Shown piece after piece: positions 1-64,000 of a stretch of 64,000 nt of DNA. The notes under the pieces are model-generated. The model ran no database searches and was not told where the DNA came from. It saw only the letters and a list, made by a program, of their open reading frames with translations. This stretch comes from Fibrobacterota bacterium. GTDB taxonomy: Bacteria > Fibrobacterota > Fibrobacteria > UBA11236. Each line of letters opens with the position of its first letter. Within the stretch, counting starts at the first letter, position 1. The DNA lies in NCBI GenBank assembly GCA_947482115.1, contig CANKII010000009.1:1-64000 (forward strand), given 5' to 3'. The position numbers were made by a program, and so were the translations under genes.

Positions 1-28
1 GTAGGGGTGAGGCATGCCTCACCCCTAC
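1..28. repeat. Perfect 28-base palindrome, dispersed repeat family A
   Basis: Two 12-base arms (GTAGGGGTGAGG and its reverse complement) flank CATG, so the whole element is its own reverse complement. The outer GTAGGGG/CCCCTAC ends are shared with the copies at 6336, 30561 and 42809. It lies 20 bases upstream of the first gene and could form a hairpin in RNA from either strand. Because the window starts here, a longer element cannot be excluded. Confidence 0.8.
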
Positions 29-47
29 AGCGCGACAACATTGAACC

Positions 48-860
48 ATGTCGAAAAAAAAACGCTTCGTTACCATCCAGATTATCCCCGATGATTTGAG
101 CGAAGCTTGGACTCTCAAACTGCGCTATCGCTTCTTTGAATTTCTGTTTTATGCGACTATCGTCGCCCTGTTCGCCGTGGGTTTTGCAGCCGTCAAGGTG
201 GTTCAGATTCAGGGGAAGGTTCTGCTGGCCAACCATCTGGCCGTGCGCAATCAGGAATTGATGGAGCAACAGAAAAAAATGGAGCTTCTGGAACGGGAGT
301 TGGCTTCATTAAGCGAAAAGGAACGGGCGATTCGGGATATTCTTCAGGCTTTTCTGGCTCAAACCCCTTCGGATTCGGTACGGACGGTCGCTGCTCCGGC
401 TTGGGTTGCGAATTTGGGGCAATATCTTGAAGATATTCGTGCCGTGGAACGCCGGCTGGAAAGCCATGACGCCAGTCTTTTGCGGGAGAAACAACCCACT
501 ATCTGGCCCGTTAAGGGGATTGTGAGCCAACGCTTTTCCAATGGCGGCACCGAAGGGCGTCACGATGGCATCGATATTCTCGCCGAACAAAACACCTTGG
601 TGGTCAGCGCAGCCAAGGGCGTGGTGGTGGGCGCAGGATGGGATCAGGATTTGGGGCGTTATGTGCGTGTGAATCACGACTTCGGAGTTGAAACGGTGTA
701 CGGCCATTTGGCGCGCGCCTTTGTCCAGACCGGCGATCAGGTGGGGAAGGGGTCCGCAGTGGGCCTCGTCGGAAATACGGGCCGCAGTTTGGGGCCTCAT
801 TTGCATTTTGAAATTATCTTCAAGGGGAAACCAGTAGACCCCCTGCCTTACTTGCAATAA
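48..860 (+). CDS. M23 family metallopeptidase, membrane-anchored
   Basis: This 270-residue protein is probably a cell-wall endopeptidase or an M23-type regulator of wall hydrolysis. One membrane helix lies at about residues 31-50, followed by a Lys/Glu-rich coiled coil at about 57-98 and a LytM domain at about 150-265. The zinc ligands of active M23 enzymes are present: His172 and Asp176 in GRHDGID, and His251/His253 in PHLHFE, with the catalytic His220 in YGHL. The domain should face the periplasm. A bactofilin gene follows after 11 bases; M23 peptidase/bactofilin pairs are known in several phyla, where they shape the cell. The substrate bond cannot be read from sequence. Confidence 0.88.
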   Translation: MSKKKRFVTIQIIPDDLSEAWTLKLRYRFFEFLFYATIVALFAVGFAAVKVVQIQGKVLLANHLAVRNQELMEQQKKMELLERELASLSEKERAIRDILQAFLAQTPSDSVRTVAAPAWVANLGQYLEDIRAVERRLESHDASLLREKQPTIWPVKGIVSQRFSNGGTEGRHDGIDILAEQNTLVVSAAKGVVVGAGWDQDLGRYVRVNHDFGVETVYGHLARAFVQTGDQVGKGSAVGLVGNTGRSLGPHLHFEIIFKGKPVDPLPYLQ

Positions 861-871
861 ACGAGGAACCC

Positions 872-1219
872 ATGTCGAAGAACGCCACTGCCAGCATGAC
901 CTTCATCAGCGAAGGAACCCAAATCACCGGAGAAATGTCGGTGGAACACGATTTACGCGTGGAAGGTGTTGTAAAGGGCGCTGTTTCTGTGGGCGGGACC
1001 TTGGTTTTAGGGCCTACCGGCCGTATCGAAGGAGATGTGGGTGCACGCTCGGCGACTTTGGCGGGACATATCACCGGGAATATTCATACGCAGGAAAAAC
1101 TGGTGTTGGAAGGCAAATCTGTATTGCTCGGAGATTTGCAAACGCGTGAACTGGTCATTCAGGAAGGCGCCATTTTCCAAGGCAAGTGCGCTATGGATAT
1201 CAACACTCGTCCCGGCTGA
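872..1219 (+). CDS. Bactofilin
   Basis: A 115-residue polymer-forming cytoskeletal protein (bactofilin/DUF583). The core at about residues 12-105 shows the repeating hydrophobic-Gly beta-helix pattern of the family, for example GTQITGEMSVEHDLRVEG followed by further short turns with Gly at regular spacing. It is short, with almost no tails outside the beta-helix. It is likely co-transcribed with the upstream M23 peptidase. Bactofilins form nucleotide-independent filaments under the membrane and can localise wall enzymes, so the pair probably works together (inference). The start is ATG with a gaggaac-type ribosome site. Confidence 0.9.
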   Translation: MSKNATASMTFISEGTQITGEMSVEHDLRVEGVVKGAVSVGGTLVLGPTGRIEGDVGARSATLAGHITGNIHTQEKLVLEGKSVLLGDLQTRELVIQEGAIFQGKCAMDINTRPG

Positions 1220-1250
1220 ACCGTAAAACGATTTTCTTAAGGCTTCTCGT

Positions 1251-1469
1251 ATGAGCGTGTCCAACGAAAAGCCCTCCACGAGTCTTGGTTTTCTTCTCAC
1301 ATTGGGCGGTTCTCTTGCGGCTTGGATGGTCGGGGGAGTGCTTTTGGGCCGTTGGGCCGATCATCATTGGGGAATGACTCCGTGGGGAACCGTGGCAGGG
1401 GCTATTTTAGGCTTTGCAGGAGCGGGTTACTCGGTTTTTCGGGAAGTTCAGAGAATGGATGGTAAGTAG
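1251..1469 (+). CDS. atpZ: AtpZ/AtpI-like small membrane protein of the ATP synthase operon
   Basis: A 72-residue protein with two predicted membrane helices at about residues 14-34 and 44-62 and the Gly-rich pattern of the F0F1-ATPase gene-1 family (AtpZ), including a WADHHWG turn between the helices. Members lie first in atp operons and are thought to help assemble the c-ring or carry cations such as magnesium; the role is not settled. It starts 31 bases after the bactofilin stop and is followed by a 128-base gap before the next atp gene, so the main atp promoter could lie in that gap. Confidence 0.8.
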   Translation: MSVSNEKPSTSLGFLLTLGGSLAAWMVGGVLLGRWADHHWGMTPWGTVAGAILGFAGAGYSVFREVQRMDGK

Positions 1470-1597
1470 TCCAAAATTTCTTGTGGCAATCTGGTAGAAC
1501 CACTTTAAATCGGGCGTTTTTTTTGTTAGCCTTACGGGCCTTTAAAACCTGATTTTCCTCACAATAAACTGGATTTTGACTCGAAAGTAAACCGGCT

Positions 1598-1966
1598 GTG
1601 ACGACCTTCATAAAATCCCTGTTGGCAGGCTTCGCCTTACTCGGACTCGTCGCATTTGGAGTTTCCAAACTCTTGCCCCATTATCATTTGTCCCATGGTT
1701 TGGCCGGATTGATTTTGATGGGCTTGAATGCCTTGGCCGCAGTGGCCTTTCTTCACTTTGTCGGCAAGACAAATTTTATTCGTGCGTCTTTGCTTTCCAT
1801 GGTGGCCCGACTTTTCACCTTGGCCATTATCATGGTGATCGCCCTGAGGGCTTTTAAACCTTCGCAACCCGAAGCCTTTTCTTTTGTATTCACGGCCATG
1901 GCGGGATATATCGTTTTTCAGGCTTTGGAAATTCGGTACTTCATGCGTCAAGGAATTCTACGATGA
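1598..1966 (+). CDS. atpI: ATP synthase subunit I-like protein
   Basis: A 122-residue protein with four predicted membrane helices at about residues 5-24, 31-52, 63-83 and 90-110, the size and topology of the AtpI/UncI chain. The start is GTG at 1598 with only a weak ribosome site. It overlaps atpB by 4 bases (ATGA), which suggests translational coupling. AtpI is regarded as an assembly factor for the c-ring. The sequence is not strongly conserved, so the name rests on size, helices and position between atpZ and atpB. Confidence 0.7.
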   Translation: MTTFIKSLLAGFALLGLVAFGVSKLLPHYHLSHGLAGLILMGLNALAAVAFLHFVGKTNFIRASLLSMVARLFTLAIIMVIALRAFKPSQPEAFSFVFTAMAGYIVFQALEIRYFMRQGILR

Positions 1967-2811
1967 TTCGCCGCTGGATCGCCGCTTTGGTTTTTCTGCT
2001 GACCGCAGTGACGGTGAAGGCCGAAGATCTCGGTGGCTTCATGATGCATCACATCAGCAACAGCCATGAGTGGAAGGTGACCCCCTGGGGCCCTACCTTG
2101 GTTTTGCCCGAAGGGTGGAAGATCGCCGGAGTGGACATGTCCATTTCGCTGCATGTCTTCCTGATGTTTGTGGCGGCAGCTTTTCTCCTTCTGTTTTTAA
2201 TTCCTGCGACCAAGCGCAAAGGATTGGCTCCTGCGAATCGCGCCGGAAACATTTTGGAAATTCTGGTTCTCTTCGTGCGTGATGAAGTGGTGAAGCCCAA
2301 CCTCGGTGAAAAAGACACGCGTAAATGGTCTCCGTTTTTTCTCACGCTATTCTTCTTCCTGCTCACGCTCAACTTCATGAGTTTGATTCCCGGCGTTCCG
2401 GCAGTGGGCGGCAATATCAACTTCACCGCCACCATGGCTTTGATCATCTTCATCGTGTATAACGCCGCAGGTATTGCCCGCAATGGCGGCCATTATTTTT
2501 CCAATCTCTTTCCAAAAGGTTTGCCCATCGCGGTGTTGCCGCTGATTGTGCTGATTGAAATCCTCGGATTGTTCACCAAAGCTTTCGCCTTGGCCATTCG
2601 TTTGTTCGCCAACATGACGGCGGGACACGTCTTGATTCTCAGCCTGTTGGGGCTCATCGTTGTCTTTAAATCCTATGCGGCTGCGGGCGCTTTTGTGCCT
2701 TTCACCCTCTTTATTTATCTGATTGAAATCCTGGTTGCCTTCCTGCAAGCCTACGTCTTCACGCTGCTCGCCAGCTTGTTCGTGGGCATGGCGGTGCATC
2801 AGGAACACTAA
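1963..2811 (+). CDS. atpB: F0F1 ATP synthase subunit a
   Basis: A 282-residue integral membrane subunit that forms the proton half-channels next to the c-ring. It starts with a hydrophobic segment at about residues 4-20, followed by about five further helices. The essential arginine is Arg213 in the segment ALAIRLFANMTAGH, and a C-terminal helix with several polar residues (EILVAFLQAYVF) matches the family signature. It overlaps atpI by four bases and atpE follows after 47 bases. Length and motif order are typical. Confidence 0.95.
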   Translation: MIRRWIAALVFLLTAVTVKAEDLGGFMMHHISNSHEWKVTPWGPTLVLPEGWKIAGVDMSISLHVFLMFVAAAFLLLFLIPATKRKGLAPANRAGNILEILVLFVRDEVVKPNLGEKDTRKWSPFFLTLFFFLLTLNFMSLIPGVPAVGGNINFTATMALIIFIVYNAAGIARNGGHYFSNLFPKGLPIAVLPLIVLIEILGLFTKAFALAIRLFANMTAGHVLILSLLGLIVVFKSYAAAGAFVPFTLFIYLIEILVAFLQAYVFTLLASLFVGMAVHQEH

Positions 2812-2822
2812 GAGAACAGTAA

Positions 2823-3092
<270 letters not shown>

Positions 3093-3112
3093 CCGGTCAG
3101 GGAGAAACCATA

Positions 3113-3661
3113 ATGGCAACGGAAACGCAGGCGGAAACCGCCGTCAACGAAGGGCATTCTGGAATGCCTCCGTTGTTGCGCTTTGATCCCGGCGTGGGTG
3201 TCTGGACGATCGTCACGTTCGTTCTTCTGCTCATCCTCCTGAAAAAATTTGCGTGGAAGCCGATTCTCGATTCTTTGGACGCGCGCGACAAAGCCATTCA
3301 GGGAAGTCTGGATCAGGCCGCACGCATTCAGGCGGAGAACGCTCGTCTCGCCGAGGAACAAAAACGCATTCTCGCCGAAGCGAAAGCCCAGGCCGGAGAA
3401 ATCGTTCAAACCGCGCGCGAATCAGCCGAAGGGTTGAAGAAGAGTGTGGAGAACGCGGCGCAGGAAGAAAAGCGTCGCATCCTCGCATCGGCGACTCAGG
3501 AAATCGAAGCTTCGAAACAAGCGGCCATCGCGGATCTCAAAAAGACCACGGCGGATTTGTCCATCGGCATTGCGGAAAAGCTTATCCGGCAAAATCTGGA
3601 TGATGCGAAGAACCGCGCCTTGGTCGATCAACTGATTCAAGAGGTGTCGCGCAAAGCGTAA
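3113..3661 (+). CDS. atpF: F0F1 ATP synthase subunit b
   Basis: A 182-residue peripheral-stalk subunit. A single membrane helix lies at about residues 34-51 after a 30-residue N-terminal lead. The rest is a long charged helix rich in Ala, Glu, Lys and Arg, ending with a segment that binds subunit delta. It lies between the c and delta genes, 20 bases after atpE and 2 bases before atpH. The N-terminal lead is somewhat longer than in E. coli, and ATG with a gggag ribosome site supports the start. Confidence 0.93.
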   Translation: MATETQAETAVNEGHSGMPPLLRFDPGVGVWTIVTFVLLLILLKKFAWKPILDSLDARDKAIQGSLDQAARIQAENARLAEEQKRILAEAKAQAGEIVQTARESAEGLKKSVENAAQEEKRRILASATQEIEASKQAAIADLKKTTADLSIGIAEKLIRQNLDDAKNRALVDQLIQEVSRKA

Positions 3662-3663
3662 TC

Positions 3664-4209
3664 ATGGCAAAGCGGAACTACAGCAAAGCGGCGTCGGTGT
3701 ATGCCAGAACTCTTTTGGAGCTCAGCTCTGAAAAGGGAATTCAGGCCGCACTGAAAACCGAGATGGAGATTTTACGCGATGTGTTCGCGAAAACTCCGGA
3801 ACTCGATCGCGCTTTGGGACTCCCTGCTCTTCCAGCCGAGAAAAAAGCCGCGCTGGCTAAATCGCTTTCGGAAAATTCCTCGGAACTTATGAAGCGGTTG
3901 ATTCGCCTTTTGGAAATCAAGGGACGTCTTGCGTTGCTCGGTTCCATTACCGAAGAATTTCTTCGTCTGGAGGAAGCCGGTCGCCATGTGCGTCGTGCAC
4001 GCGTGATCAGCGCGTTGCCTTTTTCCGCGGAACAACTGGAACATTTGTCCCAGGGACTTTCGGCACGACGTCCTGGTCAAACTTATTTGCTTCACAATGA
4101 AGTGGATCCATCCCTCATCGCGGGCTTCCGCGTGGAAGAGGAAGATTCCGTCATCGATGCCACTCTTCGTCACAAGCTCAACGCATTGCGGCACCATCTC
4201 GCCGCATAG
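3664..4209 (+). CDS. atpH: F0F1 ATP synthase subunit delta
   Basis: A 181-residue peripheral-stalk subunit that connects the b-dimer to the top of the alpha3beta3 head. It has the N-terminal helical bundle ([15 protein letters not shown]) and the C-terminal half ending in the family pattern of a Gly-Phe-Arg strand followed by Asp-Ser-Ser/Val-type residues and a terminal helix ([20 protein letters not shown]). It starts 2 bases after atpF and ends 8 bases before atpA, so the operon is tightly packed. Confidence 0.92.
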
Positions 4210-4217
4210 GAAACATC

Positions 4218-5753
4218 ATGTCGACTCAAATCAAATCGGACGAAATCAGCACCATCCTCAAGAAGCAACTGGAGAGCCTCGATCTCGCCAGCGATACTTA
4301 TGAGACGGGCACCGTGCTTCAAGTGGGCGACGGCATTGCCCGCGTGTTCGGTCTTTCCAAGGCCATGGCCGGCGAGCTCGTCGAAGTGCAAACGCTTGAG
4401 GGAAAAGTTTCGGGCCTCGTGCTCAACCTCGAATCCGACAATGCCGGTATCGCCATTCTCGGTTCCGATTCGGCAGTGAAGGAAGGGGACATTGTCACCC
4501 GCACCAATACCATCGCATCTGTTCCCGTGGGCGACACGATTTTGGGGCGCGTCATTAACGCCTTGGGTGAAGTCATTGACGGTGGCCCGGCTTTGGATCG
4601 CACGATCATGCGCCCCATTGAATTGAAGGCTCCCGGAATCATCCGTCGTCAGAACGTGCATGAGCCGCTCGAAACCGGCATCAAGGCCATCGACACCATG
4701 ATTCCCATCGGTCGCGGTCAGCGCGAATTGATCATCGGTGATCGCAAGACTGGCAAAACCGCCATTGCCATTGATACCATTATCAATCAGCGCGGCAAAG
4801 GTGTGAAGTGCATTTATGTCGGTATCGGCCAGAAGCAGAGCACCATCGCCATGGTGGTGGAAAAATTGCGCGCCGCCGGAGCGATGGAATACACTTGTGT
4901 CGTCGCAGCCAACGCTTCCGATCCCGCGCCGCTTCAGTATCTCGCGCCGTATTGCGGTGTGACCATGGGCGAGCATTTCATGTTCAACGGCGGACATGCG
5001 CTGTTGGTGTATGATGACTTGACCAAACAGGCGCAAGCCTATCGTCAGCTTTCCTTGTTGCTCCGCCGTCCGCCAGGCCGTGAAGCGTATCCCGGTGACG
5101 TGTTCTTTTTGCACAGCCGTTTGCTCGAGCGTGCCGCGAAAATGTCGGCGGAAGAAGGCGGCGGCAGTCTTACCGCGTTGCCCATCATTGAAACGCAGGC
5201 CGGCGACGTGTCGGCTTACATTCCGACCAATGTGATTTCGATTACCGACGGACAAATCTTTTTGGATGCCAATATGTTCAACGGTGGACAGCGTCCGGCT
5301 GTAGACGTGGGCCTTTCCGTTTCACGCGTGGGTGGCGACGCTCAAATCAAAGCGACCAAACAGGTTGCCGGTGCGTTGCGCTTGACTTTGGCCCAGTATC
5401 GCGAGTTGGCGGCGTTTTCGCAGTTCGCTTCCGATCTCGACAAGGCCACGCAAAAACAATTGGCGCGCGGTGCACGTCTGACGCGGTTGTTGCGTCAGGG
5501 TCAGTATTCGCCGTATCGCATTTCCAAGACCATCATGGTCGTGTTCGCGGGCAACCAGGGTTTCACCGATGAAATTCCCATGGAAGACATCGTGCGTTAT
5601 GAAACGGAAATGCTCCAGTTCATCGATGCGCGTTATGCCAAGTTGCTCGATGAAGTCGAAGAGAAGAAAAAGCTGGATGATGATTTGATGAATCGCATGA
5701 AGGCCGCCCTCACCGAGTTCGGCAAGCAATTTGCCGTGACCGCGAAGGGATAA
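4218..5753 (+). CDS. atpA: F0F1 ATP synthase subunit alpha
   Basis: A 511-residue catalytic-head subunit that carries the non-catalytic nucleotide site and the regulatory interface. The P-loop GDRKTGKT is at residues 174-181. The N-terminal beta-barrel (about 25-95), the central RecA-like domain (about 96-375) and the C-terminal helical domain are complete, and the length is normal. The alpha signature region [20 protein letters not shown] is intact. The flanking genes give the standard order H-A-G-D-C. Codon use matches the neighbours, with no sign of transfer. Confidence 0.97.
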
Positions 5754-5765
5754 CGGAACGACTCC

Positions 5766-6650
5766 ATGGCCGGCATCAAGGAACTCCGCCTTCGCATCAA
5801 GGCGCTGAAGAATAGCAGCAAGATCACCGCGGCCATGAAAATGGTGTCGGCGGCGAAGCTGAAGAAGTCGCAGGACGCGTATTCCCGCGCCAAGCCGTAT
5901 GCGGAGCGCATGGAAGAAATGCTGGCTCGTGTGCTGGCTTCGGTGGATGCGCCCGAACATCCGTTGGCAATTGTCCGTGATGTTCAAAAGGTTCGCTACG
6001 TGGTCATTTCTTCGGATCGCGGCCTTTGCGGTGGGTTCAACAACAACTTGTTCAAAGCCTTTGTCCGTCGTCCCGCCGATGTGTTTCCCGTGGAAGCGCT
6101 GGGAGTCGGACGCCGCGCCCATGAATTTTCCGTGCGTCTTCCGAAAGTTTCCAATGTTTCATGGGAAGCTTCGAACTTGCCGGTTTATTCCAACGCCGCG
6201 CAGATTGCACAGCATTTGATCAAGGATTATCTCGACGGCAAATGCGATAAGGTTGTGCTGGTGTACAATCGCTTTCGCAGCGTGTTATCGCAGCAACCGG
6301 TCTTTGTGCCACTGTTGCCGTTTTCGATGCCAACGGCAGGGGCGGGATTGAATCCCGCCCTTACGAACGCAGCAACGGCTGGGATGAAAGACGACTATTT
6401 CCTTGAGCCGGATGCGGCTGCGTTGTTTGCGGAGTTGCTCCCCAAGCTGGTGGAGCTGCAGGTGTTTCGCGGACTACTGGAAAACGCAGTAGGTGAACAC
6501 AGTGCGCGCATGACGGCGATGGAAAACGCCACCAAGAACACCAAGGATCTAATCAATTCACTGACTCTCACCATGAACCGTGCACGGCAGGCCGCCATTA
6601 CGCGCGAGCTCATTGAAATTGTGTCCGGTGCGGAAACGCTCAAGGGTTAA
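5766..6650 (+). CDS. atpG: F0F1 ATP synthase subunit gamma, with an in-frame repeat insertion
   Basis: A 294-residue central rotor shaft. The N-terminal helix (IKELRLRIKALKNSSKITAA) and the C-terminal helix ending in RQAAITRELIEIVSGAE are the conserved coiled-coil parts that turn inside alpha3beta3. Residues about 189-207 (PTAGAGLNPALTNAATAGM) read through a hairpin repeat of family A at 6336-6364. The reading frame stays open and the insertion falls in a variable surface region before the DDYFLEP segment, so the protein is probably functional. It starts 12 bases after atpA. Confidence 0.95.
   Translation: MAGIKELRLRIKALKNSSKITAAMKMVSAAKLKKSQDAYSRAKPYAERMEEMLARVLASVDAPEHPLAIVRDVQKVRYVVISSDRGLCGGFNNNLFKAFVRRPADVFPVEALGVGRRAHEFSVRLPKVSNVSWEASNLPVYSNAAQIAQHLIKDYLDGKCDKVVLVYNRFRSVLSQQPVFVPLLPFSMPTAGAGLNPALTNAATAGMKDDYFLEPDAAALFAELLPKLVELQVFRGLLENAVGEHSARMTAMENATKNTKDLINSLTLTMNRARQAAITRELIEIVSGAETLKG
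6336..6364. repeat. Family A palindrome inside atpG
   Basis: An 11-base perfect stem (GGGCGGGATT with G40 of the 5' arm, around a single G at 6350) extends outward with one G-T pair, one A-T pair and one mismatch, giving ends GCAGGGG/CCCTTAC that resemble the GTAGGGG/CCCCTAC ends of the other copies. It is translated in frame as part of subunit gamma. Confidence 0.75.
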
Positions 6651-8111
<1,461 letters not shown>

Positions 8112-8116
8112 TCGAC

Positions 8117-8524
8117 ATGCATCTGCAAATTTTAACTCCGGAAAAAACAGCCTTCGACGGCGAGGTGGAAAGCATCTCCGCGCCGGGTGAAGCAGGCGGC
8201 CTTGAAGTCCTCAAGGATCATGCGCCCATTTTGTCGAGTTTGATTCCCGGCGATGTGCGTTTGCTCTCCGGAGGCAAGGTGCAGAATTTCCATGTCAGCT
8301 TCGGGTTCCTCGAGTTCAGCCACAATCGCGGTGTGATTCTGGCGAATGCGGTGGAGAAGTCAGGCGAGATTGACATGGAACGGGTGATGGCGGCGAAGGA
8401 ACGCGCGGAGAAATATCTTGCCAGTTCCAAGCATGAAGTCGATGTTGCCCGTGCTCAGAAGGCTCTCATCCGTGCCCGCTCTCGCGAGAAATTTGTTCAG
8501 AAGATTGGGACTTCGGCGGGCTGA
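8117..8524 (+). CDS. atpC: F0F1 ATP synthase subunit epsilon
   Basis: A 135-residue subunit that couples the rotor to the c-ring and can inhibit ATP hydrolysis. The N-terminal beta-sandwich (residues about 1-85, starting MHLQILTPEKTAFDGEVESI) has the family pattern with the GEAGGLEVLKDHAP segment, and a C-terminal helical hairpin follows (about 92-132). It is the last gene of the atp operon. The next gene is on the opposite strand and ends only 24 bases further on; the gap has no strong hairpin terminator. Confidence 0.93.
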   Translation: MHLQILTPEKTAFDGEVESISAPGEAGGLEVLKDHAPILSSLIPGDVRLLSGGKVQNFHVSFGFLEFSHNRGVILANAVEKSGEIDMERVMAAKERAEKYLASSKHEVDVARAQKALIRARSREKFVQKIGTSAG

Positions 8525-8548
8525 GATTTTAAAATGTTGATCCCCGAA

Positions 8549-9277
8549 TTATTTCAGGGAATCTAGAGCGCGTTGTAAATTCACATTATTCCGTTGTTGG
8601 ATAATATTCTTCGATGCAATATAGCGTTCCACTGTATTTAATACTTGTTTGGCTTCTCCTGAACTGATTTTACTTCTCCAATCATCAATAAAATCACCAT
8701 GACAATTTCTCGACTTTTCACCACTTCCACAAGGACATAGCCGATGTTTTTTGGAATCTTTTTCGGCAAGAATTCTAATAAACGCTAGGATAACTTCAGG
8801 ATCAGAAAATCCTAACATTTCGGAGTAAGCTTCAAACACTCCTTTTTCGCTGTGGCCGCGCTGATCAAAAGGCCAAGAACCGATTCGTTTTTTGTGCTCA
8901 AATCCAATATAAAAGGAGCGAACTACACCTTCCATAAATTCTACGAGGGTTGAACCTTCGGGCCAATACTTCCATCTTTCTCCTGGCACAAATAAACAAT
9001 GAGTGCCATCCTTTCCGGTATGATAGTGTTCGCTTCGGTCAATTTTTCCTTCTAACTCCCTAACTACTGGGATTCCTTTTGGAAAATCAATCGGTAACTC
9101 TACTTCGATTTCAAAGCGCTCTATCTCGCTACCTTCGTACATGAGATAGAACGGACCCTGAAAAAAAATTCTTTCGAATTTTTCCGCAGACTGTAATTCG
9201 GGAAAGGCATAACGCATTTGATCCAGGGTGCTCTGGTAAAATTCGGGATTTATTTTATGCCAACTTTTTTTAGCCAC
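8549..9277 (-). CDS. E2-conjugase-like protein with C-terminal SEC-C zinc motif
   Basis: With GTG at 9277 as start this is a 242-residue protein overlapping the upstream gene by 8 bases; a longer reading from 9421 is possible but would lie inside the neighbour. Residues about 30-140 resemble bacterial E2/ubiquitin-conjugase-fold proteins: a beta-meander ending in FEIEVELPIDFPKGIPVVRE, then HYHT (His84/His86), then GTHCLFVPGERW with candidate catalytic Cys94, a WP-rich turn, and a helix. Residues 181-193 form a SEC-C motif (Cys181, Cys183, Cys192, His193), a zinc-binding module often found in accessory proteins. It is the third gene of an operon with a metallo-beta-lactamase-fold protein and a membrane protein. 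The E2 call is from motif order only. Confidence 0.6.
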   Translation of the reverse strand: MAKKSWHKINPEFYQSTLDQMRYAFPELQSAEKFERIFFQGPFYLMYEGSEIERFEIEVELPIDFPKGIPVVRELEGKIDRSEHYHTGKDGTHCLFVPGERWKYWPEGSTLVEFMEGVVRSFYIGFEHKKRIGSWPFDQRGHSEKGVFEAYSEMLGFSDPEVILAFIRILAEKDSKKHRLCPCGSGEKSRNCHGDFIDDWRSKISSGEAKQVLNTVERYIASKNIIQQRNNVNLQRALDSLK

Positions 9278-10325
9278 AGTAATATGGCCTAGGACGCACA
9301 GTTGCCTCTTCTGCCATTTTTTTAATCGCGATTGTTTTCCAAGAGTCTTCTTTTTTGTCTTCGAGGGGGTAATCTTTCGCCAACTTACCATCATCGAACT
9401 TGGGGTTGGAATGTGAGCCATCCTCGTAAATGTCGAAGATTACTGTTTTGTGTGAGTCTCCCAAATGGAGGACGTTTTCTTTCTTGCCGATTTGATCGAC
9501 GTAGAGATCAACCGAATCGTCATGAGGATGGTCATGTGGGCTTTTCTTTTGCTCAGGTGCAGAAATGGCTACAAACTCTGGAGCGATAGCCTTTAGGGCG
9601 TCTAGGTAAGGCTCATCATCCTTATCTTCTTTAAAAAAAGAGCGTGAGCCATGGTGAGAGGCATCAAGCAAAAAGGCGCCTAGCCTTTCTTTATGGTATT
9701 CGGTAATGTGTTCACGAAAGGCCACTAAGTCAGCATCTCCAGTCACAAGCACCCAGGAAGGGTCCTTCCCAAACCGCAGGACAGCACAATGCTCATGGAT
9801 TCGACGAGCCCTAGCTTCAGCATCTTCATCACTAATATCATCTTTAACGTGATCGGCTGGGGCTAAAATGTTGTAATCGATATCGAAGAGCTTTTTCGTA
9901 TCTCGCGTCCCACTAAGTTCGACAATGGCATTTTTGCCGTTTCGAGTTTCTACTTCCTTAATGAGTTTGGTCAGATCGGAGAAATAGTTTCCACGTTCCT
10001 TACCGGGATTATGTCCAGAATGCCAAACATTTTCGATTTCAACAGCGGAAGAAATTTCGGAAATTCCTCGCAGATGATCATCATGTGGATGGGTATTCAC
10101 AAATGCATACAGTTTGGAGGAAAGATCCTTTAAAAGTAACGGAACATTGATCCCACCGCGCTCCTTATCCAAATTGGAATCAATAAGAAGGAGGCGGTAA
10201 TTGTTTCCATCACGAACAAATAACAGAATACAGGAGCCTTGGCCCACATATAAAAAGCAGGTCCTGAGAACGATTTTTGAATTGTCGGGCCAAAGAATTG
10301 ATTTGGCAGTATTTGTGTTCGGCAT
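9270..10325 (-). CDS. Metallo-beta-lactamase-fold hydrolase, ComEC-C-terminal type
   Basis: A 351-residue soluble protein with the complete metal-binding set of the MBL fold: HPHDDH (His79, His81, Asp83, His84), a downstream GDAD (Asp197) after a VLVTG strand, and DASHHGS (His224/His225). The opening FLYVGQGSCILL and the HHGSRS ending resemble the extracellular hydrolase half of ComEC and related nucleases or phosphodiesterases. It lacks membrane helices. Substrate is unknown; nucleic acid or a phosphodiester is plausible from the family. It starts 21 bases after the membrane-protein gene and ends inside the E2-like gene, so all three should be co-translated from one message. Confidence 0.82.
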   Translation of the reverse strand: MPNTNTAKSILWPDNSKIVLRTCFLYVGQGSCILLFVRDGNNYRLLLIDSNLDKERGGINVPLLLKDLSSKLYAFVNTHPHDDHLRGISEISSAVEIENVWHSGHNPGKERGNYFSDLTKLIKEVETRNGKNAIVELSGTRDTKKLFDIDYNILAPADHVKDDISDEDAEARARRIHEHCAVLRFGKDPSWVLVTGDADLVAFREHITEYHKERLGAFLLDASHHGSRSFFKEDKDDEPYLDALKAIAPEFVAISAPEQKKSPHDHPHDDSVDLYVDQIGKKENVLHLGDSHKTVIFDIYEDGSHSNPKFDDGKLAKDYPLEDKKEDSWKTIAIKKMAEEATVRPRPYYCG

Positions 10326-10346
10326 GTTTTTCCTTGGTCTAAGTGG

Positions 10347-10994
10347 TTAAGGGTTGATTTTTTCTTTGGAAAATTCTCGTTCAGCCATGAGCAAAACTTC
10401 GCGGGCATAATATGCGCCGCGTTGCCAAGCACGCCACGAAAAAAGCAGCGTTAATACTGCCAGAATAACAGTACTGAGCCAGAAATAATTTCTGATAGCA
10501 CTTTCAAAAAAATGAGAAAGGAGTAGAAGTGTTAAAATGGAAATCAGAAGAGTGGCTATGGAACGCAGGTAGGCATATTGTGCATTGAAGTCCTTGGCTT
10601 TGGAACTATCTAGGGATTCCACAACTGATATTGAGCGTAGGAAGATTGAACGTTCAGAAGCATCAGCACCGAAGTATTTGAGAAGTGTATTTTTAATTCG
10701 TGTGGCATCTTCTGCAGGTAGATAGCTGTCACCAAGTTTTCCAGCCAAGGCGAGGTCGGAGGGTTTACCTCCAAACATCTTGAATAAGGTGGGCTCAAAA
10801 AGACTTCCAATGGTTTGAATCAAAAGTCCGGCAACCATGGAGACAGCCAAGTAGGATATGACAACGAATTCACGAGGTAAATTGATGTCCAAAATTGTGG
10901 CTGTTTGTGGGAAGAGTACGGAAATGGCTGTCACCAAAAGGACACCTGGAATCAGTCCACTAAGAAAATCGTACAAGCGAAGTTTTTCAATCAT
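10347..10994 (-). CDS. Four-helix membrane protein, first gene of the accessory operon
   Basis: I do not recognise this 215-residue protein. It has two membrane helices near the N-terminus (about residues 9-29 and 42-66), a soluble middle of about 75 residues with a Lys/Asp-rich helix, then two more helices (about 143-163 and 168-188) and a basic C-terminal tail. Two-plus-two helix membrane proteins with a cytosolic middle are common partners in bacterial conflict operons, where they can act as pore-forming effectors, but that role is an inference here. The start ATG at 10994 is preceded by AAAAGGT. Confidence 0.65.
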   Translation of the reverse strand: MIEKLRLYDFLSGLIPGVLLVTAISVLFPQTATILDINLPREFVVISYLAVSMVAGLLIQTIGSLFEPTLFKMFGGKPSDLALAGKLGDSYLPAEDATRIKNTLLKYFGADASERSIFLRSISVVESLDSSKAKDFNAQYAYLRSIATLLISILTLLLLSHFFESAIRNYFWLSTVILAVLTLLFSWRAWQRGAYYAREVLLMAEREFSKEKINP

Positions 10995-11212
10995 GGTGAT
11001 ACCTTTTCCAGTAAGGACGCGTTTGGGATGATCGTTTCGAGTGAAGCGAATTCCCGTTTATTCGATGTATTGCTTGCGATTTCATTTGACCCAGTTAACG
11101 TATTTTGTATCTTTACGAAACCGTCAAGAGGCGGTCCGAAAAGAAGGGCTCATGCAAACTACACGAACCCGTATTTTAAAAAATTACTAAATCGTCATGG
11201 AGAATTCAAGGT
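10995..11212. promoter_or_regulatory. Divergent control region between the accessory operon and the XRE/ImmA pair
   Basis: This 218-base AT-rich gap separates divergent transcription units. On the plus strand TTGACC at 11086-11091 and TATCTT at 11108-11113 form a possible promoter with a 16-base spacer. On the minus strand TTGACG (complement of 11122-11127) and AATACG (complement of 11099-11104) form a weaker candidate that overlaps it. An inverted CGTA...TACG pair at 11099-11117 lies across both and could be the operator for the XRE protein. All of this is by eye, with no measured start sites. Confidence 0.35.
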
Positions 11213-11560
11213 ATGCCTGAAAATTTTGGGGATTCACTCCGAAAAGTACGTGAAAATCTGAAATTAAGTCAATCTGACCTAGCAAATCGGTCTGGATTAC
11301 AACCTTCAGCCATCTCTCATTTTGAAACTGGCAACCGATCCCCTTCCTTTGAAAACCTAAAACGCCTCTCTGAGGCGCTGGGTATCTCGATTGATTATTT
11401 GCTCGGTCGTAGTACGCAACTAGGGACGGTTACTCCTGTTGCCGAACAAATTTTTCGCGACTTCAGCAAAATGACGGCAAATGATCAAGAATCACTTGCG
11501 AAAATGGCGTCCTTTCTTGCGGAAAAAAACATGACAGATAAAGGTACAAGTAGTAAATAA
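11213..11560 (+). CDS. XRE-family transcriptional regulator
   Basis: A 115-residue repressor-type protein. A Cro/C1 helix-turn-helix lies at residues about 5-60 (the turn and recognition helix read SQSDLANRSGLQPSAISHFE), ending in the typical SIDYLLGRS. The rest is a short helical tail. It precedes an ImmA/IrrE-like peptidase by 9 bases; such pairs are known from phage and integrative elements, where the peptidase removes the repressor after DNA damage. It is divergent from the membrane/MBL/E2-like operon, so it probably controls that operon and itself (inference). Confidence 0.88.
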   Translation: MPENFGDSLRKVRENLKLSQSDLANRSGLQPSAISHFETGNRSPSFENLKRLSEALGISIDYLLGRSTQLGTVTPVAEQIFRDFSKMTANDQESLAKMASFLAEKNMTDKGTSSK

Positions 11561-11569
11561 TGAAATGCT

Positions 11570-12406
11570 ATGAGAACTGCTGAAATTGGTCGAGCCGAAA
11601 GAGCCGCTGAAAAAATACTTAGTGAGCTGAAATTAGATACGCTACCAATCTCTCCCTTTAAGATCGCTGCCGCTAAGGGAATCCATGTTGAGCCAAAAGT
11701 ATCAAGTGAACCTGGTGTGTCTGGGTTTTTAATGCGAATAGGCGATAGCTTCGGAATTTGTTACGCATCCCATATTAAAAATGAAGGATTCATTCACTTC
11801 AGTATTGCCCATGAAATCGGTCATTATTCTCTAGAAGGTCATGTAGATGCATTCTTTTCAAATGGAAATTCGATTCATGCATCGCGAAGCGGCTTTGTTT
11901 CCGACAATGAATATGAACGACAAGCCGACCATTTTGCTGCGGCACTATTAATGCCCGAAACCTTATTTAAGAAAGCCATCCAAACGGTTGGGTTTGGATT
12001 TCCAGCCATTGAGGCACTAAAAAATCTTTGCAAAACGTCTATTACTTCCACCGCAATCAGGTATGCCACTTTCACGTCTGACCCCGTGGCTGTGATTGTT
12101 AGTAAGGGGAAAAACATTGATTACTGTTTTATTTCTGACGCGCTAATGCAAATTCGTGGTGTCAAACGTGTTCCAAAAAACACGCCATTACCATTGAATG
12201 GTGGTACGATGCAGTTTAATAGCAATCAGGATCAAATCAATGGCGGTACCAAGGTTGAGGAGGCTTCCTTTTTAAACGATTGGTTTGATGGTGCTCCTGC
12301 AATTCGAATGAAAGAAGATATTGTAGGCTTGGGAAGTTATGGAAAAACCCTGACAGTACTTTTTACAGACGAGTCTATAGACGATGAAGAGGAAATAGAG
12401 GACTAA
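11570..12406 (+). CDS. ImmA/IrrE family metallopeptidase
   Basis: A 278-residue soluble protein. The zinc site HEIGH lies at residues 81-85, in AHEIGHYSLEGH, followed by the second family block, a helix with ADHFAAALLMPE that supplies the third ligand region. Relatives cleave XRE or DdrO-type repressors in response to damage (ImmA of ICEBs1, IrrE of Deinococcus). The XRE gene directly upstream is the likely target. The acidic C-terminus (TDESIDDEEEIED) is unusual. The stop codon is followed at once by repeat copy R1 at 12407, so this gene marks the right edge of the inserted block. Confidence 0.88.
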   Translation: MRTAEIGRAERAAEKILSELKLDTLPISPFKIAAAKGIHVEPKVSSEPGVSGFLMRIGDSFGICYASHIKNEGFIHFSIAHEIGHYSLEGHVDAFFSNGNSIHASRSGFVSDNEYERQADHFAAALLMPETLFKKAIQTVGFGFPAIEALKNLCKTSITSTAIRYATFTSDPVAVIVSKGKNIDYCFISDALMQIRGVKRVPKNTPLPLNGGTMQFNSNQDQINGGTKVEEASFLNDWFDGAPAIRMKEDIVGLGSYGKTLTVLFTDESIDDEEEIED

Positions 12407-12540
12407 AAACCGGGCGAATTCCGATTTTGCTTGCAGTAACTTATGATTTGGCCTTAACCCGGAGGAAGAACATGCGGGCATTCCATTTCATGACGGGAAA
12501 AAGTTGGAGTTGGATTGCGGCTTTGATGATCGGTTTGCCG
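12407..12540 (+). repeat. Copy R1 of the 5' region of the gene at 13162
   Basis: These 134 bases align without gaps to 13097-13230, about 90 percent identical by eye. The copy holds 65 bases of leader including the GGAGGAAG ribosome site, plus the first 23 codons of the secreted DUF1554-like protein. It begins directly after the ImmA/IrrE stop codon. Similarity ends just past the signal-peptide hydrophobic core. Confidence 0.9.
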
Positions 12541-12567
12541 ACGCTGCCCGTGAACACCGAAGGTTAA
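12472..12567 (+). pseudogene. Truncated copy of the DUF1554-like gene (31 codons)
   Basis: An open frame of 31 codons starting MRAFHFMTGKSWSWIAALMI, the same signal-peptide start as the gene at 13162, but running into unrelated residues and a stop at 12565. It keeps the ribosome site and start codon of the parent and could still be translated into a signal-peptide-like fragment. It is best read as the remnant left at the edge of an inserted block. Confidence 0.75.
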
Positions 12568-12600
12568 ATTCTTCCTAAGCCATTGAGCTATAATTTCACC

Positions 12601-12642
12601 ATGAATTTCGAATGGGATGCGGAGAAAGCCGCAAGCCATTAA
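12601..12642 (+). pseudogene. BrnT toxin remnant
   Basis: Thirteen codons reading MNFEWDAEKAASH and then a stop. This matches the usual N-terminus of BrnT ribonuclease toxins (M-x-F-E-W-D-x-x-K-A). Nothing else of BrnT or of its antitoxin BrnA follows; the hicB-like gene starts 19 bases later. It is a fragment left by deletion or recombination. The match is short, so chance similarity cannot be excluded fully. Confidence 0.5.
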
Positions 12643-12661
12643 ACGAACAGGAGCCGCCATT

Positions 12662-12883
12662 ATGCAAAAGCAATTCACAGCAATCATTGAACGCGAAGGC
12701 GACGGATACGTGTCCCTTTGTGCAGAGCTGGATATTGCCAGCCAAGGCGACACAATCGAAGAAGCGCGGGAAAACCTTCGGGAAGCGCTTGAGCTTTTTT
12801 TTGAAACCGCATCGCCGGAGGAGATTAGGCAGCGGTTACACGAAGAAGTCTACGTAACCCGCATGGAGATTGCCGTTGGGTAA
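12662..12883 (+). CDS. hicB: HicB-family antitoxin
   Basis: A 73-residue protein with the short HicB partial RNase-H-like fold: MQKQFTAIIEREGDGYVSLC, then ELDIASQGDTIEEARENL, and an amphipathic helix. This is the antitoxin of type II HicAB modules and neutralises the mRNA-cleaving HicA. It has no DNA-binding domain at its C-terminus, which fits the short HicB subclass. ATG at 12662 is preceded by CAGGAG. The end overlaps the hicA start region, the typical coupled arrangement with antitoxin first. Confidence 0.85.
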   Translation: MQKQFTAIIEREGDGYVSLCAELDIASQGDTIEEARENLREALELFFETASPEEIRQRLHEEVYVTRMEIAVG

Positions 12884-13095
12884 GCTCCGTGTTTTTTTCG
12901 GGAAGACAAGTCTGTTCAATTTTGGTGCGTCATGGTTTCATGGAGATACGCCAACATGGCAGTCATATCATAATGCAGAAGCAACTGCCCGGCACAACCA
13001 TTACCGTGCCTGTACCAAACCATGCGGAACTGCGCATTGGAACTCTTCTGTCCATCATTCGCCAATCGGGTGTTCTGCGTAGCGAGTTCGAGTAA
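12876..13095 (+). pseudogene. hicA: HicA-family toxin, frameshifted
   Basis: The toxin begins in one frame from TTG at 12876 as LGKLRVF, and continues in another frame from about 12895 as SGRQVCSILVRHGFMEI, then RQHGSHIIMQKQLPG and IRQSGVLRSEFE, which is a full HicA (dsRBD-like fold; active His in GSHIIM). The break is at a run of seven T at 12892-12898; six T would restore one frame. It may be a sequencing error, a real inactivating mutation, or slippage in the run. If the mutation is real, most toxin is not made. Confidence 0.8.
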
Positions 13096-13096
13096 T

Positions 13097-13230
13097 AAAC
13101 CGGACGAATTCCGGTTTTCCTTACAGTAACTTATGATTTGGCCTTAACGCGGAGGAAGAACATGCGGGCATTCCATTTCATGACGGCAAAAAATTGGAGT
13201 TGGCTTGCGACGCTGATGATCGGTTTGCCG
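13097..13230 (+). repeat. Copy R2, intact 5' region of the gene at 13162
   Basis: The intact partner of R1 (12407-12540), offset by exactly 690 bases. It begins one base after the hicA stop codon and runs into the functional DUF1554-like gene. As with R1, the copy starts directly behind the stop of the preceding accessory gene. Confidence 0.9.
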
Positions 13231-14142
13231 ATGATCGTACAAAGCCAAACGGTGGATTCCTCCCTCAGCTTCTTCATCACCAGCGACAGCATCGGACTCG
13301 GTGGCAATCTCGGCGGCTTGAGTGGTGCGGATGCGCATTGCCAGCAATTGGCCACTGCGGTGAATAAAGGCAATCGTCTGTGGCGCGCTTATCTCAGCAC
13401 ACAAACCTTGAACGGAATTCCAGCCGTCAACGCGCGCGATCGTATTGGAACCGGTCCGTGGTTCAACGCCAACAAAGTCAAGATCGCCTCAAATCTGACG
13501 GAGCTTCACACTGCTGGCACCAACATGCTCTCGCAAGCCAACGGCCTCACGGAAAAAGGCACCCAAATCCCCGCCACCCCAAACCGACACGACATGCTCA
13601 CCGGAACACGAGCCAACGGAACGGCCTATCTTGCAGGCGTGGACAGTACCTGCGCCAACTGGACCAGCAGCGCTTCAACCGGAAAGGCTATGCTCGGGCA
13701 TTTCAATCGCATGGGTGTGACCGGCAACATCGATCCTGCTTCCTGGGTCGAAGCGCATATTTCCAGTGGATGCACACAGGCCAATCTGGTATCCACCGGC
13801 GGCAGCGGACACTTTTATTGCTTTGCCGCAGACAACGCAACGCCTGTCCTGAAACATCTTCCCAAAACTGTGGGTGCGGCCAGCGACTTTACGCCCTACA
13901 TTCTCGGTGGGGGAGTGGGACAGAAAGAATTGGTTTACCGTTTTGCGCTCAAGCAACAAAGCCAAGTGCAAGTTTCCATTTTCGACTTGGAAGGTCATCG
14001 TCGAGCCGTCTTACTGGAAGGCATCCGTGGACCCGGAAATCATGAGGCTTATTGGAATGGAAGAGACGCCAAAGGGTCTCCGTTGCCGGTTGGCACCTAT
14101 GTCATCGTGCTTAAGCGGGATGGTCAAATACAGGGCCGATAG
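13162..14142 (+). CDS. Secreted DUF1554/endostatin-like protein with C-terminal FlgD-Ig-like sorting domain
   Basis: A 326-residue secreted protein. The signal peptide is residues 1-30 (basic start, hydrophobic core LATLMIGLPMIVQS). Residues about 33-230 match the DUF1554 or leptospiral endostatin-like type, with FFITSDS, GGNLGGLSGADAHCQ, WRAYLS and a final HFYCFAAD strand; four cysteines may form disulfides. The last 75 residues resemble FlgD-Ig or T9SS type A sorting domains (YRFALKQQSQVQVSIFDLEG through LPVGTYVIVLKRDG). ATG at 13162 with GGAGGAAG is chosen over an upstream TTG. Function is unknown. The 5' end is duplicated at 12407. Confidence 0.75.
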   Translation: MRAFHFMTAKNWSWLATLMIGLPMIVQSQTVDSSLSFFITSDSIGLGGNLGGLSGADAHCQQLATAVNKGNRLWRAYLSTQTLNGIPAVNARDRIGTGPWFNANKVKIASNLTELHTAGTNMLSQANGLTEKGTQIPATPNRHDMLTGTRANGTAYLAGVDSTCANWTSSASTGKAMLGHFNRMGVTGNIDPASWVEAHISSGCTQANLVSTGGSGHFYCFAADNATPVLKHLPKTVGAASDFTPYILGGGVGQKELVYRFALKQQSQVQVSIFDLEGHRRAVLLEGIRGPGNHEAYWNGRDAKGSPLPVGTYVIVLKRDGQIQGR

Positions 14143-14146
14143 GTTT

Positions 14147-14863
14147 TTACACCTCTCCCAAATAAGCTTCCTTCACCCTCGGATCATTCTCCAGCTCCCG
14201 CGAAGAACCTTCCATCACCACCCGCCCCGTCTCCAGAACATAAGCACGATGGCTGTGCTTCAACGCCAGATGGGCGTTTTGCTCTACGACCAAAATCGTC
14301 ACGCCTTCGCGATTGATGGCGTCAATGGCTTCGTAGATCGATTTGACCAGCAACGGCGCGATCCCGAGTGAAGGTTCATCCAGCAACAGCAAACGCGGTT
14401 TGGCCATGAGCGCGCGGCCGATGGCCAGCATTTGCTGTTCACCGCCACTCAAGGTTCCCGCCACCTGTTTGATGCGTTCCTGCAAGCGCGGAAAGAGCGC
14501 GAAGACATATTCCAATCCCTGCCGAATCTCGGCGGTGTTCCGCAGGTATCCGCCCATTTCCAGATTCTCCAGCACCGAAAGATTGGCGAACACCGCGCGG
14601 CCTTCAGGCACGAGCGCAATTCCCATAGCCGCGATTTTGTGCGTGGGAATGCGCAACAGCGAATTTCCCTCGAACAAAATTTCTCCGGCTTCGGGTCGCA
14701 ATAAACCCACGATGGCTTTCAGCGTCGTGCTTTTGCCCGCGCCATTGGCCCCGATCAAGGTGACGATTTCCCCGGCATCCACTTTCAAATGGACGTCATT
14801 CAAAGCCTGCACGGCTCCATAGTTGCACGACACGCGGCGCAGCGAAAGCAGATGATCGCTCAT
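14147..14863 (-). CDS. livF: Branched-chain amino-acid ABC transporter ATPase LivF
   Basis: A 238-residue ATPase of the HAAT importer family. Walker A is GANGAGKST (about residues 39-47), the signature is LSGGEQQML, and Walker B is RLLLLDEPSLG. The length and the short C-terminal part are typical of LivF. It overlaps livG by ATGA. It is the last gene of a minus-strand operon running from 19818 (two binding proteins, livH, livM, livG, livF) and ends 4 bases from the convergent gene at 14142. Confidence 0.93.
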   Translation of the reverse strand: MSDHLLSLRRVSCNYGAVQALNDVHLKVDAGEIVTLIGANGAGKSTTLKAIVGLLRPEAGEILFEGNSLLRIPTHKIAAMGIALVPEGRAVFANLSVLENLEMGGYLRNTAEIRQGLEYVFALFPRLQERIKQVAGTLSGGEQQMLAIGRALMAKPRLLLLDEPSLGIAPLLVKSIYEAIDAINREGVTILVVEQNAHLALKHSHRAYVLETGRVVMEGSSRELENDPRVKEAYLGEV

Positions 14864-15621
14864 TCGACACCCAGATAGGCTTGAATCACTTTGGGATTAC
14901 GGCGCACTTCATCGGGTGCGCCCTCGGCAATGCTTTCGCCGTAGTCCAACACATGAATGCGTTCACATACGCCCATAACCACTTTCATGTTGTGCTCCAC
15001 CAGCAACACGGTCAGGTGAAATTCATCGCGCAGACGGCGGATGAGATGCATCAAGTCCTGCGATTCCTGCGGATTCATTCCAGCGGCGGGCTCATCGAGT
15101 AACAAGAGTTTTGGTTCAGTGGCTAAAGCTCGCGCGATTTCTAAACGACGTTGATGTCCGTAGGGGAGATTGCGTGCGTTCTCTTCGGCGTATTGCCCGA
15201 GTTGCAAAAGATCCAGAAGATGTCGGCAGAATTTTTCCGTTTCGATTTCACTGCGTTGAAAGGCGGAGGAGAGAATCACGGAGTTCCACAGCGAAGTTTT
15301 GCGGCGCATGTGGCAGGCGGTTTTCACATTGTCGAGCACACTCATGCTTCCGAATAGGCGAATGTTCTGGAATGTTCGTGAGATTCCCAATGATGCGATT
15401 TGATGCGGCGGAAATCCACCGATGGATTTGGCATCGAACTCGATGGAACCTTCATCCGGAGCATAGACTCCAGTGATGAGATTGAACAAGGTGGTTTTGC
15501 CTGCGCCATTGGGCCCAATCAAGCCGAACAGTTGTCCTAGTTCGATGGAAAAGGAAACATCCTTCGTCGCCGTAATACCCCCGAAGCGCCGGGTCAATCG
15601 ATCGAGTCGCAACAGAGACAT
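14860..15621 (-). CDS. livG: Branched-chain amino-acid ABC transporter ATPase LivG
   Basis: A 253-residue ATPase that pairs with LivF. Walker A is GPNGAGKTT, and the signature has the LivG form LPYGHQRRLEIARAL with Tyr in place of the usual Ser-Gly pair. Walker B is KLLLLDEPAAGMN, and a C-terminal extension follows (about residues 225-253). The start overlaps the livM stop by one base (TAATG), so translation is coupled. Confidence 0.93.
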   Translation of the reverse strand: MSLLRLDRLTRRFGGITATKDVSFSIELGQLFGLIGPNGAGKTTLFNLITGVYAPDEGSIEFDAKSIGGFPPHQIASLGISRTFQNIRLFGSMSVLDNVKTACHMRRKTSLWNSVILSSAFQRSEIETEKFCRHLLDLLQLGQYAEENARNLPYGHQRRLEIARALATEPKLLLLDEPAAGMNPQESQDLMHLIRRLRDEFHLTVLLVEHNMKVVMGVCERIHVLDYGESIAEGAPDEVRRNPKVIQAYLGVE

Positions 15622-16607
15622 TATTTCCCTCCACGCTTTCGTCCGAGCAAGCTTGCATTTCCAAGCAATCCCTGCGGTCGGAAAATCATGATAAGGATAA
15701 GCGCGAGGGAATAAATCACCATGCGGTATTCGGAAAATTCACGGAACAATTCGGGAAGCACGGTGATGACTATGGCGCCCAGCACGGCGCCAGAAAGACT
15801 GCCGAGTCCGCCCAGGGCAATCATGATGATGATTTCAAAACTCTTGACGAAGGTGAAGGAGTTGGTGTGCAGGTACATGGTGAAGTGGCCGAACAAAGCC
15901 CCGGCCATTCCTGCAAATGCAGCGCTGATGACGAAGGCCATGACCTTGTAGCGCGTCACGGGAATGCCCATGGCCTGCGCCGCAATTTCGTCTTCGCGGA
16001 TGGAGAGCAAGGCGCGGCCATATCCCGAGCGTGTGAGATTGCGAATGATCAGGATTGCGGCGACTACGCCGCCGAACACCCAGAAGAAATTGCTGAGCTT
16101 GGGAATGCCGATGAAGCCGCGTGCGCCGCCCACGGCTTCGATGTTGAGTATCAAGACGCGGATGATTTCGCCGAAACCCAAGGTGACAATGGCGAGATAA
16201 TCCCCGCGCAATCGCAGCGATGGAATTCCAACTACCAATCCGGCCAATGCCGCCGCCAAGACACCACCGATCATCGCCAACACCAGTAGGGCGGCGCCTT
16301 GTGCGTCGCCCGGCATGAAACCAAGCAGAGAATGAATGCCGGGTCCGCCATAAACGGAGATGCAAGCGGCAACATATGCGCCGACCGCGAAGAAACCCGC
16401 GTGGCCAATGGAGAATTGACCTGCGACACCGTTGGTGAGATTGAGGGACACGGCAAGGATAATGTTGATTCCAGCGAGGATCAGGATTTGATAATAGTAA
16501 GGGCCTTGGCGAATCGGACCGTCGAGCAACAGTGCGCTACAGGCCCATTGCAACAGACCGAGAACGATCAGGATGACGGGGATATAGAGCCAGCGCTTCA
16601 GTGACAC
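15621..16607 (-). CDS. livM: Branched-chain amino-acid ABC transporter permease LivM
   Basis: A 328-residue permease with eight to ten predicted helices and the LivM signature region GLVVGIPSLRLRGDYLAIVT. I chose GTG at 16607, one base after the livH stop and preceded by AAGGT. The open frame continues upstream to 16727, but that part would lie inside livH and codes for a poorly hydrophobic, Ser/Pro-rich stretch unlike LivM. It forms the channel with LivH. Confidence 0.9.
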   Translation of the reverse strand: MSLKRWLYIPVILIVLGLLQWACSALLLDGPIRQGPYYYQILILAGINIILAVSLNLTNGVAGQFSIGHAGFFAVGAYVAACISVYGGPGIHSLLGFMPGDAQGAALLVLAMIGGVLAAALAGLVVGIPSLRLRGDYLAIVTLGFGEIIRVLILNIEAVGGARGFIGIPKLSNFFWVFGGVVAAILIIRNLTRSGYGRALLSIREDEIAAQAMGIPVTRYKVMAFVISAAFAGMAGALFGHFTMYLHTNSFTFVKSFEIIIMIALGGLGSLSGAVLGAIVITVLPELFREFSEYRMVIYSLALILIMIFRPQGLLGNASLLGRKRGGK

Positions 16608-16608
16608 G

Positions 16609-17508
16609 TCATACCTTTTCGACTTGTCCCTTGCCCAAAAGGCCTTCGGGTTTGAAGAGCAGAATGGCGATGAGAATGAGGAAGGCGATGGCGTCGCGAT
16701 AGGTTGAGGAACCATAGCCAGCGACAAAAGTTTCTGCGAGACCGAGAATGAGTCCGCCTAATACCGCGCCAAAAATATTGCCGATGCCACCGAGTACCGC
16801 GGCCACAAAAGCTTTGAGTCCGGTCATCACACCCATGAGTGGATCAATCCCCGGCAAATTCATCGATACGAGAATACCACCTGCAGCGGCGAGCGCGGAA
16901 CCCAAGGCGAAGGTCAGGCTGATGACGGCGTTGGTGTTGATGCCCATGAGTTTGGCTGCGTCGAGATTGAACGAAACCGCGCGCATGGCTTTTCCAGATT
17001 TGGTGTAAAAGACAAAGGCGTTGAGTCCGGCCATAAGCAGCAGCGCGACGACAACCACGATGATTTGTTGGTTGGTCAGCGATAACCCACCGAGCGCAAT
17101 TTGCTTTTCGGGAATGAGTTGCGGGAAAAATTTCGGATCGGCTCCGAAGATCAATTGCGCTAGATTTTCGATTAGGAGCGACAGGCCAATGGCGATGATT
17201 AAGGATGTCAATCGCGAGGCTTTGCGAACCGGACGATAAGCGAGGCGTTCGATCAACATTCCAATCAAAGCGCAGCCCAGCATGGAAACGATCATCACGA
17301 GTATGGTTTCAATCAGCGAGCTTTGCAGCTTTCCGTGCAGGACCCGGCTGGAGTAATAACCGAAGAATGCACCGAGCATGTACACATCGCCGTGGGCAAA
17401 ATTGATCAGCCGCATGACTCCGTATACCATGGTATAGCCCAGAGCCACCAGGGCGTAGATGCTGCCGAGGGATATACCGTTGATGATTTGTTGGAGAAAG
17501 GCGTGCAA
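16609..17508 (-). CDS. livH: Branched-chain amino-acid ABC transporter permease LivH
   Basis: A 299-residue permease. It starts with the LivH signature LQQIINGISLGSIYALVALG and GVMRLINFAHGDVYMLGAF and has about eight membrane helices. The end, ILLFKPEGLLGK, is also typical. It is the first membrane component after the binding-protein genes, 6 bases downstream of the nearest one, and its stop is one base from the livM start. Confidence 0.93.
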   Translation of the reverse strand: MHAFLQQIINGISLGSIYALVALGYTMVYGVMRLINFAHGDVYMLGAFFGYYSSRVLHGKLQSSLIETILVMIVSMLGCALIGMLIERLAYRPVRKASRLTSLIIAIGLSLLIENLAQLIFGADPKFFPQLIPEKQIALGGLSLTNQQIIVVVVALLLMAGLNAFVFYTKSGKAMRAVSFNLDAAKLMGINTNAVISLTFALGSALAAAGGILVSMNLPGIDPLMGVMTGLKAFVAAVLGGIGNIFGAVLGGLILGLAETFVAGYGSSTYRDAIAFLILIAILLFKPEGLLGKGQVEKV

Positions 17509-17514
17509 GGGATT

Positions 17515-18666
17515 TTACGGAGCTACGGTTTCTTTGAACGCGAACTTGCCGTCTTTGACTTCAAGCACTACCGCAGGTTTTACCGCATCGCGGCTTTCAT
17601 TCAAGGTAATGGCACCGGTGACTCCGGCATAGCCGCTGGTTTTACTCAACGCCAACCGCACCGAATCGGGATTATCCGAATTGGCTCGACGCATGGCGTC
17701 CACCAGAACTTTTGCAACATCATATCCTAAAGCAGACATCGCGTCAGGCGATTCCCCGTTGTATTTCTTCTTGAACGAAGCCACAAAGTTTTGAATGGCG
17801 GGGGAGGGATCGTCTACGGAATAGTGATTTGAGAAGAAGCAACCGTTCAATGCGTCGCCGCCAATTTCCCACAACTTCTCGCTGTCCCATCCATCGCCGC
17901 CCATCAACGGCCCGGTGATTCCCAACTTGCGGGCCTGCCGCGCAATCAAACCGACTTCGGTGTAATAACCGGGAACAAAGACCGCTTCCGGGTTTTTGCT
18001 CTTGATGCTCGTCAACTGCGCGTTGAAATCCTTGTCGCCCGCGCTGTAGCTTTCATCTGCAACGATTTCACCACCATTGGCCACGAAGCTTTCCTTGAAA
18101 AAATTGGCGAGCCCCATCGAGTAATCGCTTTTGATGTCGCGAAGGATGGCCACTTTTTTCACCTTCAAGGAATTTCCCGCAAACTTTGCCATCACTTTTC
18201 CCTGAAACGGATCGATGAAGCAAATGCGGAAGATGTAATCACCGACTTGCGTCACCTTGGGATTTGTGGACGCGGGAGTCACCATGGGAATGCGGCTTTG
18301 CTGGCATAGCGGAGCGGCGGCCAAACTGTTGGAGGAGGCGACCTCACCGAGAATGGCCGAAACGCGATCCTTGTTGATGAGTTTGGTGACAACGGTTTGC
18401 GCCTCTTCCGGTTTGCCTTGATCATCTTCGGAGAGGATCTTGATTTGTTTACCCAGCACACCGCCCGTCGCGTTGAGCTCCTCGATGGCCATCGTGATTC
18501 CCTTGTGCGTGCTTTGCCCAAAGGTGGCGGTTGAACCCGTCATTGCACCGTATTCACCGATGAGGATTTCCTCAGAACCCGCTGGTTTCTTGTTGCACGC
18601 GAGGAATCCCAGCGTCAAGACAATCAGCGCGCCCCCCATCCATTTATAAGCAGTTCGCGTTTTCAT
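17515..18666 (-). CDS. Branched-chain amino-acid-type substrate-binding lipoprotein, copy 2
   Basis: A 383-residue periplasmic binding protein of the LivJ/LivK (type 1 periplasmic-binding) fold. A lipoprotein signal is at residues 1-24 (lipobox LGFLAC, Cys24). The mature part begins with ILIGEYGAMTGSTATFGQ, the family opening, and holds the usual ligand-loop segments. It is closely similar to the protein encoded directly upstream, at 18667-19818, over its full length; the two genes abut without gap and arose by tandem duplication. The ligand could be an amino acid or another small acid; the pair may broaden specificity. Confidence 0.88.
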   Translation of the reverse strand: MKTRTAYKWMGGALIVLTLGFLACNKKPAGSEEILIGEYGAMTGSTATFGQSTHKGITMAIEELNATGGVLGKQIKILSEDDQGKPEEAQTVVTKLINKDRVSAILGEVASSNSLAAAPLCQQSRIPMVTPASTNPKVTQVGDYIFRICFIDPFQGKVMAKFAGNSLKVKKVAILRDIKSDYSMGLANFFKESFVANGGEIVADESYSAGDKDFNAQLTSIKSKNPEAVFVPGYYTEVGLIARQARKLGITGPLMGGDGWDSEKLWEIGGDALNGCFFSNHYSVDDPSPAIQNFVASFKKKYNGESPDAMSALGYDVAKVLVDAMRRANSDNPDSVRLALSKTSGYAGVTGAITLNESRDAVKPAVVLEVKDGKFAFKETVAP

Positions 18667-19818
18667 TTACGGTGTCACCGTTTCCTTGTAGGCGTACTTT
18701 CCATCCTTCACTTCCAGCACCACGGCGGGTTTCACGGCGTCGCGGTTCTCATTCAAGGTGATCGCTCCGGTCACGCCGGGAAAGTCTTTGGTCCGTGTGA
18801 GCGCGATGCGAATGGAATCGGGATTATCCGAACCGGCGCGGCGGATGGCATCAACCAGCACCTTGGCCCCGTCGTAGCCCAATGCCGCGATGGCGTCCGG
18901 CAAAGATCCGTTGTTGCGTTTTTTAAACGCGGCCACAAAATTCTGAATGGCAGAGGAAGTATCATCCACGGAGTAATGCGTCGAGAAGAAACAGCCGTTC
19001 AGCGCTTCGCCGCCAATCTCGCACAGTTTTTCGCTGTCCCATCCGTCGCCGCCGAGCAGGGGTCCCTTGATTCCCAACTTGCGTGCCTGACGCGCAATTA
19101 ATCCGACTTCGGTATAATAACCGGGAACAAACACGGCTTCCGGATTTTTGCTTTGGATGCTGGTCAGCTGGGCGTTGAAGTCTTTGTCGCCCTGGCCGTA
19201 GCTTTCATCCGCGATGATTTGGCCGCCCATCGACTCGAAACCCTGCTTGAAGAAATTCGCGAGACCCATGGAATAATCGCTTTTGATATCGCGCAGGATG
19301 GCGACACGTTTCACCTTCAAAGTATTCCATGCGAACTTGGCCATCACCTGTCCCTGAAAGGGATCGATGAAACAGGTGCGGAAGATGTAGTCACCGACTT
19401 GGGTCACCTTGGGATTGGTGGAGCCATGGCTCACCATGGGAATATGACTTTGCTGGCACACCGGAGCGGCGGCCAAACTGTTGGATGAGGCAAATTCGCC
19501 GAGAATGGAGGAAACGCGATCCTTGTTGATGAGTTTCGTGACCACGGTCTGCGCCTCTTCCGGCTTGCCGGCGTCATCTTCTGTGATCACTTTGATTTTG
19601 CGGCCCAATACGCCCCCCGCCGCGTTGATCTCCTCGACGGCCATGGCGATGCCGTTGTGCGTGCTCTGGCCATAGGTTGCCGTGGCTCCCGTCAGCGATC
19701 CGTATTCGCCGATGAGGATTTCATTTTGGGACTCCGCTTGTTTCTTATTGCAACCCGTTAATGCAATCACGCTTGCACTTAAGGCGCCGAGTATCCAAAA
19801 TCGCTTCGAAATCCGCAT
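18667..19818 (-). CDS. Branched-chain amino-acid-type substrate-binding lipoprotein, copy 1
   Basis: A 383-residue paralogue of the next gene and probably the first gene of the liv operon. The start is ATG at 19818, preceded by AAGGAGCTGCC; the frame is open further upstream, but that stretch overlaps the divergent lemA promoter region and lacks a signal. The lipoprotein signal ends at ALTGC (Cys23). It has the same length as copy 2 and many identical blocks such as DDAGKPEEAQTVVTKLINKD. Differences are scattered, so the duplication is not recent. Confidence 0.88.
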   Translation of the reverse strand: MRISKRFWILGALSASVIALTGCNKKQAESQNEILIGEYGSLTGATATYGQSTHNGIAMAVEEINAAGGVLGRKIKVITEDDAGKPEEAQTVVTKLINKDRVSSILGEFASSNSLAAAPVCQQSHIPMVSHGSTNPKVTQVGDYIFRTCFIDPFQGQVMAKFAWNTLKVKRVAILRDIKSDYSMGLANFFKQGFESMGGQIIADESYGQGDKDFNAQLTSIQSKNPEAVFVPGYYTEVGLIARQARKLGIKGPLLGGDGWDSEKLCEIGGEALNGCFFSTHYSVDDTSSAIQNFVAAFKKRNNGSLPDAIAALGYDGAKVLVDAIRRAGSDNPDSIRIALTRTKDFPGVTGAITLNENRDAVKPAVVLEVKDGKYAYKETVTP

Positions 19819-19928
19819 GGCAGCTCCTTTGCTTTGTATAAATAGTCGAGTGCCAAAAATAGAAAGCCCTTTGCGTGGGAATCCCCCGTGATATGGGTAT
19901 TTTATCGCCCGAACCCAGGAGTACAAAC

Positions 19929-20543
19929 ATGAAGCATTTGAAACGCGTCCTTCCTCTCTTTTTGGTCTTTGCCGGTCTCAGCCTTTCCGGTTGCGGCTAC
20001 AATCACTTTCAGCAACTCGACGAAGATGTCAAGGCTCAATGGTCCGAAGTTGTGAATCAATACCAGCGCCGCGCCGATTTGGTGCCGAATCTGGTCGGGG
20101 TTGTAAAGGGCTATGCGGCCCACGAAGAACAAGTCTTCGCTGAAGTGGCGCAGGCCCGATCCAAAATCGGTTCCATCCAAGCCACTCCCGCACTTATCAA
20201 TGATGAAGCCGCTTTTACCAAGTTCCTTGCGGCCCAAAATCAAATGACCGGAGCTTTGTCGCGCCTCATGGCCATCTCGGAAAATTACCCGCAACTCAAG
20301 GCCGACGGACTTTTCCGCGACTTGCAAGCCCAGCTTGAAGGCACGGAAAACCGCGTCACCGTGGCCCGTGGTCGCTATATCGAAACCGTGCGGGAATATA
20401 ATGTGCTTGTTCGTTCTTTCCCAAGCAATCTCACCGCGATGATGTTCCATTATTCACCCAAGGCGAATTTTTCGGTACAGAATGAAGAAGCCATTTCCAC
20501 CGCTCCCAAGGTGGACTTCAGTAATGCCCCTGCTGCGAAATAA
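19929..20543 (+). CDS. LemA family lipoprotein
   Basis: A 204-residue protein of the LemA family. A lipoprotein signal with lipobox LSGC puts Cys at residue 21, and the LemA core follows: NQYQRRADLVPNLVGVVKGY and long helices ending in YNVLVRSFPSNL. The start is ATG at 19929 with AGGAG in front. LemA genes are regularly found ahead of TPM-domain genes, as here (30 bases to the next gene), and probably form one membrane-associated complex of unknown function. It is divergent from the liv operon. Confidence 0.9.
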   Translation: MKHLKRVLPLFLVFAGLSLSGCGYNHFQQLDEDVKAQWSEVVNQYQRRADLVPNLVGVVKGYAAHEEQVFAEVAQARSKIGSIQATPALINDEAAFTKFLAAQNQMTGALSRLMAISENYPQLKADGLFRDLQAQLEGTENRVTVARGRYIETVREYNVLVRSFPSNLTAMMFHYSPKANFSVQNEEAISTAPKVDFSNAPAAK

Positions 20544-20573
20544 CCTTAGTCGCTGGATAGGAAAAGGCCTCAA

Positions 20574-21467
20574 GTGATCTCCGGGATTTCCAAAGGCCTG
20601 CGAGCTTTATTTATTCTGATCCCACTTTTAGTGGTATCCGTTTTGGCACTCGATCTTGCGCCGATCCCACCGCTCACCAATCGAGTCACGGACGTAACCG
20701 GTACTTTGACTGAAGGTGACAAAGCGGATCTGGAAAACTTTCTGGCTCAAGTCGAAGCTCAAAAGGGAAGCCAGATTGCAGTGCTCATTGTTCCGACCAC
20801 GCAGCCGGAAGCATTGGAACAATATTCCCTGCGCGTTGTGGAAGCGTGGAAACTGGGGCGCAAAAAGGTGGATGATGGATTTCTCTTCCTCGTTGCCAAG
20901 GATGATCATACCATGCGATTTGAAGTGGGGTACGGACTTGAAGGCGCTTTGCCGGATGCTATTTGCAAACGCATCATTGATGAAATTGTTTCCCCGCGTT
21001 TTCGCAGTGGTGATTTTTCGGGTGGCGTTTATGCAGGGCTTGCAGCCGCTGTGAAAATCATCCAGGGAGAATCACTACCGCCGCCGACAAAAAAACACGG
21101 TCGCGGTGGCAAAGGCGCAAAAATCCCACTGCAACTATTGTTCGTAGTCGCCTTCGTGGGCATCTTTGTTTTTCACGCCATCTTCGGTCGCATCGTAGGC
21201 GGTACTTTGGGCGGATTGCTGATCGGTGCCGCAGTGTGGTTTATTCTCGGCTCCCTATTTTTAGGAATCGTCGCCGGTGTCCTTGGATTGCTATTCGTCG
21301 TGCTCGGCATGGCCAGCGGTTTCGGTTCAGGACTGGGCGGCGGATTTTACGGCGGCGGTTTCGGTGGCGGCCTTGGTGGGGGAGGTGGCTTCGGCGGCGG
21401 TGATGGTGGTGGTTTTGGAGGAGGCGGTGGTTCTTTCGGGGGCGGTGGCGCTTCAGGGAGCTGGTAG
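20574..21467 (+). CDS. TPM domain protein, YgcG-like
   Basis: A 297-residue protein starting at GTG. A signal peptide or anchor is at residues 1-26. The TPM domain is at about 35-165 (RVTDVTGTLTEGDKADLENF through VGYGLEGALPD), then membrane helices at about 185-205 and 213-245. The C-terminal 45 residues are almost only Gly, Phe and Ser, the standard tail of YgcG proteins. It is encoded between lemA and a second TPM gene. TPM domains have been linked to photosystem repair and to acid-phosphatase activity in plants; the bacterial role is unclear. Confidence 0.88.
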   Translation: MISGISKGLRALFILIPLLVVSVLALDLAPIPPLTNRVTDVTGTLTEGDKADLENFLAQVEAQKGSQIAVLIVPTTQPEALEQYSLRVVEAWKLGRKKVDDGFLFLVAKDDHTMRFEVGYGLEGALPDAICKRIIDEIVSPRFRSGDFSGGVYAGLAAAVKIIQGESLPPPTKKHGRGGKGAKIPLQLLFVVAFVGIFVFHAIFGRIVGGTLGGLLIGAAVWFILGSLFLGIVAGVLGLLFVVLGMASGFGSGLGGGFYGGGFGGGLGGGGGFGGGDGGGFGGGGGSFGGGGASGSW

Positions 21468-21469
21468 AG

Positions 21470-21973
21470 ATGAACTGGAATGTCAAACGTTGGCTTCGGC
21501 ATGAATTAACAGGCAAGCGCGCCGTGGCGCGCGTTCTTCCCGCGGAGTCCTTGCAGCGATTAACACAGGATATTGCTGTCAGTGAAAAGCGACATGGTGG
21601 AGAGCTTCGTCTCGTCATAGAACACGCGTTGCAGTTGAACTGGTTGTGGAACGGTGTTACTGCCCATGATCGCGCCGTCAAGGTTTTTTCGGATCTTCAC
21701 GTTTGGGACACCGAGGCCAACAACGGAGTTTTGATTTATCTCCTGCTGGCGGATCGTCAGGTTGAAATCGTCGCCGATCGCGGTATCAACCGCATTGTGG
21801 GCTCCGCGGAGTGGTCGCGCATTTGCCGTCTTATGGAAGAATCCTTCCGGACGGGAAATTTTGAAGAAGGATTGCGGCGGGGGATTGCTGAAATTACCCG
21901 GCATCTCGAAAAACACTCCCCTCGTCGTGATGAAGACGTCAACGAATTGCCCGATGCGCCCATGATGCTTTAG
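21470..21973 (+). CDS. TPM domain protein, short, soluble
   Basis: A 167-residue protein starting ATG 2 bases after the upstream stop. It has a TPM domain (about residues 20-145) with RHGGELRLVIEHALQLNWLW, YLLLADRQVEIVADRGIN and a final helix, but no signal peptide and no membrane helix. Such short TPM proteins commonly follow the longer one in lemA operons. It ends with an acidic tail. Confidence 0.82.
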   Translation: MNWNVKRWLRHELTGKRAVARVLPAESLQRLTQDIAVSEKRHGGELRLVIEHALQLNWLWNGVTAHDRAVKVFSDLHVWDTEANNGVLIYLLLADRQVEIVADRGINRIVGSAEWSRICRLMEESFRTGNFEEGLRRGIAEITRHLEKHSPRRDEDVNELPDAPMML

Positions 21974-22077
21974 GGCTCCATCCTTCCATTTTTCGTCCAC
22001 CGGATGGGCTTAAAAAACCTATTTCCGTAACGATCCCTTGAGTTTATTACAGATCGATATTTACGTTTTGTTTTGGT

Positions 22078-23346
22078 ATGTATTCTGTTACCTTAAGTTC
22101 GCTTAAACGAACATTGACTTTTATCGCCGCCCTGGGTGTGGAGCCGGGAGATTCCCCGGAACTGCGTTTGAGGAAGGCCATTCACAGCGTGACCGTTCTG
22201 GTTTACGGTCTCATTTTTATCGCGGTCATTGGGCCTTTTTATTTTCATTTCCATGAACCTGCCGCGGGGGCCTTGTATGCGGGCTTTGGCGTCATCTCGT
22301 TGATCGGTTTGGTATGGTTTGGCCTGCAGCCGGAAATATTCCCGGCCTTTCTCTTCCTCGTCATGGCGCTGGCTTTGGTGGCGGAGTTCGCGGGAACCTT
22401 GTTGCTGGGCGGATTCATGAATTCCAGCGGGCTGCCGATGTGGGGGTTGCTCACCGTTCTCGGGGCGTTGATCCATTACGGACCCGGAGTTTCCCTGTAT
22501 TGGTTTCTGGCTTATCTGGGCAATCTCGGGATCATCGCCTCTTTCCATCCTTACATACGCCTGGAAAATCATTTGCCGCATTTCATGGTGCAGATTTTGT
22601 TCATCATCAATTTCACTTTAATTTCCGGCTTTGCCTTTTTATCCCTTCAACAATTCGTCACCCAGCGCGATCAGGCCTTTTCCCTTTTGCATGAGGAGCG
22701 GCAAAAATCGGAGAAGCTGCTGCTCAATATTCTTCCTAGGGAGATTGCGGGAATTCTTAAAACCGGCCGGAATACCATTGCTGATCATTACGACGAGGCC
22801 AGCATCCTGTTTGCGGACGTGGTCAATTTCACTCCGCTTTCCGAGAAGCTGACTCCGGCGCAACTGGTCGATTTGCTGAACGAAATCTTCTCCCATTTCG
22901 ACGGGTTGGTGGACAAACACGGGCTGGAAAAAATCAAAACGATCGGGGACTGTTACATGGTGGCCGCCGGAGTCCCCATTCCCCGCACGGACCATGCCCA
23001 TGCGCTGGCCTTGCTGGCATTGGAGATGCGTGAATACATGCGGCATCACACCTTTGCCGGATATACGCTTTTGTTTCGGACGGGAATCAATTCTGGTCCG
23101 GTGGTGGCCGGGGTGATTGGCCACAAAAAATTCATTTATGATCTGTGGGGCGATGCCGTGAATACCGCGAGCCGCATGGAGTCCCACGGATCCGCCGGGG
23201 CGATTCAGATTACCGGGGCCACCCACCGTCTAATCAAGGATGATTTTATCTGTGAACCCCGCGGGAAAATGTTCATCAAAGGCAAGGGTGAAATGGATGT
23301 CTGGCATGTGATTGGAGAACATGTTGTGGGCCATCGAATAACTTGA
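22078..23346 (+). CDS. Class III adenylate cyclase with six membrane helices
   Basis: A 422-residue membrane enzyme making cAMP (or cGMP). Six predicted helices occupy about residues 38-190, then a short coiled linker (LLHEERQKSEKLLLNILP) leads to the cyclase domain at about 225-415. The metal-binding aspartates are in SILFADVVNF and KTIGDCYMV, the purine-selecting Lys is in EKIKTIGD, and IYDLWGDAVNTASRME carries the second selecting Asp together with the catalytic Asn/Arg region. The Lys/Asp pair points to ATP. It is a single-gene unit ending 52 bases from a convergent gene. Confidence 0.9.
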   Translation: MYSVTLSSLKRTLTFIAALGVEPGDSPELRLRKAIHSVTVLVYGLIFIAVIGPFYFHFHEPAAGALYAGFGVISLIGLVWFGLQPEIFPAFLFLVMALALVAEFAGTLLLGGFMNSSGLPMWGLLTVLGALIHYGPGVSLYWFLAYLGNLGIIASFHPYIRLENHLPHFMVQILFIINFTLISGFAFLSLQQFVTQRDQAFSLLHEERQKSEKLLLNILPREIAGILKTGRNTIADHYDEASILFADVVNFTPLSEKLTPAQLVDLLNEIFSHFDGLVDKHGLEKIKTIGDCYMVAAGVPIPRTDHAHALALLALEMREYMRHHTFAGYTLLFRTGINSGPVVAGVIGHKKFIYDLWGDAVNTASRMESHGSAGAIQITGATHRLIKDDFICEPRGKMFIKGKGEMDVWHVIGEHVVGHRIT

Positions 23347-23357
23347 GCTGGGGGCAT

Positions 23358-23375
23358 CCGGCACGAAGGTGCCGG
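23358..23375. terminator. Hairpin between convergent genes, possible bidirectional terminator
   Basis: A perfect 7-base stem (CCGGCAC and GTGCCGG) closes a GAAG loop, midway in the 52-base gap between the cyclase gene and the convergent VIT-domain gene. There is no T-run on either side, so it is only a possible terminator. Confidence 0.5.
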
Positions 23376-23398
23376 AATAGCGGCAGATAAGATGTCTA

Positions 23399-25663
23399 TT
23401 AAAGGGCAATGCGTTTCACGCCTTGAATACCGGCAATACGAATCCTGAGTAAATAAGTACCGGAGCGAATACCAGATGCGTTCCAGCGAATCGTTTCAAA
23501 TTCGGATAAGGAATTCCACTCGCCCACTTTCTTGCCGCTTAAATCAAAGAGTTCCATTGAGGTTCGCAATCCGGCCTTGAGACCCTGAATGCGCACGAAG
23601 ATCAAACCATCGCGGCCATGTTCAATGCGCCACATGGCGGAATTTTTCATGGCTGTGATTAGGGCATCGGCAATGGCAACACAAGTTCCACATCCGGGAG
23701 ATGAAGAGTTGTCGTAATTAGGGATAACGTTCAAAATGTTTTGGTCGATCATGCGAGGCACGCCGGAAGAAGCATAGTCATAGGCCAAGTTCCCTAGCGT
23801 ATCCTGATCCGTTGCTAACAAGTTGGCCCATTTGTCCACGAAACCGTAAGTCGGTCCCAAAGGGAGCTCTTTTTTCTCGGAGAATGGGGAAGTGGAGCCT
23901 GCCCATAGTATGGCTGTGGCGGTATCCTCATCCGGAGCGATTTTTTTTGGAGCTGTGGTTGTAGCGCCGACAAGTACGCCACTGGAAGAGCGATAAGCTT
24001 TCCACTGCAGTGAGTCGTTCCACAGATAGTCGGACTTGCCATGAAACTCAAGGCTTCCACAGATTAGGCTCAAACCACCCGTACAGGGGATGGTGAAGTC
24101 GTAAGAGTTCAATTCATTGCGCACCGTTAGAATCATGTTCGTAGCGGAGAATCCCGGAATATCGGCATAACTGGTGGAAATCATGGTTCCGGAATAGGCG
24201 TGATTGGAACGCGCACCCCACAAATCAAATCCGGCCTGATCGAATCCCCAATTTTTCATGGTGGACAACGAAAAAGGCATGCTTGAGAAGATCTGATTGA
24301 TCGAATCATTAAGCGAAGCCTCGGCCGTTGCATATTCCGGTCCGACGGAAACCATAATCAGGTGGCGGACAATATTTTGATCCGGTGAATAGAGGGTCTT
24401 TACCAGGCGCATGTTTTTCAGAAAGCTGTTTTTGCTCACGGGTATCCAATCCAAGGGTGCGCCACCGTTACCTGGAAGTATTTGCAGGCCGCGCGCGAAC
24501 TGTTCCGCATAGGATCCCTGGACAGAACGCAGATAGTCCACCGCCTGCTGGTAGGAGGCTTCAGTGTTGGCTGCCACGGGAAACGCTCTCGGTTCGTTGG
24601 CGGAATTGTCGTGCAGCAAACCCACGCGATTGCCCGGTACGCCCAACGATCCGTAGAGGCTGAGGATTTGCGAGGCTTGGGATTGAGCCGTGGACACATA
24701 GGATGTGATTTGCTCGCCAGATGCCGTGTGTTGAATCCAGGTAGCGGGGTTGTGCCATTTCCAGAAGATCACCACTTCGATGCGCTGGCCGAGTTCCTTC
24801 AAAACGTCTTCGGAAACTCCGGCGTAGAGGTTGAGAAAATTTCCAGCGAAATTGCCACCATAAAAAGAGGTTTTAACCGCGACCTGACGTAAGGGATCAA
24901 TGGGAAGAATCCGCAAAGCCGAGGTTCCGGCCGCTGCACTGGCGGTTAGGCTGGAGCGGGTTGGGAACAAGCTGCGCGGAAGAGTGAGTACGCGTTTCAG
25001 GCCGCTCTCGACATATACGACACTGTCCGCCCCGCCGCCGTTCAACATGGACATCGTGATCGTGTTGCTGGTGGGAGTGAAAAGGGGTATGATGGCCGCC
25101 TGCATCCGGATTTCAAATCCATCGACACCGATTTTTGGGGGTAACTGGTATCGCAACCGGAAATGTCGTGAATGGCCCAATGCAACCGGGTAAACACGAA
25201 GACGGTATGTGTTGGTACCGGTCAGTTCAATGATCATGGGATCGCGTGGACGGGGAGGGGGTGTCGAGTTGCGATTCACAAGGTCTTCATAAATGCTGTC
25301 GGCGATGCCGCGATCAAGCAATTTGCCTTGGAGGAGCCTCTCGCCGTCCCAAAGCAGTCCGCCAATGATGGTGGCGCCGGCAGGCAGGGAAAAGGTCGCG
25401 ACGATCTCCAGCGTGTTGGGGTCGTTACCCGTGGTTACGGTTCCACTGGTGCCAATTTCAACGTCCTCCTCCATGTCGAGATACGCAGGGAACACTGTCA
25501 CCCGAAGGGTCCCGTTAACGAGAGTACAGGACCCGGAATTGTATCCGCCGATATCGGTGGCCGTTGTCTGCCATGTCACTTGGGCATGAGTGGCAGTCAA
25601 AGTTATGCCCAAGGTCAGGATGAAACAGAAAAACCCATGTTTGGAAAATTTTAAGGCCAGCAT
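23399..25663 (-). CDS. Secreted VIT-domain protein with T9SS-type C-terminal sorting domain
   Basis: A 754-residue secreted protein. The signal peptide is residues 1-27. A VIT (vault/inter-alpha-trypsin) domain lies at about 30-180: GGLLWDGERLLQGKLLDRG, IADSIYEDLV and YRLRVYPVALGHSRHFRLRY. A von Willebrand-A-like region may follow, but a clear DxSxS site is not visible. The last 80 residues form a sorting domain (LFDLSGKKVGEWNSL through GTYLLRI). The start ATG has ATAAGGAG in front. A strong palindrome lies 87 bases upstream at 25750. The function is unknown; cell-surface adhesion is plausible. Confidence 0.75.
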   Translation of the reverse strand: MLALKFSKHGFFCFILTLGITLTATHAQVTWQTTATDIGGYNSGSCTLVNGTLRVTVFPAYLDMEEDVEIGTSGTVTTGNDPNTLEIVATFSLPAGATIIGGLLWDGERLLQGKLLDRGIADSIYEDLVNRNSTPPPRPRDPMIIELTGTNTYRLRVYPVALGHSRHFRLRYQLPPKIGVDGFEIRMQAAIIPLFTPTSNTITMSMLNGGGADSVVYVESGLKRVLTLPRSLFPTRSSLTASAAAGTSALRILPIDPLRQVAVKTSFYGGNFAGNFLNLYAGVSEDVLKELGQRIEVVIFWKWHNPATWIQHTASGEQITSYVSTAQSQASQILSLYGSLGVPGNRVGLLHDNSANEPRAFPVAANTEASYQQAVDYLRSVQGSYAEQFARGLQILPGNGGAPLDWIPVSKNSFLKNMRLVKTLYSPDQNIVRHLIMVSVGPEYATAEASLNDSINQIFSSMPFSLSTMKNWGFDQAGFDLWGARSNHAYSGTMISTSYADIPGFSATNMILTVRNELNSYDFTIPCTGGLSLICGSLEFHGKSDYLWNDSLQWKAYRSSSGVLVGATTTAPKKIAPDEDTATAILWAGSTSPFSEKKELPLGPTYGFVDKWANLLATDQDTLGNLAYDYASSGVPRMIDQNILNVIPNYDNSSSPGCGTCVAIADALITAMKNSAMWRIEHGRDGLIFVRIQGLKAGLRTSMELFDLSGKKVGEWNSLSEFETIRWNASGIRSGTYLLRIRIAGIQGVKRIAL

Positions 25664-25749
25664 ATTCCATTCTCCTTATGAGTTTATACATCGTAATGTA
25701 ACACCGGATTCTTGAAGGATGGGGTGGGAAAAGAACGGGAAATCAAAGA

Positions 25750-25772
25750 AGTGTTCGTAAAATTCGAACACT
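25750..25772. promoter_or_regulatory. Palindromic operator candidate, copy 1
   Basis: AGTGTTCG and CGAACACT, perfect inverted arms of 8 bases, flank the seven bases TAAAATT. It lies upstream of the VIT-domain gene (start 25663). A near-identical copy, differing by one base in the spacer, lies at 40223-40245 upstream of another secreted-protein gene. This is typical of a dimeric repressor or activator site; there is no T-run that would suggest a terminator. Confidence 0.6.
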
Positions 25773-25819
25773 TGCCGATTCAGATGGCAAAACGCTCAAA
25801 TCAGGAAATTCCAGGATCT

Positions 25820-26533
25820 CTATTCCCCCTGGTAAGTTGCTTCCACAGTTGCGGAAAACGTCAGGGTTCCGGGTTTAACTGAGGCCCCGGCCGATGCGTC
25901 CATACGCGTCATCTCTGCCTTTGCAAATCCTTGGAATGGCACAGGCATTCCCGCCTCCTGAGATGGACTTGCTTTTGCTGAAACCAAATCCTCACAAGTC
26001 AATTTTACAGCCAGGCAAATCTTTTCAGCATTCTTCTTTGCGTCCATCATTGCTAATGCATTGGCTTCACTGCGAAGGCTGTCAGATTTTGAATGACTAA
26101 ACACAGGGCCGTTCATGGAGGTGATTCCCGCTTTGACGAGATCATCGGACAATGATTCCGTTTTGGAGAAGTCTCGAAGTTTGATTTCAATGGTTTGGCT
26201 TGCGATGTAACCCTTGAAGACACTTTTGTTGTTCTGCCATTCATATTGTTTGCGGGTATAGACTCGTTCGGTTCGTATATCGTTGGAATCGGGAATCGAC
26301 TTGGCGCATACAGCCAAAACTTCATTCACGACTTTTTGCGCTTCTGTCATGGCAGCAGCCATGTCCAGACGCGTGAATTCCACTTCGATTGTCCATCCTG
26401 CCACATCCGGTACCGCTTTAATAGTGCCGTAACCGTAAGCCGTTACCTGATGATTTTTGTGTTCACCTCTTTGACAACGGGAGTGATTACAGGCAGTGAG
26501 CATGAGTAAGGCGGATAATGCAAGAAATTTCAT
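25820..26533 (-). CDS. SIMPL domain (DUF541) lipoprotein
   Basis: A 237-residue protein with a lipoprotein signal (MKFLALSALLMLTAC, Cys15) and a SIMPL/DUF541 domain. The domain starts with VTAYGYGTIKAVPDVAGWTI and ends with ETFSATVE-like strands (TLTFSATVEATYQG). I chose ATG at 26533, preceded by AAAGGAAA; a TTG 21 bases upstream is possible. SIMPL proteins form periplasmic or outer-membrane assemblies linked to oxidative stress in some bacteria; the role here is unknown. Confidence 0.85.
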   Translation of the reverse strand: MKFLALSALLMLTACNHSRCQRGEHKNHQVTAYGYGTIKAVPDVAGWTIEVEFTRLDMAAAMTEAQKVVNEVLAVCAKSIPDSNDIRTERVYTRKQYEWQNNKSVFKGYIASQTIEIKLRDFSKTESLSDDLVKAGITSMNGPVFSHSKSDSLRSEANALAMMDAKKNAEKICLAVKLTCEDLVSAKASPSQEAGMPVPFQGFAKAEMTRMDASAGASVKPGTLTFSATVEATYQGE

Positions 26534-26631
26534 GAATCGATTTCCTTTTTTCAACTCGAAACTTTGATGTTTTGGCGCTCATGGTTTTCAGTGTTACGAA
26601 TGATTTAGCAATAACGAGGGCGTTGTTACGC

Positions 26632-26670
26632 GGCCGTTACTTTTCGTCCGTTACATGGCCGTTACTTTTT
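26632..26670 (+). repeat. Short direct repeats in the gap upstream of the gene at 26715
   Basis: GGCCGTTACTTTT occurs at 26632-26644 and again at 26657-26669, with a further CCGTTAC at 26648-26654 between them. The surrounding gap (26534-26714) is otherwise plain. The even 25-base offset could mark binding sites for a regulator of the gene at 26715. Confidence 0.45.
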
Positions 26671-26714
26671 TGTTTCCGGAATAGATTAATTTAAATCGCT
26701 TCAGGAGATGTTAT

Positions 26715-28070
26715 TTGAAGCTACTCCTTTTGTTGCCTACACCCGCTCCACAGTCTGGTCCCATGAAAAAGAAAACATCTTCGATTTATCTCTCCAATAA
26801 TGTTCCGAAGGAGAAAGACCATCTGAATTCCAGCCCTAAAGAATCGAGCCGCTTAAACCCAAGAAAAATTGTTCCAGTTGGGTATCTGCTGATTCTTCTT
26901 GTGGTATTTGCGGTCGGTGCATTTTTGGGTTCCAAAATTCTGCGAAGTACTTCTAACAATTCCAATATATGGGCCAATAAGGAAATGGTGGAATTGAAAT
27001 CGGGCCCTTGGGGACAGGTTGGATATTTTCCCATTACTCTTGTTGCACCGGAAGAACTGTTAAATCCACGGGAGACGGAAAACACGGCGGTGAAATGGAC
27101 CTTCCAGGGTTTTACTCCGGCTACCTTCTCGAAATTCCTGGAAGATCTGGGTTTGTCAAATGGCCAGCGCGAAGCCATGCTTCAATCCATGAACGTGTTT
27201 TCCAATGGTTTAATCGTTATCCCGCCACGTGACGTAGTACTTAATTTGCCGTCACATGCGCTTACGGGCATTTACCAAATTTTGAGTAAGTCTCAGCAAA
27301 ACCAGCTTCTGAATTGGACCATTTGGAAAAATGATTTCGACTCGTATAAAAATCTTGGAGTTTCAAATGAAGTCCTGTCCCTCTTCAAGAAATTTAGCGT
27401 GGAGGACGGAAATTTTTGGGTGTGTTATGCGATGCCGTATGTTCTCCAGGGCATTCCTGCGTATGAGGATAAGGTGGTCTTTCTCAAGGCGCTAAGCCAG
27501 CAAAAAACCATGCTGGTCAAGTTGCATGTTTCTCCCAACACCAACATTGAAGCTCTTTCAAAATACTGGGGAAAGGCATTCTGGAAGAGCAATGTGAGTT
27601 CCCTGCTGGAGGCCATGAAGCGATCACCGGATGGCGGGAATCTGGACATCATTGAATTGTTGCCGCCTTTTGCAACTTCGCTTCTCTACACATATCCTAT
27701 TCCACAGAACGGTTTGAACGGGCCGATCATCACCAAGAATTGTTCTTGGACAGCGTTCAATTTTTTCCGGGACATTCCCGATTCCGGCTTCTCGAACGAC
27801 AGTTATGTCTTGGCCAAATTAAAAACAGACTACTATCCCATTCAGTCTGATCCGCAATATGGCGATGTGGTCGTATTCCTTTCGCCTTCAGGCGCGGTGC
27901 TTCACGCCGCGACGTACATAGCCGAGGATATTGCCTATTCGAAGAATGGAAGCAATAATTTGCACCCGTGGGTGCTTTCAAAAATATCAGAACTGACGGA
28001 GGGTTTTTCCTATGGACTGGCCCCGGGACAACAGCTTAAAGTGCTGTATTTCCGGAACAAGTACTATTAG
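26715..28070 (+). CDS. Membrane-anchored protein with possible NlpC/P60-like (papain-like) C-terminal domain
   Basis: I do not recognise the family firmly. The 451-residue protein has one membrane helix at about residues 56-76 after a Lys/Ser-rich cytoplasmic lead, then a large extracytoplasmic part. Residues about 335-430 have the order expected of a papain-like hydrolase: a Cys in KNCSWTAFNFF, then YGDVVVFLSPSG, then a His in VLHAATYIAEDIAYSKNG. The start may be TTG at 26715 (AGGAG 7 bases ahead) or ATG at 26763. It stands alone between divergent and convergent neighbours, with direct repeats in its leader. Confidence 0.5.
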   Translation: MKLLLLLPTPAPQSGPMKKKTSSIYLSNNVPKEKDHLNSSPKESSRLNPRKIVPVGYLLILLVVFAVGAFLGSKILRSTSNNSNIWANKEMVELKSGPWGQVGYFPITLVAPEELLNPRETENTAVKWTFQGFTPATFSKFLEDLGLSNGQREAMLQSMNVFSNGLIVIPPRDVVLNLPSHALTGIYQILSKSQQNQLLNWTIWKNDFDSYKNLGVSNEVLSLFKKFSVEDGNFWVCYAMPYVLQGIPAYEDKVVFLKALSQQKTMLVKLHVSPNTNIEALSKYWGKAFWKSNVSSLLEAMKRSPDGGNLDIIELLPPFATSLLYTYPIPQNGLNGPIITKNCSWTAFNFFRDIPDSGFSNDSYVLAKLKTDYYPIQSDPQYGDVVVFLSPSGAVLHAATYIAEDIAYSKNGSNNLHPWVLSKISELTEGFSYGLAPGQQLKVLYFRNKYY

Positions 28071-28071
28071 G

Positions 28072-28410
28072 CTACTCCCCGTAAAAGCTCTGCCCAAGGA
28101 GTGGAGACTTGTTTGGAGGCAGATTCATAACAATTGGGTTTGAAAATCCTACCAAACTTGCTCGTTTGCCAATCGAATCAATTTCCGCTACTAAAACCGA
28201 ACAACAAATGGTTGGAAGTGCGTTGGCCCATCCACATCGGTGAACAAAAATCCTTTTACCTTGTAATTTTTCCATTGCGCATAAATCCCCGATTTCTTTA
28301 GTTGTAGTAATGGCATCTAAACAGTTGTCATCCAGCCAGCTATTCTGAAATGGTTGAGACGAATCCCGACGATGATGAACCACGACGTAAAGGTTTTTAG
28401 GTTCAGACAT
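28072..28410 (-). CDS. Hypothetical protein
   Basis: A 112-residue soluble protein that I do not recognise. It starts MSEPKNLYVVVHHRRDS, has two more His/Cys-containing stretches (RIFVHRCGWANALP and TICCSVLVAEID) and no membrane helix or signal. ATG at 28410 has CGGAG in front; the frame stays open further upstream into rph but that part is unlikely. It follows rph by 17 bases on the same strand and may be co-transcribed with it. Its stop lies 2 bases from the convergent gene end at 28070. Confidence 0.6.
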   Translation of the reverse strand: MSEPKNLYVVVHHRRDSSQPFQNSWLDDNCLDAITTTKEIGDLCAMEKLQGKRIFVHRCGWANALPTICCSVLVAEIDSIGKRASLVGFSNPIVMNLPPNKSPLLGQSFYGE

Positions 28411-28427
28411 TCTGGCACTCCGTAATT

Positions 28428-29165
28428 TTACGGCAATTGCATCCCAAGCAATCCCTGTTGCATCGTAATCAATTCCCTGCAACCCTTCTCTGCCAATCCC
28501 AGCATGGAGTCCAATTGCTTTCGTGAGAAAACAGATTCTTCACCCGTGCCCTGGATCTCGACAAAATCTCCGGTGTCCGTCATGACCACATTCATGTCCA
28601 CATCTGCTTCACTGTCTTCCGTATAGCACAGATCCAACAACGGCTCGCCATCCATCATTCCCACGCTGATTGCGGCCACGAAGTTTTTCAGGATTTGACC
28701 TGCGGGAAATGCTTGTGGCATGGTCGACTTCTGTTTTTGCAATGCGCGGGCCAAGGCCAGATAGCCGCCGACAATTGAAGCCGTTCGCGTGCCGCCATCG
28801 GCTTCAAGCACATCGCAGTCGATGATCAAATGCCGCTCGCCGAGATTTTGCAGATTGCAAACTCCGCGTAATGCTCGTCCAATCAAACGTTGGATTTCCT
28901 GCGTACGTCCGGATGCACCTGCGCGTTCGCGCTTCACCCGTTGTCCCGTGCTGCGCGGTAGTAAACTGTATTCTGCAGTCACCCAACCTTTGCCTTTGCC
29001 CTTGAGCCAGCGGGGAATATCCTCGTCCAGACTGGCGCAGCAGAGAATTCGCGTGCGGCCGATCTCTACGAAAAACGAAGCTTCGGCCGAAGCCACGAAA
29101 TCTTCAGTGACTTTGATGGAGCGCAATTGATCGAAGGCCCTTCCGTCGTTACGGGCAATGGTCAT
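28428..29165 (-). CDS. rph: Ribonuclease PH
   Basis: A 245-residue phosphorolytic 3'-exonuclease that trims tRNA 3' ends, acting as a hexamer. The N-terminal RNDGRAFDQLRSIKV corresponds to the family's RxDGRxxxxLRP start, and the phosphate-binding block ADGGTRTASIVGGYLALA and the ERAGASGRTQEIQRLIGRALR segment are present. The C-terminal EVQGTGEE-like block is IQGTGEESVFSRKQLDSML. Length is normal. It starts 13 bases after pheA on the minus strand. Confidence 0.95.
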   Translation of the reverse strand: MTIARNDGRAFDQLRSIKVTEDFVASAEASFFVEIGRTRILCCASLDEDIPRWLKGKGKGWVTAEYSLLPRSTGQRVKRERAGASGRTQEIQRLIGRALRGVCNLQNLGERHLIIDCDVLEADGGTRTASIVGGYLALARALQKQKSTMPQAFPAGQILKNFVAAISVGMMDGEPLLDLCYTEDSEADVDMNVVMTDTGDFVEIQGTGEESVFSRKQLDSMLGLAEKGCRELITMQQGLLGMQLP

Positions 29166-29178
29166 GATAAAATTCCTT

Positions 29179-30048
29179 TCAAGGTTTTTTGCGCGGTAAT
29201 GCCGCGCGTGGATAACTTCCGAGTATTCTCAAATCGATGCTTACGTTCTTTAATTCACGCAAAGCCTGTTTGATACTTGTATTTCCGGTTGCTGAGCTTG
29301 TCGAAGCACCGGCGAGGTCGAGATAAAAGCGGTATTCAAACGGAGACGCAGGATTAGGACGCGATTCGATTTTATTCAAGTCGATTTTGTGGGCCGCAAA
29401 AATACCCAAGATGCGGAATAAAGATCCTGCTTCGTTTTTTGCTCCAAACGCAATGCTGGTTTTATTGGCTTTTTTATTCGCCGTGGTCGCAGAACGTGAA
29501 ATCGCGAGAAACCGAGTGAAGTTCATGGTTTCATTTTGCGCAGCGCGTTTAAGGACTTTGAGTCCATAAAGTTTTCCCGCATACTCGCTGGCGAAAGCTG
29601 CGACACCCGCAGGCTTTTCTTTTGCGATATCGCGAGCGGCTCCCGCGGTGTCGAACCATACTACGGGTTTAATCTTGCGATGTTCGACGAAGAACCGGCT
29701 GCATTGCGCCAACGCCTGCGGATGCGAACGCACTTCACGAACATCTTTGAATGGAGTGGAAGGAAGCACAAGTAAGGCGTGCTCCACTTTTAAATAAGCT
29801 TCGCCTACGATATGCAATTTGTGCTGAAGCAGCAAATCGTAATTCTGATGAATGCTTCCCGCCAAAGAGTTTTCGATGGGGATCATTCCTCGGTCGACTT
29901 TACCTTTGTCCACTGCTTCGAAAACATCTTCAAAGGTTTCGAATGGAACGGTCTTGCACTTTGCCCCGAACAATTGGCGGCTGGCCAATTCGCTGTAGGC
30001 ACCCGGCACTCCCTGGAATCCGATTTTCATGGTGTTAATTGTAGTCAC
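29179..30048 (-). CDS. pheA: Prephenate dehydratase
   Basis: A 289-residue monofunctional enzyme converting prephenate to phenylpyruvate in phenylalanine synthesis. The catalytic part (about residues 7-190) begins IGFQGVPGAYSELASRQLFG and includes RGMIPIENSLAGSI and the active-site Thr/Arg-containing NFTRFLAIS. An ACT domain follows (about 200-280) with the Phe-binding motif GSLFRILGIF and the ESRPNPASPFEY segment. Within the ACT domain GASTSSATG is read through a family B repeat at 29285. The GTG start overlaps the nlpC stop (GTGA); ATG at 30030 is the alternative. Confidence 0.93.
   Translation of the reverse strand: MTTINTMKIGFQGVPGAYSELASRQLFGAKCKTVPFETFEDVFEAVDKGKVDRGMIPIENSLAGSIHQNYDLLLQHKLHIVGEAYLKVEHALLVLPSTPFKDVREVRSHPQALAQCSRFFVEHRKIKPVVWFDTAGAARDIAKEKPAGVAAFASEYAGKLYGLKVLKRAAQNETMNFTRFLAISRSATTANKKANKTSIAFGAKNEAGSLFRILGIFAAHKIDLNKIESRPNPASPFEYRFYLDLAGASTSSATGNTSIKQALRELKNVSIDLRILGSYPRAALPRKKP
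29285..29312. repeat. Family B element inside pheA
   Basis: On the plus strand the core is CTGAGCTTGTCGAAG, framed by CCGG ends that pair with each other. Similar cores lie at 43576, 44724 and 60325. Here it is in frame within the ACT domain of prephenate dehydratase and adds a Ser/Thr/Ala stretch. Confidence 0.7.
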
Positions 30049-30578
30049 TGCGTCACCCGCTTCGCGCCTGCAAAATGCGCCGCGAAGTACGGGGCGTCGA
30101 GACGGGTGTAATTGACGCCCACGCCGCTTTGGGAATGGATGAAATAGCCGTTGCCCATGTAAATGCCCGTATGCTCGATGAACAACATGCCCTTGAAGAA
30201 GATGATGTCATCGGGTTTGAGATCGCTTTTCAACACTTCGCGTCCGAAATTAGACATGGCGGAGGCATTGTGCGGCAGCTGAATGCCCATGGCTTCGTTG
30301 AATACCTGACGCACGAATCCCGAACAATCCATGCCATCGCGGGTTTGACCTCCGAAGAGATAGGATACGCCCAGATAGGACTCGGCCACTTTTTTCAACT
30401 TGGATGGCGAGTCCGCAACAGCGGCGGGACTTGTGGTCGAATAGTTTTGTCCGGCGGAGGAAATCCAGTCTCCGGCATCGCGGGAGTAATAAGGCCGCGG
30501 ACCTGTCGGAGCGCAGGAAAGAAACAGTATGGGAATGTATGGGATAATTAGGCGCACAGCCATGTAGGAGCGAATCAT
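30045..30578 (-). CDS. NlpC/P60 family lipoprotein (peptidoglycan endopeptidase)
   Basis: A 177-residue secreted hydrolase that cleaves cell-wall peptides. A lipoprotein-type signal ends at ILFLSC. The NlpC/P60 domain (about residues 62-175) has catalytic Cys in GMDCSGFVRQVF, His in FIEHTGIYMGNGYFIHSQSG and the usual Gly-Asp-Ile block (DIIFFKG). The start ATG at 30578 lies inside a family A palindrome, which also supplies a GAGG ribosome-site-like sequence 7 bases ahead; ATG at 30563 is an alternative. The gene lies between gatA and pheA on the minus strand and overlaps pheA. Confidence 0.9.
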   Translation of the reverse strand: MIRSYMAVRLIIPYIPILFLSCAPTGPRPYYSRDAGDWISSAGQNYSTTSPAAVADSPSKLKKVAESYLGVSYLFGGQTRDGMDCSGFVRQVFNEAMGIQLPHNASAMSNFGREVLKSDLKPDDIIFFKGMLFIEHTGIYMGNGYFIHSQSGVGVNYTRLDAPYFAAHFAGAKRVTQ

Positions 30579-30594
30579 TATTCGCCTCTACATG
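30561..30594. repeat. Family A palindrome at the gatA/nlpC junction
   Basis: Outer arms CATGTAGG and CCTCTACATG-type ends pair, with one G-T pair and one mismatch, and inner arms GCGAAT/ATTCGC flank a four-base loop. On the minus strand the loop region reads AATAATGATT, as in the copy at 42809. The element contains both the gatA stop codon (TAG) and the nlpC start codon. Confidence 0.85.
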
Positions 30595-32009
30595 GCCACC
30601 AATTTTTCCACGCCCGCAGAAATCTGAAACAATTCCGTTTCCTCAAAAGGACGTCCAATCAACTGCAAACCCGCAGGAAGTCCGCCGGCTTTACCCACCG
30701 GCAAGGAGAGACCCGGCAATCCCGCAAGGTTCACTGCCACGGTATAAATGTCCTGCAAGTACATGGCCATTGGGTCCTGAAAAACCTCGCCTACTTTGGA
30801 AGGCGGCGCAGGCAAAGTGGGCATGGCAACGACATCGCATAGTGTAAAGGCTTTGGCATAATCATCGGTGATGACACGCCGCACTTTTTGCGCCTGCATA
30901 TAATAGGCGTCATAAAACCCGGAGGACAACACGTAAGTTCCGAGGAGAATGCGTTTCTTCACTTCAGGACCAAAACCTTCCGAACGCGTTTTCGCATAGA
31001 GCTCATAAAGGTTTTTTGGAGCGGGTGTGCGAATGGTATAACGCACACCATCGTAACGCGCAAGATTGGCGGAAGCTTCCGCCGTGGCGATGACATAATA
31101 TGTAGCCACCGCATATTTCAAACTGGGCAGAGTGACTTCAACAATTTTCGCACCTTCGCGTTCACAGGCCGCCAAGGCGGCACGCACCGTAGCTTCCACT
31201 TCCTTGTCCAAACCTTCGCCGAAACATTCTTTCGGAATCCCGATGGTTTTCCCCTTCAAACCTTCGCCGATTTTGGCCGTGAAGTCCGGCACTACCTGGG
31301 TTGAGGAAGTGTTATCGCGCAGGTCATGTCCGCAGAGAGTGTTGAGCAACAACGCGGAGTCTTCCACGGTGCGGGCGAAGGGACCGATTTGATCGAGCGA
31401 CGAAGCGTAAGCCACGAGTCCGTAACGCGAGACGCGACCATAGGTGGGTTTCATGCCTACGATGCCGCAACAGGCGGCGGGCTGGCGAATGGATCCGCCC
31501 GTATCGGAACCCAGCGACAACGGAACCGTTCCCGAAGCGACAGCCACAGCGGAACCACCGGAAGAACCACCGGGAATAATAGTGGGATCGATGGGATTAA
31601 TGGGTGCGCCAAAGGCGCTGGTCTCAGAGGTGGAACCCATGGCGAATTCGTCGAGATTGGTTTTGCCAACGGGAATGGCTCCGGCGGCGATAAGACGTTC
31701 CACAACGGCGGCATCATAAGGCGACTCAAAGTTTTCCAGAATGCGCGAAGCACAAGTGGTTTTCCCGGAGGAGATGACGATGTTGTCCTTGACGGCAATG
31801 GGTGTGCCCGCTAAAGGCCCAAGTTTTTCACCGGCATTGCGGCGTTTGTCGAGATCGCGTGCTTTTTCCAAAGCATATTCGGGAAGGATCGAGAGATAGG
31901 CTTTAAGGTGCTGTGCCGCACCGATGCGATCCAAAGCGGATTGAACCAGCGACTCCGAACTTATTTCGCCGCTCTGAACCTTCGATATTTGTTGCTTAAG
32001 AGTTGTCAT
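30588..32009 (-). CDS. gatA: Aspartyl/glutamyl-tRNA(Asn/Gln) amidotransferase subunit A
   Basis: A 473-residue amidase of the GatCAB complex, which converts misacylated Glu-tRNA(Gln) or Asp-tRNA(Asn). The Ser-cisSer-Lys triad region is complete: Lys in GTPIAVKDNI, PGGSSGGSAVAVA with the cis-Ser, and GSDTGGSIRQPAA with the nucleophile. The start is ATG at 32009, overlapping the upstream stop (TAATG); a longer frame to 32066 would lie inside that gene. GatB and GatC are not in the window. The stop codon is formed by the family A palindrome, which has slightly altered the C-terminus (KLVAM). Confidence 0.93.
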   Translation of the reverse strand: MTTLKQQISKVQSGEISSESLVQSALDRIGAAQHLKAYLSILPEYALEKARDLDKRRNAGEKLGPLAGTPIAVKDNIVISSGKTTCASRILENFESPYDAAVVERLIAAGAIPVGKTNLDEFAMGSTSETSAFGAPINPIDPTIIPGGSSGGSAVAVASGTVPLSLGSDTGGSIRQPAACCGIVGMKPTYGRVSRYGLVAYASSLDQIGPFARTVEDSALLLNTLCGHDLRDNTSSTQVVPDFTAKIGEGLKGKTIGIPKECFGEGLDKEVEATVRAALAACEREGAKIVEVTLPSLKYAVATYYVIATAEASANLARYDGVRYTIRTPAPKNLYELYAKTRSEGFGPEVKKRILLGTYVLSSGFYDAYYMQAQKVRRVITDDYAKAFTLCDVVAMPTLPAPPSKVGEVFQDPMAMYLQDIYTVAVNLAGLPGLSLPVGKAGGLPAGLQLIGRPFEETELFQISAGVEKLVAM

Positions 32010-32320
32010 TAATTCTTCCACCATTTCATGATGTAAAACGAAATACCCATGCCTAGCAAACTGCAAACGTTGAATTTGAAGCCAAGGCCCAGTCGAAACT
32101 TGAACATGTAAAGATCCACGGCCCAGCCGTTCTGGCCAAAACCCAAATCCAGATCAAAAGACTTGACGAAGAAATTGCGGATGGGATTGTCGAAACTGCC
32201 GCCGCTCATCACACCGAGTTTGCCGAAAATGTATCCGAACGACTCGCCGAGAATTCCACCCGCGATGAGCCCGAGAACCATCCAGAAGATCACCCATCCT
32301 AATTTATTAGTCCGCTCCAT
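32009..32320 (-). CDS. DUF4321 membrane protein
   Basis: A 103-residue protein with two predicted helices at about residues 8-30 and 80-98. The pattern (an N-terminal LGLIAGGILGESFGYIFG, then a middle ending in LGLGFKFNVCSLLGMGISFY) fits DUF4321, whose members are small membrane proteins of unknown function. It is coupled to gatA by a one-base overlap. The start ATG at 32320 is preceded by AAAGGAACGG. Confidence 0.75.
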   Translation of the reverse strand: MERTNKLGWVIFWMVLGLIAGGILGESFGYIFGKLGVMSGGSFDNPIRNFFVKSFDLDLGFGQNGWAVDLYMFKFRLGLGFKFNVCSLLGMGISFYIMKWWKN

Positions 32321-32391
32321 GAAATTTCCGTTCCTTTAAGCTTCCCGTGCGCTCCAGCGGTGGAAAAGATAGATCGGGAACGGGTCCGGCT

Positions 32392-33144
32392 TCAGGCTTC
32401 TTCGTCGGTGTCATAATCAGAATAGCTCACCTTCTCCAGACATAAACCCTGCGGGGGAGCCCAGGTGCGCTGGCCTTGGAAACGGCCTTCCAGAATCTCC
32501 CGCATAAAACCTGCCTTGCGTTTGCCCCGAGCCACATCGTATGCTGCACCAATTAGGGAACGCACCATACGGTGGAGAAACCGATCGCCTTCCACGCGGA
32601 TGTGGAGAAACTTTCCGCTGCGTTCAATATCTGCGCGAATCAAACGGCACCGGGTGTGTTTTCCATCCTCCCGTGGCACGGAAAAATTTACAAAGTCATG
32701 TTCTCCGAGGACGCTTTGCAGCTCGCTCCGGAGCAATTCCAAATCCATCGGAACACCGGGATGCCAGCTCCAATCGCGCAAAAGCACCACCGGCCGCAGG
32801 GCGATGCGGTACAGATAGCGGCGGGAGAGGGCACTGTACCGCGCATGAAAATCCGGCGGACATGCCTCCAGTTTTCGCACTTGAATATGCGGACCTGTCA
32901 GGGCATTCAACGAATGTGTCAGCCGCCGCAAATCGAGCGGGCTTTCCACGTCGAAATGAGCCACTTGTCCAACGGCATGAACCCCTGTATCCGTGCGGCC
33001 CGCGCCTGTAATATGCACCGGATGCCGCAAGGCCGTGGCCAGGGCTTGTTCCAATTTGCCCTGCACGGATCCTGCGTTTTCCTGTATTTGCCATCCTGCA
33101 AAGGGCGCGCCGAAATATTCCACGGCAAAACGGTATCGGGCCAT
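32392..33144 (-). CDS. truA: tRNA pseudouridine synthase A
   Basis: A 250-residue enzyme that makes pseudouridine at positions 38-40 of tRNA. The N-terminal YRFAVEYFGAPFAGWQIQEN and catalytic Asp in GAGRTDTGVHAVGQVAHF are intact, as is the RFLHRMVRSLIG block near the end. Length is normal. It is divergent from the large gene at 33188 with only 43 bases between starts. Confidence 0.95.
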   Translation of the reverse strand: MARYRFAVEYFGAPFAGWQIQENAGSVQGKLEQALATALRHPVHITGAGRTDTGVHAVGQVAHFDVESPLDLRRLTHSLNALTGPHIQVRKLEACPPDFHARYSALSRRYLYRIALRPVVLLRDWSWHPGVPMDLELLRSELQSVLGEHDFVNFSVPREDGKHTRCRLIRADIERSGKFLHIRVEGDRFLHRMVRSLIGAAYDVARGKRKAGFMREILEGRFQGQRTWAPPQGLCLEKVSYSDYDTDEEA

Positions 33145-33187
33145 GCCGGAAATATGTTAAAACGTTGTACCTTATCCCTCCAATTCC

Positions 33188-36100
33188 ATGATCTTACCGG
33201 TAAAGCATCCCACCCGCGTCGCAGGCGCTTTTTCCGGTTTCGCCGCAGGCGTTTTGACGGTCTTGGCGCTTTCCCTTTTTTGCGGCCTCGCATCCGCCGC
33301 CCTTCCTCGCCCCCTTTTCAAAACTGGGGCCAGCCCTTCAAACCCGGACACGCTGGAAGTCTTTGTCCTGTACGTGCAGTTTCTGTCCGAAGGGGATGCC
33401 AATAACGAAGCCACCACCACGGGGCAGGGTACCTTCGGTTCGGACAAGGACAATTCCTACAAGTTGGACCCCAACGGAATCACCATCCGTTCTTCGAGAT
33501 ACTATCTGGAAAAACATTTCGAATTTGCGCGCAACTATTTCGACAAGGTTTCGGGTGGTCGCGTTGTCATTGTGCCGCGCCTTTTTCCCCAGCCGAATCC
33601 AGTCAGCGGTATTATTACTCCGATAACGCTGGCTCATCATATGAAGGCCTATAATCCGGCCATTGAAGCCAAACCGCAAAAACAAAAAATCGCCGACTTT
33701 GAGGCTCAACATGCCCAGGCCATCATGACCTTCGTCAGTGAAACGGCGGAAAAATTCAATGCAATAGCGGATTCTTCAGCCAATCCCTTTTGGGTCGCAT
33801 TTTCCGAAGCAAAGCAGAATCCTTCCTTGCACCATTACCGTGCTTTCATGCTTTTTCATGCAGGGCACTCCCGCTTAATTGATGGTGGCACTCTGGGACC
33901 TGCGGGGGCCAACACGCCCAATGACTTTACGGATTTTTTCATCGACAAACCCGACTTCAAAATTCTGGACTCGGCCACGGACAACAATCTTCATAGCGGG
34001 CACCTTGTTCCCACGCGCCAAAAAGATTCCCTGGGAGCCTTTGTGCATACGGGCCGGAGCCCCGGAGATACAACCCGTGTCACCCAGTTCATGATGCTTT
34101 CCGAAGCCGCCAGTCAGGACAAGGCGAATTGGGGCATCAACGGGATTCTGGTGAATCAGCTTGCGCGGCAAATGGGTATGCCCGATCTTTTTGATGTGGT
34201 GCAGGGCATTTCCCAGCTCGGATTTTTCGACGTCATGGACTTTGCCGGATATAATGCCTTGAGCGGATTCCTCCCTGTTTTTCCTTCGGCGTGGACGCGC
34301 GCATTCATGGGCTGGGATGATCCGGTGGAGGTTCCGCGTGGAAGCGGGGATTCCACCGAGACCTTGCTTTATGCAGCCGATCAACCGGGGACAAGTCATA
34401 CACGCACGGTGAAAATTCCTCTCAACGAACGCGAATATTTGCTGGTGGAAAACCGCCAGCGCGCGGCGCGGGACAGCACGGTGACGGTGTACTTCTCAAA
34501 GAATTTGCAGCCGACGGATTACGACTTCAAAAAATCCGACTCGGTGGTCATTCCTTATTCCTTCCTCGACTCCGTATTTCTGGATTCCCTGTGCACGGAT
34601 GGTTCGCAATGCCATCACAAGGTGGTTAATGCAAAGCGGCCTTTGGGTGTGATCACCGGCGCCAGTCATTACGACATCGGTTTGCCCGGCAGTGGTTTAC
34701 TTGTGTGGCATGTGAATGAATGGTTCATCGAACAATTCCTGAAGAACGGCATTGTGAACGCCTATCTCGGCGACACCTTGCGCAGTCAATACAAGGGGCT
34801 TGAGTTGGTGGAGGCCGACGGCATTCCCAGCGTAGGCAAACAGTTCACGGATCCGCTGGGTCAGCCTTCGTTTGATTACGGCACCGCCGAAGACATGCTT
34901 CCGCATATTTTCCGCCGCCGGAAAAATCCCCCCAAGGATACCAGTTGGGTGCAACCCGAAACGCTTTCGGTGATCGGGTCCTATGGTTTTGCCAACACCA
35001 ATTCGTGGAATGACGGGCGAACACATATCAAACTCGAAGGCCGGCTTCCGGCGCAGCCGCTTTTTTCGAAAAACATCGGCAGCTTCACGGGGGATTCGGT
35101 GTTCACCTTCCGCGACTCCGCTCTGGCCTTGCGCGTGTGGTGGCCTAATGACAGCACGGTACGGCGTCCGAAGGGATCCGTCTGGCCGATACGCACGGCT
35201 CCTTCCGGAAATCCGCAGGCGGTGAATATTTTGCGCACAGCGAATGGCAGCGGGCCTTTTATCATCAGTGCGGCGGATTCAGGAATGTTGCAAACCTATA
35301 CCTCCGCCGGAAAGCTGGCGCTGGCCGCTCGCGACACGCTTCGCAATTCCGCGCATTATGACAGCGTCAATTCTTTGTTGTCCACCGGAAATACGCGACC
35401 GGAAAATGCTACTGCCGTGAACTCCATCGCCAATCCGGCGGGTGTTCCCATCGGAGCCTGTGTAGCGAAGGATTCGGTGCTGGCTGTTTTGACGAAGAAT
35501 TCATTGCGGCTGATTCATCCCAATTCGGATTCCCTGAATGGAGTCGCTCGTTCGGGTGGCAAGGTGGATTCGATTGCCTTGCGTGGAATGGTGGGCCCGC
35601 TGGCTTGGGGTTCCAAGGTTTTTGTGGTGGACAGCCAAAGTGTTTTGCGTGGATATGATTTGCATGGCGTGCGCACGGACAGCGTGGCTCTGCCTGCTCA
35701 GTCCTATCACTCCATGGCGGGGTTGTTGTTTGGAGCCGTCAAGGATTCACAAATCGTGGTGACGGGAAAATCAGGCGCAGCCATTCGTGTGGACCTTACG
35801 GCGCATCTGGCGATCAATATGAATCCGGTGTGGACGAGCTTGAAAGACTCCATCCCTGCGAAAGAATTTTTCACCGTGGTCACGTCGGACTTTGATCGCG
35901 ATGGACAGGAAGATGTGTTTCTGTTGGGATCCCGTGGGGACGCCCAGTTGATGCGCGCCGACAATGGAAAAGCATTCACCGGTTATCCGCAGAAGTTTCC
36001 GCGCAGCGTAAGATTTTTGCAGGACACCATTCTGGTCACGACCGAAGACCACTCTTCTCCGGCGCTTGCCGATCTCAACGGCGACGGTCATCCCGATATT

Positions 36101-36952
36101 ATTTTCAGCGGATCGAATGCCATGTTCGCGGTGGACTGGCACGGAGCTTGGCTGCAAGGCTGGCCGTTTCTGCCGCAGGAGCGTCAGAACATCGGCTTTG
36201 TCACCACGAGTCGTCTCTTCCTTGAAACGGAAATCGGTTCCACGCCGCTGGTGTTTTCGCTGCGTCAAAAGCCCACGATATTGTTGGCGACTCCCGACGG
36301 TTTGATTTACGCCGTGGACAATCAGGGCAAGCGCGTGTATTACAGCTCCTTTACTTCCTCCCAATCCGCGAACACCGGCGTATTGATGACCGATCGTTCG
36401 GATTGGCCGCTGAGCGTGGGCGGATTGTCCATCGACTCGTTGCGTTCGCCTTATATCCATCTTTCGATGGCGCATATCGATTCCACTTCGACGGATTTGC
36501 AATTGCTGGCGCAAACGGCTTCAGGCAGTTTGACCGTTTGGTCGTTGAAGAATTCAGCCACTGCAGCCGGATTGAACTGGCTTATGCCCGGTGGAGATGC
36601 AGGCCGTACGTTCCATCTCAACGCCGCGACTTTGGATTCGGCACAGACACCGACTGTGGTGGATGCGATTCAGGAATTTCATTTATTCCCGAGCCCTGTG
36701 CGCAATGGTTCCGCCACCGTGCATCTCAAAATCGGTGCGGCAGCATCCAGCGCGCGCATTCGCATTTTCAGCCTCGTGGGGCATCCGGTAACCGATGTAA
36801 CCTTCAACGGTTTGACCGCAGGCTTACAGCCGTTTTCCCATGTGCTCGACCTGAGCCGTTTGGGTCCGGATGTTTATTCGGTGTTGTGTGAAGTGTGGTT
36901 CGCGGACGGGAAGAAAGCCTCGAAGTGGGAACGCATTGGAGTGGTGAAATAA
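33188..36952 (+). CDS. Large secreted M6-like protein with lost zinc site, FG-GAP repeats and T9SS-type sorting domain
   Basis: A 1254-residue secreted protein. Signal peptide at about residues 1-37. Residues about 50-560 follow the layout of M6 (immune inhibitor A-like) peptidases, including SRYYLEKHFEFARNYFD, VMDFAGYNALSGFLP and GLLVWHVNEW. The zinc motif, however, reads NQLARQMGMPDLFD at residues 323-336, where active enzymes have HExxH before the same GxPDLxD; His, Glu and His are replaced by Asn, Gln and Arg. FG-GAP-like calcium loops DFDRDGQED and DLNGDGHPD lie at about 900 and 960. The last 90 residues are a sorting domain. It may bind rather than cleave its target. Confidence 0.75.
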   Translation: MILPVKHPTRVAGAFSGFAAGVLTVLALSLFCGLASAALPRPLFKTGASPSNPDTLEVFVLYVQFLSEGDANNEATTTGQGTFGSDKDNSYKLDPNGITIRSSRYYLEKHFEFARNYFDKVSGGRVVIVPRLFPQPNPVSGIITPITLAHHMKAYNPAIEAKPQKQKIADFEAQHAQAIMTFVSETAEKFNAIADSSANPFWVAFSEAKQNPSLHHYRAFMLFHAGHSRLIDGGTLGPAGANTPNDFTDFFIDKPDFKILDSATDNNLHSGHLVPTRQKDSLGAFVHTGRSPGDTTRVTQFMMLSEAASQDKANWGINGILVNQLARQMGMPDLFDVVQGISQLGFFDVMDFAGYNALSGFLPVFPSAWTRAFMGWDDPVEVPRGSGDSTETLLYAADQPGTSHTRTVKIPLNEREYLLVENRQRAARDSTVTVYFSKNLQPTDYDFKKSDSVVIPYSFLDSVFLDSLCTDGSQCHHKVVNAKRPLGVITGASHYDIGLPGSGLLVWHVNEWFIEQFLKNGIVNAYLGDTLRSQYKGLELVEADGIPSVGKQFTDPLGQPSFDYGTAEDMLPHIFRRRKNPPKDTSWVQPETLSVIGSYGFANTNSWNDGRTHIKLEGRLPAQPLFSKNIGSFTGDSVFTFRDSALALRVWWPNDSTVRRPKGSVWPIRTAPSGNPQAVNILRTANGSGPFIISAADSGMLQTYTSAGKLALAARDTLRNSAHYDSVNSLLSTGNTRPENATAVNSIANPAGVPIGACVAKDSVLAVLTKNSLRLIHPNSDSLNGVARSGGKVDSIALRGMVGPLAWGSKVFVVDSQSVLRGYDLHGVRTDSVALPAQSYHSMAGLLFGAVKDSQIVVTGKSGAAIRVDLTAHLAINMNPVWTSLKDSIPAKEFFTVVTSDFDRDGQEDVFLLGSRGDAQLMRADNGKAFTGYPQKFPRSVRFLQDTILVTTEDHSSPALADLNGDGHPDIIFSGSNAMFAVDWHGAWLQGWPFLPQERQNIGFVTTSRLFLETEIGSTPLVFSLRQKPTILLATPDGLIYAVDNQGKRVYYSSFTSSQSANTGVLMTDRSDWPLSVGGLSIDSLRSPYIHLSMAHIDSTSTDLQLLAQTASGSLTVWSLKNSATAAGLNWLMPGGDAGRTFHLNAATLDSAQTPTVVDAIQEFHLFPSPVRNGSATVHLKIGAAASSARIRIFSLVGHPVTDVTFNGLTAGLQPFSHVLDLSRLGPDVYSVLCEVWFADGKKASKWERIGVVK

Positions 36953-36981
36953 ACTTTTTCTTTTTTTAAAACGGAGTGGGT

Positions 36982-37467
36982 ATGAAAGTCGAAGATCGTA
37001 AAGTCATTGGAATTGAATACACCCTGAAGGACAAGAGCGGGGAAGTGGTGGACACCAACGTGGGCGACGAGTCCTTGTTTTTCATACAGGGAACGGGAAG
37101 TATCGTACTTGGTTTGGAAAGAGCAATGTATGGTCGTCCGCTGGGCGATAGCTTCGAGATCGAAATCAAAGCGGCGGATGGCTACGGAGAATTCGACGAA
37201 AAGAAGATCCGCAAAATCCCGAAGTCGGTTGTGAAGAACCTGGGCGAAGTCACACCGGGTATGATGCTGCAGGCGCAAGGGCCGGATGGTATGGAGGTGG
37301 TGACGGTCACCAAGGTGACTGAGACCGAAGTTCATCTGGATTCCAATCATCCGATGGCCGGGAAGGATTTGTTCTTCGCCATTCGCATTGCGGAGATCCG
37401 GGATGCAACGGAGGATGAATTGGCGCATGGGCATGCGCACGGCCCCGGCGGCCATCACCATCACTGA
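36982..37467 (+). CDS. slyD: FKBP-type peptidyl-prolyl isomerase, SlyD-like
   Basis: A 161-residue cytoplasmic chaperone and prolyl isomerase. The FKBP half (VIGIEYTLKDKSGEVVDTN) holds the IF (insert-in-flap) domain at about residues 72-125, as in SlyD, and the FFAIRIAEIRDAT strand closes the fold. The His-rich tail GHAHGPGGHHHH could bind nickel or other metals. ATG at 36982 with CGGAG in front is preferred to a GTG two codons earlier. It stands as a single gene after the large secreted protein. Confidence 0.9.
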   Translation: MKVEDRKVIGIEYTLKDKSGEVVDTNVGDESLFFIQGTGSIVLGLERAMYGRPLGDSFEIEIKAADGYGEFDEKKIRKIPKSVVKNLGEVTPGMMLQAQGPDGMEVVTVTKVTETEVHLDSNHPMAGKDLFFAIRIAEIRDATEDELAHGHAHGPGGHHHH

Positions 37468-37511
37468 TTTGAGATTAGCTGAACGGTTCGGACAATGATA
37501 TTGTTAAGCCG

Positions 37512-37994
37512 ATGTTGACTTTATCTGAAATCAAAACTGAAGTTGATAGTCTTGCGGCTAAGATAGGCCCTACAAAGCTTTATGATTTACCAACATATGG
37601 GCATTCGGAGGACGGGGCGCGTCCTCATATTGAAGTTGATTCCAGAGGCTATCACTATGTTATTGTGGAACGCGGACAGGAACTTTCGCGCTTCGTAACT
37701 CCCGAAATTGATGAGCTACTTTACAAGATTTTTGATCACATAACTTTTACGCTTGCCTTTAGATACGAGTTAGAAAATCGTGTTGAAATGCAGGATTGTA
37801 GGAGGATTGCATTTCATCGACAAGTAGAATTACTCGCGAAGTTATCACCGCGATGGGGACAACGTGAAGCCGAGGAACATGAAAGTATCTTACGCAGAAG
37901 CCCGTTTGATGACGCCTCCTTGGCTCGTGCTCTTTTAAGCACTCAAGTTGGTTGGGAAAAGGCGTGCGAACAATATCCACTTCCGACACCGTAA
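37512..37994 (+). CDS. Imm63-like immunity protein
   Basis: A 160-residue soluble protein resembling the Imm63 immunity family of polymorphic toxin systems: an early LPTYGHSEDGARPHIEVDSR, then GYHYVIVERGQELSRF, a helix with FRYELENRVEMQDCRR and an ending SPFDDASLARALL. No toxin gene is visible nearby, so it is an orphan that may protect against toxins of other cells. It is the first of three small genes, each followed by a copy of the 5' end of the gene at 38790; its own copy starts 10 bases behind its stop. The family call is by eye. Confidence 0.65.
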   Translation: MLTLSEIKTEVDSLAAKIGPTKLYDLPTYGHSEDGARPHIEVDSRGYHYVIVERGQELSRFVTPEIDELLYKIFDHITFTLAFRYELENRVEMQDCRRIAFHRQVELLAKLSPRWGQREAEEHESILRRSPFDDASLARALLSTQVGWEKACEQYPLPTP

Positions 37995-38004
37995 AAGGTT
38001 TAAC

Positions 38005-38039
38005 ATGAAAACCATAATCTTCGGTGCCAGCGGAATGGT
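38005..38039 (+). repeat. Copy F1 of the first codons of the gene at 38790
   Basis: These 35 bases are identical to 38790-38824 and code for the same start, MKTIIFGASGM plus two bases. The nine bases ahead (AGGTTTAAC) differ from those before 38790 (AGGTCTAAT) at two positions. Similarity stops abruptly in the Val codon. The copy lies 10 bases behind the Imm63-like stop codon. Confidence 0.92.
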
Positions 38040-38063
38040 CCGCGTGGCCCTCACATCACTAGA

Positions 38064-38291
38064 ATGAAAACAATTCGGATTAAGGTTAAACCCAATTCGC
38101 GCCTCAGTGAATTGGAGGAGGCGGACGACGGCTCCTGGCTTGCTAGGCTCAAGTCTCCACCGACTGACGGCAAAGCCAATGAAGAATTGTTGACGCTGAT
38201 TGCGCGAAGCTTCAATCGCCCCAAGTCGGCGGTGTCTCTAAAAAGCGGTGCGTCCGGCAGAATCAAGCTGGTTCAAATCGAAGGATTGTGA
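38064..38291 (+). CDS. DUF167 (YggU-like) protein
   Basis: A 75-residue protein with the DUF167 pattern: TIRIKVKPNSRLSELEE, LKSPPTDGKANEELLTLIA and VSLKSGASGRIKLVQI. The family is usually a single housekeeping-type gene of unknown function; many members lie near yggT or proC. Here it stands between copies F1 and F2, so it appears to have arrived as a small block. ATG at 38064 has no clear ribosome site of its own, and the end of F1 lies 24 bases upstream. Confidence 0.85.
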   Translation: MKTIRIKVKPNSRLSELEEADDGSWLARLKSPPTDGKANEELLTLIARSFNRPKSAVSLKSGASGRIKLVQIEGL

Positions 38292-38318
38292 TAGGTGGAA
38301 CAGAACAAAGCCATTTTT

Positions 38319-38350
38319 AAAACCATAATATTTGGTGCCAGTGGGATGGT
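38319..38350 (+). repeat. Copy F2, diverged, of the first codons of the gene at 38790
   Basis: These 32 bases match 38793-38824 at 28 positions (differences at the 12th, 15th, 24th and 27th). The ATG itself is not conserved. It begins 27 bases behind the DUF167 stop. Similarity ends at nearly the same base as in F1. Confidence 0.85.
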
Positions 38351-38380
38351 TGCTTACTTGGAACAAACAAAAACCAAGAC

Positions 38381-38788
38381 ATGAAAAGTCAAGGATTCAA
38401 TTACTTGATGATCAAATTTCGGATCATCTCGGATAAGCTAGACATAGGTGAAATTCAAAGTCAAATCAAATTTGATAACCCATCTAATTTTGCGGACATT
38501 TCCAAGCATGTTTTTCCAGAGAGTCATTCCGAAGAATACATTGCAAAAATTCAAATTGAAGGCCAAGACAAATGGGATCGGCTGAATCAAATCTTAAAAT
38601 GGGTAAAGCAAAACGAAACCGGAATTCAGCAAATCAAATCGACGTCCGACGTAAAGCTGGATGTGTCTATTATCTGTAACGTCAAAGGGATGAAGAATCC
38701 AATTCCTGAAGAGACAAAGGGACCGATAAACGGGATCACTTTTGTTGAAATAACTGTTCGGAGTGAAGCCAAGGAAAGCAAGGTCTAA
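38381..38788 (+). CDS. Hypothetical protein, possible immunity-type
   Basis: A 135-residue soluble protein I do not recognise firmly. It has alternating strands and one helix (DKWDRLNQILKWVKQNE) and resembles in length and layout the DUF4279-like proteins found among immunity genes, starting with a FRIISDKLDIGEIQ-type strand and helix. That is a weak suggestion only. It is the last small gene of the chain; its stop is followed after one base by copy F3, the true start of the next gene. Confidence 0.6.
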   Translation: MKSQGFNYLMIKFRIISDKLDIGEIQSQIKFDNPSNFADISKHVFPESHSEEYIAKIQIEGQDKWDRLNQILKWVKQNETGIQQIKSTSDVKLDVSIICNVKGMKNPIPEETKGPINGITFVEITVRSEAKESKV

Positions 38789-38789
38789 T

Positions 38790-38824
38790 ATGAAAACCAT
38801 AATCTTCGGTGCCAGCGGAATGGT
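38790..38824 (+). repeat. Copy F3, intact 5' end of the NAD(P)-binding gene
   Basis: This is the parent of F1 and F2: the first 35 bases of the functional gene. It codes for the nucleotide-binding loop GASGM. The stop codon of the previous gene lies one base upstream. Confidence 0.92.
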
Positions 38825-39452
38825 TGGAATGGGTGCGTTGCTGGAATGTCTCGATGATGTTCGAGTCGATTCGGTGTTGGTCATCGGTCGCAGTCCATGT
38901 GGAGTAAAGCACTCTAAACTCACGGAAGTTATCCATAAGGATTTCTACAACTTCACATCGATCCAAAATCATTTCATCGATTGCAATGCATGTTTCTTCT
39001 GCCTCGGAACATCCGCCGCAGGAAAAACGGAAGGCGAATACCATCATCAAACCTACGACCTGACGATGGCCGCCGCGCAGTCCATGCACGCCGCCAATCC
39101 AAACATGACCTTCTGCTATGTCTCGGGCGAAGGCACGGACAGCACCGAAAAAGGTCGCATCATGTGGGCGCGGGTGAAAGGGAAGACGGAGAACGCCCTG
39201 TTGAGGCTGTTTAACAAGGCCTACATGTTTCGCCCCGGTTTTATCCAACCCATGCGGGGTGAAAAGTCCAAAACCTACGGTTGGTTATATGTGGTATTGC
39301 GGCCTGTGGCCCCGTTATTCCGCCTGCTCTTCCCGAAGATGTCTACCACCACCATCAACGTGGCTCGCGCCATGTTGCGCGTGTCGTTGCACGGTGACCC
39401 ACAAAAGCTTCTGAACACGGTGGAAATCAACCGCGTGGCGGCTATTTCTTAA
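38790..39452 (+). CDS. NAD(P)-binding Rossmann-fold protein (SDR/HTATIP2-like)
   Basis: A 220-residue protein related to atypical short-chain dehydrogenases or NAD(P)H-binding epimerase-like proteins. The dinucleotide loop is GASGMVGMG at residues 7-15. A central CFFCLGTSAAGKTEGEYHH and YVSGEGTDSTEKGRIMWARVKG follow; the latter has the Ser/Lys pair but not the typical YxxxK motif in order. The last third is helical. The 5' end is copied twice upstream. The stop overlaps the end of the convergent gene by 11 bases. Confidence 0.82.
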   Translation: MKTIIFGASGMVGMGALLECLDDVRVDSVLVIGRSPCGVKHSKLTEVIHKDFYNFTSIQNHFIDCNACFFCLGTSAAGKTEGEYHHQTYDLTMAAAQSMHAANPNMTFCYVSGEGTDSTEKGRIMWARVKGKTENALLRLFNKAYMFRPGFIQPMRGEKSKTYGWLYVVLRPVAPLFRLLFPKMSTTTINVARAMLRVSLHGDPQKLLNTVEINRVAAIS

Positions 39453-40170
39453 TCGGAAAATTTTTAAGGATCGAACTTCTGCCCAGAAGATTTAGATCAG
39501 TTCCCAATATTGTTTCGATATTGCCCGACATGTGAGAGAACATTGTATGTCCCGGCTTGGACTTGGGTAAAATTCCAACGACCGTATAATTCCCTAGCAC
39601 TGTTCCGTTGAATGAAATCAGGTGGTAGCTTTCCTGAGGAAGAAGATTCCAATCGATCATTCCAAAATTTTGAGCGTACGTCGCAGCTCCCGAGTTGTAA
39701 ACCCAGTAAAACTGGCTTGACACCGAAATTTTACCGGCAATGTTTGTGTCAGGAACCGTATGTTGCCGGAAAAAGGTTTGCAGGATCAACGTGGATGAAG
39801 ACAGTACTCCGCTTAAGGTCTCAGATACTGTGCCGCTATCCGTGAGAATTTGACTCGCGGGATGGGTAGTATCAAAGGTGGAGCCCGATTTCTGGATGAG
39901 CGTGCGGGAAAACAGGGAGTCGCGAATGGTAAGAAGGTAAGAGGAGGGATTTGTCGACACACTTTTGGTTTTCACCACAATCGTTCGCAAAACGCTATCC
40001 TTGGAGGATGCTCCGGATCCATAATCGTTGAACTGGTAGCCCTTGTATTTCCACGTGTTGTTCACCTGCAACGGCGCAAAATCACCGATAGGGGTTACAG
40101 CCAAGGCTCCGCTTGTCATTACGAAAAGGGCGGCAAGCATCCTTATGACCATGAATTTGCTGTTGAACAT
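39442..40170 (-). CDS. Secreted protein of unknown function
   Basis: A 242-residue exported protein. With the start at 40170 it opens MFNSKFMVIRMLAALFVMTS, a basic and hydrophobic signal peptide ending near ALAVTPIGDF; starts at 40152 or 40140 (AAGG in front) also give a signal. The mature part is rich in Ser and Thr beta-strands (NNTWKYKGYQFNDYGSG) and has no Cys pair. No sorting domain is seen. A strong palindrome lies about 53 bases upstream at 40223. I do not recognise the family. Confidence 0.6.
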   Translation of the reverse strand: MFNSKFMVIRMLAALFVMTSGALAVTPIGDFAPLQVNNTWKYKGYQFNDYGSGASSKDSVLRTIVVKTKSVSTNPSSYLLTIRDSLFSRTLIQKSGSTFDTTHPASQILTDSGTVSETLSGVLSSSTLILQTFFRQHTVPDTNIAGKISVSSQFYWVYNSGAATYAQNFGMIDWNLLPQESYHLISFNGTVLGNYTVVGILPKSKPGHTMFSHMSGNIETILGTDLNLLGRSSILKNFPIKK

Positions 40171-40222
40171 ACGGAAACAAGCTAATTCATTCCCGGGATT
40201 TGAAATCCGGTAAAAAATGAAA

Positions 40223-40245
40223 AGTGTTCGTAGAATTCGAACACT
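40223..40245. promoter_or_regulatory. Palindromic operator candidate, copy 2
   Basis: AGTGTTCG and CGAACACT flank TAGAATT, the same as the site at 25750 except for one spacer base. It lies between the secreted-protein gene (start 40170, minus) and aguB (start 40268, plus). Since copy 1 lies upstream of only one gene, a secreted one, the secreted-protein gene is the more likely shared target. Confidence 0.6.
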
Positions 40246-40267
40246 CTCTAATTTTATCTTTGCCCCC

Positions 40268-41155
40268 GTGCCAAACAAGCCTTTTAAACTCGCCGTCGTG
40301 CAATGCAAGGGCAACGCGTTATTGCCCGAGCGTTTTGCCCGTCTTCAGGATTTGATCCGTGAAGCCGCGCGCGGTGGTGGTCAGACCGTACTGTTACCCG
40401 AACTCATCTTCCACGATTATTTCTGCATTGAGGAAAACATCCGCAACTTTGACCTCGCGCATGGACTCGACACCGAGCCTGTGAAGAAGTTGCAGGGCTT
40501 GGCCAGGGAATTGGGAATAGCTTTAGTGCTGCCGTTTTTCGAAAAACGCGCAGCAGGGGTGAACTACAATTCCGCCGCGGTGTTCGATGCGGACGGATCG
40601 CTGGCGGGACTTTACCGCAAAATGCACATCCCGCATGATCCCGGTTTCAACGAGAAGTATTACTTCGCCCCCGGCGATCTCGGATTCAAATCCATTCCTA
40701 CCCAGCATGGAAAATTGGGCGTGCTGATTTGCTGGGATCAATGGTTTCCCGAAGGTGCGCGGCTCACGGCTTTGCAAGGCAGTGATGTATTGCTGTATCC
40801 CACGGCCATTGGTTGGGATGATGCGGAGTCGGGACAGGTTTCTTCCGATGAAGCCAAAGCTTTGGAAGCACGGCATCTGGATGCATGGATCACCATTCAG
40901 CGCAGTCATGCCATTGCGAATGGAGTGTATGTGGCCGCAGCGAATCGTGTCGGTCGCGAAGGCCATCTCCGTTTTTGGGGCAACTCCTTCATCGCCGGAC
41001 CGGGCGGAGAAATCCTCGCGCAAATGGATTCGGAAAAAGAAGGCGTGATTTACGCCGACATCGATCCCGGTCGTGTGGAAATGGAACGCCGTGTATGGCC
41101 CTTCTTCCGAGATCGCCGCATCGATGCCTATAAAGGAATGATGGAACGGGGATGA
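40268..41155 (+). CDS. aguB: N-carbamoylputrescine amidase
   Basis: A 295-residue nitrilase-superfamily enzyme that hydrolyses N-carbamoylputrescine to putrescine. The Glu-Lys-Cys triad is present: LPELIFHDYF, YRKMHIPHDPGFNEKYYF and GVLICWDQWFPEGAR. The last 30 residues show the AguB type (VWPFFRDRRIDAY). The start is GTG at 40268 (VPNKPFKLAVVQ); an ATG at 40217 would run through the palindrome. It overlaps aguA by four bases. Together they form the agmatine-to-putrescine route. Confidence 0.92.
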   Translation: MPNKPFKLAVVQCKGNALLPERFARLQDLIREAARGGGQTVLLPELIFHDYFCIEENIRNFDLAHGLDTEPVKKLQGLARELGIALVLPFFEKRAAGVNYNSAAVFDADGSLAGLYRKMHIPHDPGFNEKYYFAPGDLGFKSIPTQHGKLGVLICWDQWFPEGARLTALQGSDVLLYPTAIGWDDAESGQVSSDEAKALEARHLDAWITIQRSHAIANGVYVAAANRVGREGHLRFWGNSFIAGPGGEILAQMDSEKEGVIYADIDPGRVEMERRVWPFFRDRRIDAYKGMMERG

Positions 41156-42192
41156 ATTACATCCTTCCCGCCGAATGGGAAAAGCAACGTGCGGTGTGGT
41201 TTACGTGGCCACAGAATGCGGATACGTGGACTCCTGTCTGGTCTGATGCCGAAGCGACGTATGAAAAGGTGATTCGCGAAGCTCTCCGTTTTCAAGATGT
41301 TTGCTTGTTGGTTTCCACTTCCGGATTGCGGGAAAAATTGCTGACGCGTTTTGCGCCCGCGCTTGCGCAGGCAAAGCATCGACTCGAAATTTTAATCTGC
41401 CCGACCAACGACAGTTGGATTCGCGATTATGGCGGATTAACGGTTCGCGCGACGGATGATGCGAGCAACATCAAATCGCAATTGCTGAGTTTCCAATTCA
41501 ACTCCTGGGGTGGAAAATATCCGCCGTGGGACGCGGATAATGCCGTACCGTATTTTATGGCGAAGCATCGAGTTTGTGAAGTTATCGAAATCCCGTTTGT
41601 GCTCGAAGGTGGCTCCATCGATGTGAATGGCGAAGGACTGTTGCTGACGACACGATCCTGTTTGCTGAATCCGAATCGCAATCCGGAAAAATCGCAGGCG
41701 CAAATCGAAGAAGTTCTCTCGCGGTATTTGGGATTGAAGGAAATCCTTTGGCTGGACTCCGGTATTGATGGGGATGACACAGACGGACACGTCGATGATC
41801 TCGCACGCTTCACCGATGCTCGCACCGTATTCTGCGCAGTCGAAACGGATGTGGCCGATGAGAACTATATTGCTCTTCGCCGCAACGCCGCCGATCTGGA
41901 ACGCTATGCTGCGCGTCTAAATCTCAATGTGGTGGAAGTTCCCATGCCGGGTCGGCAAATTCGGGCCGGGTTGCGCACCCCTGCGACCTATATGAATTTT
42001 CTCATCCTCAACGGCGCGGTACTGGTCCCGGTATTCCAAGATCCGCGTGATGAATCTACACTCGCGTTGTTTGCGAAACATTTTCCGGATCGGGAAATCA
42101 TTCCCATCGATTGCCGGTCTTTGGTGTACGGACAGGGCGCGATTCATTGCAGTTCGATGCAAGAGGCGGCCATTGCCCTCACTTCCCGATAA
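41152..42192 (+). CDS. aguA: Agmatine deiminase
   Basis: A 346-residue enzyme of the guanidino-modifying (penten) fold that makes N-carbamoylputrescine from agmatine. The catalytic Cys is in GQGAIHCSSMQEAA near the C-terminus, the His in DGDDTDGHVDDLARF and the acidic residues in NDSWIRDYGGL. It starts inside the aguB stop (ATGA). Arginine decarboxylase is not in the window. The following rsmB start overlaps its end by about 20 bases. Confidence 0.93.
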   Translation: MNYILPAEWEKQRAVWFTWPQNADTWTPVWSDAEATYEKVIREALRFQDVCLLVSTSGLREKLLTRFAPALAQAKHRLEILICPTNDSWIRDYGGLTVRATDDASNIKSQLLSFQFNSWGGKYPPWDADNAVPYFMAKHRVCEVIEIPFVLEGGSIDVNGEGLLLTTRSCLLNPNRNPEKSQAQIEEVLSRYLGLKEILWLDSGIDGDDTDGHVDDLARFTDARTVFCAVETDVADENYIALRRNAADLERYAARLNLNVVEVPMPGRQIRAGLRTPATYMNFLILNGAVLVPVFQDPRDESTLALFAKHFPDREIIPIDCRSLVYGQGAIHCSSMQEAAIALTSR

Positions 42193-43564
42193 TCCCGGAG
42201 TTGCCGCACGCCAGACTGCGTGGCGCATTTTGATGGAACAGGAATCCCACGGGGTTTTTCTTAAAGATCTGTTCGCCTCGCGTCTCCGTGAATTTTCCCA
42301 TGAAGACGAGGATCTGATCCGCAACATCTGTCTCGGCGTCATCCGCTGGAAACGATTGCTGGATTACAACCTTGGGTTGCAAGCCGTGCGCGGGATCAAG
42401 GATGCGCGGCTGCGCATGCTCATGCGCATGGGAGCCTATCAACTCTTTTTCCTTAACGGCATCCCGGCCTTTGCTGCCGTAGACACGGCGGTGCAACTCG
42501 CCAAGCGTGAGTTTGGAAAATCCGAGGCGGGCTTCACCAATGCCGTACTCAAGGCTTTGTCGCGAAACGGGCTACGGCATCAAACGGTGAAGAACAAAAA
42601 AGATCTCAAGGCGCTAGCGGTGAACACGTCGCATCCGGACTGGCTGGTGGAACGTTGGAGCAAAGCACTTGCGCCGGAAGCGTTGACCTCCGCGCTGCAA
42701 CGCAATAACGAAGAAGCGCCGTTGTGGATTCGTATCAATTCACGTAAGACGAGTGTTGAGGCGGCGACGGAGATTTTGCGTGTGGATGGTGTGGATTTGG
42801 AGCCGGTTGTTGGGGCGAATAATGATTCGCCCTTACAGAACCCGGTATTTTTTATGCGGTTGATCCACGGTGCGGACAAGGCTTTGCGCAGCGAGTTATT
42901 TGCACAGGGTGGGTTTTCTTTTCAGGATCCCGTGGCCTATTGGGTTGCAACCTTGCTGGATTGGCATCCAGGTCAAACCGTTTTGGATGCCTGTTCTGCG
43001 CCAGGCGGAAAATCGGCATTGCTGCTGGAGATGGCTGCAGCGCGTGGTGAGGATATTGAACAAGCACGCATCATTTCTGGCGATTCGAGTTTCTCGCGAT
43101 TGCGAAAAATCCGTGATGCTCGTGTACGATTGGGTCATCGTGAATTGCTCCCCGTTTGTGCCGACCTAATGTATTCTCCGTTCCGTGGGGCAGGGGAAGG
43201 ATTTGATCGTATTCTGATCGATGCACCCTGCAGCAACCTCGGTGTGTTGCGTCGCCGACCTGAAGCCAGATGGAATCTCACACCGGAAAAAGCTGCGGCA
43301 CAGGCCGTGCATCAACGTGAGTTGTTGGAAAAAGCGGCCGAGTTACTCGCACCTAACGGGCGACTTGTTTATGCCACTTGCAGCGCGGAGCCGGAAGAAA
43401 CGGTCAATGTGGTGGATGATTTCATTTCACGTCATCCCGAATTCAAACTGATTGATGTTGGAGAAAACATTCCCACAGTCTTGCGCAAACGCGGATGCTT
43501 GTGGGTGTATCCCGGTGAAACCGAGTACGACGGATTTTTTGCAGCCGCATTGATTCGGTCTTGA
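42173..43564 (+). CDS. rsmB: 16S rRNA (cytosine(967)-C(5))-methyltransferase
   Basis: A 463-residue enzyme with an N-terminal NusB-like RNA-binding domain (about residues 10-145) and a C-terminal Rossmann methyltransferase (about 235-460). The two active cysteines are present: PCSNLGVLRRRPE and YATCSAEPEETV; the SAM loop reads VLDACSAPGGKSALLLEM. TTG at 42173 with GAGG in front is the likely start, with ATG at 42233 as alternative. Residues 214-222 (GANNDSPLQ) are encoded by a family A palindrome at 42809, between the two domains. Confidence 0.9.
   Translation: MPSLPDNPGVAARQTAWRILMEQESHGVFLKDLFASRLREFSHEDEDLIRNICLGVIRWKRLLDYNLGLQAVRGIKDARLRMLMRMGAYQLFFLNGIPAFAAVDTAVQLAKREFGKSEAGFTNAVLKALSRNGLRHQTVKNKKDLKALAVNTSHPDWLVERWSKALAPEALTSALQRNNEEAPLWIRINSRKTSVEAATEILRVDGVDLEPVVGANNDSPLQNPVFFMRLIHGADKALRSELFAQGGFSFQDPVAYWVATLLDWHPGQTVLDACSAPGGKSALLLEMAAARGEDIEQARIISGDSSFSRLRKIRDARVRLGHRELLPVCADLMYSPFRGAGEGFDRILIDAPCSNLGVLRRRPEARWNLTPEKAAAQAVHQRELLEKAAELLAPNGRLVYATCSAEPEETVNVVDDFISRHPEFKLIDVGENIPTVLRKRGCLWVYPGETEYDGFFAAALIRS
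42809..42836. repeat. Family A palindrome inside rsmB
   Basis: Arms of GGGGCGAAT and ATTCGCCC pair around a short AATG loop, with ends GTTGGGG/CCCTTAC close to the consensus GTAGGGG/CCCCTAC. The inner part is the same as in the copy at 30561. It is in frame and falls in the linker between the NusB and methyltransferase domains. Confidence 0.85.
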
Positions 43565-43575
43565 GGCTTAACAAC

Positions 43576-43608
43576 GCCCGGACCCTGAGCTTGTCGAAGG
43601 GCCCGGTG
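43576..43608. repeat. Family B element between convergent genes
   Basis: The core CCCTGAGCTTGTCGAAGGG, whose ends CCCT and AGGG pair, is enclosed by further pairing CCCGG/CCGGT-type ends. It fills the gap between the rsmB stop and the end of the convergent gene at 43609 and could act as a terminator, although no T-run follows. Confidence 0.8.
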
Positions 43609-45078
43609 TCATTTCACATACCTTAACGTTGCCCTCCATCGCATTTGACTTAAACTGAAGTCGGAACCGCAAGGGACGGAGCCATCCGTTTCAATTCGCC
43701 AGCTTTTGGTGATGCGCCAATGCATCCACAGTGAAGCCGTACTCGAAAGATTTTGATCCTTGTCAGATTCTAGCAGCACGCCCGGTCGAATTCGCAAGTC
43801 ACTCCATTTCGCATCAGCGGCCAGTGACAGCCCGTTCCGCGTCGAGTTCTTTTCCCAAATGCGATAAACCCCCGCCCGCCATTCCGGGTAACGCCCCAAT
43901 CTCGTGTCCATCGCCAGAAAATTATGGAAACCGGATGTTCCCGATGCGTAAGTCCATTCGCGATGCAGCGCACGCATTTCAAAAAACAGGTCGCGCCGAT
44001 GCCATTCTACCGTGCCACGTGTTCCCAATTTATGCGCCGAGGTTTGGGGATTCCAAGATGCCCATGCTTCGCTGGTAGCCAAACCTTTTCCATCATTCAT
44101 ACGGAAGGGAAGATGCAGGTTTGCGATCCCTTCACCGGCTCCAGCCAATGCGGTTGAATCATGATCGGCAGTGGGGGAATAGGTCGGATCCCAAACCGAA
44201 ATCCAATCATTGCTGCGTTGTCGCAGGGTGATTTGTAATTGCCCCGAATTGACGAAAGGTTGGGTCCATTTTGCGCCGAGTGCGTATCCGCCGTCCTGAT
44301 TTTGTCGCGACGAAGACCATGCTCCGTTCAAAGCCAGTCTTTGTTGCGGCGAAGTCAAACCTGCTGCGACCAGTTGATCGGCCACGGAGTCTTGACCATT
44401 GCGAGTGATGCGGGTTTCTGAAAGCTGCAGCGAAGCGAACCAGGGGAGGACTGTCATAACACCAGCCGTGAATTGATGCAGCTCCCACGGCTTTTCCCAA
44501 GGTGGTACGCCGCTGCCCTGCACCGGATCCCACGCGCTCACGGCATAAGCTTTCCAGTTGTCCGTAGAAACACCGGCACCCAATCCCTGCGGAATGGAAG
44601 TGGTGGAAATCAACTCATCGGATTCCGGTGTTGCACTCCATCCTATGGGAAGTGCACGGCGCGGCAACCATCGCGGCCATATCGGCATGGCGGGATCATT
44701 CATGTCACCTGCGAGCACTCGCCAGGTCCCGGAGCTTGTCGAAGGACTGGTCCAGCTCAATTGTTTTCGCGCCAGACTGTCGTTGCGGAATTCGACACGA
44801 CTGTTCCAGCCATTGCCTTGAGCCTGATGCCGCGCGATGGATTGAATGGCCGAACCCGGTTTTTGCGCCACAGAGAATGAGGCCCTCGCTGATGCGTTCT
44901 CCGCCACATTCTCTTCGTCGGCATTTTGCGCCATGGGAGCTTCCCAGTTGCAGGAATCCTCTGCGGCCTCATCCGGCGTGACCGCAAGGAGTTCCTGATC
45001 CGGAGCTGCATAGGTCGAATCGCCGCAGGCCGAAGGCATGCTGGATGCGAGGAAGAGGGATAAAAGTGCGGTTGTCAT
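43609..45078 (-). CDS. Putative outer-membrane beta-barrel-type protein
   Basis: A 489-residue exported protein with a short N-terminal signal (MTTALLSLFLASSMPSACG). It is rich in alternating strands with Trp, Arg and Asn (for example GWNSRVEFRNDSLA and LNGAWSSSRQNQDGGYALGA) and ends in the strand MRWRATLRYVK. This is the look of an outer-membrane barrel with long loops; I do not recognise a family. A family B repeat at 44724 is translated as SPSTSSGT. It is divergent from proB. Confidence 0.6.
   Translation of the reverse strand: MTTALLSLFLASSMPSACGDSTYAAPDQELLAVTPDEAAEDSCNWEAPMAQNADEENVAENASARASFSVAQKPGSAIQSIARHQAQGNGWNSRVEFRNDSLARKQLSWTSPSTSSGTWRVLAGDMNDPAMPIWPRWLPRRALPIGWSATPESDELISTTSIPQGLGAGVSTDNWKAYAVSAWDPVQGSGVPPWEKPWELHQFTAGVMTVLPWFASLQLSETRITRNGQDSVADQLVAAGLTSPQQRLALNGAWSSSRQNQDGGYALGAKWTQPFVNSGQLQITLRQRSNDWISVWDPTYSPTADHDSTALAGAGEGIANLHLPFRMNDGKGLATSEAWASWNPQTSAHKLGTRGTVEWHRRDLFFEMRALHREWTYASGTSGFHNFLAMDTRLGRYPEWRAGVYRIWEKNSTRNGLSLAADAKWSDLRIRPGVLLESDKDQNLSSTASLWMHWRITKSWRIETDGSVPCGSDFSLSQMRWRATLRYVK
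44724..44752. repeat. Family B element inside the barrel-type gene
   Basis: The core GGAGCTTGTCGAAGGAC is flanked by partly pairing GGTCC/GGTCC-type ends. It lies in frame in the minus-strand gene and encodes a Ser/Thr-rich loop, as family B does in pheA. Confidence 0.75.
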
Positions 45079-45165
45079 AAGCTGTGAGAGAAATTAACGG
45101 CCCGCCGGGCCGGAAGAGTTGATCCCGGTCACATCGAAGCCAACCTATTTTGCATTTTTGGAGGG

Positions 45166-46293
45166 ATGAAATCCCAGGAAGCTTTGTTTCAAGATTTGCG
45201 CACCTTGGTGGTCAAGGTGGGCACGCGCGTTTTATGCGATGAGGACAACACGCTCAGCCAAACGCGGCTGGCCAATCTCGCATCCGGCATCAGCGGCTTG
45301 CATGACCGCGGCTATTCGGTGGTGCTCGTCACTTCCGGTGCTGTCGGAGTGGGCATGGGTGTGCTCGGTTATTCACAGCGGCCCACGGTTCCCGCCGAGA
45401 AACAGGCCTGCGCGGCCATCGGTCAAATCCGTTTGATGCAGGCGTATGCCGATTTGTTTCAGTCGCATGGAAAAACCGTGGCGCAAATTCTTTTGACCGG
45501 AGACGACTTCCGCGATCAAAAGCGTTTCAACAGCGTGCGTCAAACCGTTCGCACCTTGCTGGCCAAAGGCGTGGTTCCCATCGTGAATGAGAATGACACG
45601 GTGACCATGGAAGAGATCAAGGTCGGAGACAACGACAAACTCTCCGCCGACGTGGCGCAATTTCTCGAAGCGGATTTACTTGTCATCCTGTCGGACGAGG
45701 AAGGGCTTTACGACAAGAATCCCAAGGCGCATAAGGATGCGCGTCGCATTGAAGTGGTGGAGCGCATCACTTCGGAAATTTTAAAACTCGCGGAAGAAAA
45801 ACCTGGCTCCGCCGTGAGTGTGGGCGGCATGCGCGCAAAGTTGAATGCGATTCGTCAGGTCACCGAAGCGGGAACACCCGCAGTGCTGGCGCGCGGGCAT
45901 CGCGTCAATCTCGTCGAACTCGTCCAAGGTCGTGGTCAGGGAACTTTGTTCTTGCCGCGTTCCACACGCATCGGTCGCAAACAGCGCTGGTTGGCATTTG
46001 TGTCGAAGGCCAAGGGACAATTGTTACTGGATGCCGGAGCGGTGAAGGCTTTGCAAGGGAGGCATAGCAGTGTATTGCCCGCAGGCATCAAAAAAGTTCG
46101 CGGAACCTTCGAGCCCGGAGATTTTGTCGAAGTCTGCGGTTTGGATGGCGAAGCCATCGGCCGCGGCCGCGCTGCCTATTCCTCTGCGGATGTGGAGAAG
46201 ATTAAAGGGCAGAAAAGCGCACGAATCGCGGAAATTCTGGAACGCAAAGGCCCCGGTGAAGTCATCCACCGCGACCGCCTTGTAGTGTATTGA
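45166..46293 (+). CDS. proB: Glutamate 5-kinase
   Basis: A 375-residue enzyme for the first step of proline synthesis. The amino-acid-kinase domain (about residues 10-255) has LVVKVGTRVLCDE, VTSGAVGVGMGVLG and VPIVNENDTVTMEEI; a PUA domain follows (about 280-372). The start ATG is preceded by TTGGAGGG. Its usual partner proA lies 1.4 kb downstream; a reverse-oriented Shedu-like gene is inserted between them, so the two may no longer share a message. Confidence 0.95.
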   Translation: MKSQEALFQDLRTLVVKVGTRVLCDEDNTLSQTRLANLASGISGLHDRGYSVVLVTSGAVGVGMGVLGYSQRPTVPAEKQACAAIGQIRLMQAYADLFQSHGKTVAQILLTGDDFRDQKRFNSVRQTVRTLLAKGVVPIVNENDTVTMEEIKVGDNDKLSADVAQFLEADLLVILSDEEGLYDKNPKAHKDARRIEVVERITSEILKLAEEKPGSAVSVGGMRAKLNAIRQVTEAGTPAVLARGHRVNLVELVQGRGQGTLFLPRSTRIGRKQRWLAFVSKAKGQLLLDAGAVKALQGRHSSVLPAGIKKVRGTFEPGDFVEVCGLDGEAIGRGRAAYSSADVEKIKGQKSARIAEILERKGPGEVIHRDRLVVY

Positions 46294-46345
46294 ATTGAAA
46301 TTTCAGATAAATTCGAAACGCGCGACTATCTAGATCATCGTCGCA

Positions 46346-47509
46346 TCATTTTTGATTGTGTTGAACAATATATTTGGCGCGCTCATAGAGTTCGTCAAAT
46401 GTGATGATTTCCGGGTTCAGAGTATTCTTGCGATATAATTCGAATGATCGATATTTTTCTTCGTTTACCCCATTCGGGCCAATAAATTCGCTCAGGTTGC
46501 CAATGACTAGGTAGGATTTGGCTTGATAATTAAAAGCTTCTTCACCTGTAGGAAAACCGTCATTATTTGTAAGACGAATTTTTGAAGACAGACTGTTGAG
46601 AGCAGACGCAACAGTGCCTTGTACTTGAGCTACGGCTCCGACTAATTCTTCAGAAGGAGCCCAGCATCCGGAACGATATGGTTGCTTTTCTAACAAAGAC
46701 GTTTTATGGGTTTTTATTTCAATAAAACAGAGACTAGAAATGAGTCCCCGTGTTTTCATCATTGCGTCAGTGATTTTTCCATGAGTAGAAACATTATGAC
46801 CTTGGACAATCTGTTCAAGCTTCTTGTCATCAAGGTTGGACAGATATACGTATCCTAGTCCATAACCAAAGATCCACGAATTTTTTTCAAAGTATCTCTG
46901 CCAAAGTTTTTCGTTGCCGGAATTAGTTTTCACCTTTAGCGATTCAAAATAGGCATCATCTTCAATTAGAGATTTGTAGACATCCAATTGCTTCTTTCTG
47001 TATCCAACGGCAACTACATCCTCTTTGGTGATCTCGGATCTTAAAACCTCTGTAAATAAATCTTGGTTTTCATTTAGAAGACTTCTGACTTGCTTATCAG
47101 ATAAAATAAGCCTCTTTAAGTCTTCATCCGAAATATTCAATGCCCGATCATTCTCAAACCGTACCGATTGAATATTGTGAATGAACTCTAGTAGATTGTG
47201 AATCTCATCGCCAATGAAAGCGAAGCTTGCATTATGAGGCTTATCTGTGGCAACAGTATAGCCTTGTATGCTGAGTACAAAAATGCCGCGATTGTCTTCG
47301 AAAAATTTCGCCACGATTGACTTTTTGGCGCCTTCATGATGTCTAAGTACAATCTCATCTTTTATTGTGGCAAAGGCATAGTCATCCTCAGATTTGAGCA
47401 CCTTGGAGGCGATGCGAACCTTGCGGCTACTATCACTAAAAGAAGGAAGGCTCTTACTGACATAAGTTTTTCCTAGCCGCTTGTTTTCAGCATAATTCAA
47501 GTCATCCAT
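46346..47509 (-). CDS. sduA: Shedu (SduA/DUF4263) anti-phage nuclease
   Basis: A 387-residue protein of the single-gene Shedu defence system. The C-terminal DUF4263 nuclease domain (about residues 205-360) has the PD-(D/E)xK layout: Asp248 in GKITDAMMKTRG, Glu264 and Lys266 in CFIEIKTHKT, and WAPSEELVGAVAQVQ with Gln295. The N-terminal 200 residues are a variable sensor part. ATG at 47509 with AGGGGGAA ahead is chosen over an upstream in-frame start at 47650, because a good promoter lies within that upstream part. It sits reversed between proB and proA and looks more AT-rich than its neighbours, which suggests acquisition. Confidence 0.83.
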   Translation of the reverse strand: MDDLNYAENKRLGKTYVSKSLPSFSDSSRKVRIASKVLKSEDDYAFATIKDEIVLRHHEGAKKSIVAKFFEDNRGIFVLSIQGYTVATDKPHNASFAFIGDEIHNLLEFIHNIQSVRFENDRALNISDEDLKRLILSDKQVRSLLNENQDLFTEVLRSEITKEDVVAVGYRKKQLDVYKSLIEDDAYFESLKVKTNSGNEKLWQRYFEKNSWIFGYGLGYVYLSNLDDKKLEQIVQGHNVSTHGKITDAMMKTRGLISSLCFIEIKTHKTSLLEKQPYRSGCWAPSEELVGAVAQVQGTVASALNSLSSKIRLTNNDGFPTGEEAFNYQAKSYLVIGNLSEFIGPNGVNEEKYRSFELYRKNTLNPEIITFDELYERAKYIVQHNQK

Positions 47510-47562
47510 TTTGGGATTCCCCCTATAGTGCCAGTGAGAATAATGAGTATTGGCTACGACAA

Positions 47563-47590
47563 GTATTACATCCCGACCCAACACTGTCAA
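47563..47590 (-). promoter_or_regulatory. Sigma-70-type promoter of the Shedu gene
   Basis: On the minus strand, TTGACA (complement of 47585-47590) and TAATAC (complement of 47563-47568) are 16 bases apart. Transcription would start near 47556, giving a leader of about 47 bases before ATG 47509. This supports the downstream start codon. Confidence 0.6.
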
Positions 47591-47696
47591 TGGAGCTTTA
47601 AAACGCAAAGAATGAGGTTTTTCGGTCTTCAGAAACAGTGAACGCCTCAATTAAAAAAGAACGAGCAAGTTCTTAACCCTAACTAAATTTTCCTCC

Positions 47697-48956
47697 ATGG
47701 ACTCTTTATCAACCTACGCCCAGGAATTGGGCAAAAACGCCAGAGCCGCTTCGCGCGTACTCAGAGCTGCCACTAAAAAACAGCGCAATGATGCGTTGAT
47801 CGCGTTGGCGAAACAAATCCGGGCGAACGCCAAATCGATTCTCGTGGCCAACGACAAGGACGTTGCGGAGGGAAAAGCCAACGGCCTTTCTTCCGCCATG
47901 ATCGATCGACTCTTGCTGAATCCTTCGCGACTCGAAAACATCGCCAAGAGCGTGGAAGACATTTCCCGTCTGCCCGACCCTCTCGGAAAACTGTTGGGGA
48001 AAAATTCCCGCAAGGATGGATTAAATATTTCGCGTATCTCCGTTCCCATCGGTGTTGTGCTTTTCATTTTTGAATCGCGCCCCAATGTCACCATCGACGG
48101 TGCGGCGCTGTGTGTCAAAAGTGGCAATGCAGTGATTCTTCGCGGCGGCAAGGAAGCAGCGCGAACCAACGCGGCTTTCGGCGAATGCGTGCGCAAAGCT
48201 TTGCGCGCGGTAAAACTTCCCGAAGCTTCGGCGCAGGTGGTGAACACCACCGATCGCGCATTACTGGATGTTCTCTTGCGCGATGCGGCGCATATTGATC
48301 TCGTCATTCCTCGCGGCGGCGAAAACTTGATTCACGCCGTGGTGGAGAAGTCGCGCATTCCCGTGGTCAAACATTACAAGGGCGTATGCCACACCTATGT
48401 GGACAAAAGCGCCGATCCAAAATCCGCCTTGGCGATTGTATTGAATGCCAAAACCCAGCGCACGGGTGTTTGCAATGCCATGGAGACGTTGTTGTTGGAT
48501 GCAGAATTGAAGCCCCAAGTCGGCGCTTCGATTCTCAAAGCGCTGGCGGATAAAGGCGTGGAGCTTTACGGCGATGCAGCTTCCAAGCGTTTGTTCTCAG
48601 GAATGAAACCTGCGACAGAAGAAACCTATGACATCGAATATCTCGACATGAAATGTTCGGTGAAAGTGGTGAAGGGTGTGGATGGCGCCATTGCGCATAT
48701 TGCGAAACACGGCACGGGTCACACCGATGCGGTGCTGGCGAAATCGCCTGCGGTACAGAAAGCATTCACCGCCAGCATCGACAGTGCATCGGTGATGGTC
48801 AATGCCTCCACGCGTTTTGCGGATGGCGGAGAATACGGACTTGGTGCCGAAGTGGGTATCAGCACCGACAAGCTGCATGCGCGCGGCCCGATGGGACTGG
48901 AAAGTTTGACCACGTATCAATGGATCGTGGAGGGCAAGGGCCATGTCCGCAAGTAA
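47697..48956 (+). CDS. proA: Glutamate-5-semialdehyde dehydrogenase (gamma-glutamyl phosphate reductase)
   Basis: A 419-residue enzyme that reduces gamma-glutamyl phosphate, the second step of proline synthesis. The catalytic Cys is in [13 protein letters not shown], and the NADP-binding part has [19 protein letters not shown] and LRGGKEA. The end ([20 protein letters not shown]) is typical. It starts with TTTTCCTCCATGG, where the ribosome site is weak, and it overlaps hisI by 14 bases. Confidence 0.95.
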
Positions 48957-49347
48957 TGGTACGATTTCCGGCCCGGAGTGGCTGCGCGATTTGAAATTCG
49001 ATGACAAAGGTTTGGTCACAGCCGTGGCGATTGACAATGCCAACGGCGATGTGCTCATGCTGGCGCACATGAATGCCGAAGCAGTGCAGAAAACTCTCGC
49101 CACGGGTTTGATGACCTATTGGTCGCGTTCTCGGAAATCGCTGTGGGTCAAGGGCGAAACATCGGGCAACACCCAGCGCATGATCTCGGCGCACCTCGAT
49201 TGCGATGGCGATGCCTTGGTGTTTCGCATCGTGCAAGAAGGCATCGGTGCGGCGTGCCACGAGGGTTATCGCAGTTGTTTTTTCCGGCAATTTGAAAATG
49301 GAAAATGGGCCGTTCAGGGTTCACCCATTGCGTTTCCAAAATCCTGA
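48943..49347 (+). CDS. hisI: Phosphoribosyl-AMP cyclohydrolase
   Basis: A 134-residue histidine-synthesis enzyme that opens the purine ring of PR-AMP. The zinc and magnesium ligands are in [13 protein letters not shown] and [25 protein letters not shown] is also present. It is the stand-alone HisI form without the HisE pyrophosphohydrolase domain. Other his genes are not in the window. It starts within the last codons of proA. Confidence 0.95.
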
Positions 49348-50323
49348 TCCCCCCACATGGTTTGACGCCCTAAAAAAATTCTGGGCTGACGAAGGTTTTG
49401 ATCCGTCGAGTCAAAATCTGTTGCTGGCTGTTTCCGGCGGTTGTGATTCCATGGCCATGTTGGAATTGTTTCACCGCCATGTGGTTCCCATTTTTCATTG
49501 CCGATTGTTCGCGATTCATATCAACCATGGTTTGCGCCCGGACGCGGATGATGATCAATATTTTGTGGAACAATTGTGCTTTGAGAAAAACATTCCACTC
49601 GAAGTGAAAATTCTTGATCCTTCCACTCGTCCTGTTGGGCAATCCATGGAAATGTGGGGAAGAGAACATCGATACGTCGCCTTTGAACGCGCGCAAAAAA
49701 AGTTTGGCACACAGCTCACTCTCACAGCGCACCATCGCGATGATGTGGTGGAAACATTTTGTTTGCGAATGTGGCGGGGAACCGGGTTTGCCGGAATGGC
49801 GGGGATCTCTTTCCGCAGGACGGATGAAGTCGTTCGTCCCTTGTTGCCGGTGAGTCGAAAAGATTTGAGCGAGTGGTTAATTACGTTGGACCAAACTTGG
49901 AAGGAAGACTCTTCCAACACCGATGTGACCGTGCCGCGAAATTGGGTGCGTCATCATCTATTGCCGCAATGGCGTTTGCAGGAACCGGATGTGGAGGATC
50001 GGATTTTTCACATCACCCGTGAAGTGGCGAAGCTGCGACCGCTTTGGGAAAAGTCCCTTGATGCATTCTATCCTCGGGAAGAAGTGCATATTCGCGGGGG
50101 CATTCCCATGGAGTGGCTGGAGGATGAAAATACGGATGCAGCCTGCCTGCGCCTTTTATTGCCATTGCTTGGAGTGGCCAGACCAAACCCTGAATTGATT
50201 TCCGAAATTTTTCGTCAGACCCGAAATTCCCGCAGCATCCAAGTACGGGTTGATGAAAACATGATTTTGAAAGGGAAACAGGGAGTATTGATTGCAAAGC
50301 GCATTATTTCGGCGTCTGGCTAA
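49298..50323 (+). CDS. tilS: tRNA(Ile)-lysidine synthase
   Basis: A 341-residue enzyme that puts lysidine at position 34 of tRNA(Ile)CAU and so defines AUA decoding. The ATP-binding loop is [16 protein letters not shown], followed by [20 protein letters not shown] and [21 protein letters not shown]. The C-terminal third is shortened compared with E. coli TilS. The exact start is uncertain: ATG at 49298 or TTG at 49328, both inside the end of hisI. Confidence 0.9.
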
Positions 50324-50381
50324 GGGGGGTGTTTCCGTAACCGAGTGTTTCCCCAGTTTTCGTATGCACGATTCAAGATTT

Positions 50382-50398
50382 GGCTTTAATTTAAAGCC
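50382..50398. promoter_or_regulatory. AT-rich palindrome upstream of the secreted dehydrogenase-like gene
   Basis: GGCTTTAA and TTAAAGCC pair around a single T. It lies 35 bases upstream of the ATG at 50433 and 59 bases after tilS. It could be an operator, or the terminator of tilS without a clear T-run. Confidence 0.4.
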
Positions 50399-50432
50399 TG
50401 TAAAATAAAGCTTTTGAAAGGGTTTGGAACAC

Positions 50433-52220
50433 ATGAATTTACTCAGGAAAATTTTACCGGTGATCGTTTTGATGGCGGTTGTTTTGCCGATTTCCATTTC
50501 GGGTCAAGCCTTGCTTCCCGGCATTCATCCGCATTTTAACCTGACCGGTTTGCGACCGCCGGGATTCAACCCGCGTGTCAGCGGCATGGACTTTTTACCG
50601 AACGGGGATCTGGTCGTTGCCACATGGGATGGATTCGGCACTGCTACCACGCGGCCAGGCACGGTGTACATCGTGAAAAATGCCCAGACCGGGGACTCAA
50701 CCAAGGTCACTTATAAAACCTTTGCAACCAACATGAATGAACCGCTTGGCGTCAAGGTTGTGAGCGGTGAAATTTATGTGATTCAAAAAGATTCCCTTGT
50801 GCAACTTCTGGACACCAACAAGGACGAGGTGATGGATGGCGTACGAAAAATCACGGGCGGCTGGTCCCGTAATCCCACCGACAACAGCAACAAGGATCTC
50901 CAATTCATGCATGGGATGGTTTTCACACCTTCTCCGGACAACCGCCTCATTGCGGGCATGGCCACTCGATGGAATAATGGTGGGCCAGCATCCTCCTCAG
51001 GAACTAATGCCGCGCATGACGGCTGCATCATCGGCGCCTCCCTGAACCGAACCACCTATGATGTCATCGCCTGCGGCATTCGCAGCCCGGACGGCATAGT
51101 CCTTGGACCTGAAGACGGGATATTCGTCACCGACAATCAGGGCAACTATGTTCCCGCCTCCAAGCTGCTGCACATCAAGCAGGGACGCTTCTTCAACGTG
51201 TATCACAGTCCGGCCAGCCCCTTTGAGTCCACAACCGTCACGCGTCCGGTGATTTGGATGCCGCATGGCACCACGGTGGACAAGATTGGCGTTTCGCCAA
51301 CCCAACCCGTTTATGTGAAGACCGGCGTCTTCGCAGGGCAAATGTTTTGTGGTGACAATAATCTTGGCACCATACAACGGTATTTTCTGGAGAAAGTCAA
51401 CGGAGAATATCAGGGAGCCATCTTCCGATTTTCCAGCGGCCTGACTGCGGCGGCCCACCGGATGATCACAGGGCCGGATGGTGCGATTTATATCGGCGAC
51501 ATTGGGGCAACCAGTTCCGAATGGGGCGGTTGGGCGTGGAACAGCCAGCAATACGGCCTGCAACGCATGACCGAAAACAGCAATGCCTTTTTCGACATGC
51601 TGGCCGTGCGATCCACCGGTCCCACTTCCTTTGAAATCGATTTCACCGAGCCTTCAAATTCGCTTTCACCGAGCACCTTCACCATTCAGGAGTGGAGCGT
51701 TACTCCGCAACAGGCGTATGGCACCCGCATTAACAGCGACACAAGGACTTTGCCCGTCCAGTCCGTGACCATGAGTTCGGATGGCAAAACGGCAACACTG
51801 CTAATTCCGGGTTTGAAAAAGAGCTCGAACGACAGCAGTTTCATCGTCTACATCAAACTATCCCCCACTTTGCAATCGACGACGGGGCATACACTATGGT
51901 CTTCGCAGGCTTGGTATACGCTTAATAATTTCGGACCGGGAGAACAGGTGGTGGCCATTGAAACCCGCAATGCAAAAACCAACGCTTCTCGATGGAATTC
52001 CCGTGCAAGTGTTTTGCCGGGCGGCTTCTTGCAAGCCACGTGGATAAACCATGCAGTGGAGAACGTGGATGTTCTCGCATTGAACGGTCGCGTACTGGAA
52101 AGTGCCTCCGGTCTTGGGCATGGAAAGTGGATGTCGAGCAACACCTACCGAAAAGGCGTGTACATCGTACGCTTGCGAGTTGGAACGGTTTCCGTTTCGC
52201 ATAAGGTGAGCGCTCCATGA
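50433..52220 (+). CDS. Secreted beta-propeller protein, PQQ/sugar-dehydrogenase-like, with sorting domain
   Basis: A 595-residue secreted protein. The signal peptide is at about residues 1-25. The central part (about 35-390) resembles soluble glucose/sorbosone dehydrogenase-like propellers: GLRPPGFNPRVSGMDFLPNG, LVVATWDGFG, CGIRSPDGIVLGPEDGIFV and ITGPDGAIYIGDIG. The last 75 residues form a sorting domain (VDVLALNGRVLESASG through GVYIVRLRVG). ATG at 50433 is used. The following DUF1080 gene starts within its stop codon (ATGA), so the two are probably made together and act on the same sugar substrate outside the cell. Confidence 0.75.
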   Translation: MNLLRKILPVIVLMAVVLPISISGQALLPGIHPHFNLTGLRPPGFNPRVSGMDFLPNGDLVVATWDGFGTATTRPGTVYIVKNAQTGDSTKVTYKTFATNMNEPLGVKVVSGEIYVIQKDSLVQLLDTNKDEVMDGVRKITGGWSRNPTDNSNKDLQFMHGMVFTPSPDNRLIAGMATRWNNGGPASSSGTNAAHDGCIIGASLNRTTYDVIACGIRSPDGIVLGPEDGIFVTDNQGNYVPASKLLHIKQGRFFNVYHSPASPFESTTVTRPVIWMPHGTTVDKIGVSPTQPVYVKTGVFAGQMFCGDNNLGTIQRYFLEKVNGEYQGAIFRFSSGLTAAAHRMITGPDGAIYIGDIGATSSEWGGWAWNSQQYGLQRMTENSNAFFDMLAVRSTGPTSFEIDFTEPSNSLSPSTFTIQEWSVTPQQAYGTRINSDTRTLPVQSVTMSSDGKTATLLIPGLKKSSNDSSFIVYIKLSPTLQSTTGHTLWSSQAWYTLNNFGPGEQVVAIETRNAKTNASRWNSRASVLPGGFLQATWINHAVENVDVLALNGRVLESASGLGHGKWMSSNTYRKGVYIVRLRVGTVSVSHKVSAP

Positions 52221-53263
52221 ATCCGCTGAAATTTTGGACCGGAATACTTCCAGGTTTGTGTCTTGCTCTGCTGGCGCAGGCCCAGACTCCGGTTGTCAAT
52301 CTTCCCCAGCCTGACAGTGCCGGATGGATCCGACTTTTTCGCGGAACCAACACCAGCGACTTTTACGCTTATACCGCCGGAGGCCCTCCGAGTAAAAACC
52401 AGATCGCTTTTCCAGGAACCCCTTTCTTCATTCAATCCGGGGATACCATTCGCACCACGGGCTCTCCCAATGGCCAGCTCATTTTTCGGCAACCATTCTC
52501 CCATTACCTCGCCACGGTGGAAATGATGTGGCCGAACAGTCTCGGCAATACCGGCATGATGACCAAGATTCAGGTGGATGACACCGGCCAAGGTGGTGGA
52601 TTGCCCCGCGCAGTGGAATGTCAAGGCGATCCCAATCAGGGGATGGGCCAGATCTGGGCGCTGGGTAGCATCGGCGGCCAGTCTGGAGGAACCTGGATTA
52701 CCGTGCATGCAAAAAGCATTACTCACCCGCAAAATTCCAGTCAGACGGCGCGTCAAGCTGACAGCACCGCACCGGAAATCGATTATGGAGGTGTAGGAGC
52801 GCCCAGCAATAACCTGATCGTCGGTTATCCCGGATGGATGCAACCTCGACCTGCCGCCCTCACTTCCACTCCTCGCGGATGGGTCACCTTTCTGGTCGAA
52901 TCCCATGGCCGGGACACAACGCGTCATTTCATCAACGGCCAAAAGGTGATGCAATACACGAACCCGCGCATCGCGCCAAAGGCAAATGCCAATCAGGTGA
53001 TCAAATATCTTACCGAAGGCATGCTTTCCCTGCAATCAGAAGGTACGGTCATCTGGTATCGGAATTTCAAAATCAAGCTGCTCCCGCAGGATCCGCTTTA
53101 CGCCGCGTTATACGGTTCCGTCCATTTGAAGAATCGGATCCAACCCAAGGCATCTTCAGTCAAACCATTGATGACTTTGAACGTGATTGGCGGCAGAATG
53201 GTTCTGGTTTCCAAGGAAGGGATTCCTTTTTCCTTGATGGGAAAAACGCTTCCTTCTCTATAA
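52217..53263 (+). CDS. Secreted DUF1080 (3-keto-disaccharide hydrolase-type) protein
   Basis: A 348-residue secreted protein with signal peptide at residues 1-22. The DUF1080 domain spans about 30-290: SAGWIRLFRGTNTSDFYAY, GQLIFRQPFSHYLATVEMMW, MGQIWALGSIGG, and the last strand SLQSEGTVIWYRNFKIKLLP, which is the family ending. Members are beta-sandwich hydrolases or binding proteins; some cleave 3-keto-glucosides. It is coupled to a putative sugar dehydrogenase, a sensible partner, since oxidation would create the 3-keto substrate (inference). The tail may be a reduced sorting signal. Confidence 0.8.
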   Translation: MNPLKFWTGILPGLCLALLAQAQTPVVNLPQPDSAGWIRLFRGTNTSDFYAYTAGGPPSKNQIAFPGTPFFIQSGDTIRTTGSPNGQLIFRQPFSHYLATVEMMWPNSLGNTGMMTKIQVDDTGQGGGLPRAVECQGDPNQGMGQIWALGSIGGQSGGTWITVHAKSITHPQNSSQTARQADSTAPEIDYGGVGAPSNNLIVGYPGWMQPRPAALTSTPRGWVTFLVESHGRDTTRHFINGQKVMQYTNPRIAPKANANQVIKYLTEGMLSLQSEGTVIWYRNFKIKLLPQDPLYAALYGSVHLKNRIQPKASSVKPLMTLNVIGGRMVLVSKEGIPFSLMGKTLPSL

Positions 53264-53387
53264 GTGGCGTTCTTATTGCCACATGTGTTTCGATTTGAAT
53301 CATTTGTAGGTAAAAAACAGGCTTTTTCCCGAATCGCCGCTCCGTTAGAAAGTATTTTGAGAGACGAAGGGATTATACCATCCAATT

Positions 53388-55460
53388 ATGTCAGACTCTT
53401 TTGAAGACAAAAACAACCTTGTAGAGGACAAAAAGAAGGGCGGCCTTCCCAAGCGTCCCAAACTTGAAGACGGTAAATCCGGTTCCCCCACGGGAAAGTG
53501 GAAGCGCAAAAACGTTTTCTTTCTGATCGCCATGATCGCCGCCTCCGTCCTGCTGGTTCAACTTCTCGAACCGCAGAATCAGGTCGAGGAAAAAAGTTAT
53601 TCCGATTTCCGCAAATTGATCGAAGACTCGTCGCTTCCCATCGCCTCCATGGAAATCACCCGCATCGGCGAGGGGTATGTTCTCACCGGCGAGCGCAAGC
53701 TGACTCCGCAGGAACAGGCGGAACATCGCGAAACGCATTTGTTTCAGGGAAAGGCCACGCGTTTCCGGACCCTGCTGCCGGACATCGACGGACCCCTGCA
53801 AAAAACTTTGGACAAACTCGAAGCGCGCGGCATCAAGGTGGCGTTCACCAAGGAAACGCATTGGTTCAGCTTTTTCAGCACCGTTTTCCCCCTGATTCTT
53901 CTCATCGCCTTCTTCTGGTTCATGATGGCGCGACAAGGTCAAATGGGCGGACCCAAGGGCATTTTCAATTTCGGCAAGATTCGTCCGCGTCCTGCGGATG
54001 ACAATAAGCCCAAGGTCACATTCAAGGATGTGGCGGGTTGCGACGAAGCCAAGCAGGAATTGACCGAGATTATCGACTTCCTCCGCGACCCGAGCAAGTT
54101 CGTAAAACTCGGCGGACGCATTCCCAAGGGTGTTTTGCTTCTCGGTCCTCCGGGTACCGGTAAAACATTATTGGCCAAGGCCGTTGCGGGCGAAGCGGAT
54201 GTTCCTTTCTACAGCATGTCGGGTTCCGACTTTGTGGAAATGTTCGTCGGTGTGGGTGCTTCGCGTGTACGCGACCTTTTTGAACAGGGCAAAAAGAATG
54301 CGCCCTGCATCATCTTCATCGATGAAATCGACGCGGTAGGTCGTCATCGCGGCGCCGGTTTGGGCGGCGGACATGATGAACGCGAACAGACTTTGAATCA
54401 GCTGCTTGTGGAGATGGACGGCTTTAGTGGCAATGATGGTGTGATTCTGATTGCGGCCACCAACCGACCCGATGTACTGGATCCCGCGTTGTTACGCCCC
54501 GGCCGTTTTGATCGCCAAGTGGTGGTGGATTTGCCGGATGCGGTGGGTCGCGAAGGCATTTTGAAAGTGCACTTGAGCAAGCGCAATATTCCCCTTGCCG
54601 ACGATGTGGATATTTCCAAGGTCGCGAAGGGAACTCCCGGTCTCGCCGGTGCCGATCTGGAAAATCTGGTAAATGAAGCTTGCCTGCTCGCGGCGCGTTT
54701 TGGAAGCGACAAGGTTTCCATGCTCGATTTCGAAGAGGCCAAGGACAAGGTGATGATCGGATCGGAACGCTTCTCCCGCATTCTCAGTGAAGAAGAACGC
54801 CGGACTACCGCTTATCATGAAGCCGGTCACGCCATTGTTTCACTGCATGTGGAACATGCCGATCCGTTGCATAAAATCACCATCATCCCGCGTGGACGCG
54901 CACTGGGGATCACCTTCCAGCTTCCAGACAAGGAACGCTATACGGTGGATTCGCGTTATGTGCTGGACAAGATTGCCATTCTCATGGGCGGCCGTGGAGC
55001 CGAGTTGCTGATGTTTAACCAGATGAATACAGGCGCTTCGAACGACATTGAGAAGGCCACGGAATTGGCGCGCAAATATGTTTGTGAATGGGGCATGTCG
55101 GAATTGGGACCCATCTCTTACGGCAAAAAGCAGGAGGAGATTTTTCTCGGCCGTGAGATTACGCAGCATCGTGATTATTCCGAAGCTACGGCGGTGGAAA
55201 TCGATCGGGTGGTGCGGAACTTGGTGGATGATCAGATGTCTCGGGTCAAGGCCATGCTTGCCGAGCACCGTCCGAAGCTGGTCAATCTGGCCGAGGCTTT
55301 GCTCGAACACGAAGTGCTTGAGTCGGATGAAATACGCCGGGCCATTGCAGGTGAAATGCTGACCGGCTCCAAAAAAAGCCGCGCCTTCATCAAGGGTCGT
55401 GCCGAAGCGATCGCGCAAGTTCCCGAAGCCACTTCTCCCGATATTCCGCCCACAGCCTGA
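53388..55460 (+). CDS. ftsH: ATP-dependent zinc metalloprotease FtsH
   Basis: A 690-residue membrane protease for quality control. Membrane helices are at about residues 42-61 and 160-180. The AAA domain has Walker A GPPGTGKT at 253-260 and the Walker B strand [12 protein letters not shown]. The second region of homology contains [19 protein letters not shown]. The zinc site HEAGH is at 477-481. The periplasmic loop of about 95 residues and the charged 40-residue N-terminal lead are slightly longer than in E. coli. It is followed by folP after 11 bases. Confidence 0.96.
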
Positions 55461-55471
55461 TTTTTTCTGCC

Positions 55472-56332
55472 ATGAATCCACGTCCTTGGAGGGTTCGGGA
55501 TCGCCTGTTGGGCGGAGACCGACCCCTGCTCATGGGGATTTTGAATATCACTCCTGATTCTTTTTTTGACGGCGGAAAGTATTCCGATGTGAATGCTGCG
55601 CTTCGTCGTTGCGAAGAAATGCTTTCTGAAGGTGCGGACATTCTGGATGTGGGTGGCGAAAGCACACGCCCCGGTGCAAGTTCTGTTTCCGAGCAGGACG
55701 AACGGAATCGTGTTCTTCCCGTCATTGCCGCCATCACCAAACGGTTTGATTGTCCTGTGTCGATCGACACTATGAAATCTGGCGTGGCCCGCGCAGCATT
55801 GGATGTGGGGGCATCCATTATTAATGATGTTTCTTCAATGACAGTCGATCCCTTGATGCTGGAAGTTCCACAAAGCTTTGGCGCGGGTGTGGTTCTCAAT
55901 CACATGCGGGGCGCTCCGCGCACGATGCAACAGGATCCGGTTTATCAGAATGTGGTGGGAGAGGTAAGGGACTTTCTTTTTGAACGCGTGCGTATTCTGG
56001 CTTCACTGGGTTTGTCAAAGGATCGTATTGCAGTGGATCCGGGCATAGGATTCGGCAAACGGTTGGAGGACAACTACGCCCTGATCGAACATCTGGAGGA
56101 ACTGGATTCCATTGGCTGTCCGGTGCTTTTGGGGCACAGCCGGAAGTCCTTCATTGGCAAAACGCCGGGATTGGAAAACAGCGACCGGTTGCATCCGAGC
56201 GTGGCGGTGGCGGTTTATGCGGCCTTGAAGGGGGCTTCCATTCTGCGGGTTCACGATATTCGCGCCACAGCCGAGGCTTTGCGCATGATTGCGGCTATTC
56301 GGGGCGGGTCTTTTGTTTCTGAAAACCCTTAA
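55472..56332 (+). CDS. folP: Dihydropteroate synthase
   Basis: A 286-residue TIM-barrel enzyme that joins pterin pyrophosphate and para-aminobenzoate in folate synthesis. The signatures RPLLMGILNITPDSFFDGG, ILDVGGESTRPGA, SIDTMKSGVA and VVLNHMRGAPRTMQ are present, as is the phosphate-binding RVHDI near the end. It probably shares a message with ftsH (11-base gap), a common neighbour arrangement in bacteria. ATG at 55472 has a weak ribosome site. Confidence 0.95.
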   Translation: MNPRPWRVRDRLLGGDRPLLMGILNITPDSFFDGGKYSDVNAALRRCEEMLSEGADILDVGGESTRPGASSVSEQDERNRVLPVIAAITKRFDCPVSIDTMKSGVARAALDVGASIINDVSSMTVDPLMLEVPQSFGAGVVLNHMRGAPRTMQQDPVYQNVVGEVRDFLFERVRILASLGLSKDRIAVDPGIGFGKRLEDNYALIEHLEELDSIGCPVLLGHSRKSFIGKTPGLENSDRLHPSVAVAVYAALKGASILRVHDIRATAEALRMIAAIRGGSFVSENP

Positions 56333-56349
56333 TTACCTTTGTCCGTCCC

Positions 56350-56426
56350 GGACGTTTAGCTCAGTTGGTTAGAGTACATCGTTCACATCGATGGGGTCGT
56401 AGGTTCAAATCCTACAACGTCCACCA
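56350..56426 (+). tRNA. tRNA-Val (anticodon CAC)
   Basis: A 77-base cloverleaf: acceptor GGACGTT with AACGTCC, D arm GCTC/GAGT, anticodon stem CATCG/CGATG with loop TTCACAT (anticodon CAC), a five-base variable loop, and T arm GTAGG/CCTAC with TTCAAAT. The 3' CCA is encoded. It reads GUG codons. It is 17 bases behind folP. Confidence 0.95.
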
Positions 56427-56448
56427 TTCCGGGCACAAATTTTTGAAT

Positions 56449-57687
56449 TCACATTCTCAATTGACCGGATCCCACCAAACCTTTGTCGTTCCGGAGCTGG
56501 AAGAAATAAACGCCCCGGGTTAAACTTGTTCCTTTGATCTGGACTTGATCGGTGTGAATTCCATCCGTTTTGGCAACCGTTCTCCCGAACATATCGTGCA
56601 GGATGAACGAGAATTTTTCGTGGGCTCCATTTTTGATTTCCAGAGTAATGCCATTTGAAGACGGATTGAGGTGGATTGCGAAAGCGCTTTGCAAAGATCC
56701 TAGGGAATGGATGGATATGACACCGTTCAATTCGATCTCTGGATCCGGGGAATCCATGGATACTCCACCGTAAGCGATTTCATCGATTTTCCCGTTCACG
56801 GGGCTTTGGGAAATGACTGTTCCACCAGTGCTTGCGGCAATGACGAAGTAAGCCATGGCGCTTGTGGCGGGCCCACCGACAAAGACATACCGATCACAAT
56901 CGGTGTCATATGCATAATTGCCCGCGTTGATCCATTTGACTCCGGGAATGTCATTTACAATCGTTTTGGCGGACGTGGCAGGATCAACGGTCACGAAATA
57001 TTCAGTGGAAGAGGATGCATCCCACCACAACCCGTAAAAAATCCTGTCATGATGGCTGTACGCGAGTCCGTCGACTTTTCCATCCACAGGGCTTTGTGAA
57101 ACTACCGCTCCAGTGTGCGCATCGATGACGTAATAGGCCATGGAACTCGTGGTGGGTCCGCCGATAAAGACGTACTGGTTGCAGTCCGGGTTAAACGCAG
57201 AATTGAATGAGGAAATCCATTTCACTTCAGGAATGCTGTCCAGTATTGTTTTCGTGGAGGTTGCAGGGTCAATGCTTACGAAATACTCGGTTGAGGCAGA
57301 GGCATCCCACCACAGACCATAAAAAGCCCGGTCTTGGTGGCTATACGCGATCTCGTCGATTTTGTCTCCCACGGGACTGGTTGAAATCACCGTACCGGTG
57401 TGAGCATCAATGACATAGTAGGCTAGGGAGGCTGCGGTGGCCCCTCCCACAAAAACATATTGGTCACAATCGCTGTTGTACGTGTAATTACCCGAGGCAA
57501 TCAATTTGACCCCGGGAATGCTGTTAAGGATTGTTTTGGTGGAAGTGGCGGGATCGATGCGTACGAAATATTCGGTCGAAGTGGATGCGTCCCACGAAAG
57601 CCCGTAATGCACGCTTGTCTGTGCGTTCACGGTTGCCGTCGCAAGCATGTTTAAAATCAGACTAGTGATTAGAATGCTTTTTTTCAT
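56449..57687 (-). CDS. Secreted protein with three internal repeats and a T9SS-type sorting domain
   Basis: A 412-residue secreted protein with signal peptide at residues 1-22. Three repeats of about 95 residues (about 28-310) share the pattern YGLxWDASxSTEYFV, then DPATSxKTI, a Cys-containing DCDQYVFVGG, and YYVIDAHTG. The repeats resemble propeller blades, so a partial or oligomeric propeller is possible. The last 80 residues are a sorting domain (LHDMFGRTVAKTDG through RGVYFFQLRN). The ATG at 57687 follows AGAAGG. Function is unknown. Confidence 0.7.
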   Translation of the reverse strand: MKKSILITSLILNMLATATVNAQTSVHYGLSWDASTSTEYFVRIDPATSTKTILNSIPGVKLIASGNYTYNSDCDQYVFVGGATAASLAYYVIDAHTGTVISTSPVGDKIDEIAYSHQDRAFYGLWWDASASTEYFVSIDPATSTKTILDSIPEVKWISSFNSAFNPDCNQYVFIGGPTTSSMAYYVIDAHTGAVVSQSPVDGKVDGLAYSHHDRIFYGLWWDASSSTEYFVTVDPATSAKTIVNDIPGVKWINAGNYAYDTDCDRYVFVGGPATSAMAYFVIAASTGGTVISQSPVNGKIDEIAYGGVSMDSPDPEIELNGVISIHSLGSLQSAFAIHLNPSSNGITLEIKNGAHEKFSFILHDMFGRTVAKTDGIHTDQVQIKGTSLTRGVYFFQLRNDKGLVGSGQLRM

Positions 57688-57838
57688 CTGCCTTCTCCGA
57701 TAATGTTCCGTGAAAGACTCACGGGAAGATGATGGGGTTATGGTATGACGAAATTATAGGGCGCGAGGGGATATTCAGTGGGGGAATATTCACTTGTGAT
57801 AATGTTTTGGAGAACTAGCCCTAAAAACGAACGGAATT

Positions 57839-57854
57839 CGAAAGTAATCTTTCG
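57839..57854. other. Small hairpin in the gap upstream of the repeat-protein gene
   Basis: CGAAAG and CTTTCG pair around TAAT in the 225-base AT-rich gap 57688-57912, which has no gene. The gap also holds two direct ATATTCA copies near 57770-57790. The hairpin could end the purF message, which comes from the right, or be part of the promoter region of the minus-strand gene at 57687. Confidence 0.35.
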
Positions 57855-57912
57855 TTACGAGTATAATATCGCTCTTCAACGAAACTAGAGCAGGTGTATT
57901 TGGGGCCGGTGT

Positions 57913-59313
57913 TTATTCACACCGAAACTTGGTGCTGCCATCCGGAATGGATTCCGGATATTTTCCGTCAAAGCAGGCCGCGCAGTAGTTCCCACCACTT
58001 CCCGGAACCACCGACAAAAGGCCGCCGATGCTCAGATATTCCAGCGAGTCGGCACCCAAAAGTTTGCGGGTTTCTTCCTTTGTCATGTTCCCCGCAATCA
58101 ATTCCGTCTTGGAAGGAAAGTCCATCCCGTAATAGCAGGGATTGACCACGGGCGGAGAGCTGATGCGGATGTGAACCTCGGCGGCTCCTGCGTCGCGCAG
58201 CATCTTGGTCAGAAATTTCAGCGTCGTTCCGCGCACGATGGAGTCATCCACCATCACCACGCGCTTGCCGCGCAAGACACCGGCAATGGTATTGAACTTG
58301 AGCTTCACTTTTTGTTCGCGGACATTCTGCGAAGGATCGATGAAGGTGCGGCCCACATAGTGATTACGCAGCAGCCCGATGTCAAAGCGGGTATTGGATT
58401 CCTGCGCATAGCCGAGTGCAGCTGTATTGCTGGAGTCGGGTACTGAGATGACCACGTCCGCAGATACGGGATATTCTTTCGCCAACTGACGACCGATTCG
58501 GCGGCGGATCTTGTCGCAACTTTCCTCGAAAATACGCGAGTCGGGTCTTGCGAAGTAAATGAATTCGAAAACACAATGCGCCTTGCGCGTCTTTTTGACC
58601 GCATCGCGAGACTCGATGCCTTCGCCGTCGATACGGCAGATTTCACCGGGACGGATGTCGCGAACGTAAGAGGCACCCAGAAGATCAAGTGCGCAGGTTT
58701 CGGAAGCCACCACCCATGTTTTGTCCAGACGGCCCAAACACAAAGGGCGGAAGCCGTAGCCGTCGCGGGCGACATACACGGCGTCCTTGCTTAAGAACAC
58801 GAGGCAATACGCTCCGGTCAATTTTTCCAATGTTTCCGCAATGGCGTCAAAGAGATCCGTCTTCTTCGAACGCGCGATCAAATGCAGAATGACTTCGGTA
58901 TCCGACGTGCTTTGGAAAATGTGACCGAGTTCCTCCATCTCCTTGCGGATTTCCGGAGCGTTCACAATGTTGCCGTTATGCGCGATTGCCAAAGGTCCAC
59001 GCTTGGTGGAAACCAGCATCGGCTGGGCGTTGTTTAGATTGCTGCGCCCGGTGGTGGAATAGCGCACATGCCCGATGGCGGCGGTTCCTTTGAGATCATC
59101 GACGACTTTTTCTTCGCGGGTGAGCTCGGTGACCAGCCCCATGCGACGGACCAGTTGAATGTCGTTGTTGTTGGCGACGGCTACGCCCACACTTTCCTGG
59201 CCGCGATGCTGCAGGGAGTAAAGCCCCATCAACACCCTGCGGGCGACTTCAGCGCCCCCGAAAACCCCCATCACACCACATTCTTCGCCGATTCCCTCGT
59301 CTTGAGCTCCCAT
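57913..59313 (-). CDS. purF: Amidophosphoribosyltransferase
   Basis: A 466-residue enzyme for the first committed step of purine synthesis. It has a short propeptide of 11 residues; the nucleophile is Cys12 in EECGVMGVFGG, exposed after self-cleavage. The glutaminase half has LQHRGQESVGVAV and AIAHNGNIVN; the phosphoribosyl half has KRVVMVDDSIVRGTT. Two C-terminal Cys-containing segments (NPCYYGMDFP and NYCAACFDGKYPE) suggest the iron-sulfur form known from Bacillus. ATG at 59313 is chosen; the open frame to 59418 overlaps the divergent gene. Confidence 0.94.
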   Translation of the reverse strand: MGAQDEGIGEECGVMGVFGGAEVARRVLMGLYSLQHRGQESVGVAVANNNDIQLVRRMGLVTELTREEKVVDDLKGTAAIGHVRYSTTGRSNLNNAQPMLVSTKRGPLAIAHNGNIVNAPEIRKEMEELGHIFQSTSDTEVILHLIARSKKTDLFDAIAETLEKLTGAYCLVFLSKDAVYVARDGYGFRPLCLGRLDKTWVVASETCALDLLGASYVRDIRPGEICRIDGEGIESRDAVKKTRKAHCVFEFIYFARPDSRIFEESCDKIRRRIGRQLAKEYPVSADVVISVPDSSNTAALGYAQESNTRFDIGLLRNHYVGRTFIDPSQNVREQKVKLKFNTIAGVLRGKRVVMVDDSIVRGTTLKFLTKMLRDAGAAEVHIRISSPPVVNPCYYGMDFPSKTELIAGNMTKEETRKLLGADSLEYLSIGGLLSVVPGSGGNYCAACFDGKYPESIPDGSTKFRCE

Positions 59314-59405
59314 AGGCACATAAATATAAGTCCCCAAAGCGGTTCTATATTTGGCCGCGCCCACAAAGGACGAAGTTCGTCTGCGATGTTGGCGAGAGGT
59401 GTCCC

Positions 59406-59720
59406 ATGGTATCACCAAATGGCGAATTTGAGGAGCAAAACTCCCAATCCATCAACATCGAGCTTCCCGAGGCCGTGGCCGAGGGAATTTATTCGAATCT
59501 CTTTTTGGTGGCTCATAGCGCCTCTGAATTCATCGTGGATTTTGCCAGAATTTTACCCGGTCCTCCCAAGGGCAAGGTGCAGGCGCGTATTGTGATGACA
59601 CCGGCGCATGCCAAGTCGCTCGTGGCCATTCTTCAGGAGAATGTGTCGCGTTTTGAACGCAACTTTGGACCCATTTCTCCGTTTGGTGCGCCCGGAATGC
59701 AGCCTCCCGAGGAGTTTTAA
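59406..59720 (+). CDS. DUF3467 protein
   Basis: A 104-residue protein with the DUF3467 pattern: INIELPEAVAEGIYSNLFLV, FIVDFARILPGPPKGKVQAR and IVMTPAHAKSLVAIL. The family is widespread but of unknown function, without a signal or membrane helix. It is divergent from purF and 2 bases ahead of thrH, so they are likely co-transcribed. Confidence 0.88.
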   Translation: MVSPNGEFEEQNSQSINIELPEAVAEGIYSNLFLVAHSASEFIVDFARILPGPPKGKVQARIVMTPAHAKSLVAILQENVSRFERNFGPISPFGAPGMQPPEEF

Positions 59721-59722
59721 TC

Positions 59723-60322
59723 GTGGAAATTCTCTGTCTCGACATGGAAGGCGTGTTGACGCCGGAGATTTGGCATCACGTCCGCGATCGCACCGGAATT
59801 TCCGAGTTGAATCTGACGACGCGCGATGTGAAGGATTATCGGGAGTTAATGGATCGCCGCGTGGAGATTTGCGCGAAACACGGTGTGACACTCAAGGATA
59901 TTCAAGGTTATGTCGCTGAATTGGATGTGATGGATGGAGCACGGGAATTCATGGATTGGGCGCGTGTCCGCTGTCCCGTGTTCATTCTCTCCGACACCTT
60001 TTATGAATTCGCCGGACCGTTGATTCAAAAACTGGATTATCCCACGCTATTGTGCCACAGCATTGCTTATGACGAGAAAACGAAGCGTTTGAATTACACC
60101 CTGCGGCAGGAGAATCAAAAACAAAAGGCCGTGGAGGCGTTGCGTTCGTTGAATTATCGCGTGGCGGCTGCGGGAGATTCCTACAACGATATTCACATGA
60201 TTCGAGCCGCAAACGTGGCGACATTCTTCCGCGCGCCGGAAAGCATCGCGAAAGAATTCCCGCAATACCCTAGCCTTCAGGAATATGAGGAACTGAAAAA
60301 TTTTCTAATTGAAAATTTGTAA
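59723..60322 (+). CDS. thrH: Phosphoserine phosphatase/homoserine phosphotransferase ThrH
   Basis: A 199-residue HAD-family enzyme. The nucleophile loop is CLDMEGVLTPEIW, then VFILSDTFYEFAGPLI with the second motif, and the Lys/Asp motif in AVEALRSLNYRV and AAGDSYNDIHMI. These match ThrH, which dephosphorylates phosphoserine and can transfer the phosphate to homoserine. It starts at GTG 2 bases after DUF3467. A family B repeat follows the stop. Confidence 0.9.
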   Translation: MEILCLDMEGVLTPEIWHHVRDRTGISELNLTTRDVKDYRELMDRRVEICAKHGVTLKDIQGYVAELDVMDGAREFMDWARVRCPVFILSDTFYEFAGPLIQKLDYPTLLCHSIAYDEKTKRLNYTLRQENQKQKAVEALRSLNYRVAAAGDSYNDIHMIRAANVATFFRAPESIAKEFPQYPSLQEYEELKNFLIENL

Positions 60323-60324
60323 TT

Positions 60325-60356
60325 GCCGCGCGCTTCGACAGGCTCAGCGACCGGCG
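60325..60356. repeat. Family B element downstream of thrH
   Basis: The core CTTCGACAGGCTCAG (reverse orientation of the copy at 43576, with one base changed) is enclosed by GCCG/CGGC-type ends that pair. It lies between the convergent thrH and esterase genes, as the copy at 43576 lies between two convergent genes. Confidence 0.8.
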
Positions 60357-60367
60357 TCTTGGGTCAA

Positions 60368-61018
60368 CTATATTCGACCCCTGAACCATAAGGCGATATC
60401 GTTCAATTCATTTTGCAAAATGGTGTGAACCTTGTCATAGGCTTTGAATTCCAGATCGATTCCCATTTTGTGCAACCGCTGAAATTGTTGCGCCGCCGGT
60501 TCAAAGGGCACCATGGGATCATTGTGTCCATGAGTAAGGAGGAAGTGTTGTTGCTTTGCCACGGATGAAAAATCTTCGGGATATTCTTCCATGAAGGCCA
60601 CATGTCCGGATATGGCACAAATGCCACCCAAAACTTCCGGGCAACGAAGTCCCACATCGATGGCCATGAGGCAACCCTGACTGAAACCGAATAAAAAAAT
60701 GTCGCTGTAAGCAACGCCCTGTTCGTTCAACTCCTTTAAGAGTTGGAAAATCAATTCACGGCTGCGAATGATTCCCGGAACGGGATCTCCGCCAAAATCA
60801 TACCAGCTGAATCCACCGTAGTAGGAGTCAGGGGCGTTTACCAGCAGGTAAGAGAATTCGTCGATGCCCAAGGCTTCTGGTAGGAATGTGAATCCCCGCC
60901 AGGAATCTCCGAGCCCGTGAAGCACGACCACAACGCGTTCGCGTTCGCTCTTTTTTCCGGGGGAAATGTAACGGTGTTCGAAACATTGAGTGGTAAGCAT
61001 GAGGCTAAGATACTCCAT
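60368..61018 (-). CDS. Carboxylesterase/phospholipase-type alpha/beta hydrolase
   Basis: A 216-residue soluble esterase of the carboxylesterase-lysophospholipase type. The catalytic Ser is in FGFSQGCLMAI, Asp in HGHNDPMVPF and His in DKVHTI. The oxyanion region is VVVLHGLGDSWRGF. There is no signal peptide. An internal start at MLTTQ, six codons in, is possible. It is divergent from the methyltransferase gene, with a gap of only 20 bases. Confidence 0.88.
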   Translation of the reverse strand: MEYLSLMLTTQCFEHRYISPGKKSERERVVVVLHGLGDSWRGFTFLPEALGIDEFSYLLVNAPDSYYGGFSWYDFGGDPVPGIIRSRELIFQLLKELNEQGVAYSDIFLFGFSQGCLMAIDVGLRCPEVLGGICAISGHVAFMEEYPEDFSSVAKQQHFLLTHGHNDPMVPFEPAAQQFQRLHKMGIDLEFKAYDKVHTILQNELNDIALWFRGRI

Positions 61019-61038
61019 TTTATTAGGTTGAATCCTCC

Positions 61039-61752
61039 ATGGAGTCGCTCAAAAAATCTGAACCGGCATTTGAACCCTTCCATACTGCATTCGATTTTTC
61101 AAAATATCAGAATGATTATGAAATCGGGCGTACGCGGATTATCGAGAAGCTTGTCCCTGAAGGTCATGGGGGATTGGCGGTGGATGTCGGTTGCGGTCCC
61201 GGATATTTTTCCAGACTGTTGACTGCGAGGGGTTGGAAAACAACAGCCATTGATACGGATGCCGACAACATTGAAAGCGCCCGGGATCATGCCGATGAAA
61301 CCCATTTGGGTTCCGCTTCGGCTGTTTTTAAAAATTTTCGAGAGAATCAATTTGACCTCGTTGTGGCGCTCGAAATCATAGAGCATATGCCGAAAGCCCG
61401 TGGAGAGACGTTGATTCACGAATTCATGAGGACTCTCAAGCCCGGAGGAAAGCTCATCCTTTCAACTCCGAATCGATTTTCCCCCGAGGGTTTGTGGGGG
61501 TATTACTGGGGTGAAAAAATCCGGAATAAAAAATGGGACGCATGGGACGAAACCCATGTCCATATTTATTCGTCCGCCGAAATCATCCGGCTTCTAGAAA
61601 CCAGCGGATTTATGGTGGATGCCATCATGGGATATTATTACGAGGGAGGCCTTCCTTTCGGGAAACGCTGGAGGCTTCCGTTTACCATGTCCACCAGATT
61701 TCCGTTCAACCGGCTCGGGTTTAACATCGTGTTAGAGTGCCACAAGAAATGA
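61039..61752 (+). CDS. SAM-dependent class I methyltransferase
   Basis: A 237-residue methyltransferase with motif I AVDVGCGPGYFSRLL at about residues 49-63, an acidic TAIDTDADNIE and motif FDLVVALEIIEHMPKARGE, followed by LKPGGKLILSTPNRFSPEGL. This is the UbiE/UbiG-like or sugar/lipid methyltransferase type. The substrate is unknown. It ends 5 bases from the convergent nhaA. Confidence 0.85.
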   Translation: MESLKKSEPAFEPFHTAFDFSKYQNDYEIGRTRIIEKLVPEGHGGLAVDVGCGPGYFSRLLTARGWKTTAIDTDADNIESARDHADETHLGSASAVFKNFRENQFDLVVALEIIEHMPKARGETLIHEFMRTLKPGGKLILSTPNRFSPEGLWGYYWGEKIRNKKWDAWDETHVHIYSSAEIIRLLETSGFMVDAIMGYYYEGGLPFGKRWRLPFTMSTRFPFNRLGFNIVLECHKK

Positions 61753-61756
61753 TGGA

Positions 61757-62881
61757 CTAGGTTTTTCTCCCCACCCACCACAAATATCCGAATCCTGCCA
61801 ATCCCGAAATCATTGAAGCGCACAACACGCTGAGCTTCGCACCATCCAGCAATCGCACATCGGGAAGCCCCAAGTCCGCGATGAACAGCGACATGGTGAA
61901 TCCAATCCCGCCGAGAAGTCCCGCACCCAGAAGATGAGCCCGACGCACACCGCCGGGCAGTTCGCCGAAACCCAAACGCATCGCGACCCACGAGAAAAGG
62001 GTGATACCGAGGGGTTTTCCCAAACAAAGTCCGGCAAGGATTCCGAGTCCAAGGGGTTTTAACAACAGGCTGCGCGTTTCCTGAAGCAAAGGGATTCCCG
62101 CATTGATCAACGCAAAGAGCGGAAGAATTCCAAAGTTGACCCACGGGTGAAGCCATTCTTCCAAACCGGGTTTTACGTCCCTGTTTGCATCGTATGGAAT
62201 GAAAAATGCGAGCGCTACACCGGCGAGGGTTGCGTGGATGCCGGAACGCAGAAGAAAAAACCACAGAAAAAAACCAACGAGGAGGTAAACCGGGATGCTT
62301 CGAATTTTGAATCTGTTCAAGGTGAATAATGTGACAAGACAAGTTCCGGCCAAAGCCAGTTGTCCGAAGTGAAGCTGTTGGGCGTAAAACAGGGCGATCA
62401 CGAGAATGGCGCCGATATCATCGATGATGGCTAGCGCCACCAGAAAAACCTTGATCCCCGGCGGAACGCGTTTCCCCAGCAACGTCATGGCTCCGAGCGC
62501 AAAGGCAATATCCGTGGCCATGGGGATTCCCCAACCAGATGCCGTGGGGGAATGGTGATTGAACAGCGCATAAATTCCCGCCGGTACCAGCATTCCACCC
62601 AAGGCTGCCGCGATGGGCAGTGCCGCTCTTCGAAACGAAGCGAGCTGTCCCGAATACATCTCGCGCCGGATCTCCAGACCTACAAGCAAAAAGAACACCG
62701 CCATCAAGCCGTCATTGACGGGATATTCCAAAGTTGACTTGAAAGTGAGGTAAAATTCTTGAAGCGGAGAATTGGCGAGGACAATCGCAACGAGCGCGGC
62801 AAAAAAAAGGAGCAGGCCGGAGGCCGACTCCAATTGAATGAATCGCTGGAAGGGTTTGAAGGCTCGCGCGGAGGTTTTCAT
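61757..62881 (-). CDS. nhaA: Na+/H+ antiporter NhaA
   Basis: A 374-residue, about 11-helix antiporter that expels sodium in exchange for protons. The pair of ion-binding aspartates is in ALAIIDDIGAILVIALF, with the unwound-helix segment PMATDIAFALGAMTLLG ahead and the GIGFTMSLFIADLG block near the end. Length is normal. Its ATG overlaps the htpX stop (ATGA), so the two minus-strand genes are translated together. Confidence 0.94.
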   Translation of the reverse strand: MKTSARAFKPFQRFIQLESASGLLLFFAALVAIVLANSPLQEFYLTFKSTLEYPVNDGLMAVFFLLVGLEIRREMYSGQLASFRRAALPIAAALGGMLVPAGIYALFNHHSPTASGWGIPMATDIAFALGAMTLLGKRVPPGIKVFLVALAIIDDIGAILVIALFYAQQLHFGQLALAGTCLVTLFTLNRFKIRSIPVYLLVGFFLWFFLLRSGIHATLAGVALAFFIPYDANRDVKPGLEEWLHPWVNFGILPLFALINAGIPLLQETRSLLLKPLGLGILAGLCLGKPLGITLFSWVAMRLGFGELPGGVRRAHLLGAGLLGGIGFTMSLFIADLGLPDVRLLDGAKLSVLCASMISGLAGFGYLWWVGRKT

Positions 62882-63789
62882 CCAGCCTGCAGGCGCGCGA
62901 TACGTTCTTCAAGCGGGGGATGGGTGGCCATCAGGGAAAGAAAGCCACCCTGCTTGCCGGAGATCTTCAACGTGGCGACAGCAGCATTTCCCTGCTGCCC
63001 CTGTTGTTGTGCTTCGGGAACCTTGCCGTAGAAATTCTGCAATTGTTGCAAAGCAGAAATCATCTTGCCACGTCCCGCATATTCAGCGCCGCCGCGATCC
63101 GCGCGGAATTCACGCCAGCGTGAGAATCGTGCGACCACGATGAAGCCGAGAAGCCCGAACACCACTTCCAGTACGCTGATGAGCAGATAGTTCATCCAGA
63201 AACTGCCGCCACGGTCGTTGTCGCGACTGCGCAATGCCGTGCTGATCGCAAAGGCCACAATGCGTGCGAAGAACATGACAAAGGCGTTGATGACTCCCTG
63301 AACCAAGGTCATGGTCACCATGTCGCCGTTGGAGATGTGCGCCATTTCATGCCCCAGCACACCCTCGATTTGATCGCGATTCATGCGTTGTAAAAGACCC
63401 GTAGACACGGCCACCAGCGATTTGCTTTTTGAAGGACCGGTGGCAAATGCGTTGACTTCGGGACTTTCATAAACGCCCACTTCCGGCATGACGGCAAGAT
63501 TCGCTTTTTGCGCCAGGTTATGAACGGTGTTGACCAGACTCTGGTATTCTCCGGCATTGTTGGGATCGATGACGTGAACACCCATCATCCATTTGGCCAT
63601 GAAGCGCGACATGGCGAGGGAAATGAAAGCGCCACCCATGCCCCACACGAAACACATCAGGAACAGCGAAGCATAGCCTCCTCCGTACAGGTTTATCCCG
63701 AACACCCTGCTTAAAATGCCGACGACAATACTGATGGTGACAATGACCAGGATGTTGGTAAGAACAACAAGCAAAATGCGCTTGAGCAT
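62878..63789 (-). CDS. htpX: Zinc metalloprotease HtpX
   Basis: A 303-residue membrane protease involved in membrane-protein quality control. Two helices at about residues 5-25 and 38-60 are followed by the zinc site HEMAH at 147-151 (VLGHEMAHISNGD), two more helices at about 160-210, and the third ligand region with EFRADRGGAEYAG. The tail is typical (THPPLEERIARLQ). It precedes nhaA and ftsH lies 7 kb away; both proteases have overlapping roles in E. coli. ATG at 63789 has AAGGGG in front. Confidence 0.93.
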   Translation of the reverse strand: MLKRILLVVLTNILVIVTISIVVGILSRVFGINLYGGGYASLFLMCFVWGMGGAFISLAMSRFMAKWMMGVHVIDPNNAGEYQSLVNTVHNLAQKANLAVMPEVGVYESPEVNAFATGPSKSKSLVAVSTGLLQRMNRDQIEGVLGHEMAHISNGDMVTMTLVQGVINAFVMFFARIVAFAISTALRSRDNDRGGSFWMNYLLISVLEVVFGLLGFIVVARFSRWREFRADRGGAEYAGRGKMISALQQLQNFYGKVPEAQQQGQQGNAAVATLKISGKQGGFLSLMATHPPLEERIARLQAG

Positions 63790-63851
63790 GATGGGAACCC
63801 CTTCTAGTGGTTCAGTAAAATATCATTTTTGATGCTTGAAGAAAATGCGTT

Positions 63852-64000
63852 TCATTTTGACCCACTTTGGATTGTTTCCCAAAGCGGGACCACTTCGGGT
63901 AAACCTGGATCGCCAGAAGCTTCATACATGAACCAATCTTGAACGCTTAACGGTGACGGTTTATCCGTCGGCAGTGTTTTGGCATAGGTTCCGTCATGGC
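63852..64000 (-). CDS. Partial gene, C-terminal 48 codons only
   Basis: The last 48 codons of a minus-strand gene running off the right edge, reading HDGTYAKTLPTDKPS, then VQDWFMYEASGDPG and VVPLWETIQSGSK before a TGA at 63852-63854. I do not recognise it. The frame is open across the whole visible part and its base use fits coding sequence, but the short length keeps confidence low. The 62 bases between it and htpX hold no gene. Confidence 0.5.
   Translation of the reverse strand, partial: HDGTYAKTLPTDKPSPLSVQDWFMYEASGDPGLPEVVPLWETIQSGSK

Follow-up and report, generated by a model that had tools for sequence, protein, structure and literature searches.

The analyzed window (64,000 nucleotides; positions 1 to 64,000 of contig CANKII010000009.1 in the Fibrobacterota bacterium assembly GCA_947482115.1) includes a run of small genes in which the 5' end of a gene for an NAD(P)-binding protein occurs three times. 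The two truncated copies (F1 and F2) and the start of the intact gene (F3) each follow a different small gene, and the run lies between two conserved flanking genes. Below, truncated copies of this kind are called scars and the intact gene is called the anchor; G002 is a genome of the same genus.

36982..37467, + strand: FKBP-type peptidyl-prolyl isomerase (Pfam FKBP_C), resident left flank; 61% identical and syntenic in G002
37512..37994, + strand: Imm63 immunity-like gene (Pfam Imm63, E value 6e-25; GC3 35%), apparently acquired
37995..38039, + strand: F1 scar, 5' end of the NAD(P)-binding gene (10 leader and 35 coding bases; 43/45 identity)
38005..38067, + strand: candidate 20-codon ORF (from translation), F1 fused to a foreign tail, stop codon overlapping the DUF167 start
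38064..38291, + strand: DUF167 (YggU) gene (Pfam DUF167), resident; 75% identical and syntenic in G002
38295..38384, + strand: 29-codon ORF (from translation) with F2 inside, stop codon overlapping the next start
38319..38352, + strand: F2 scar, diverged 5' end of the NAD(P)-binding gene (30/34; all 4 coding differences silent)
38381..38788, + strand: g3, small gene of unknown function (GC 38%; no match in relatives), apparently acquired
38790..39452, + strand: intact NAD(P)-binding gene (NmrA-like, Rossmann; Pfam and other searches), the anchor, whose start is F3
40217..41155, + strand: carbon-nitrogen hydrolase (Pfam), resident right flank; 84% identical and adjoining DUF167 in G002

The three copies reported in the first-pass annotation were confirmed. 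F1 (38005-38039) is identical to F3 (38790-38824) at 35/35 bases, and with 10 leader bases included (37995-38039 versus 38780-38824) the identity is 43/45 (8/10 in the upstream bases). F2 matches F3 at 28 of the 32 bases of positions 38319-38350, as had been claimed, and the match extends to position 38352 (30/34). Local alignment gave scores of 40 and 24, whereas the best of 20 shuffles reached 14. The gaps between stop codon and copy (10, 27, and 1 bases for Imm63, DUF167, and g3, respectively) were also as previously given, as were the nearly equal break points, which fall at the equivalent of position 38824 for F1 and 38826 for F2 (at most 2 bases apart). Beyond the junctions with unrelated sequence, at 38039/38040 (F1) and 38352/38353 (F2), the open frame of each truncated copy runs through unrelated codons to a TGA that overlaps the start codon (ATG) of the following gene; the predicted translations are MKTIIFGASGMV-RVALTSLE* (F1) and VEQNKAIFKTIIFGASGMV-AYLEQTKTKT* (F2). 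A whole-genome DNA search, one of the checks proposed with the initial claim, returned only the places of F1, F2, and F3. There were no extra copies of the gene start among 80 NAD(P)-binding homologs from other phyla or in 167 other genomes of the phylum.

The gene order in G002 is FKBP, methyltransferase, DUF167, carbon-nitrogen hydrolase, and deiminase (the last 75% identical), and its FKBP-methyltransferase-DUF167-hydrolase segment represents the state of the locus without acquired genes. Because the DUF167 gene occupies the same order in G002, is present as a single copy in 11 of the 15 relatives searched, and has a host-like composition (GC3 of 59%), it is a resident of the locus and not a cassette; the chain therefore does not consist of three equivalent cassettes. 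Imm63 occurs in 1 of 61 related genomes (i.e., in none of the 60 relatives), and g3 had no match in the 60 relatives, viral contigs, or plasmids. The GC contents of these two genes (44% for Imm63 and 38% for g3) differ from the 52 to 54% of their neighbors, and only these two look acquired here. The NAD(P)-binding gene has a host-like composition, and its nearest G002 homolog (48% identity) lies at another location. The short tail of F1 could plausibly be the end of the methyltransferase gene present at this position in G002. The proposal that the start of the NAD(P)-binding gene serves as an entry point for small accessory genes thus stands in part: the start appears to have been used more than once, with Imm63 and g3 as acquired genes, but DUF167 is a resident.

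A second locus in the window has a similar architecture around a different anchor, with the following features.

8549..12406, no strand assigned: defense module left of the scar, with E2-like, MBL-fold, Csx27-like membrane protein, and CapH-CapP genes (PADLOC)
12407..12541, + strand: scar, leader and first 23 codons of a DUF1554-like gene; 92% identical to 13097-13231
12617..13095, + strand: toxin-antitoxin pair (HicB-like and HicA) separating the two copies (Pfam HicA_toxin, E value 5e-18)
13097..14142, + strand: intact DUF1554-like gene with its leader, serving as the anchor here; directly downstream of atpC in G002

The repeat is 135 bp long (leader plus gene start), and the PADLOC E values of the defense module are 1e-50 for E2, 9e-57 for capP, and 3e-21 for capH. 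The G002 counterpart (atpD-atpC-DUF1554) contains no acquired genes. Positions 8549-13095 of the window form a defense island between atpC and the DUF1554-like gene, in which a BrnT-like truncated start (MNFEWDAEKAASH*) was also read by eye at about position 12602.

Surveying 1.26 of the 2.72 Mb of the same genome, with crude gene calling (longest open frames) and scoring only direct repeats of at least 28 bp and at least 84% identity, led to the identification of five or six loci, besides that of the NAD(P)-binding gene, with partial copies of gene starts or ends (28 to 142 bp). These loci often adjoin defense or toxin-antitoxin genes, and their repeats differ in sequence and length. At L119, 142 bp of the 3' end of a glycerol-3-phosphate dehydrogenase-like (glpD-like) gene was copied, and at L204, 51 bp of the 3' end of a Pyr_redox gene. 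L214 (2046-4226; G000:C3:60546-62726) includes four cation-efflux gene ends, one intact and three truncated with break points within about 12 bases, which separate an NmrA gene, a PIN-domain toxin gene, and a bSEFIR gene. L198 (253-8574; G000:C2:240253-248574) includes four 3' ends of one gene, again with one intact, between accessory genes; the end encodes ...EVVFGNAYKN*, with the variants VVFGNTYKN and AVFGNMYKN. The count is given as five or six because it is uncertain whether L208 (10516/11589), where the end of a 355-amino-acid gene is copied just before its own start, represents a scar. In G001 (0.72 Mb surveyed), there was a single case, L237, in which a citrate synthase gene end together with its terminator (217 bp) is duplicated (5606-5820 and 6857-7073), the copies flanking two small genes in an AT-rich insert. 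No scars were detected in 0.26 Mb of G002 and G003, 0.2 Mb of G007, 0.2 Mb of Escherichia coli K-12, or 0.2 Mb of G025 (the last after exclusion of a CRISPR array and a low-complexity repeat). The comparison of six or seven cases with one (P = 0.03 to 0.016) is only suggestive of an excess in this genome, given the few events and the uneven choice of sequences. The G025 repeats were rejected as scars, being mostly a CRISPR array, and a 35-bp repeat at L144 in G001, considered as a gene-start copy, proved to be an unrelated intergenic palindromic repeat. L119 also contains two exact 36-bp copies of a terminator hairpin (1326-1361 and 5813-5848), 4.5 kb apart, one after an isocitrate-dehydrogenase-like gene and one after a secreted-protein gene, and at L198, 29 bp of a small antitoxin-like gene (positions 8362-8390) recur at 4030-4058.

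The four differences between F2 and F3 are all silent third-position changes, indicating that F2 derives from another functional allele and not from a decayed duplicate. Across the 11 truncated copies with differences, amino acid changes were rarer than expected at random (Fisher combined P = 2e-5, a value that is only approximate because copies from the same locus are not fully independent). Individually, the bias was significant for F2 (P = 0.002), L204 (P = 0.007), L214 copy 2 (P = 0.002), and the G001 citrate synthase (P = 0.006); it was not significant for the other scars and was absent in the DUF1554 scar and L214 copies 3 and 4. Such a bias indicates that these copies were under selection on the encoded protein until recently and hence that each goes back to a different, functional allele of its anchor gene. 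Tandem duplication followed by decay, named in the first-pass annotation as the origin that would overturn its reading, is disfavored by this bias.

We consider it probable that the repeated gene starts are scars of insertions that used homology at one conserved gene and an illegitimate junction just inside that gene. The process would involve a conserved gene (here the NAD(P)-binding gene) beside a variable spot and, on several occasions, the uptake of DNA from related cells in which other genes adjoin their own allele of that gene. One side of the incoming DNA would be joined by homology at the conserved gene and the other by an end-joining (illegitimate) junction; with this junction a few dozen bases inside the gene, the new gene would be left beside a whole anchor and the old gene beside a truncated previous allele. 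Two such events would produce the arrangement Imm63-F1 | DUF167-F2 | g3-anchor. Imm63 would have arrived first, followed by DUF167 with the F2 allele and then by g3 with the present allele; we infer that DUF167 was restored from a strain that had kept it. As for the underlying chemistry, a linear fragment may have entered by homology-facilitated illegitimate recombination, or a circularized fragment with trimmed ends by a single crossover.

One-sided homology is the simplest process that would yield a whole anchor next to the newest module, a truncated allele next to the older one, and repeats of any length from both kinds of gene end with no recombinase. The inserts have an intact anchor at one border and a truncated allele at the other, and the same architecture occurs at unrelated genes, involving both 5' ends (12407/13097) and 3' ends (L119, L214, L198, and L204), and at the citrate synthase gene of G001. 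Imm63, g3, and several of the other modules are AT-rich accessory genes, and the genome contains DprA and ComEC genes. The repeat lengths (28 to 217 bp) and the lack of a shared sequence are as expected if homology, and not a site, was used. According to the account in PMC3240628, which cites de Vries and Wackernagel (2002) and Prudhomme et al. (2002), homology-facilitated illegitimate recombination has been shown in the competent species Streptococcus pneumoniae, Acinetobacter baylyi, and Pseudomonas stutzeri. In E. coli, 56 of 60 one-sided events were single crossovers by end-trimmed circles, which left partial anchor duplications of 109 to 950 bp (PMC3240628). Only second junctions inside the anchor would leave visible scars, and long repeats would tend to be deleted again while short ones survive.

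Several points weigh against the proposal of one-sided insertion. Deletions, and not duplications, are the usual outcome of classical homology-facilitated illegitimate recombination (PMC3240628). For RecA, 35 bases is a short anchor, although homology with the donor could have extended beyond the scar. No strain in an intermediate state was found among the comparison genomes, which contain no conspecific. The within-locus clustering of break points (35/37 for the NAD(P)-binding gene, 40/48/52 for cation efflux, and 30/33/63 for L198; permutation P = 0.026 to 0.035) counts against the model and hints at a constraint; it may reflect chance, a narrow range of survivable lengths, or a boundary inherited with module and scar together. 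The last of these would fit an integrase-free cassette system in which short ends of ordinary genes are portable tags of homology and a module travels together with its tag, re-inserting at any locus that carries the gene in question; such arrays would inherit their inner boundaries, with clustering as the signature. We regard this variant as quite improbable.

The first-pass annotation had read each block as a gene plus a 3' recombination site, as in integrons, and this interpretation was not supported. An array built by an integrase acting in trans or since lost (a CALIN-like cluster), with the gene 5' end as its site, would account for the location of every copy directly after a stop codon and for the nearly equal break points. 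F1 lies between the arms of an 8-bp inverted repeat (GGTTTAAC/GTTAAACC), and folding of its region was stronger than in shuffled sequences (z scores of -2.4 and -2.8), but the right arm of this repeat lies inside the DUF167 coding sequence, and the moderate fold is explained by a chance-sized inverted repeat reaching into that gene. In single-strand DNA folding for attC-like structures, F2 and F3 gave z scores near 0, the R-box motif GTTRRRY occurs at chance frequency only, and the copies had no Rfam match. The proposed search for a tyrosine recombinase, performed on this 99%-complete genome, returned only two, XerC and XerD, whose best-scoring models are XerD/XerC and whose IntI scores fall far short of the cutoff. 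The residency of DUF167 also speaks against a cassette array, as do the other loci, whose repeats (28 to 142 bp elsewhere in this genome and up to 217 bp overall) are unrelated in sequence and represent 5' ends of some anchor genes and 3' ends of others, a pattern not predicted for a site-specific recombinase. An integrase-driven array is thus very unlikely. Target-site duplication by a transposon was rejected because the repeat lengths vary (28 to 217 bp) and some loci have at least three copies; no inverted repeats bounding the inserts were found.

Among the remaining alternatives, local template switching or slipped repair, in which a fork copies foreign DNA and re-enters upstream, would yield the same flanking direct repeats of variable length. 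The near identity of F1 and F3 (43/45) and the location of the F1 junction in a 9-bp hairpin (GCCAGCGGA-ATGG-TCCGCgTGGC) are consistent with it, but repeats formed in this way start out identical and a dead copy then changes at random, whereas the differences in F2 and other scars are mainly silent; we consider this origin unlikely. A tandem duplication of the gene, later interrupted or internally deleted to leave start fragments, is less likely still. Nine bases of the F1 tail (CCGCGTGGC) match the final codons of the intact gene, which would allow F1 to be a copy with an internal deletion. The remainder of that tail and the entire F2 tail, however, do not match the gene's end, the copies are separated by different genes, and the silent bias of F2 is evidence against decay; the 3'-end loci would, in addition, require a mirror process. 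Misassembly is conceivable in a 15-contig draft of the metagenome type but exceedingly improbable, since the copies, just 34 to 45 bp long, are not identical in sequence and several loci with a coherent gene content show the same pattern.

One-sided insertion as proposed here resembles the sequential displacement of type VI secretion effector-immunity modules in Vibrio cholerae (Kirchberger et al. 2017; PMC5361080). That study put forward this process for the immunity arrays of the species and drew a comparison with integrons (PMC5361080). Both accounts postulate successive insertions by homology on one side, with homology-facilitated illegitimate recombination as the suggested mechanism; older genes are pushed along, orphan immunity genes accumulate, and the result looks integron-like with no integrase. 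In V. cholerae, it is the conserved upstream portion of the effector module that serves as the anchor, with displacement of the old effector, whereas here ordinary conserved genes are the anchors, through either of their ends, and the trace is a gene-end scar of 28 to 217 bp. The combination of one homologous and one illegitimate end with partial anchor duplications is shared with homology-facilitated illegitimate recombination and single crossovers; the laboratory duplications were 109 to 950 bp (PMC3240628), whereas those here are mostly 28 to 63 bp, possibly because longer repeats were lost by recombination. Like integrons and attC clusters lacking an integrase, the array combines small accessory genes with related sequences just after their stop codons; unlike integrons, it has no integrase and no conserved folding site, its repeats are locus specific, and a resident gene lies inside it. 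Acquired interbacterial defense clusters of Bacteroidales carry orphan immunity genes in arrays, and the recombinase-associated kind includes a tyrosine recombinase. No tyrosine recombinase lies near the present locus, which sets it apart from that kind. Such Bacteroidales clusters are among the systems named in PMC12247911.

The entry of accessory and defense genes by means other than a dedicated mobile element is hard to see afterwards. If the scars are the footprint of one-sided insertion, they provide a simple, searchable signature that marks the anchors, reveals the order of arrival, and would permit estimates of the rate of this route across genomes. Several scars border antiphage or toxin-antitoxin modules (i.e., E2/CapH-CapP, HicBA, a PIN toxin, bSEFIR, and an AriA-like gene with DUF4276) and therefore may show the growth of some defense islands. 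The window also contains dispersed repeats of other types, including an inverted GGGGCGAATAATNATTCGCC type at 30563-30592 and 42808-42837 and a CTGAGCTTGTCGAAGG type at 29282, 43575, and 44720.
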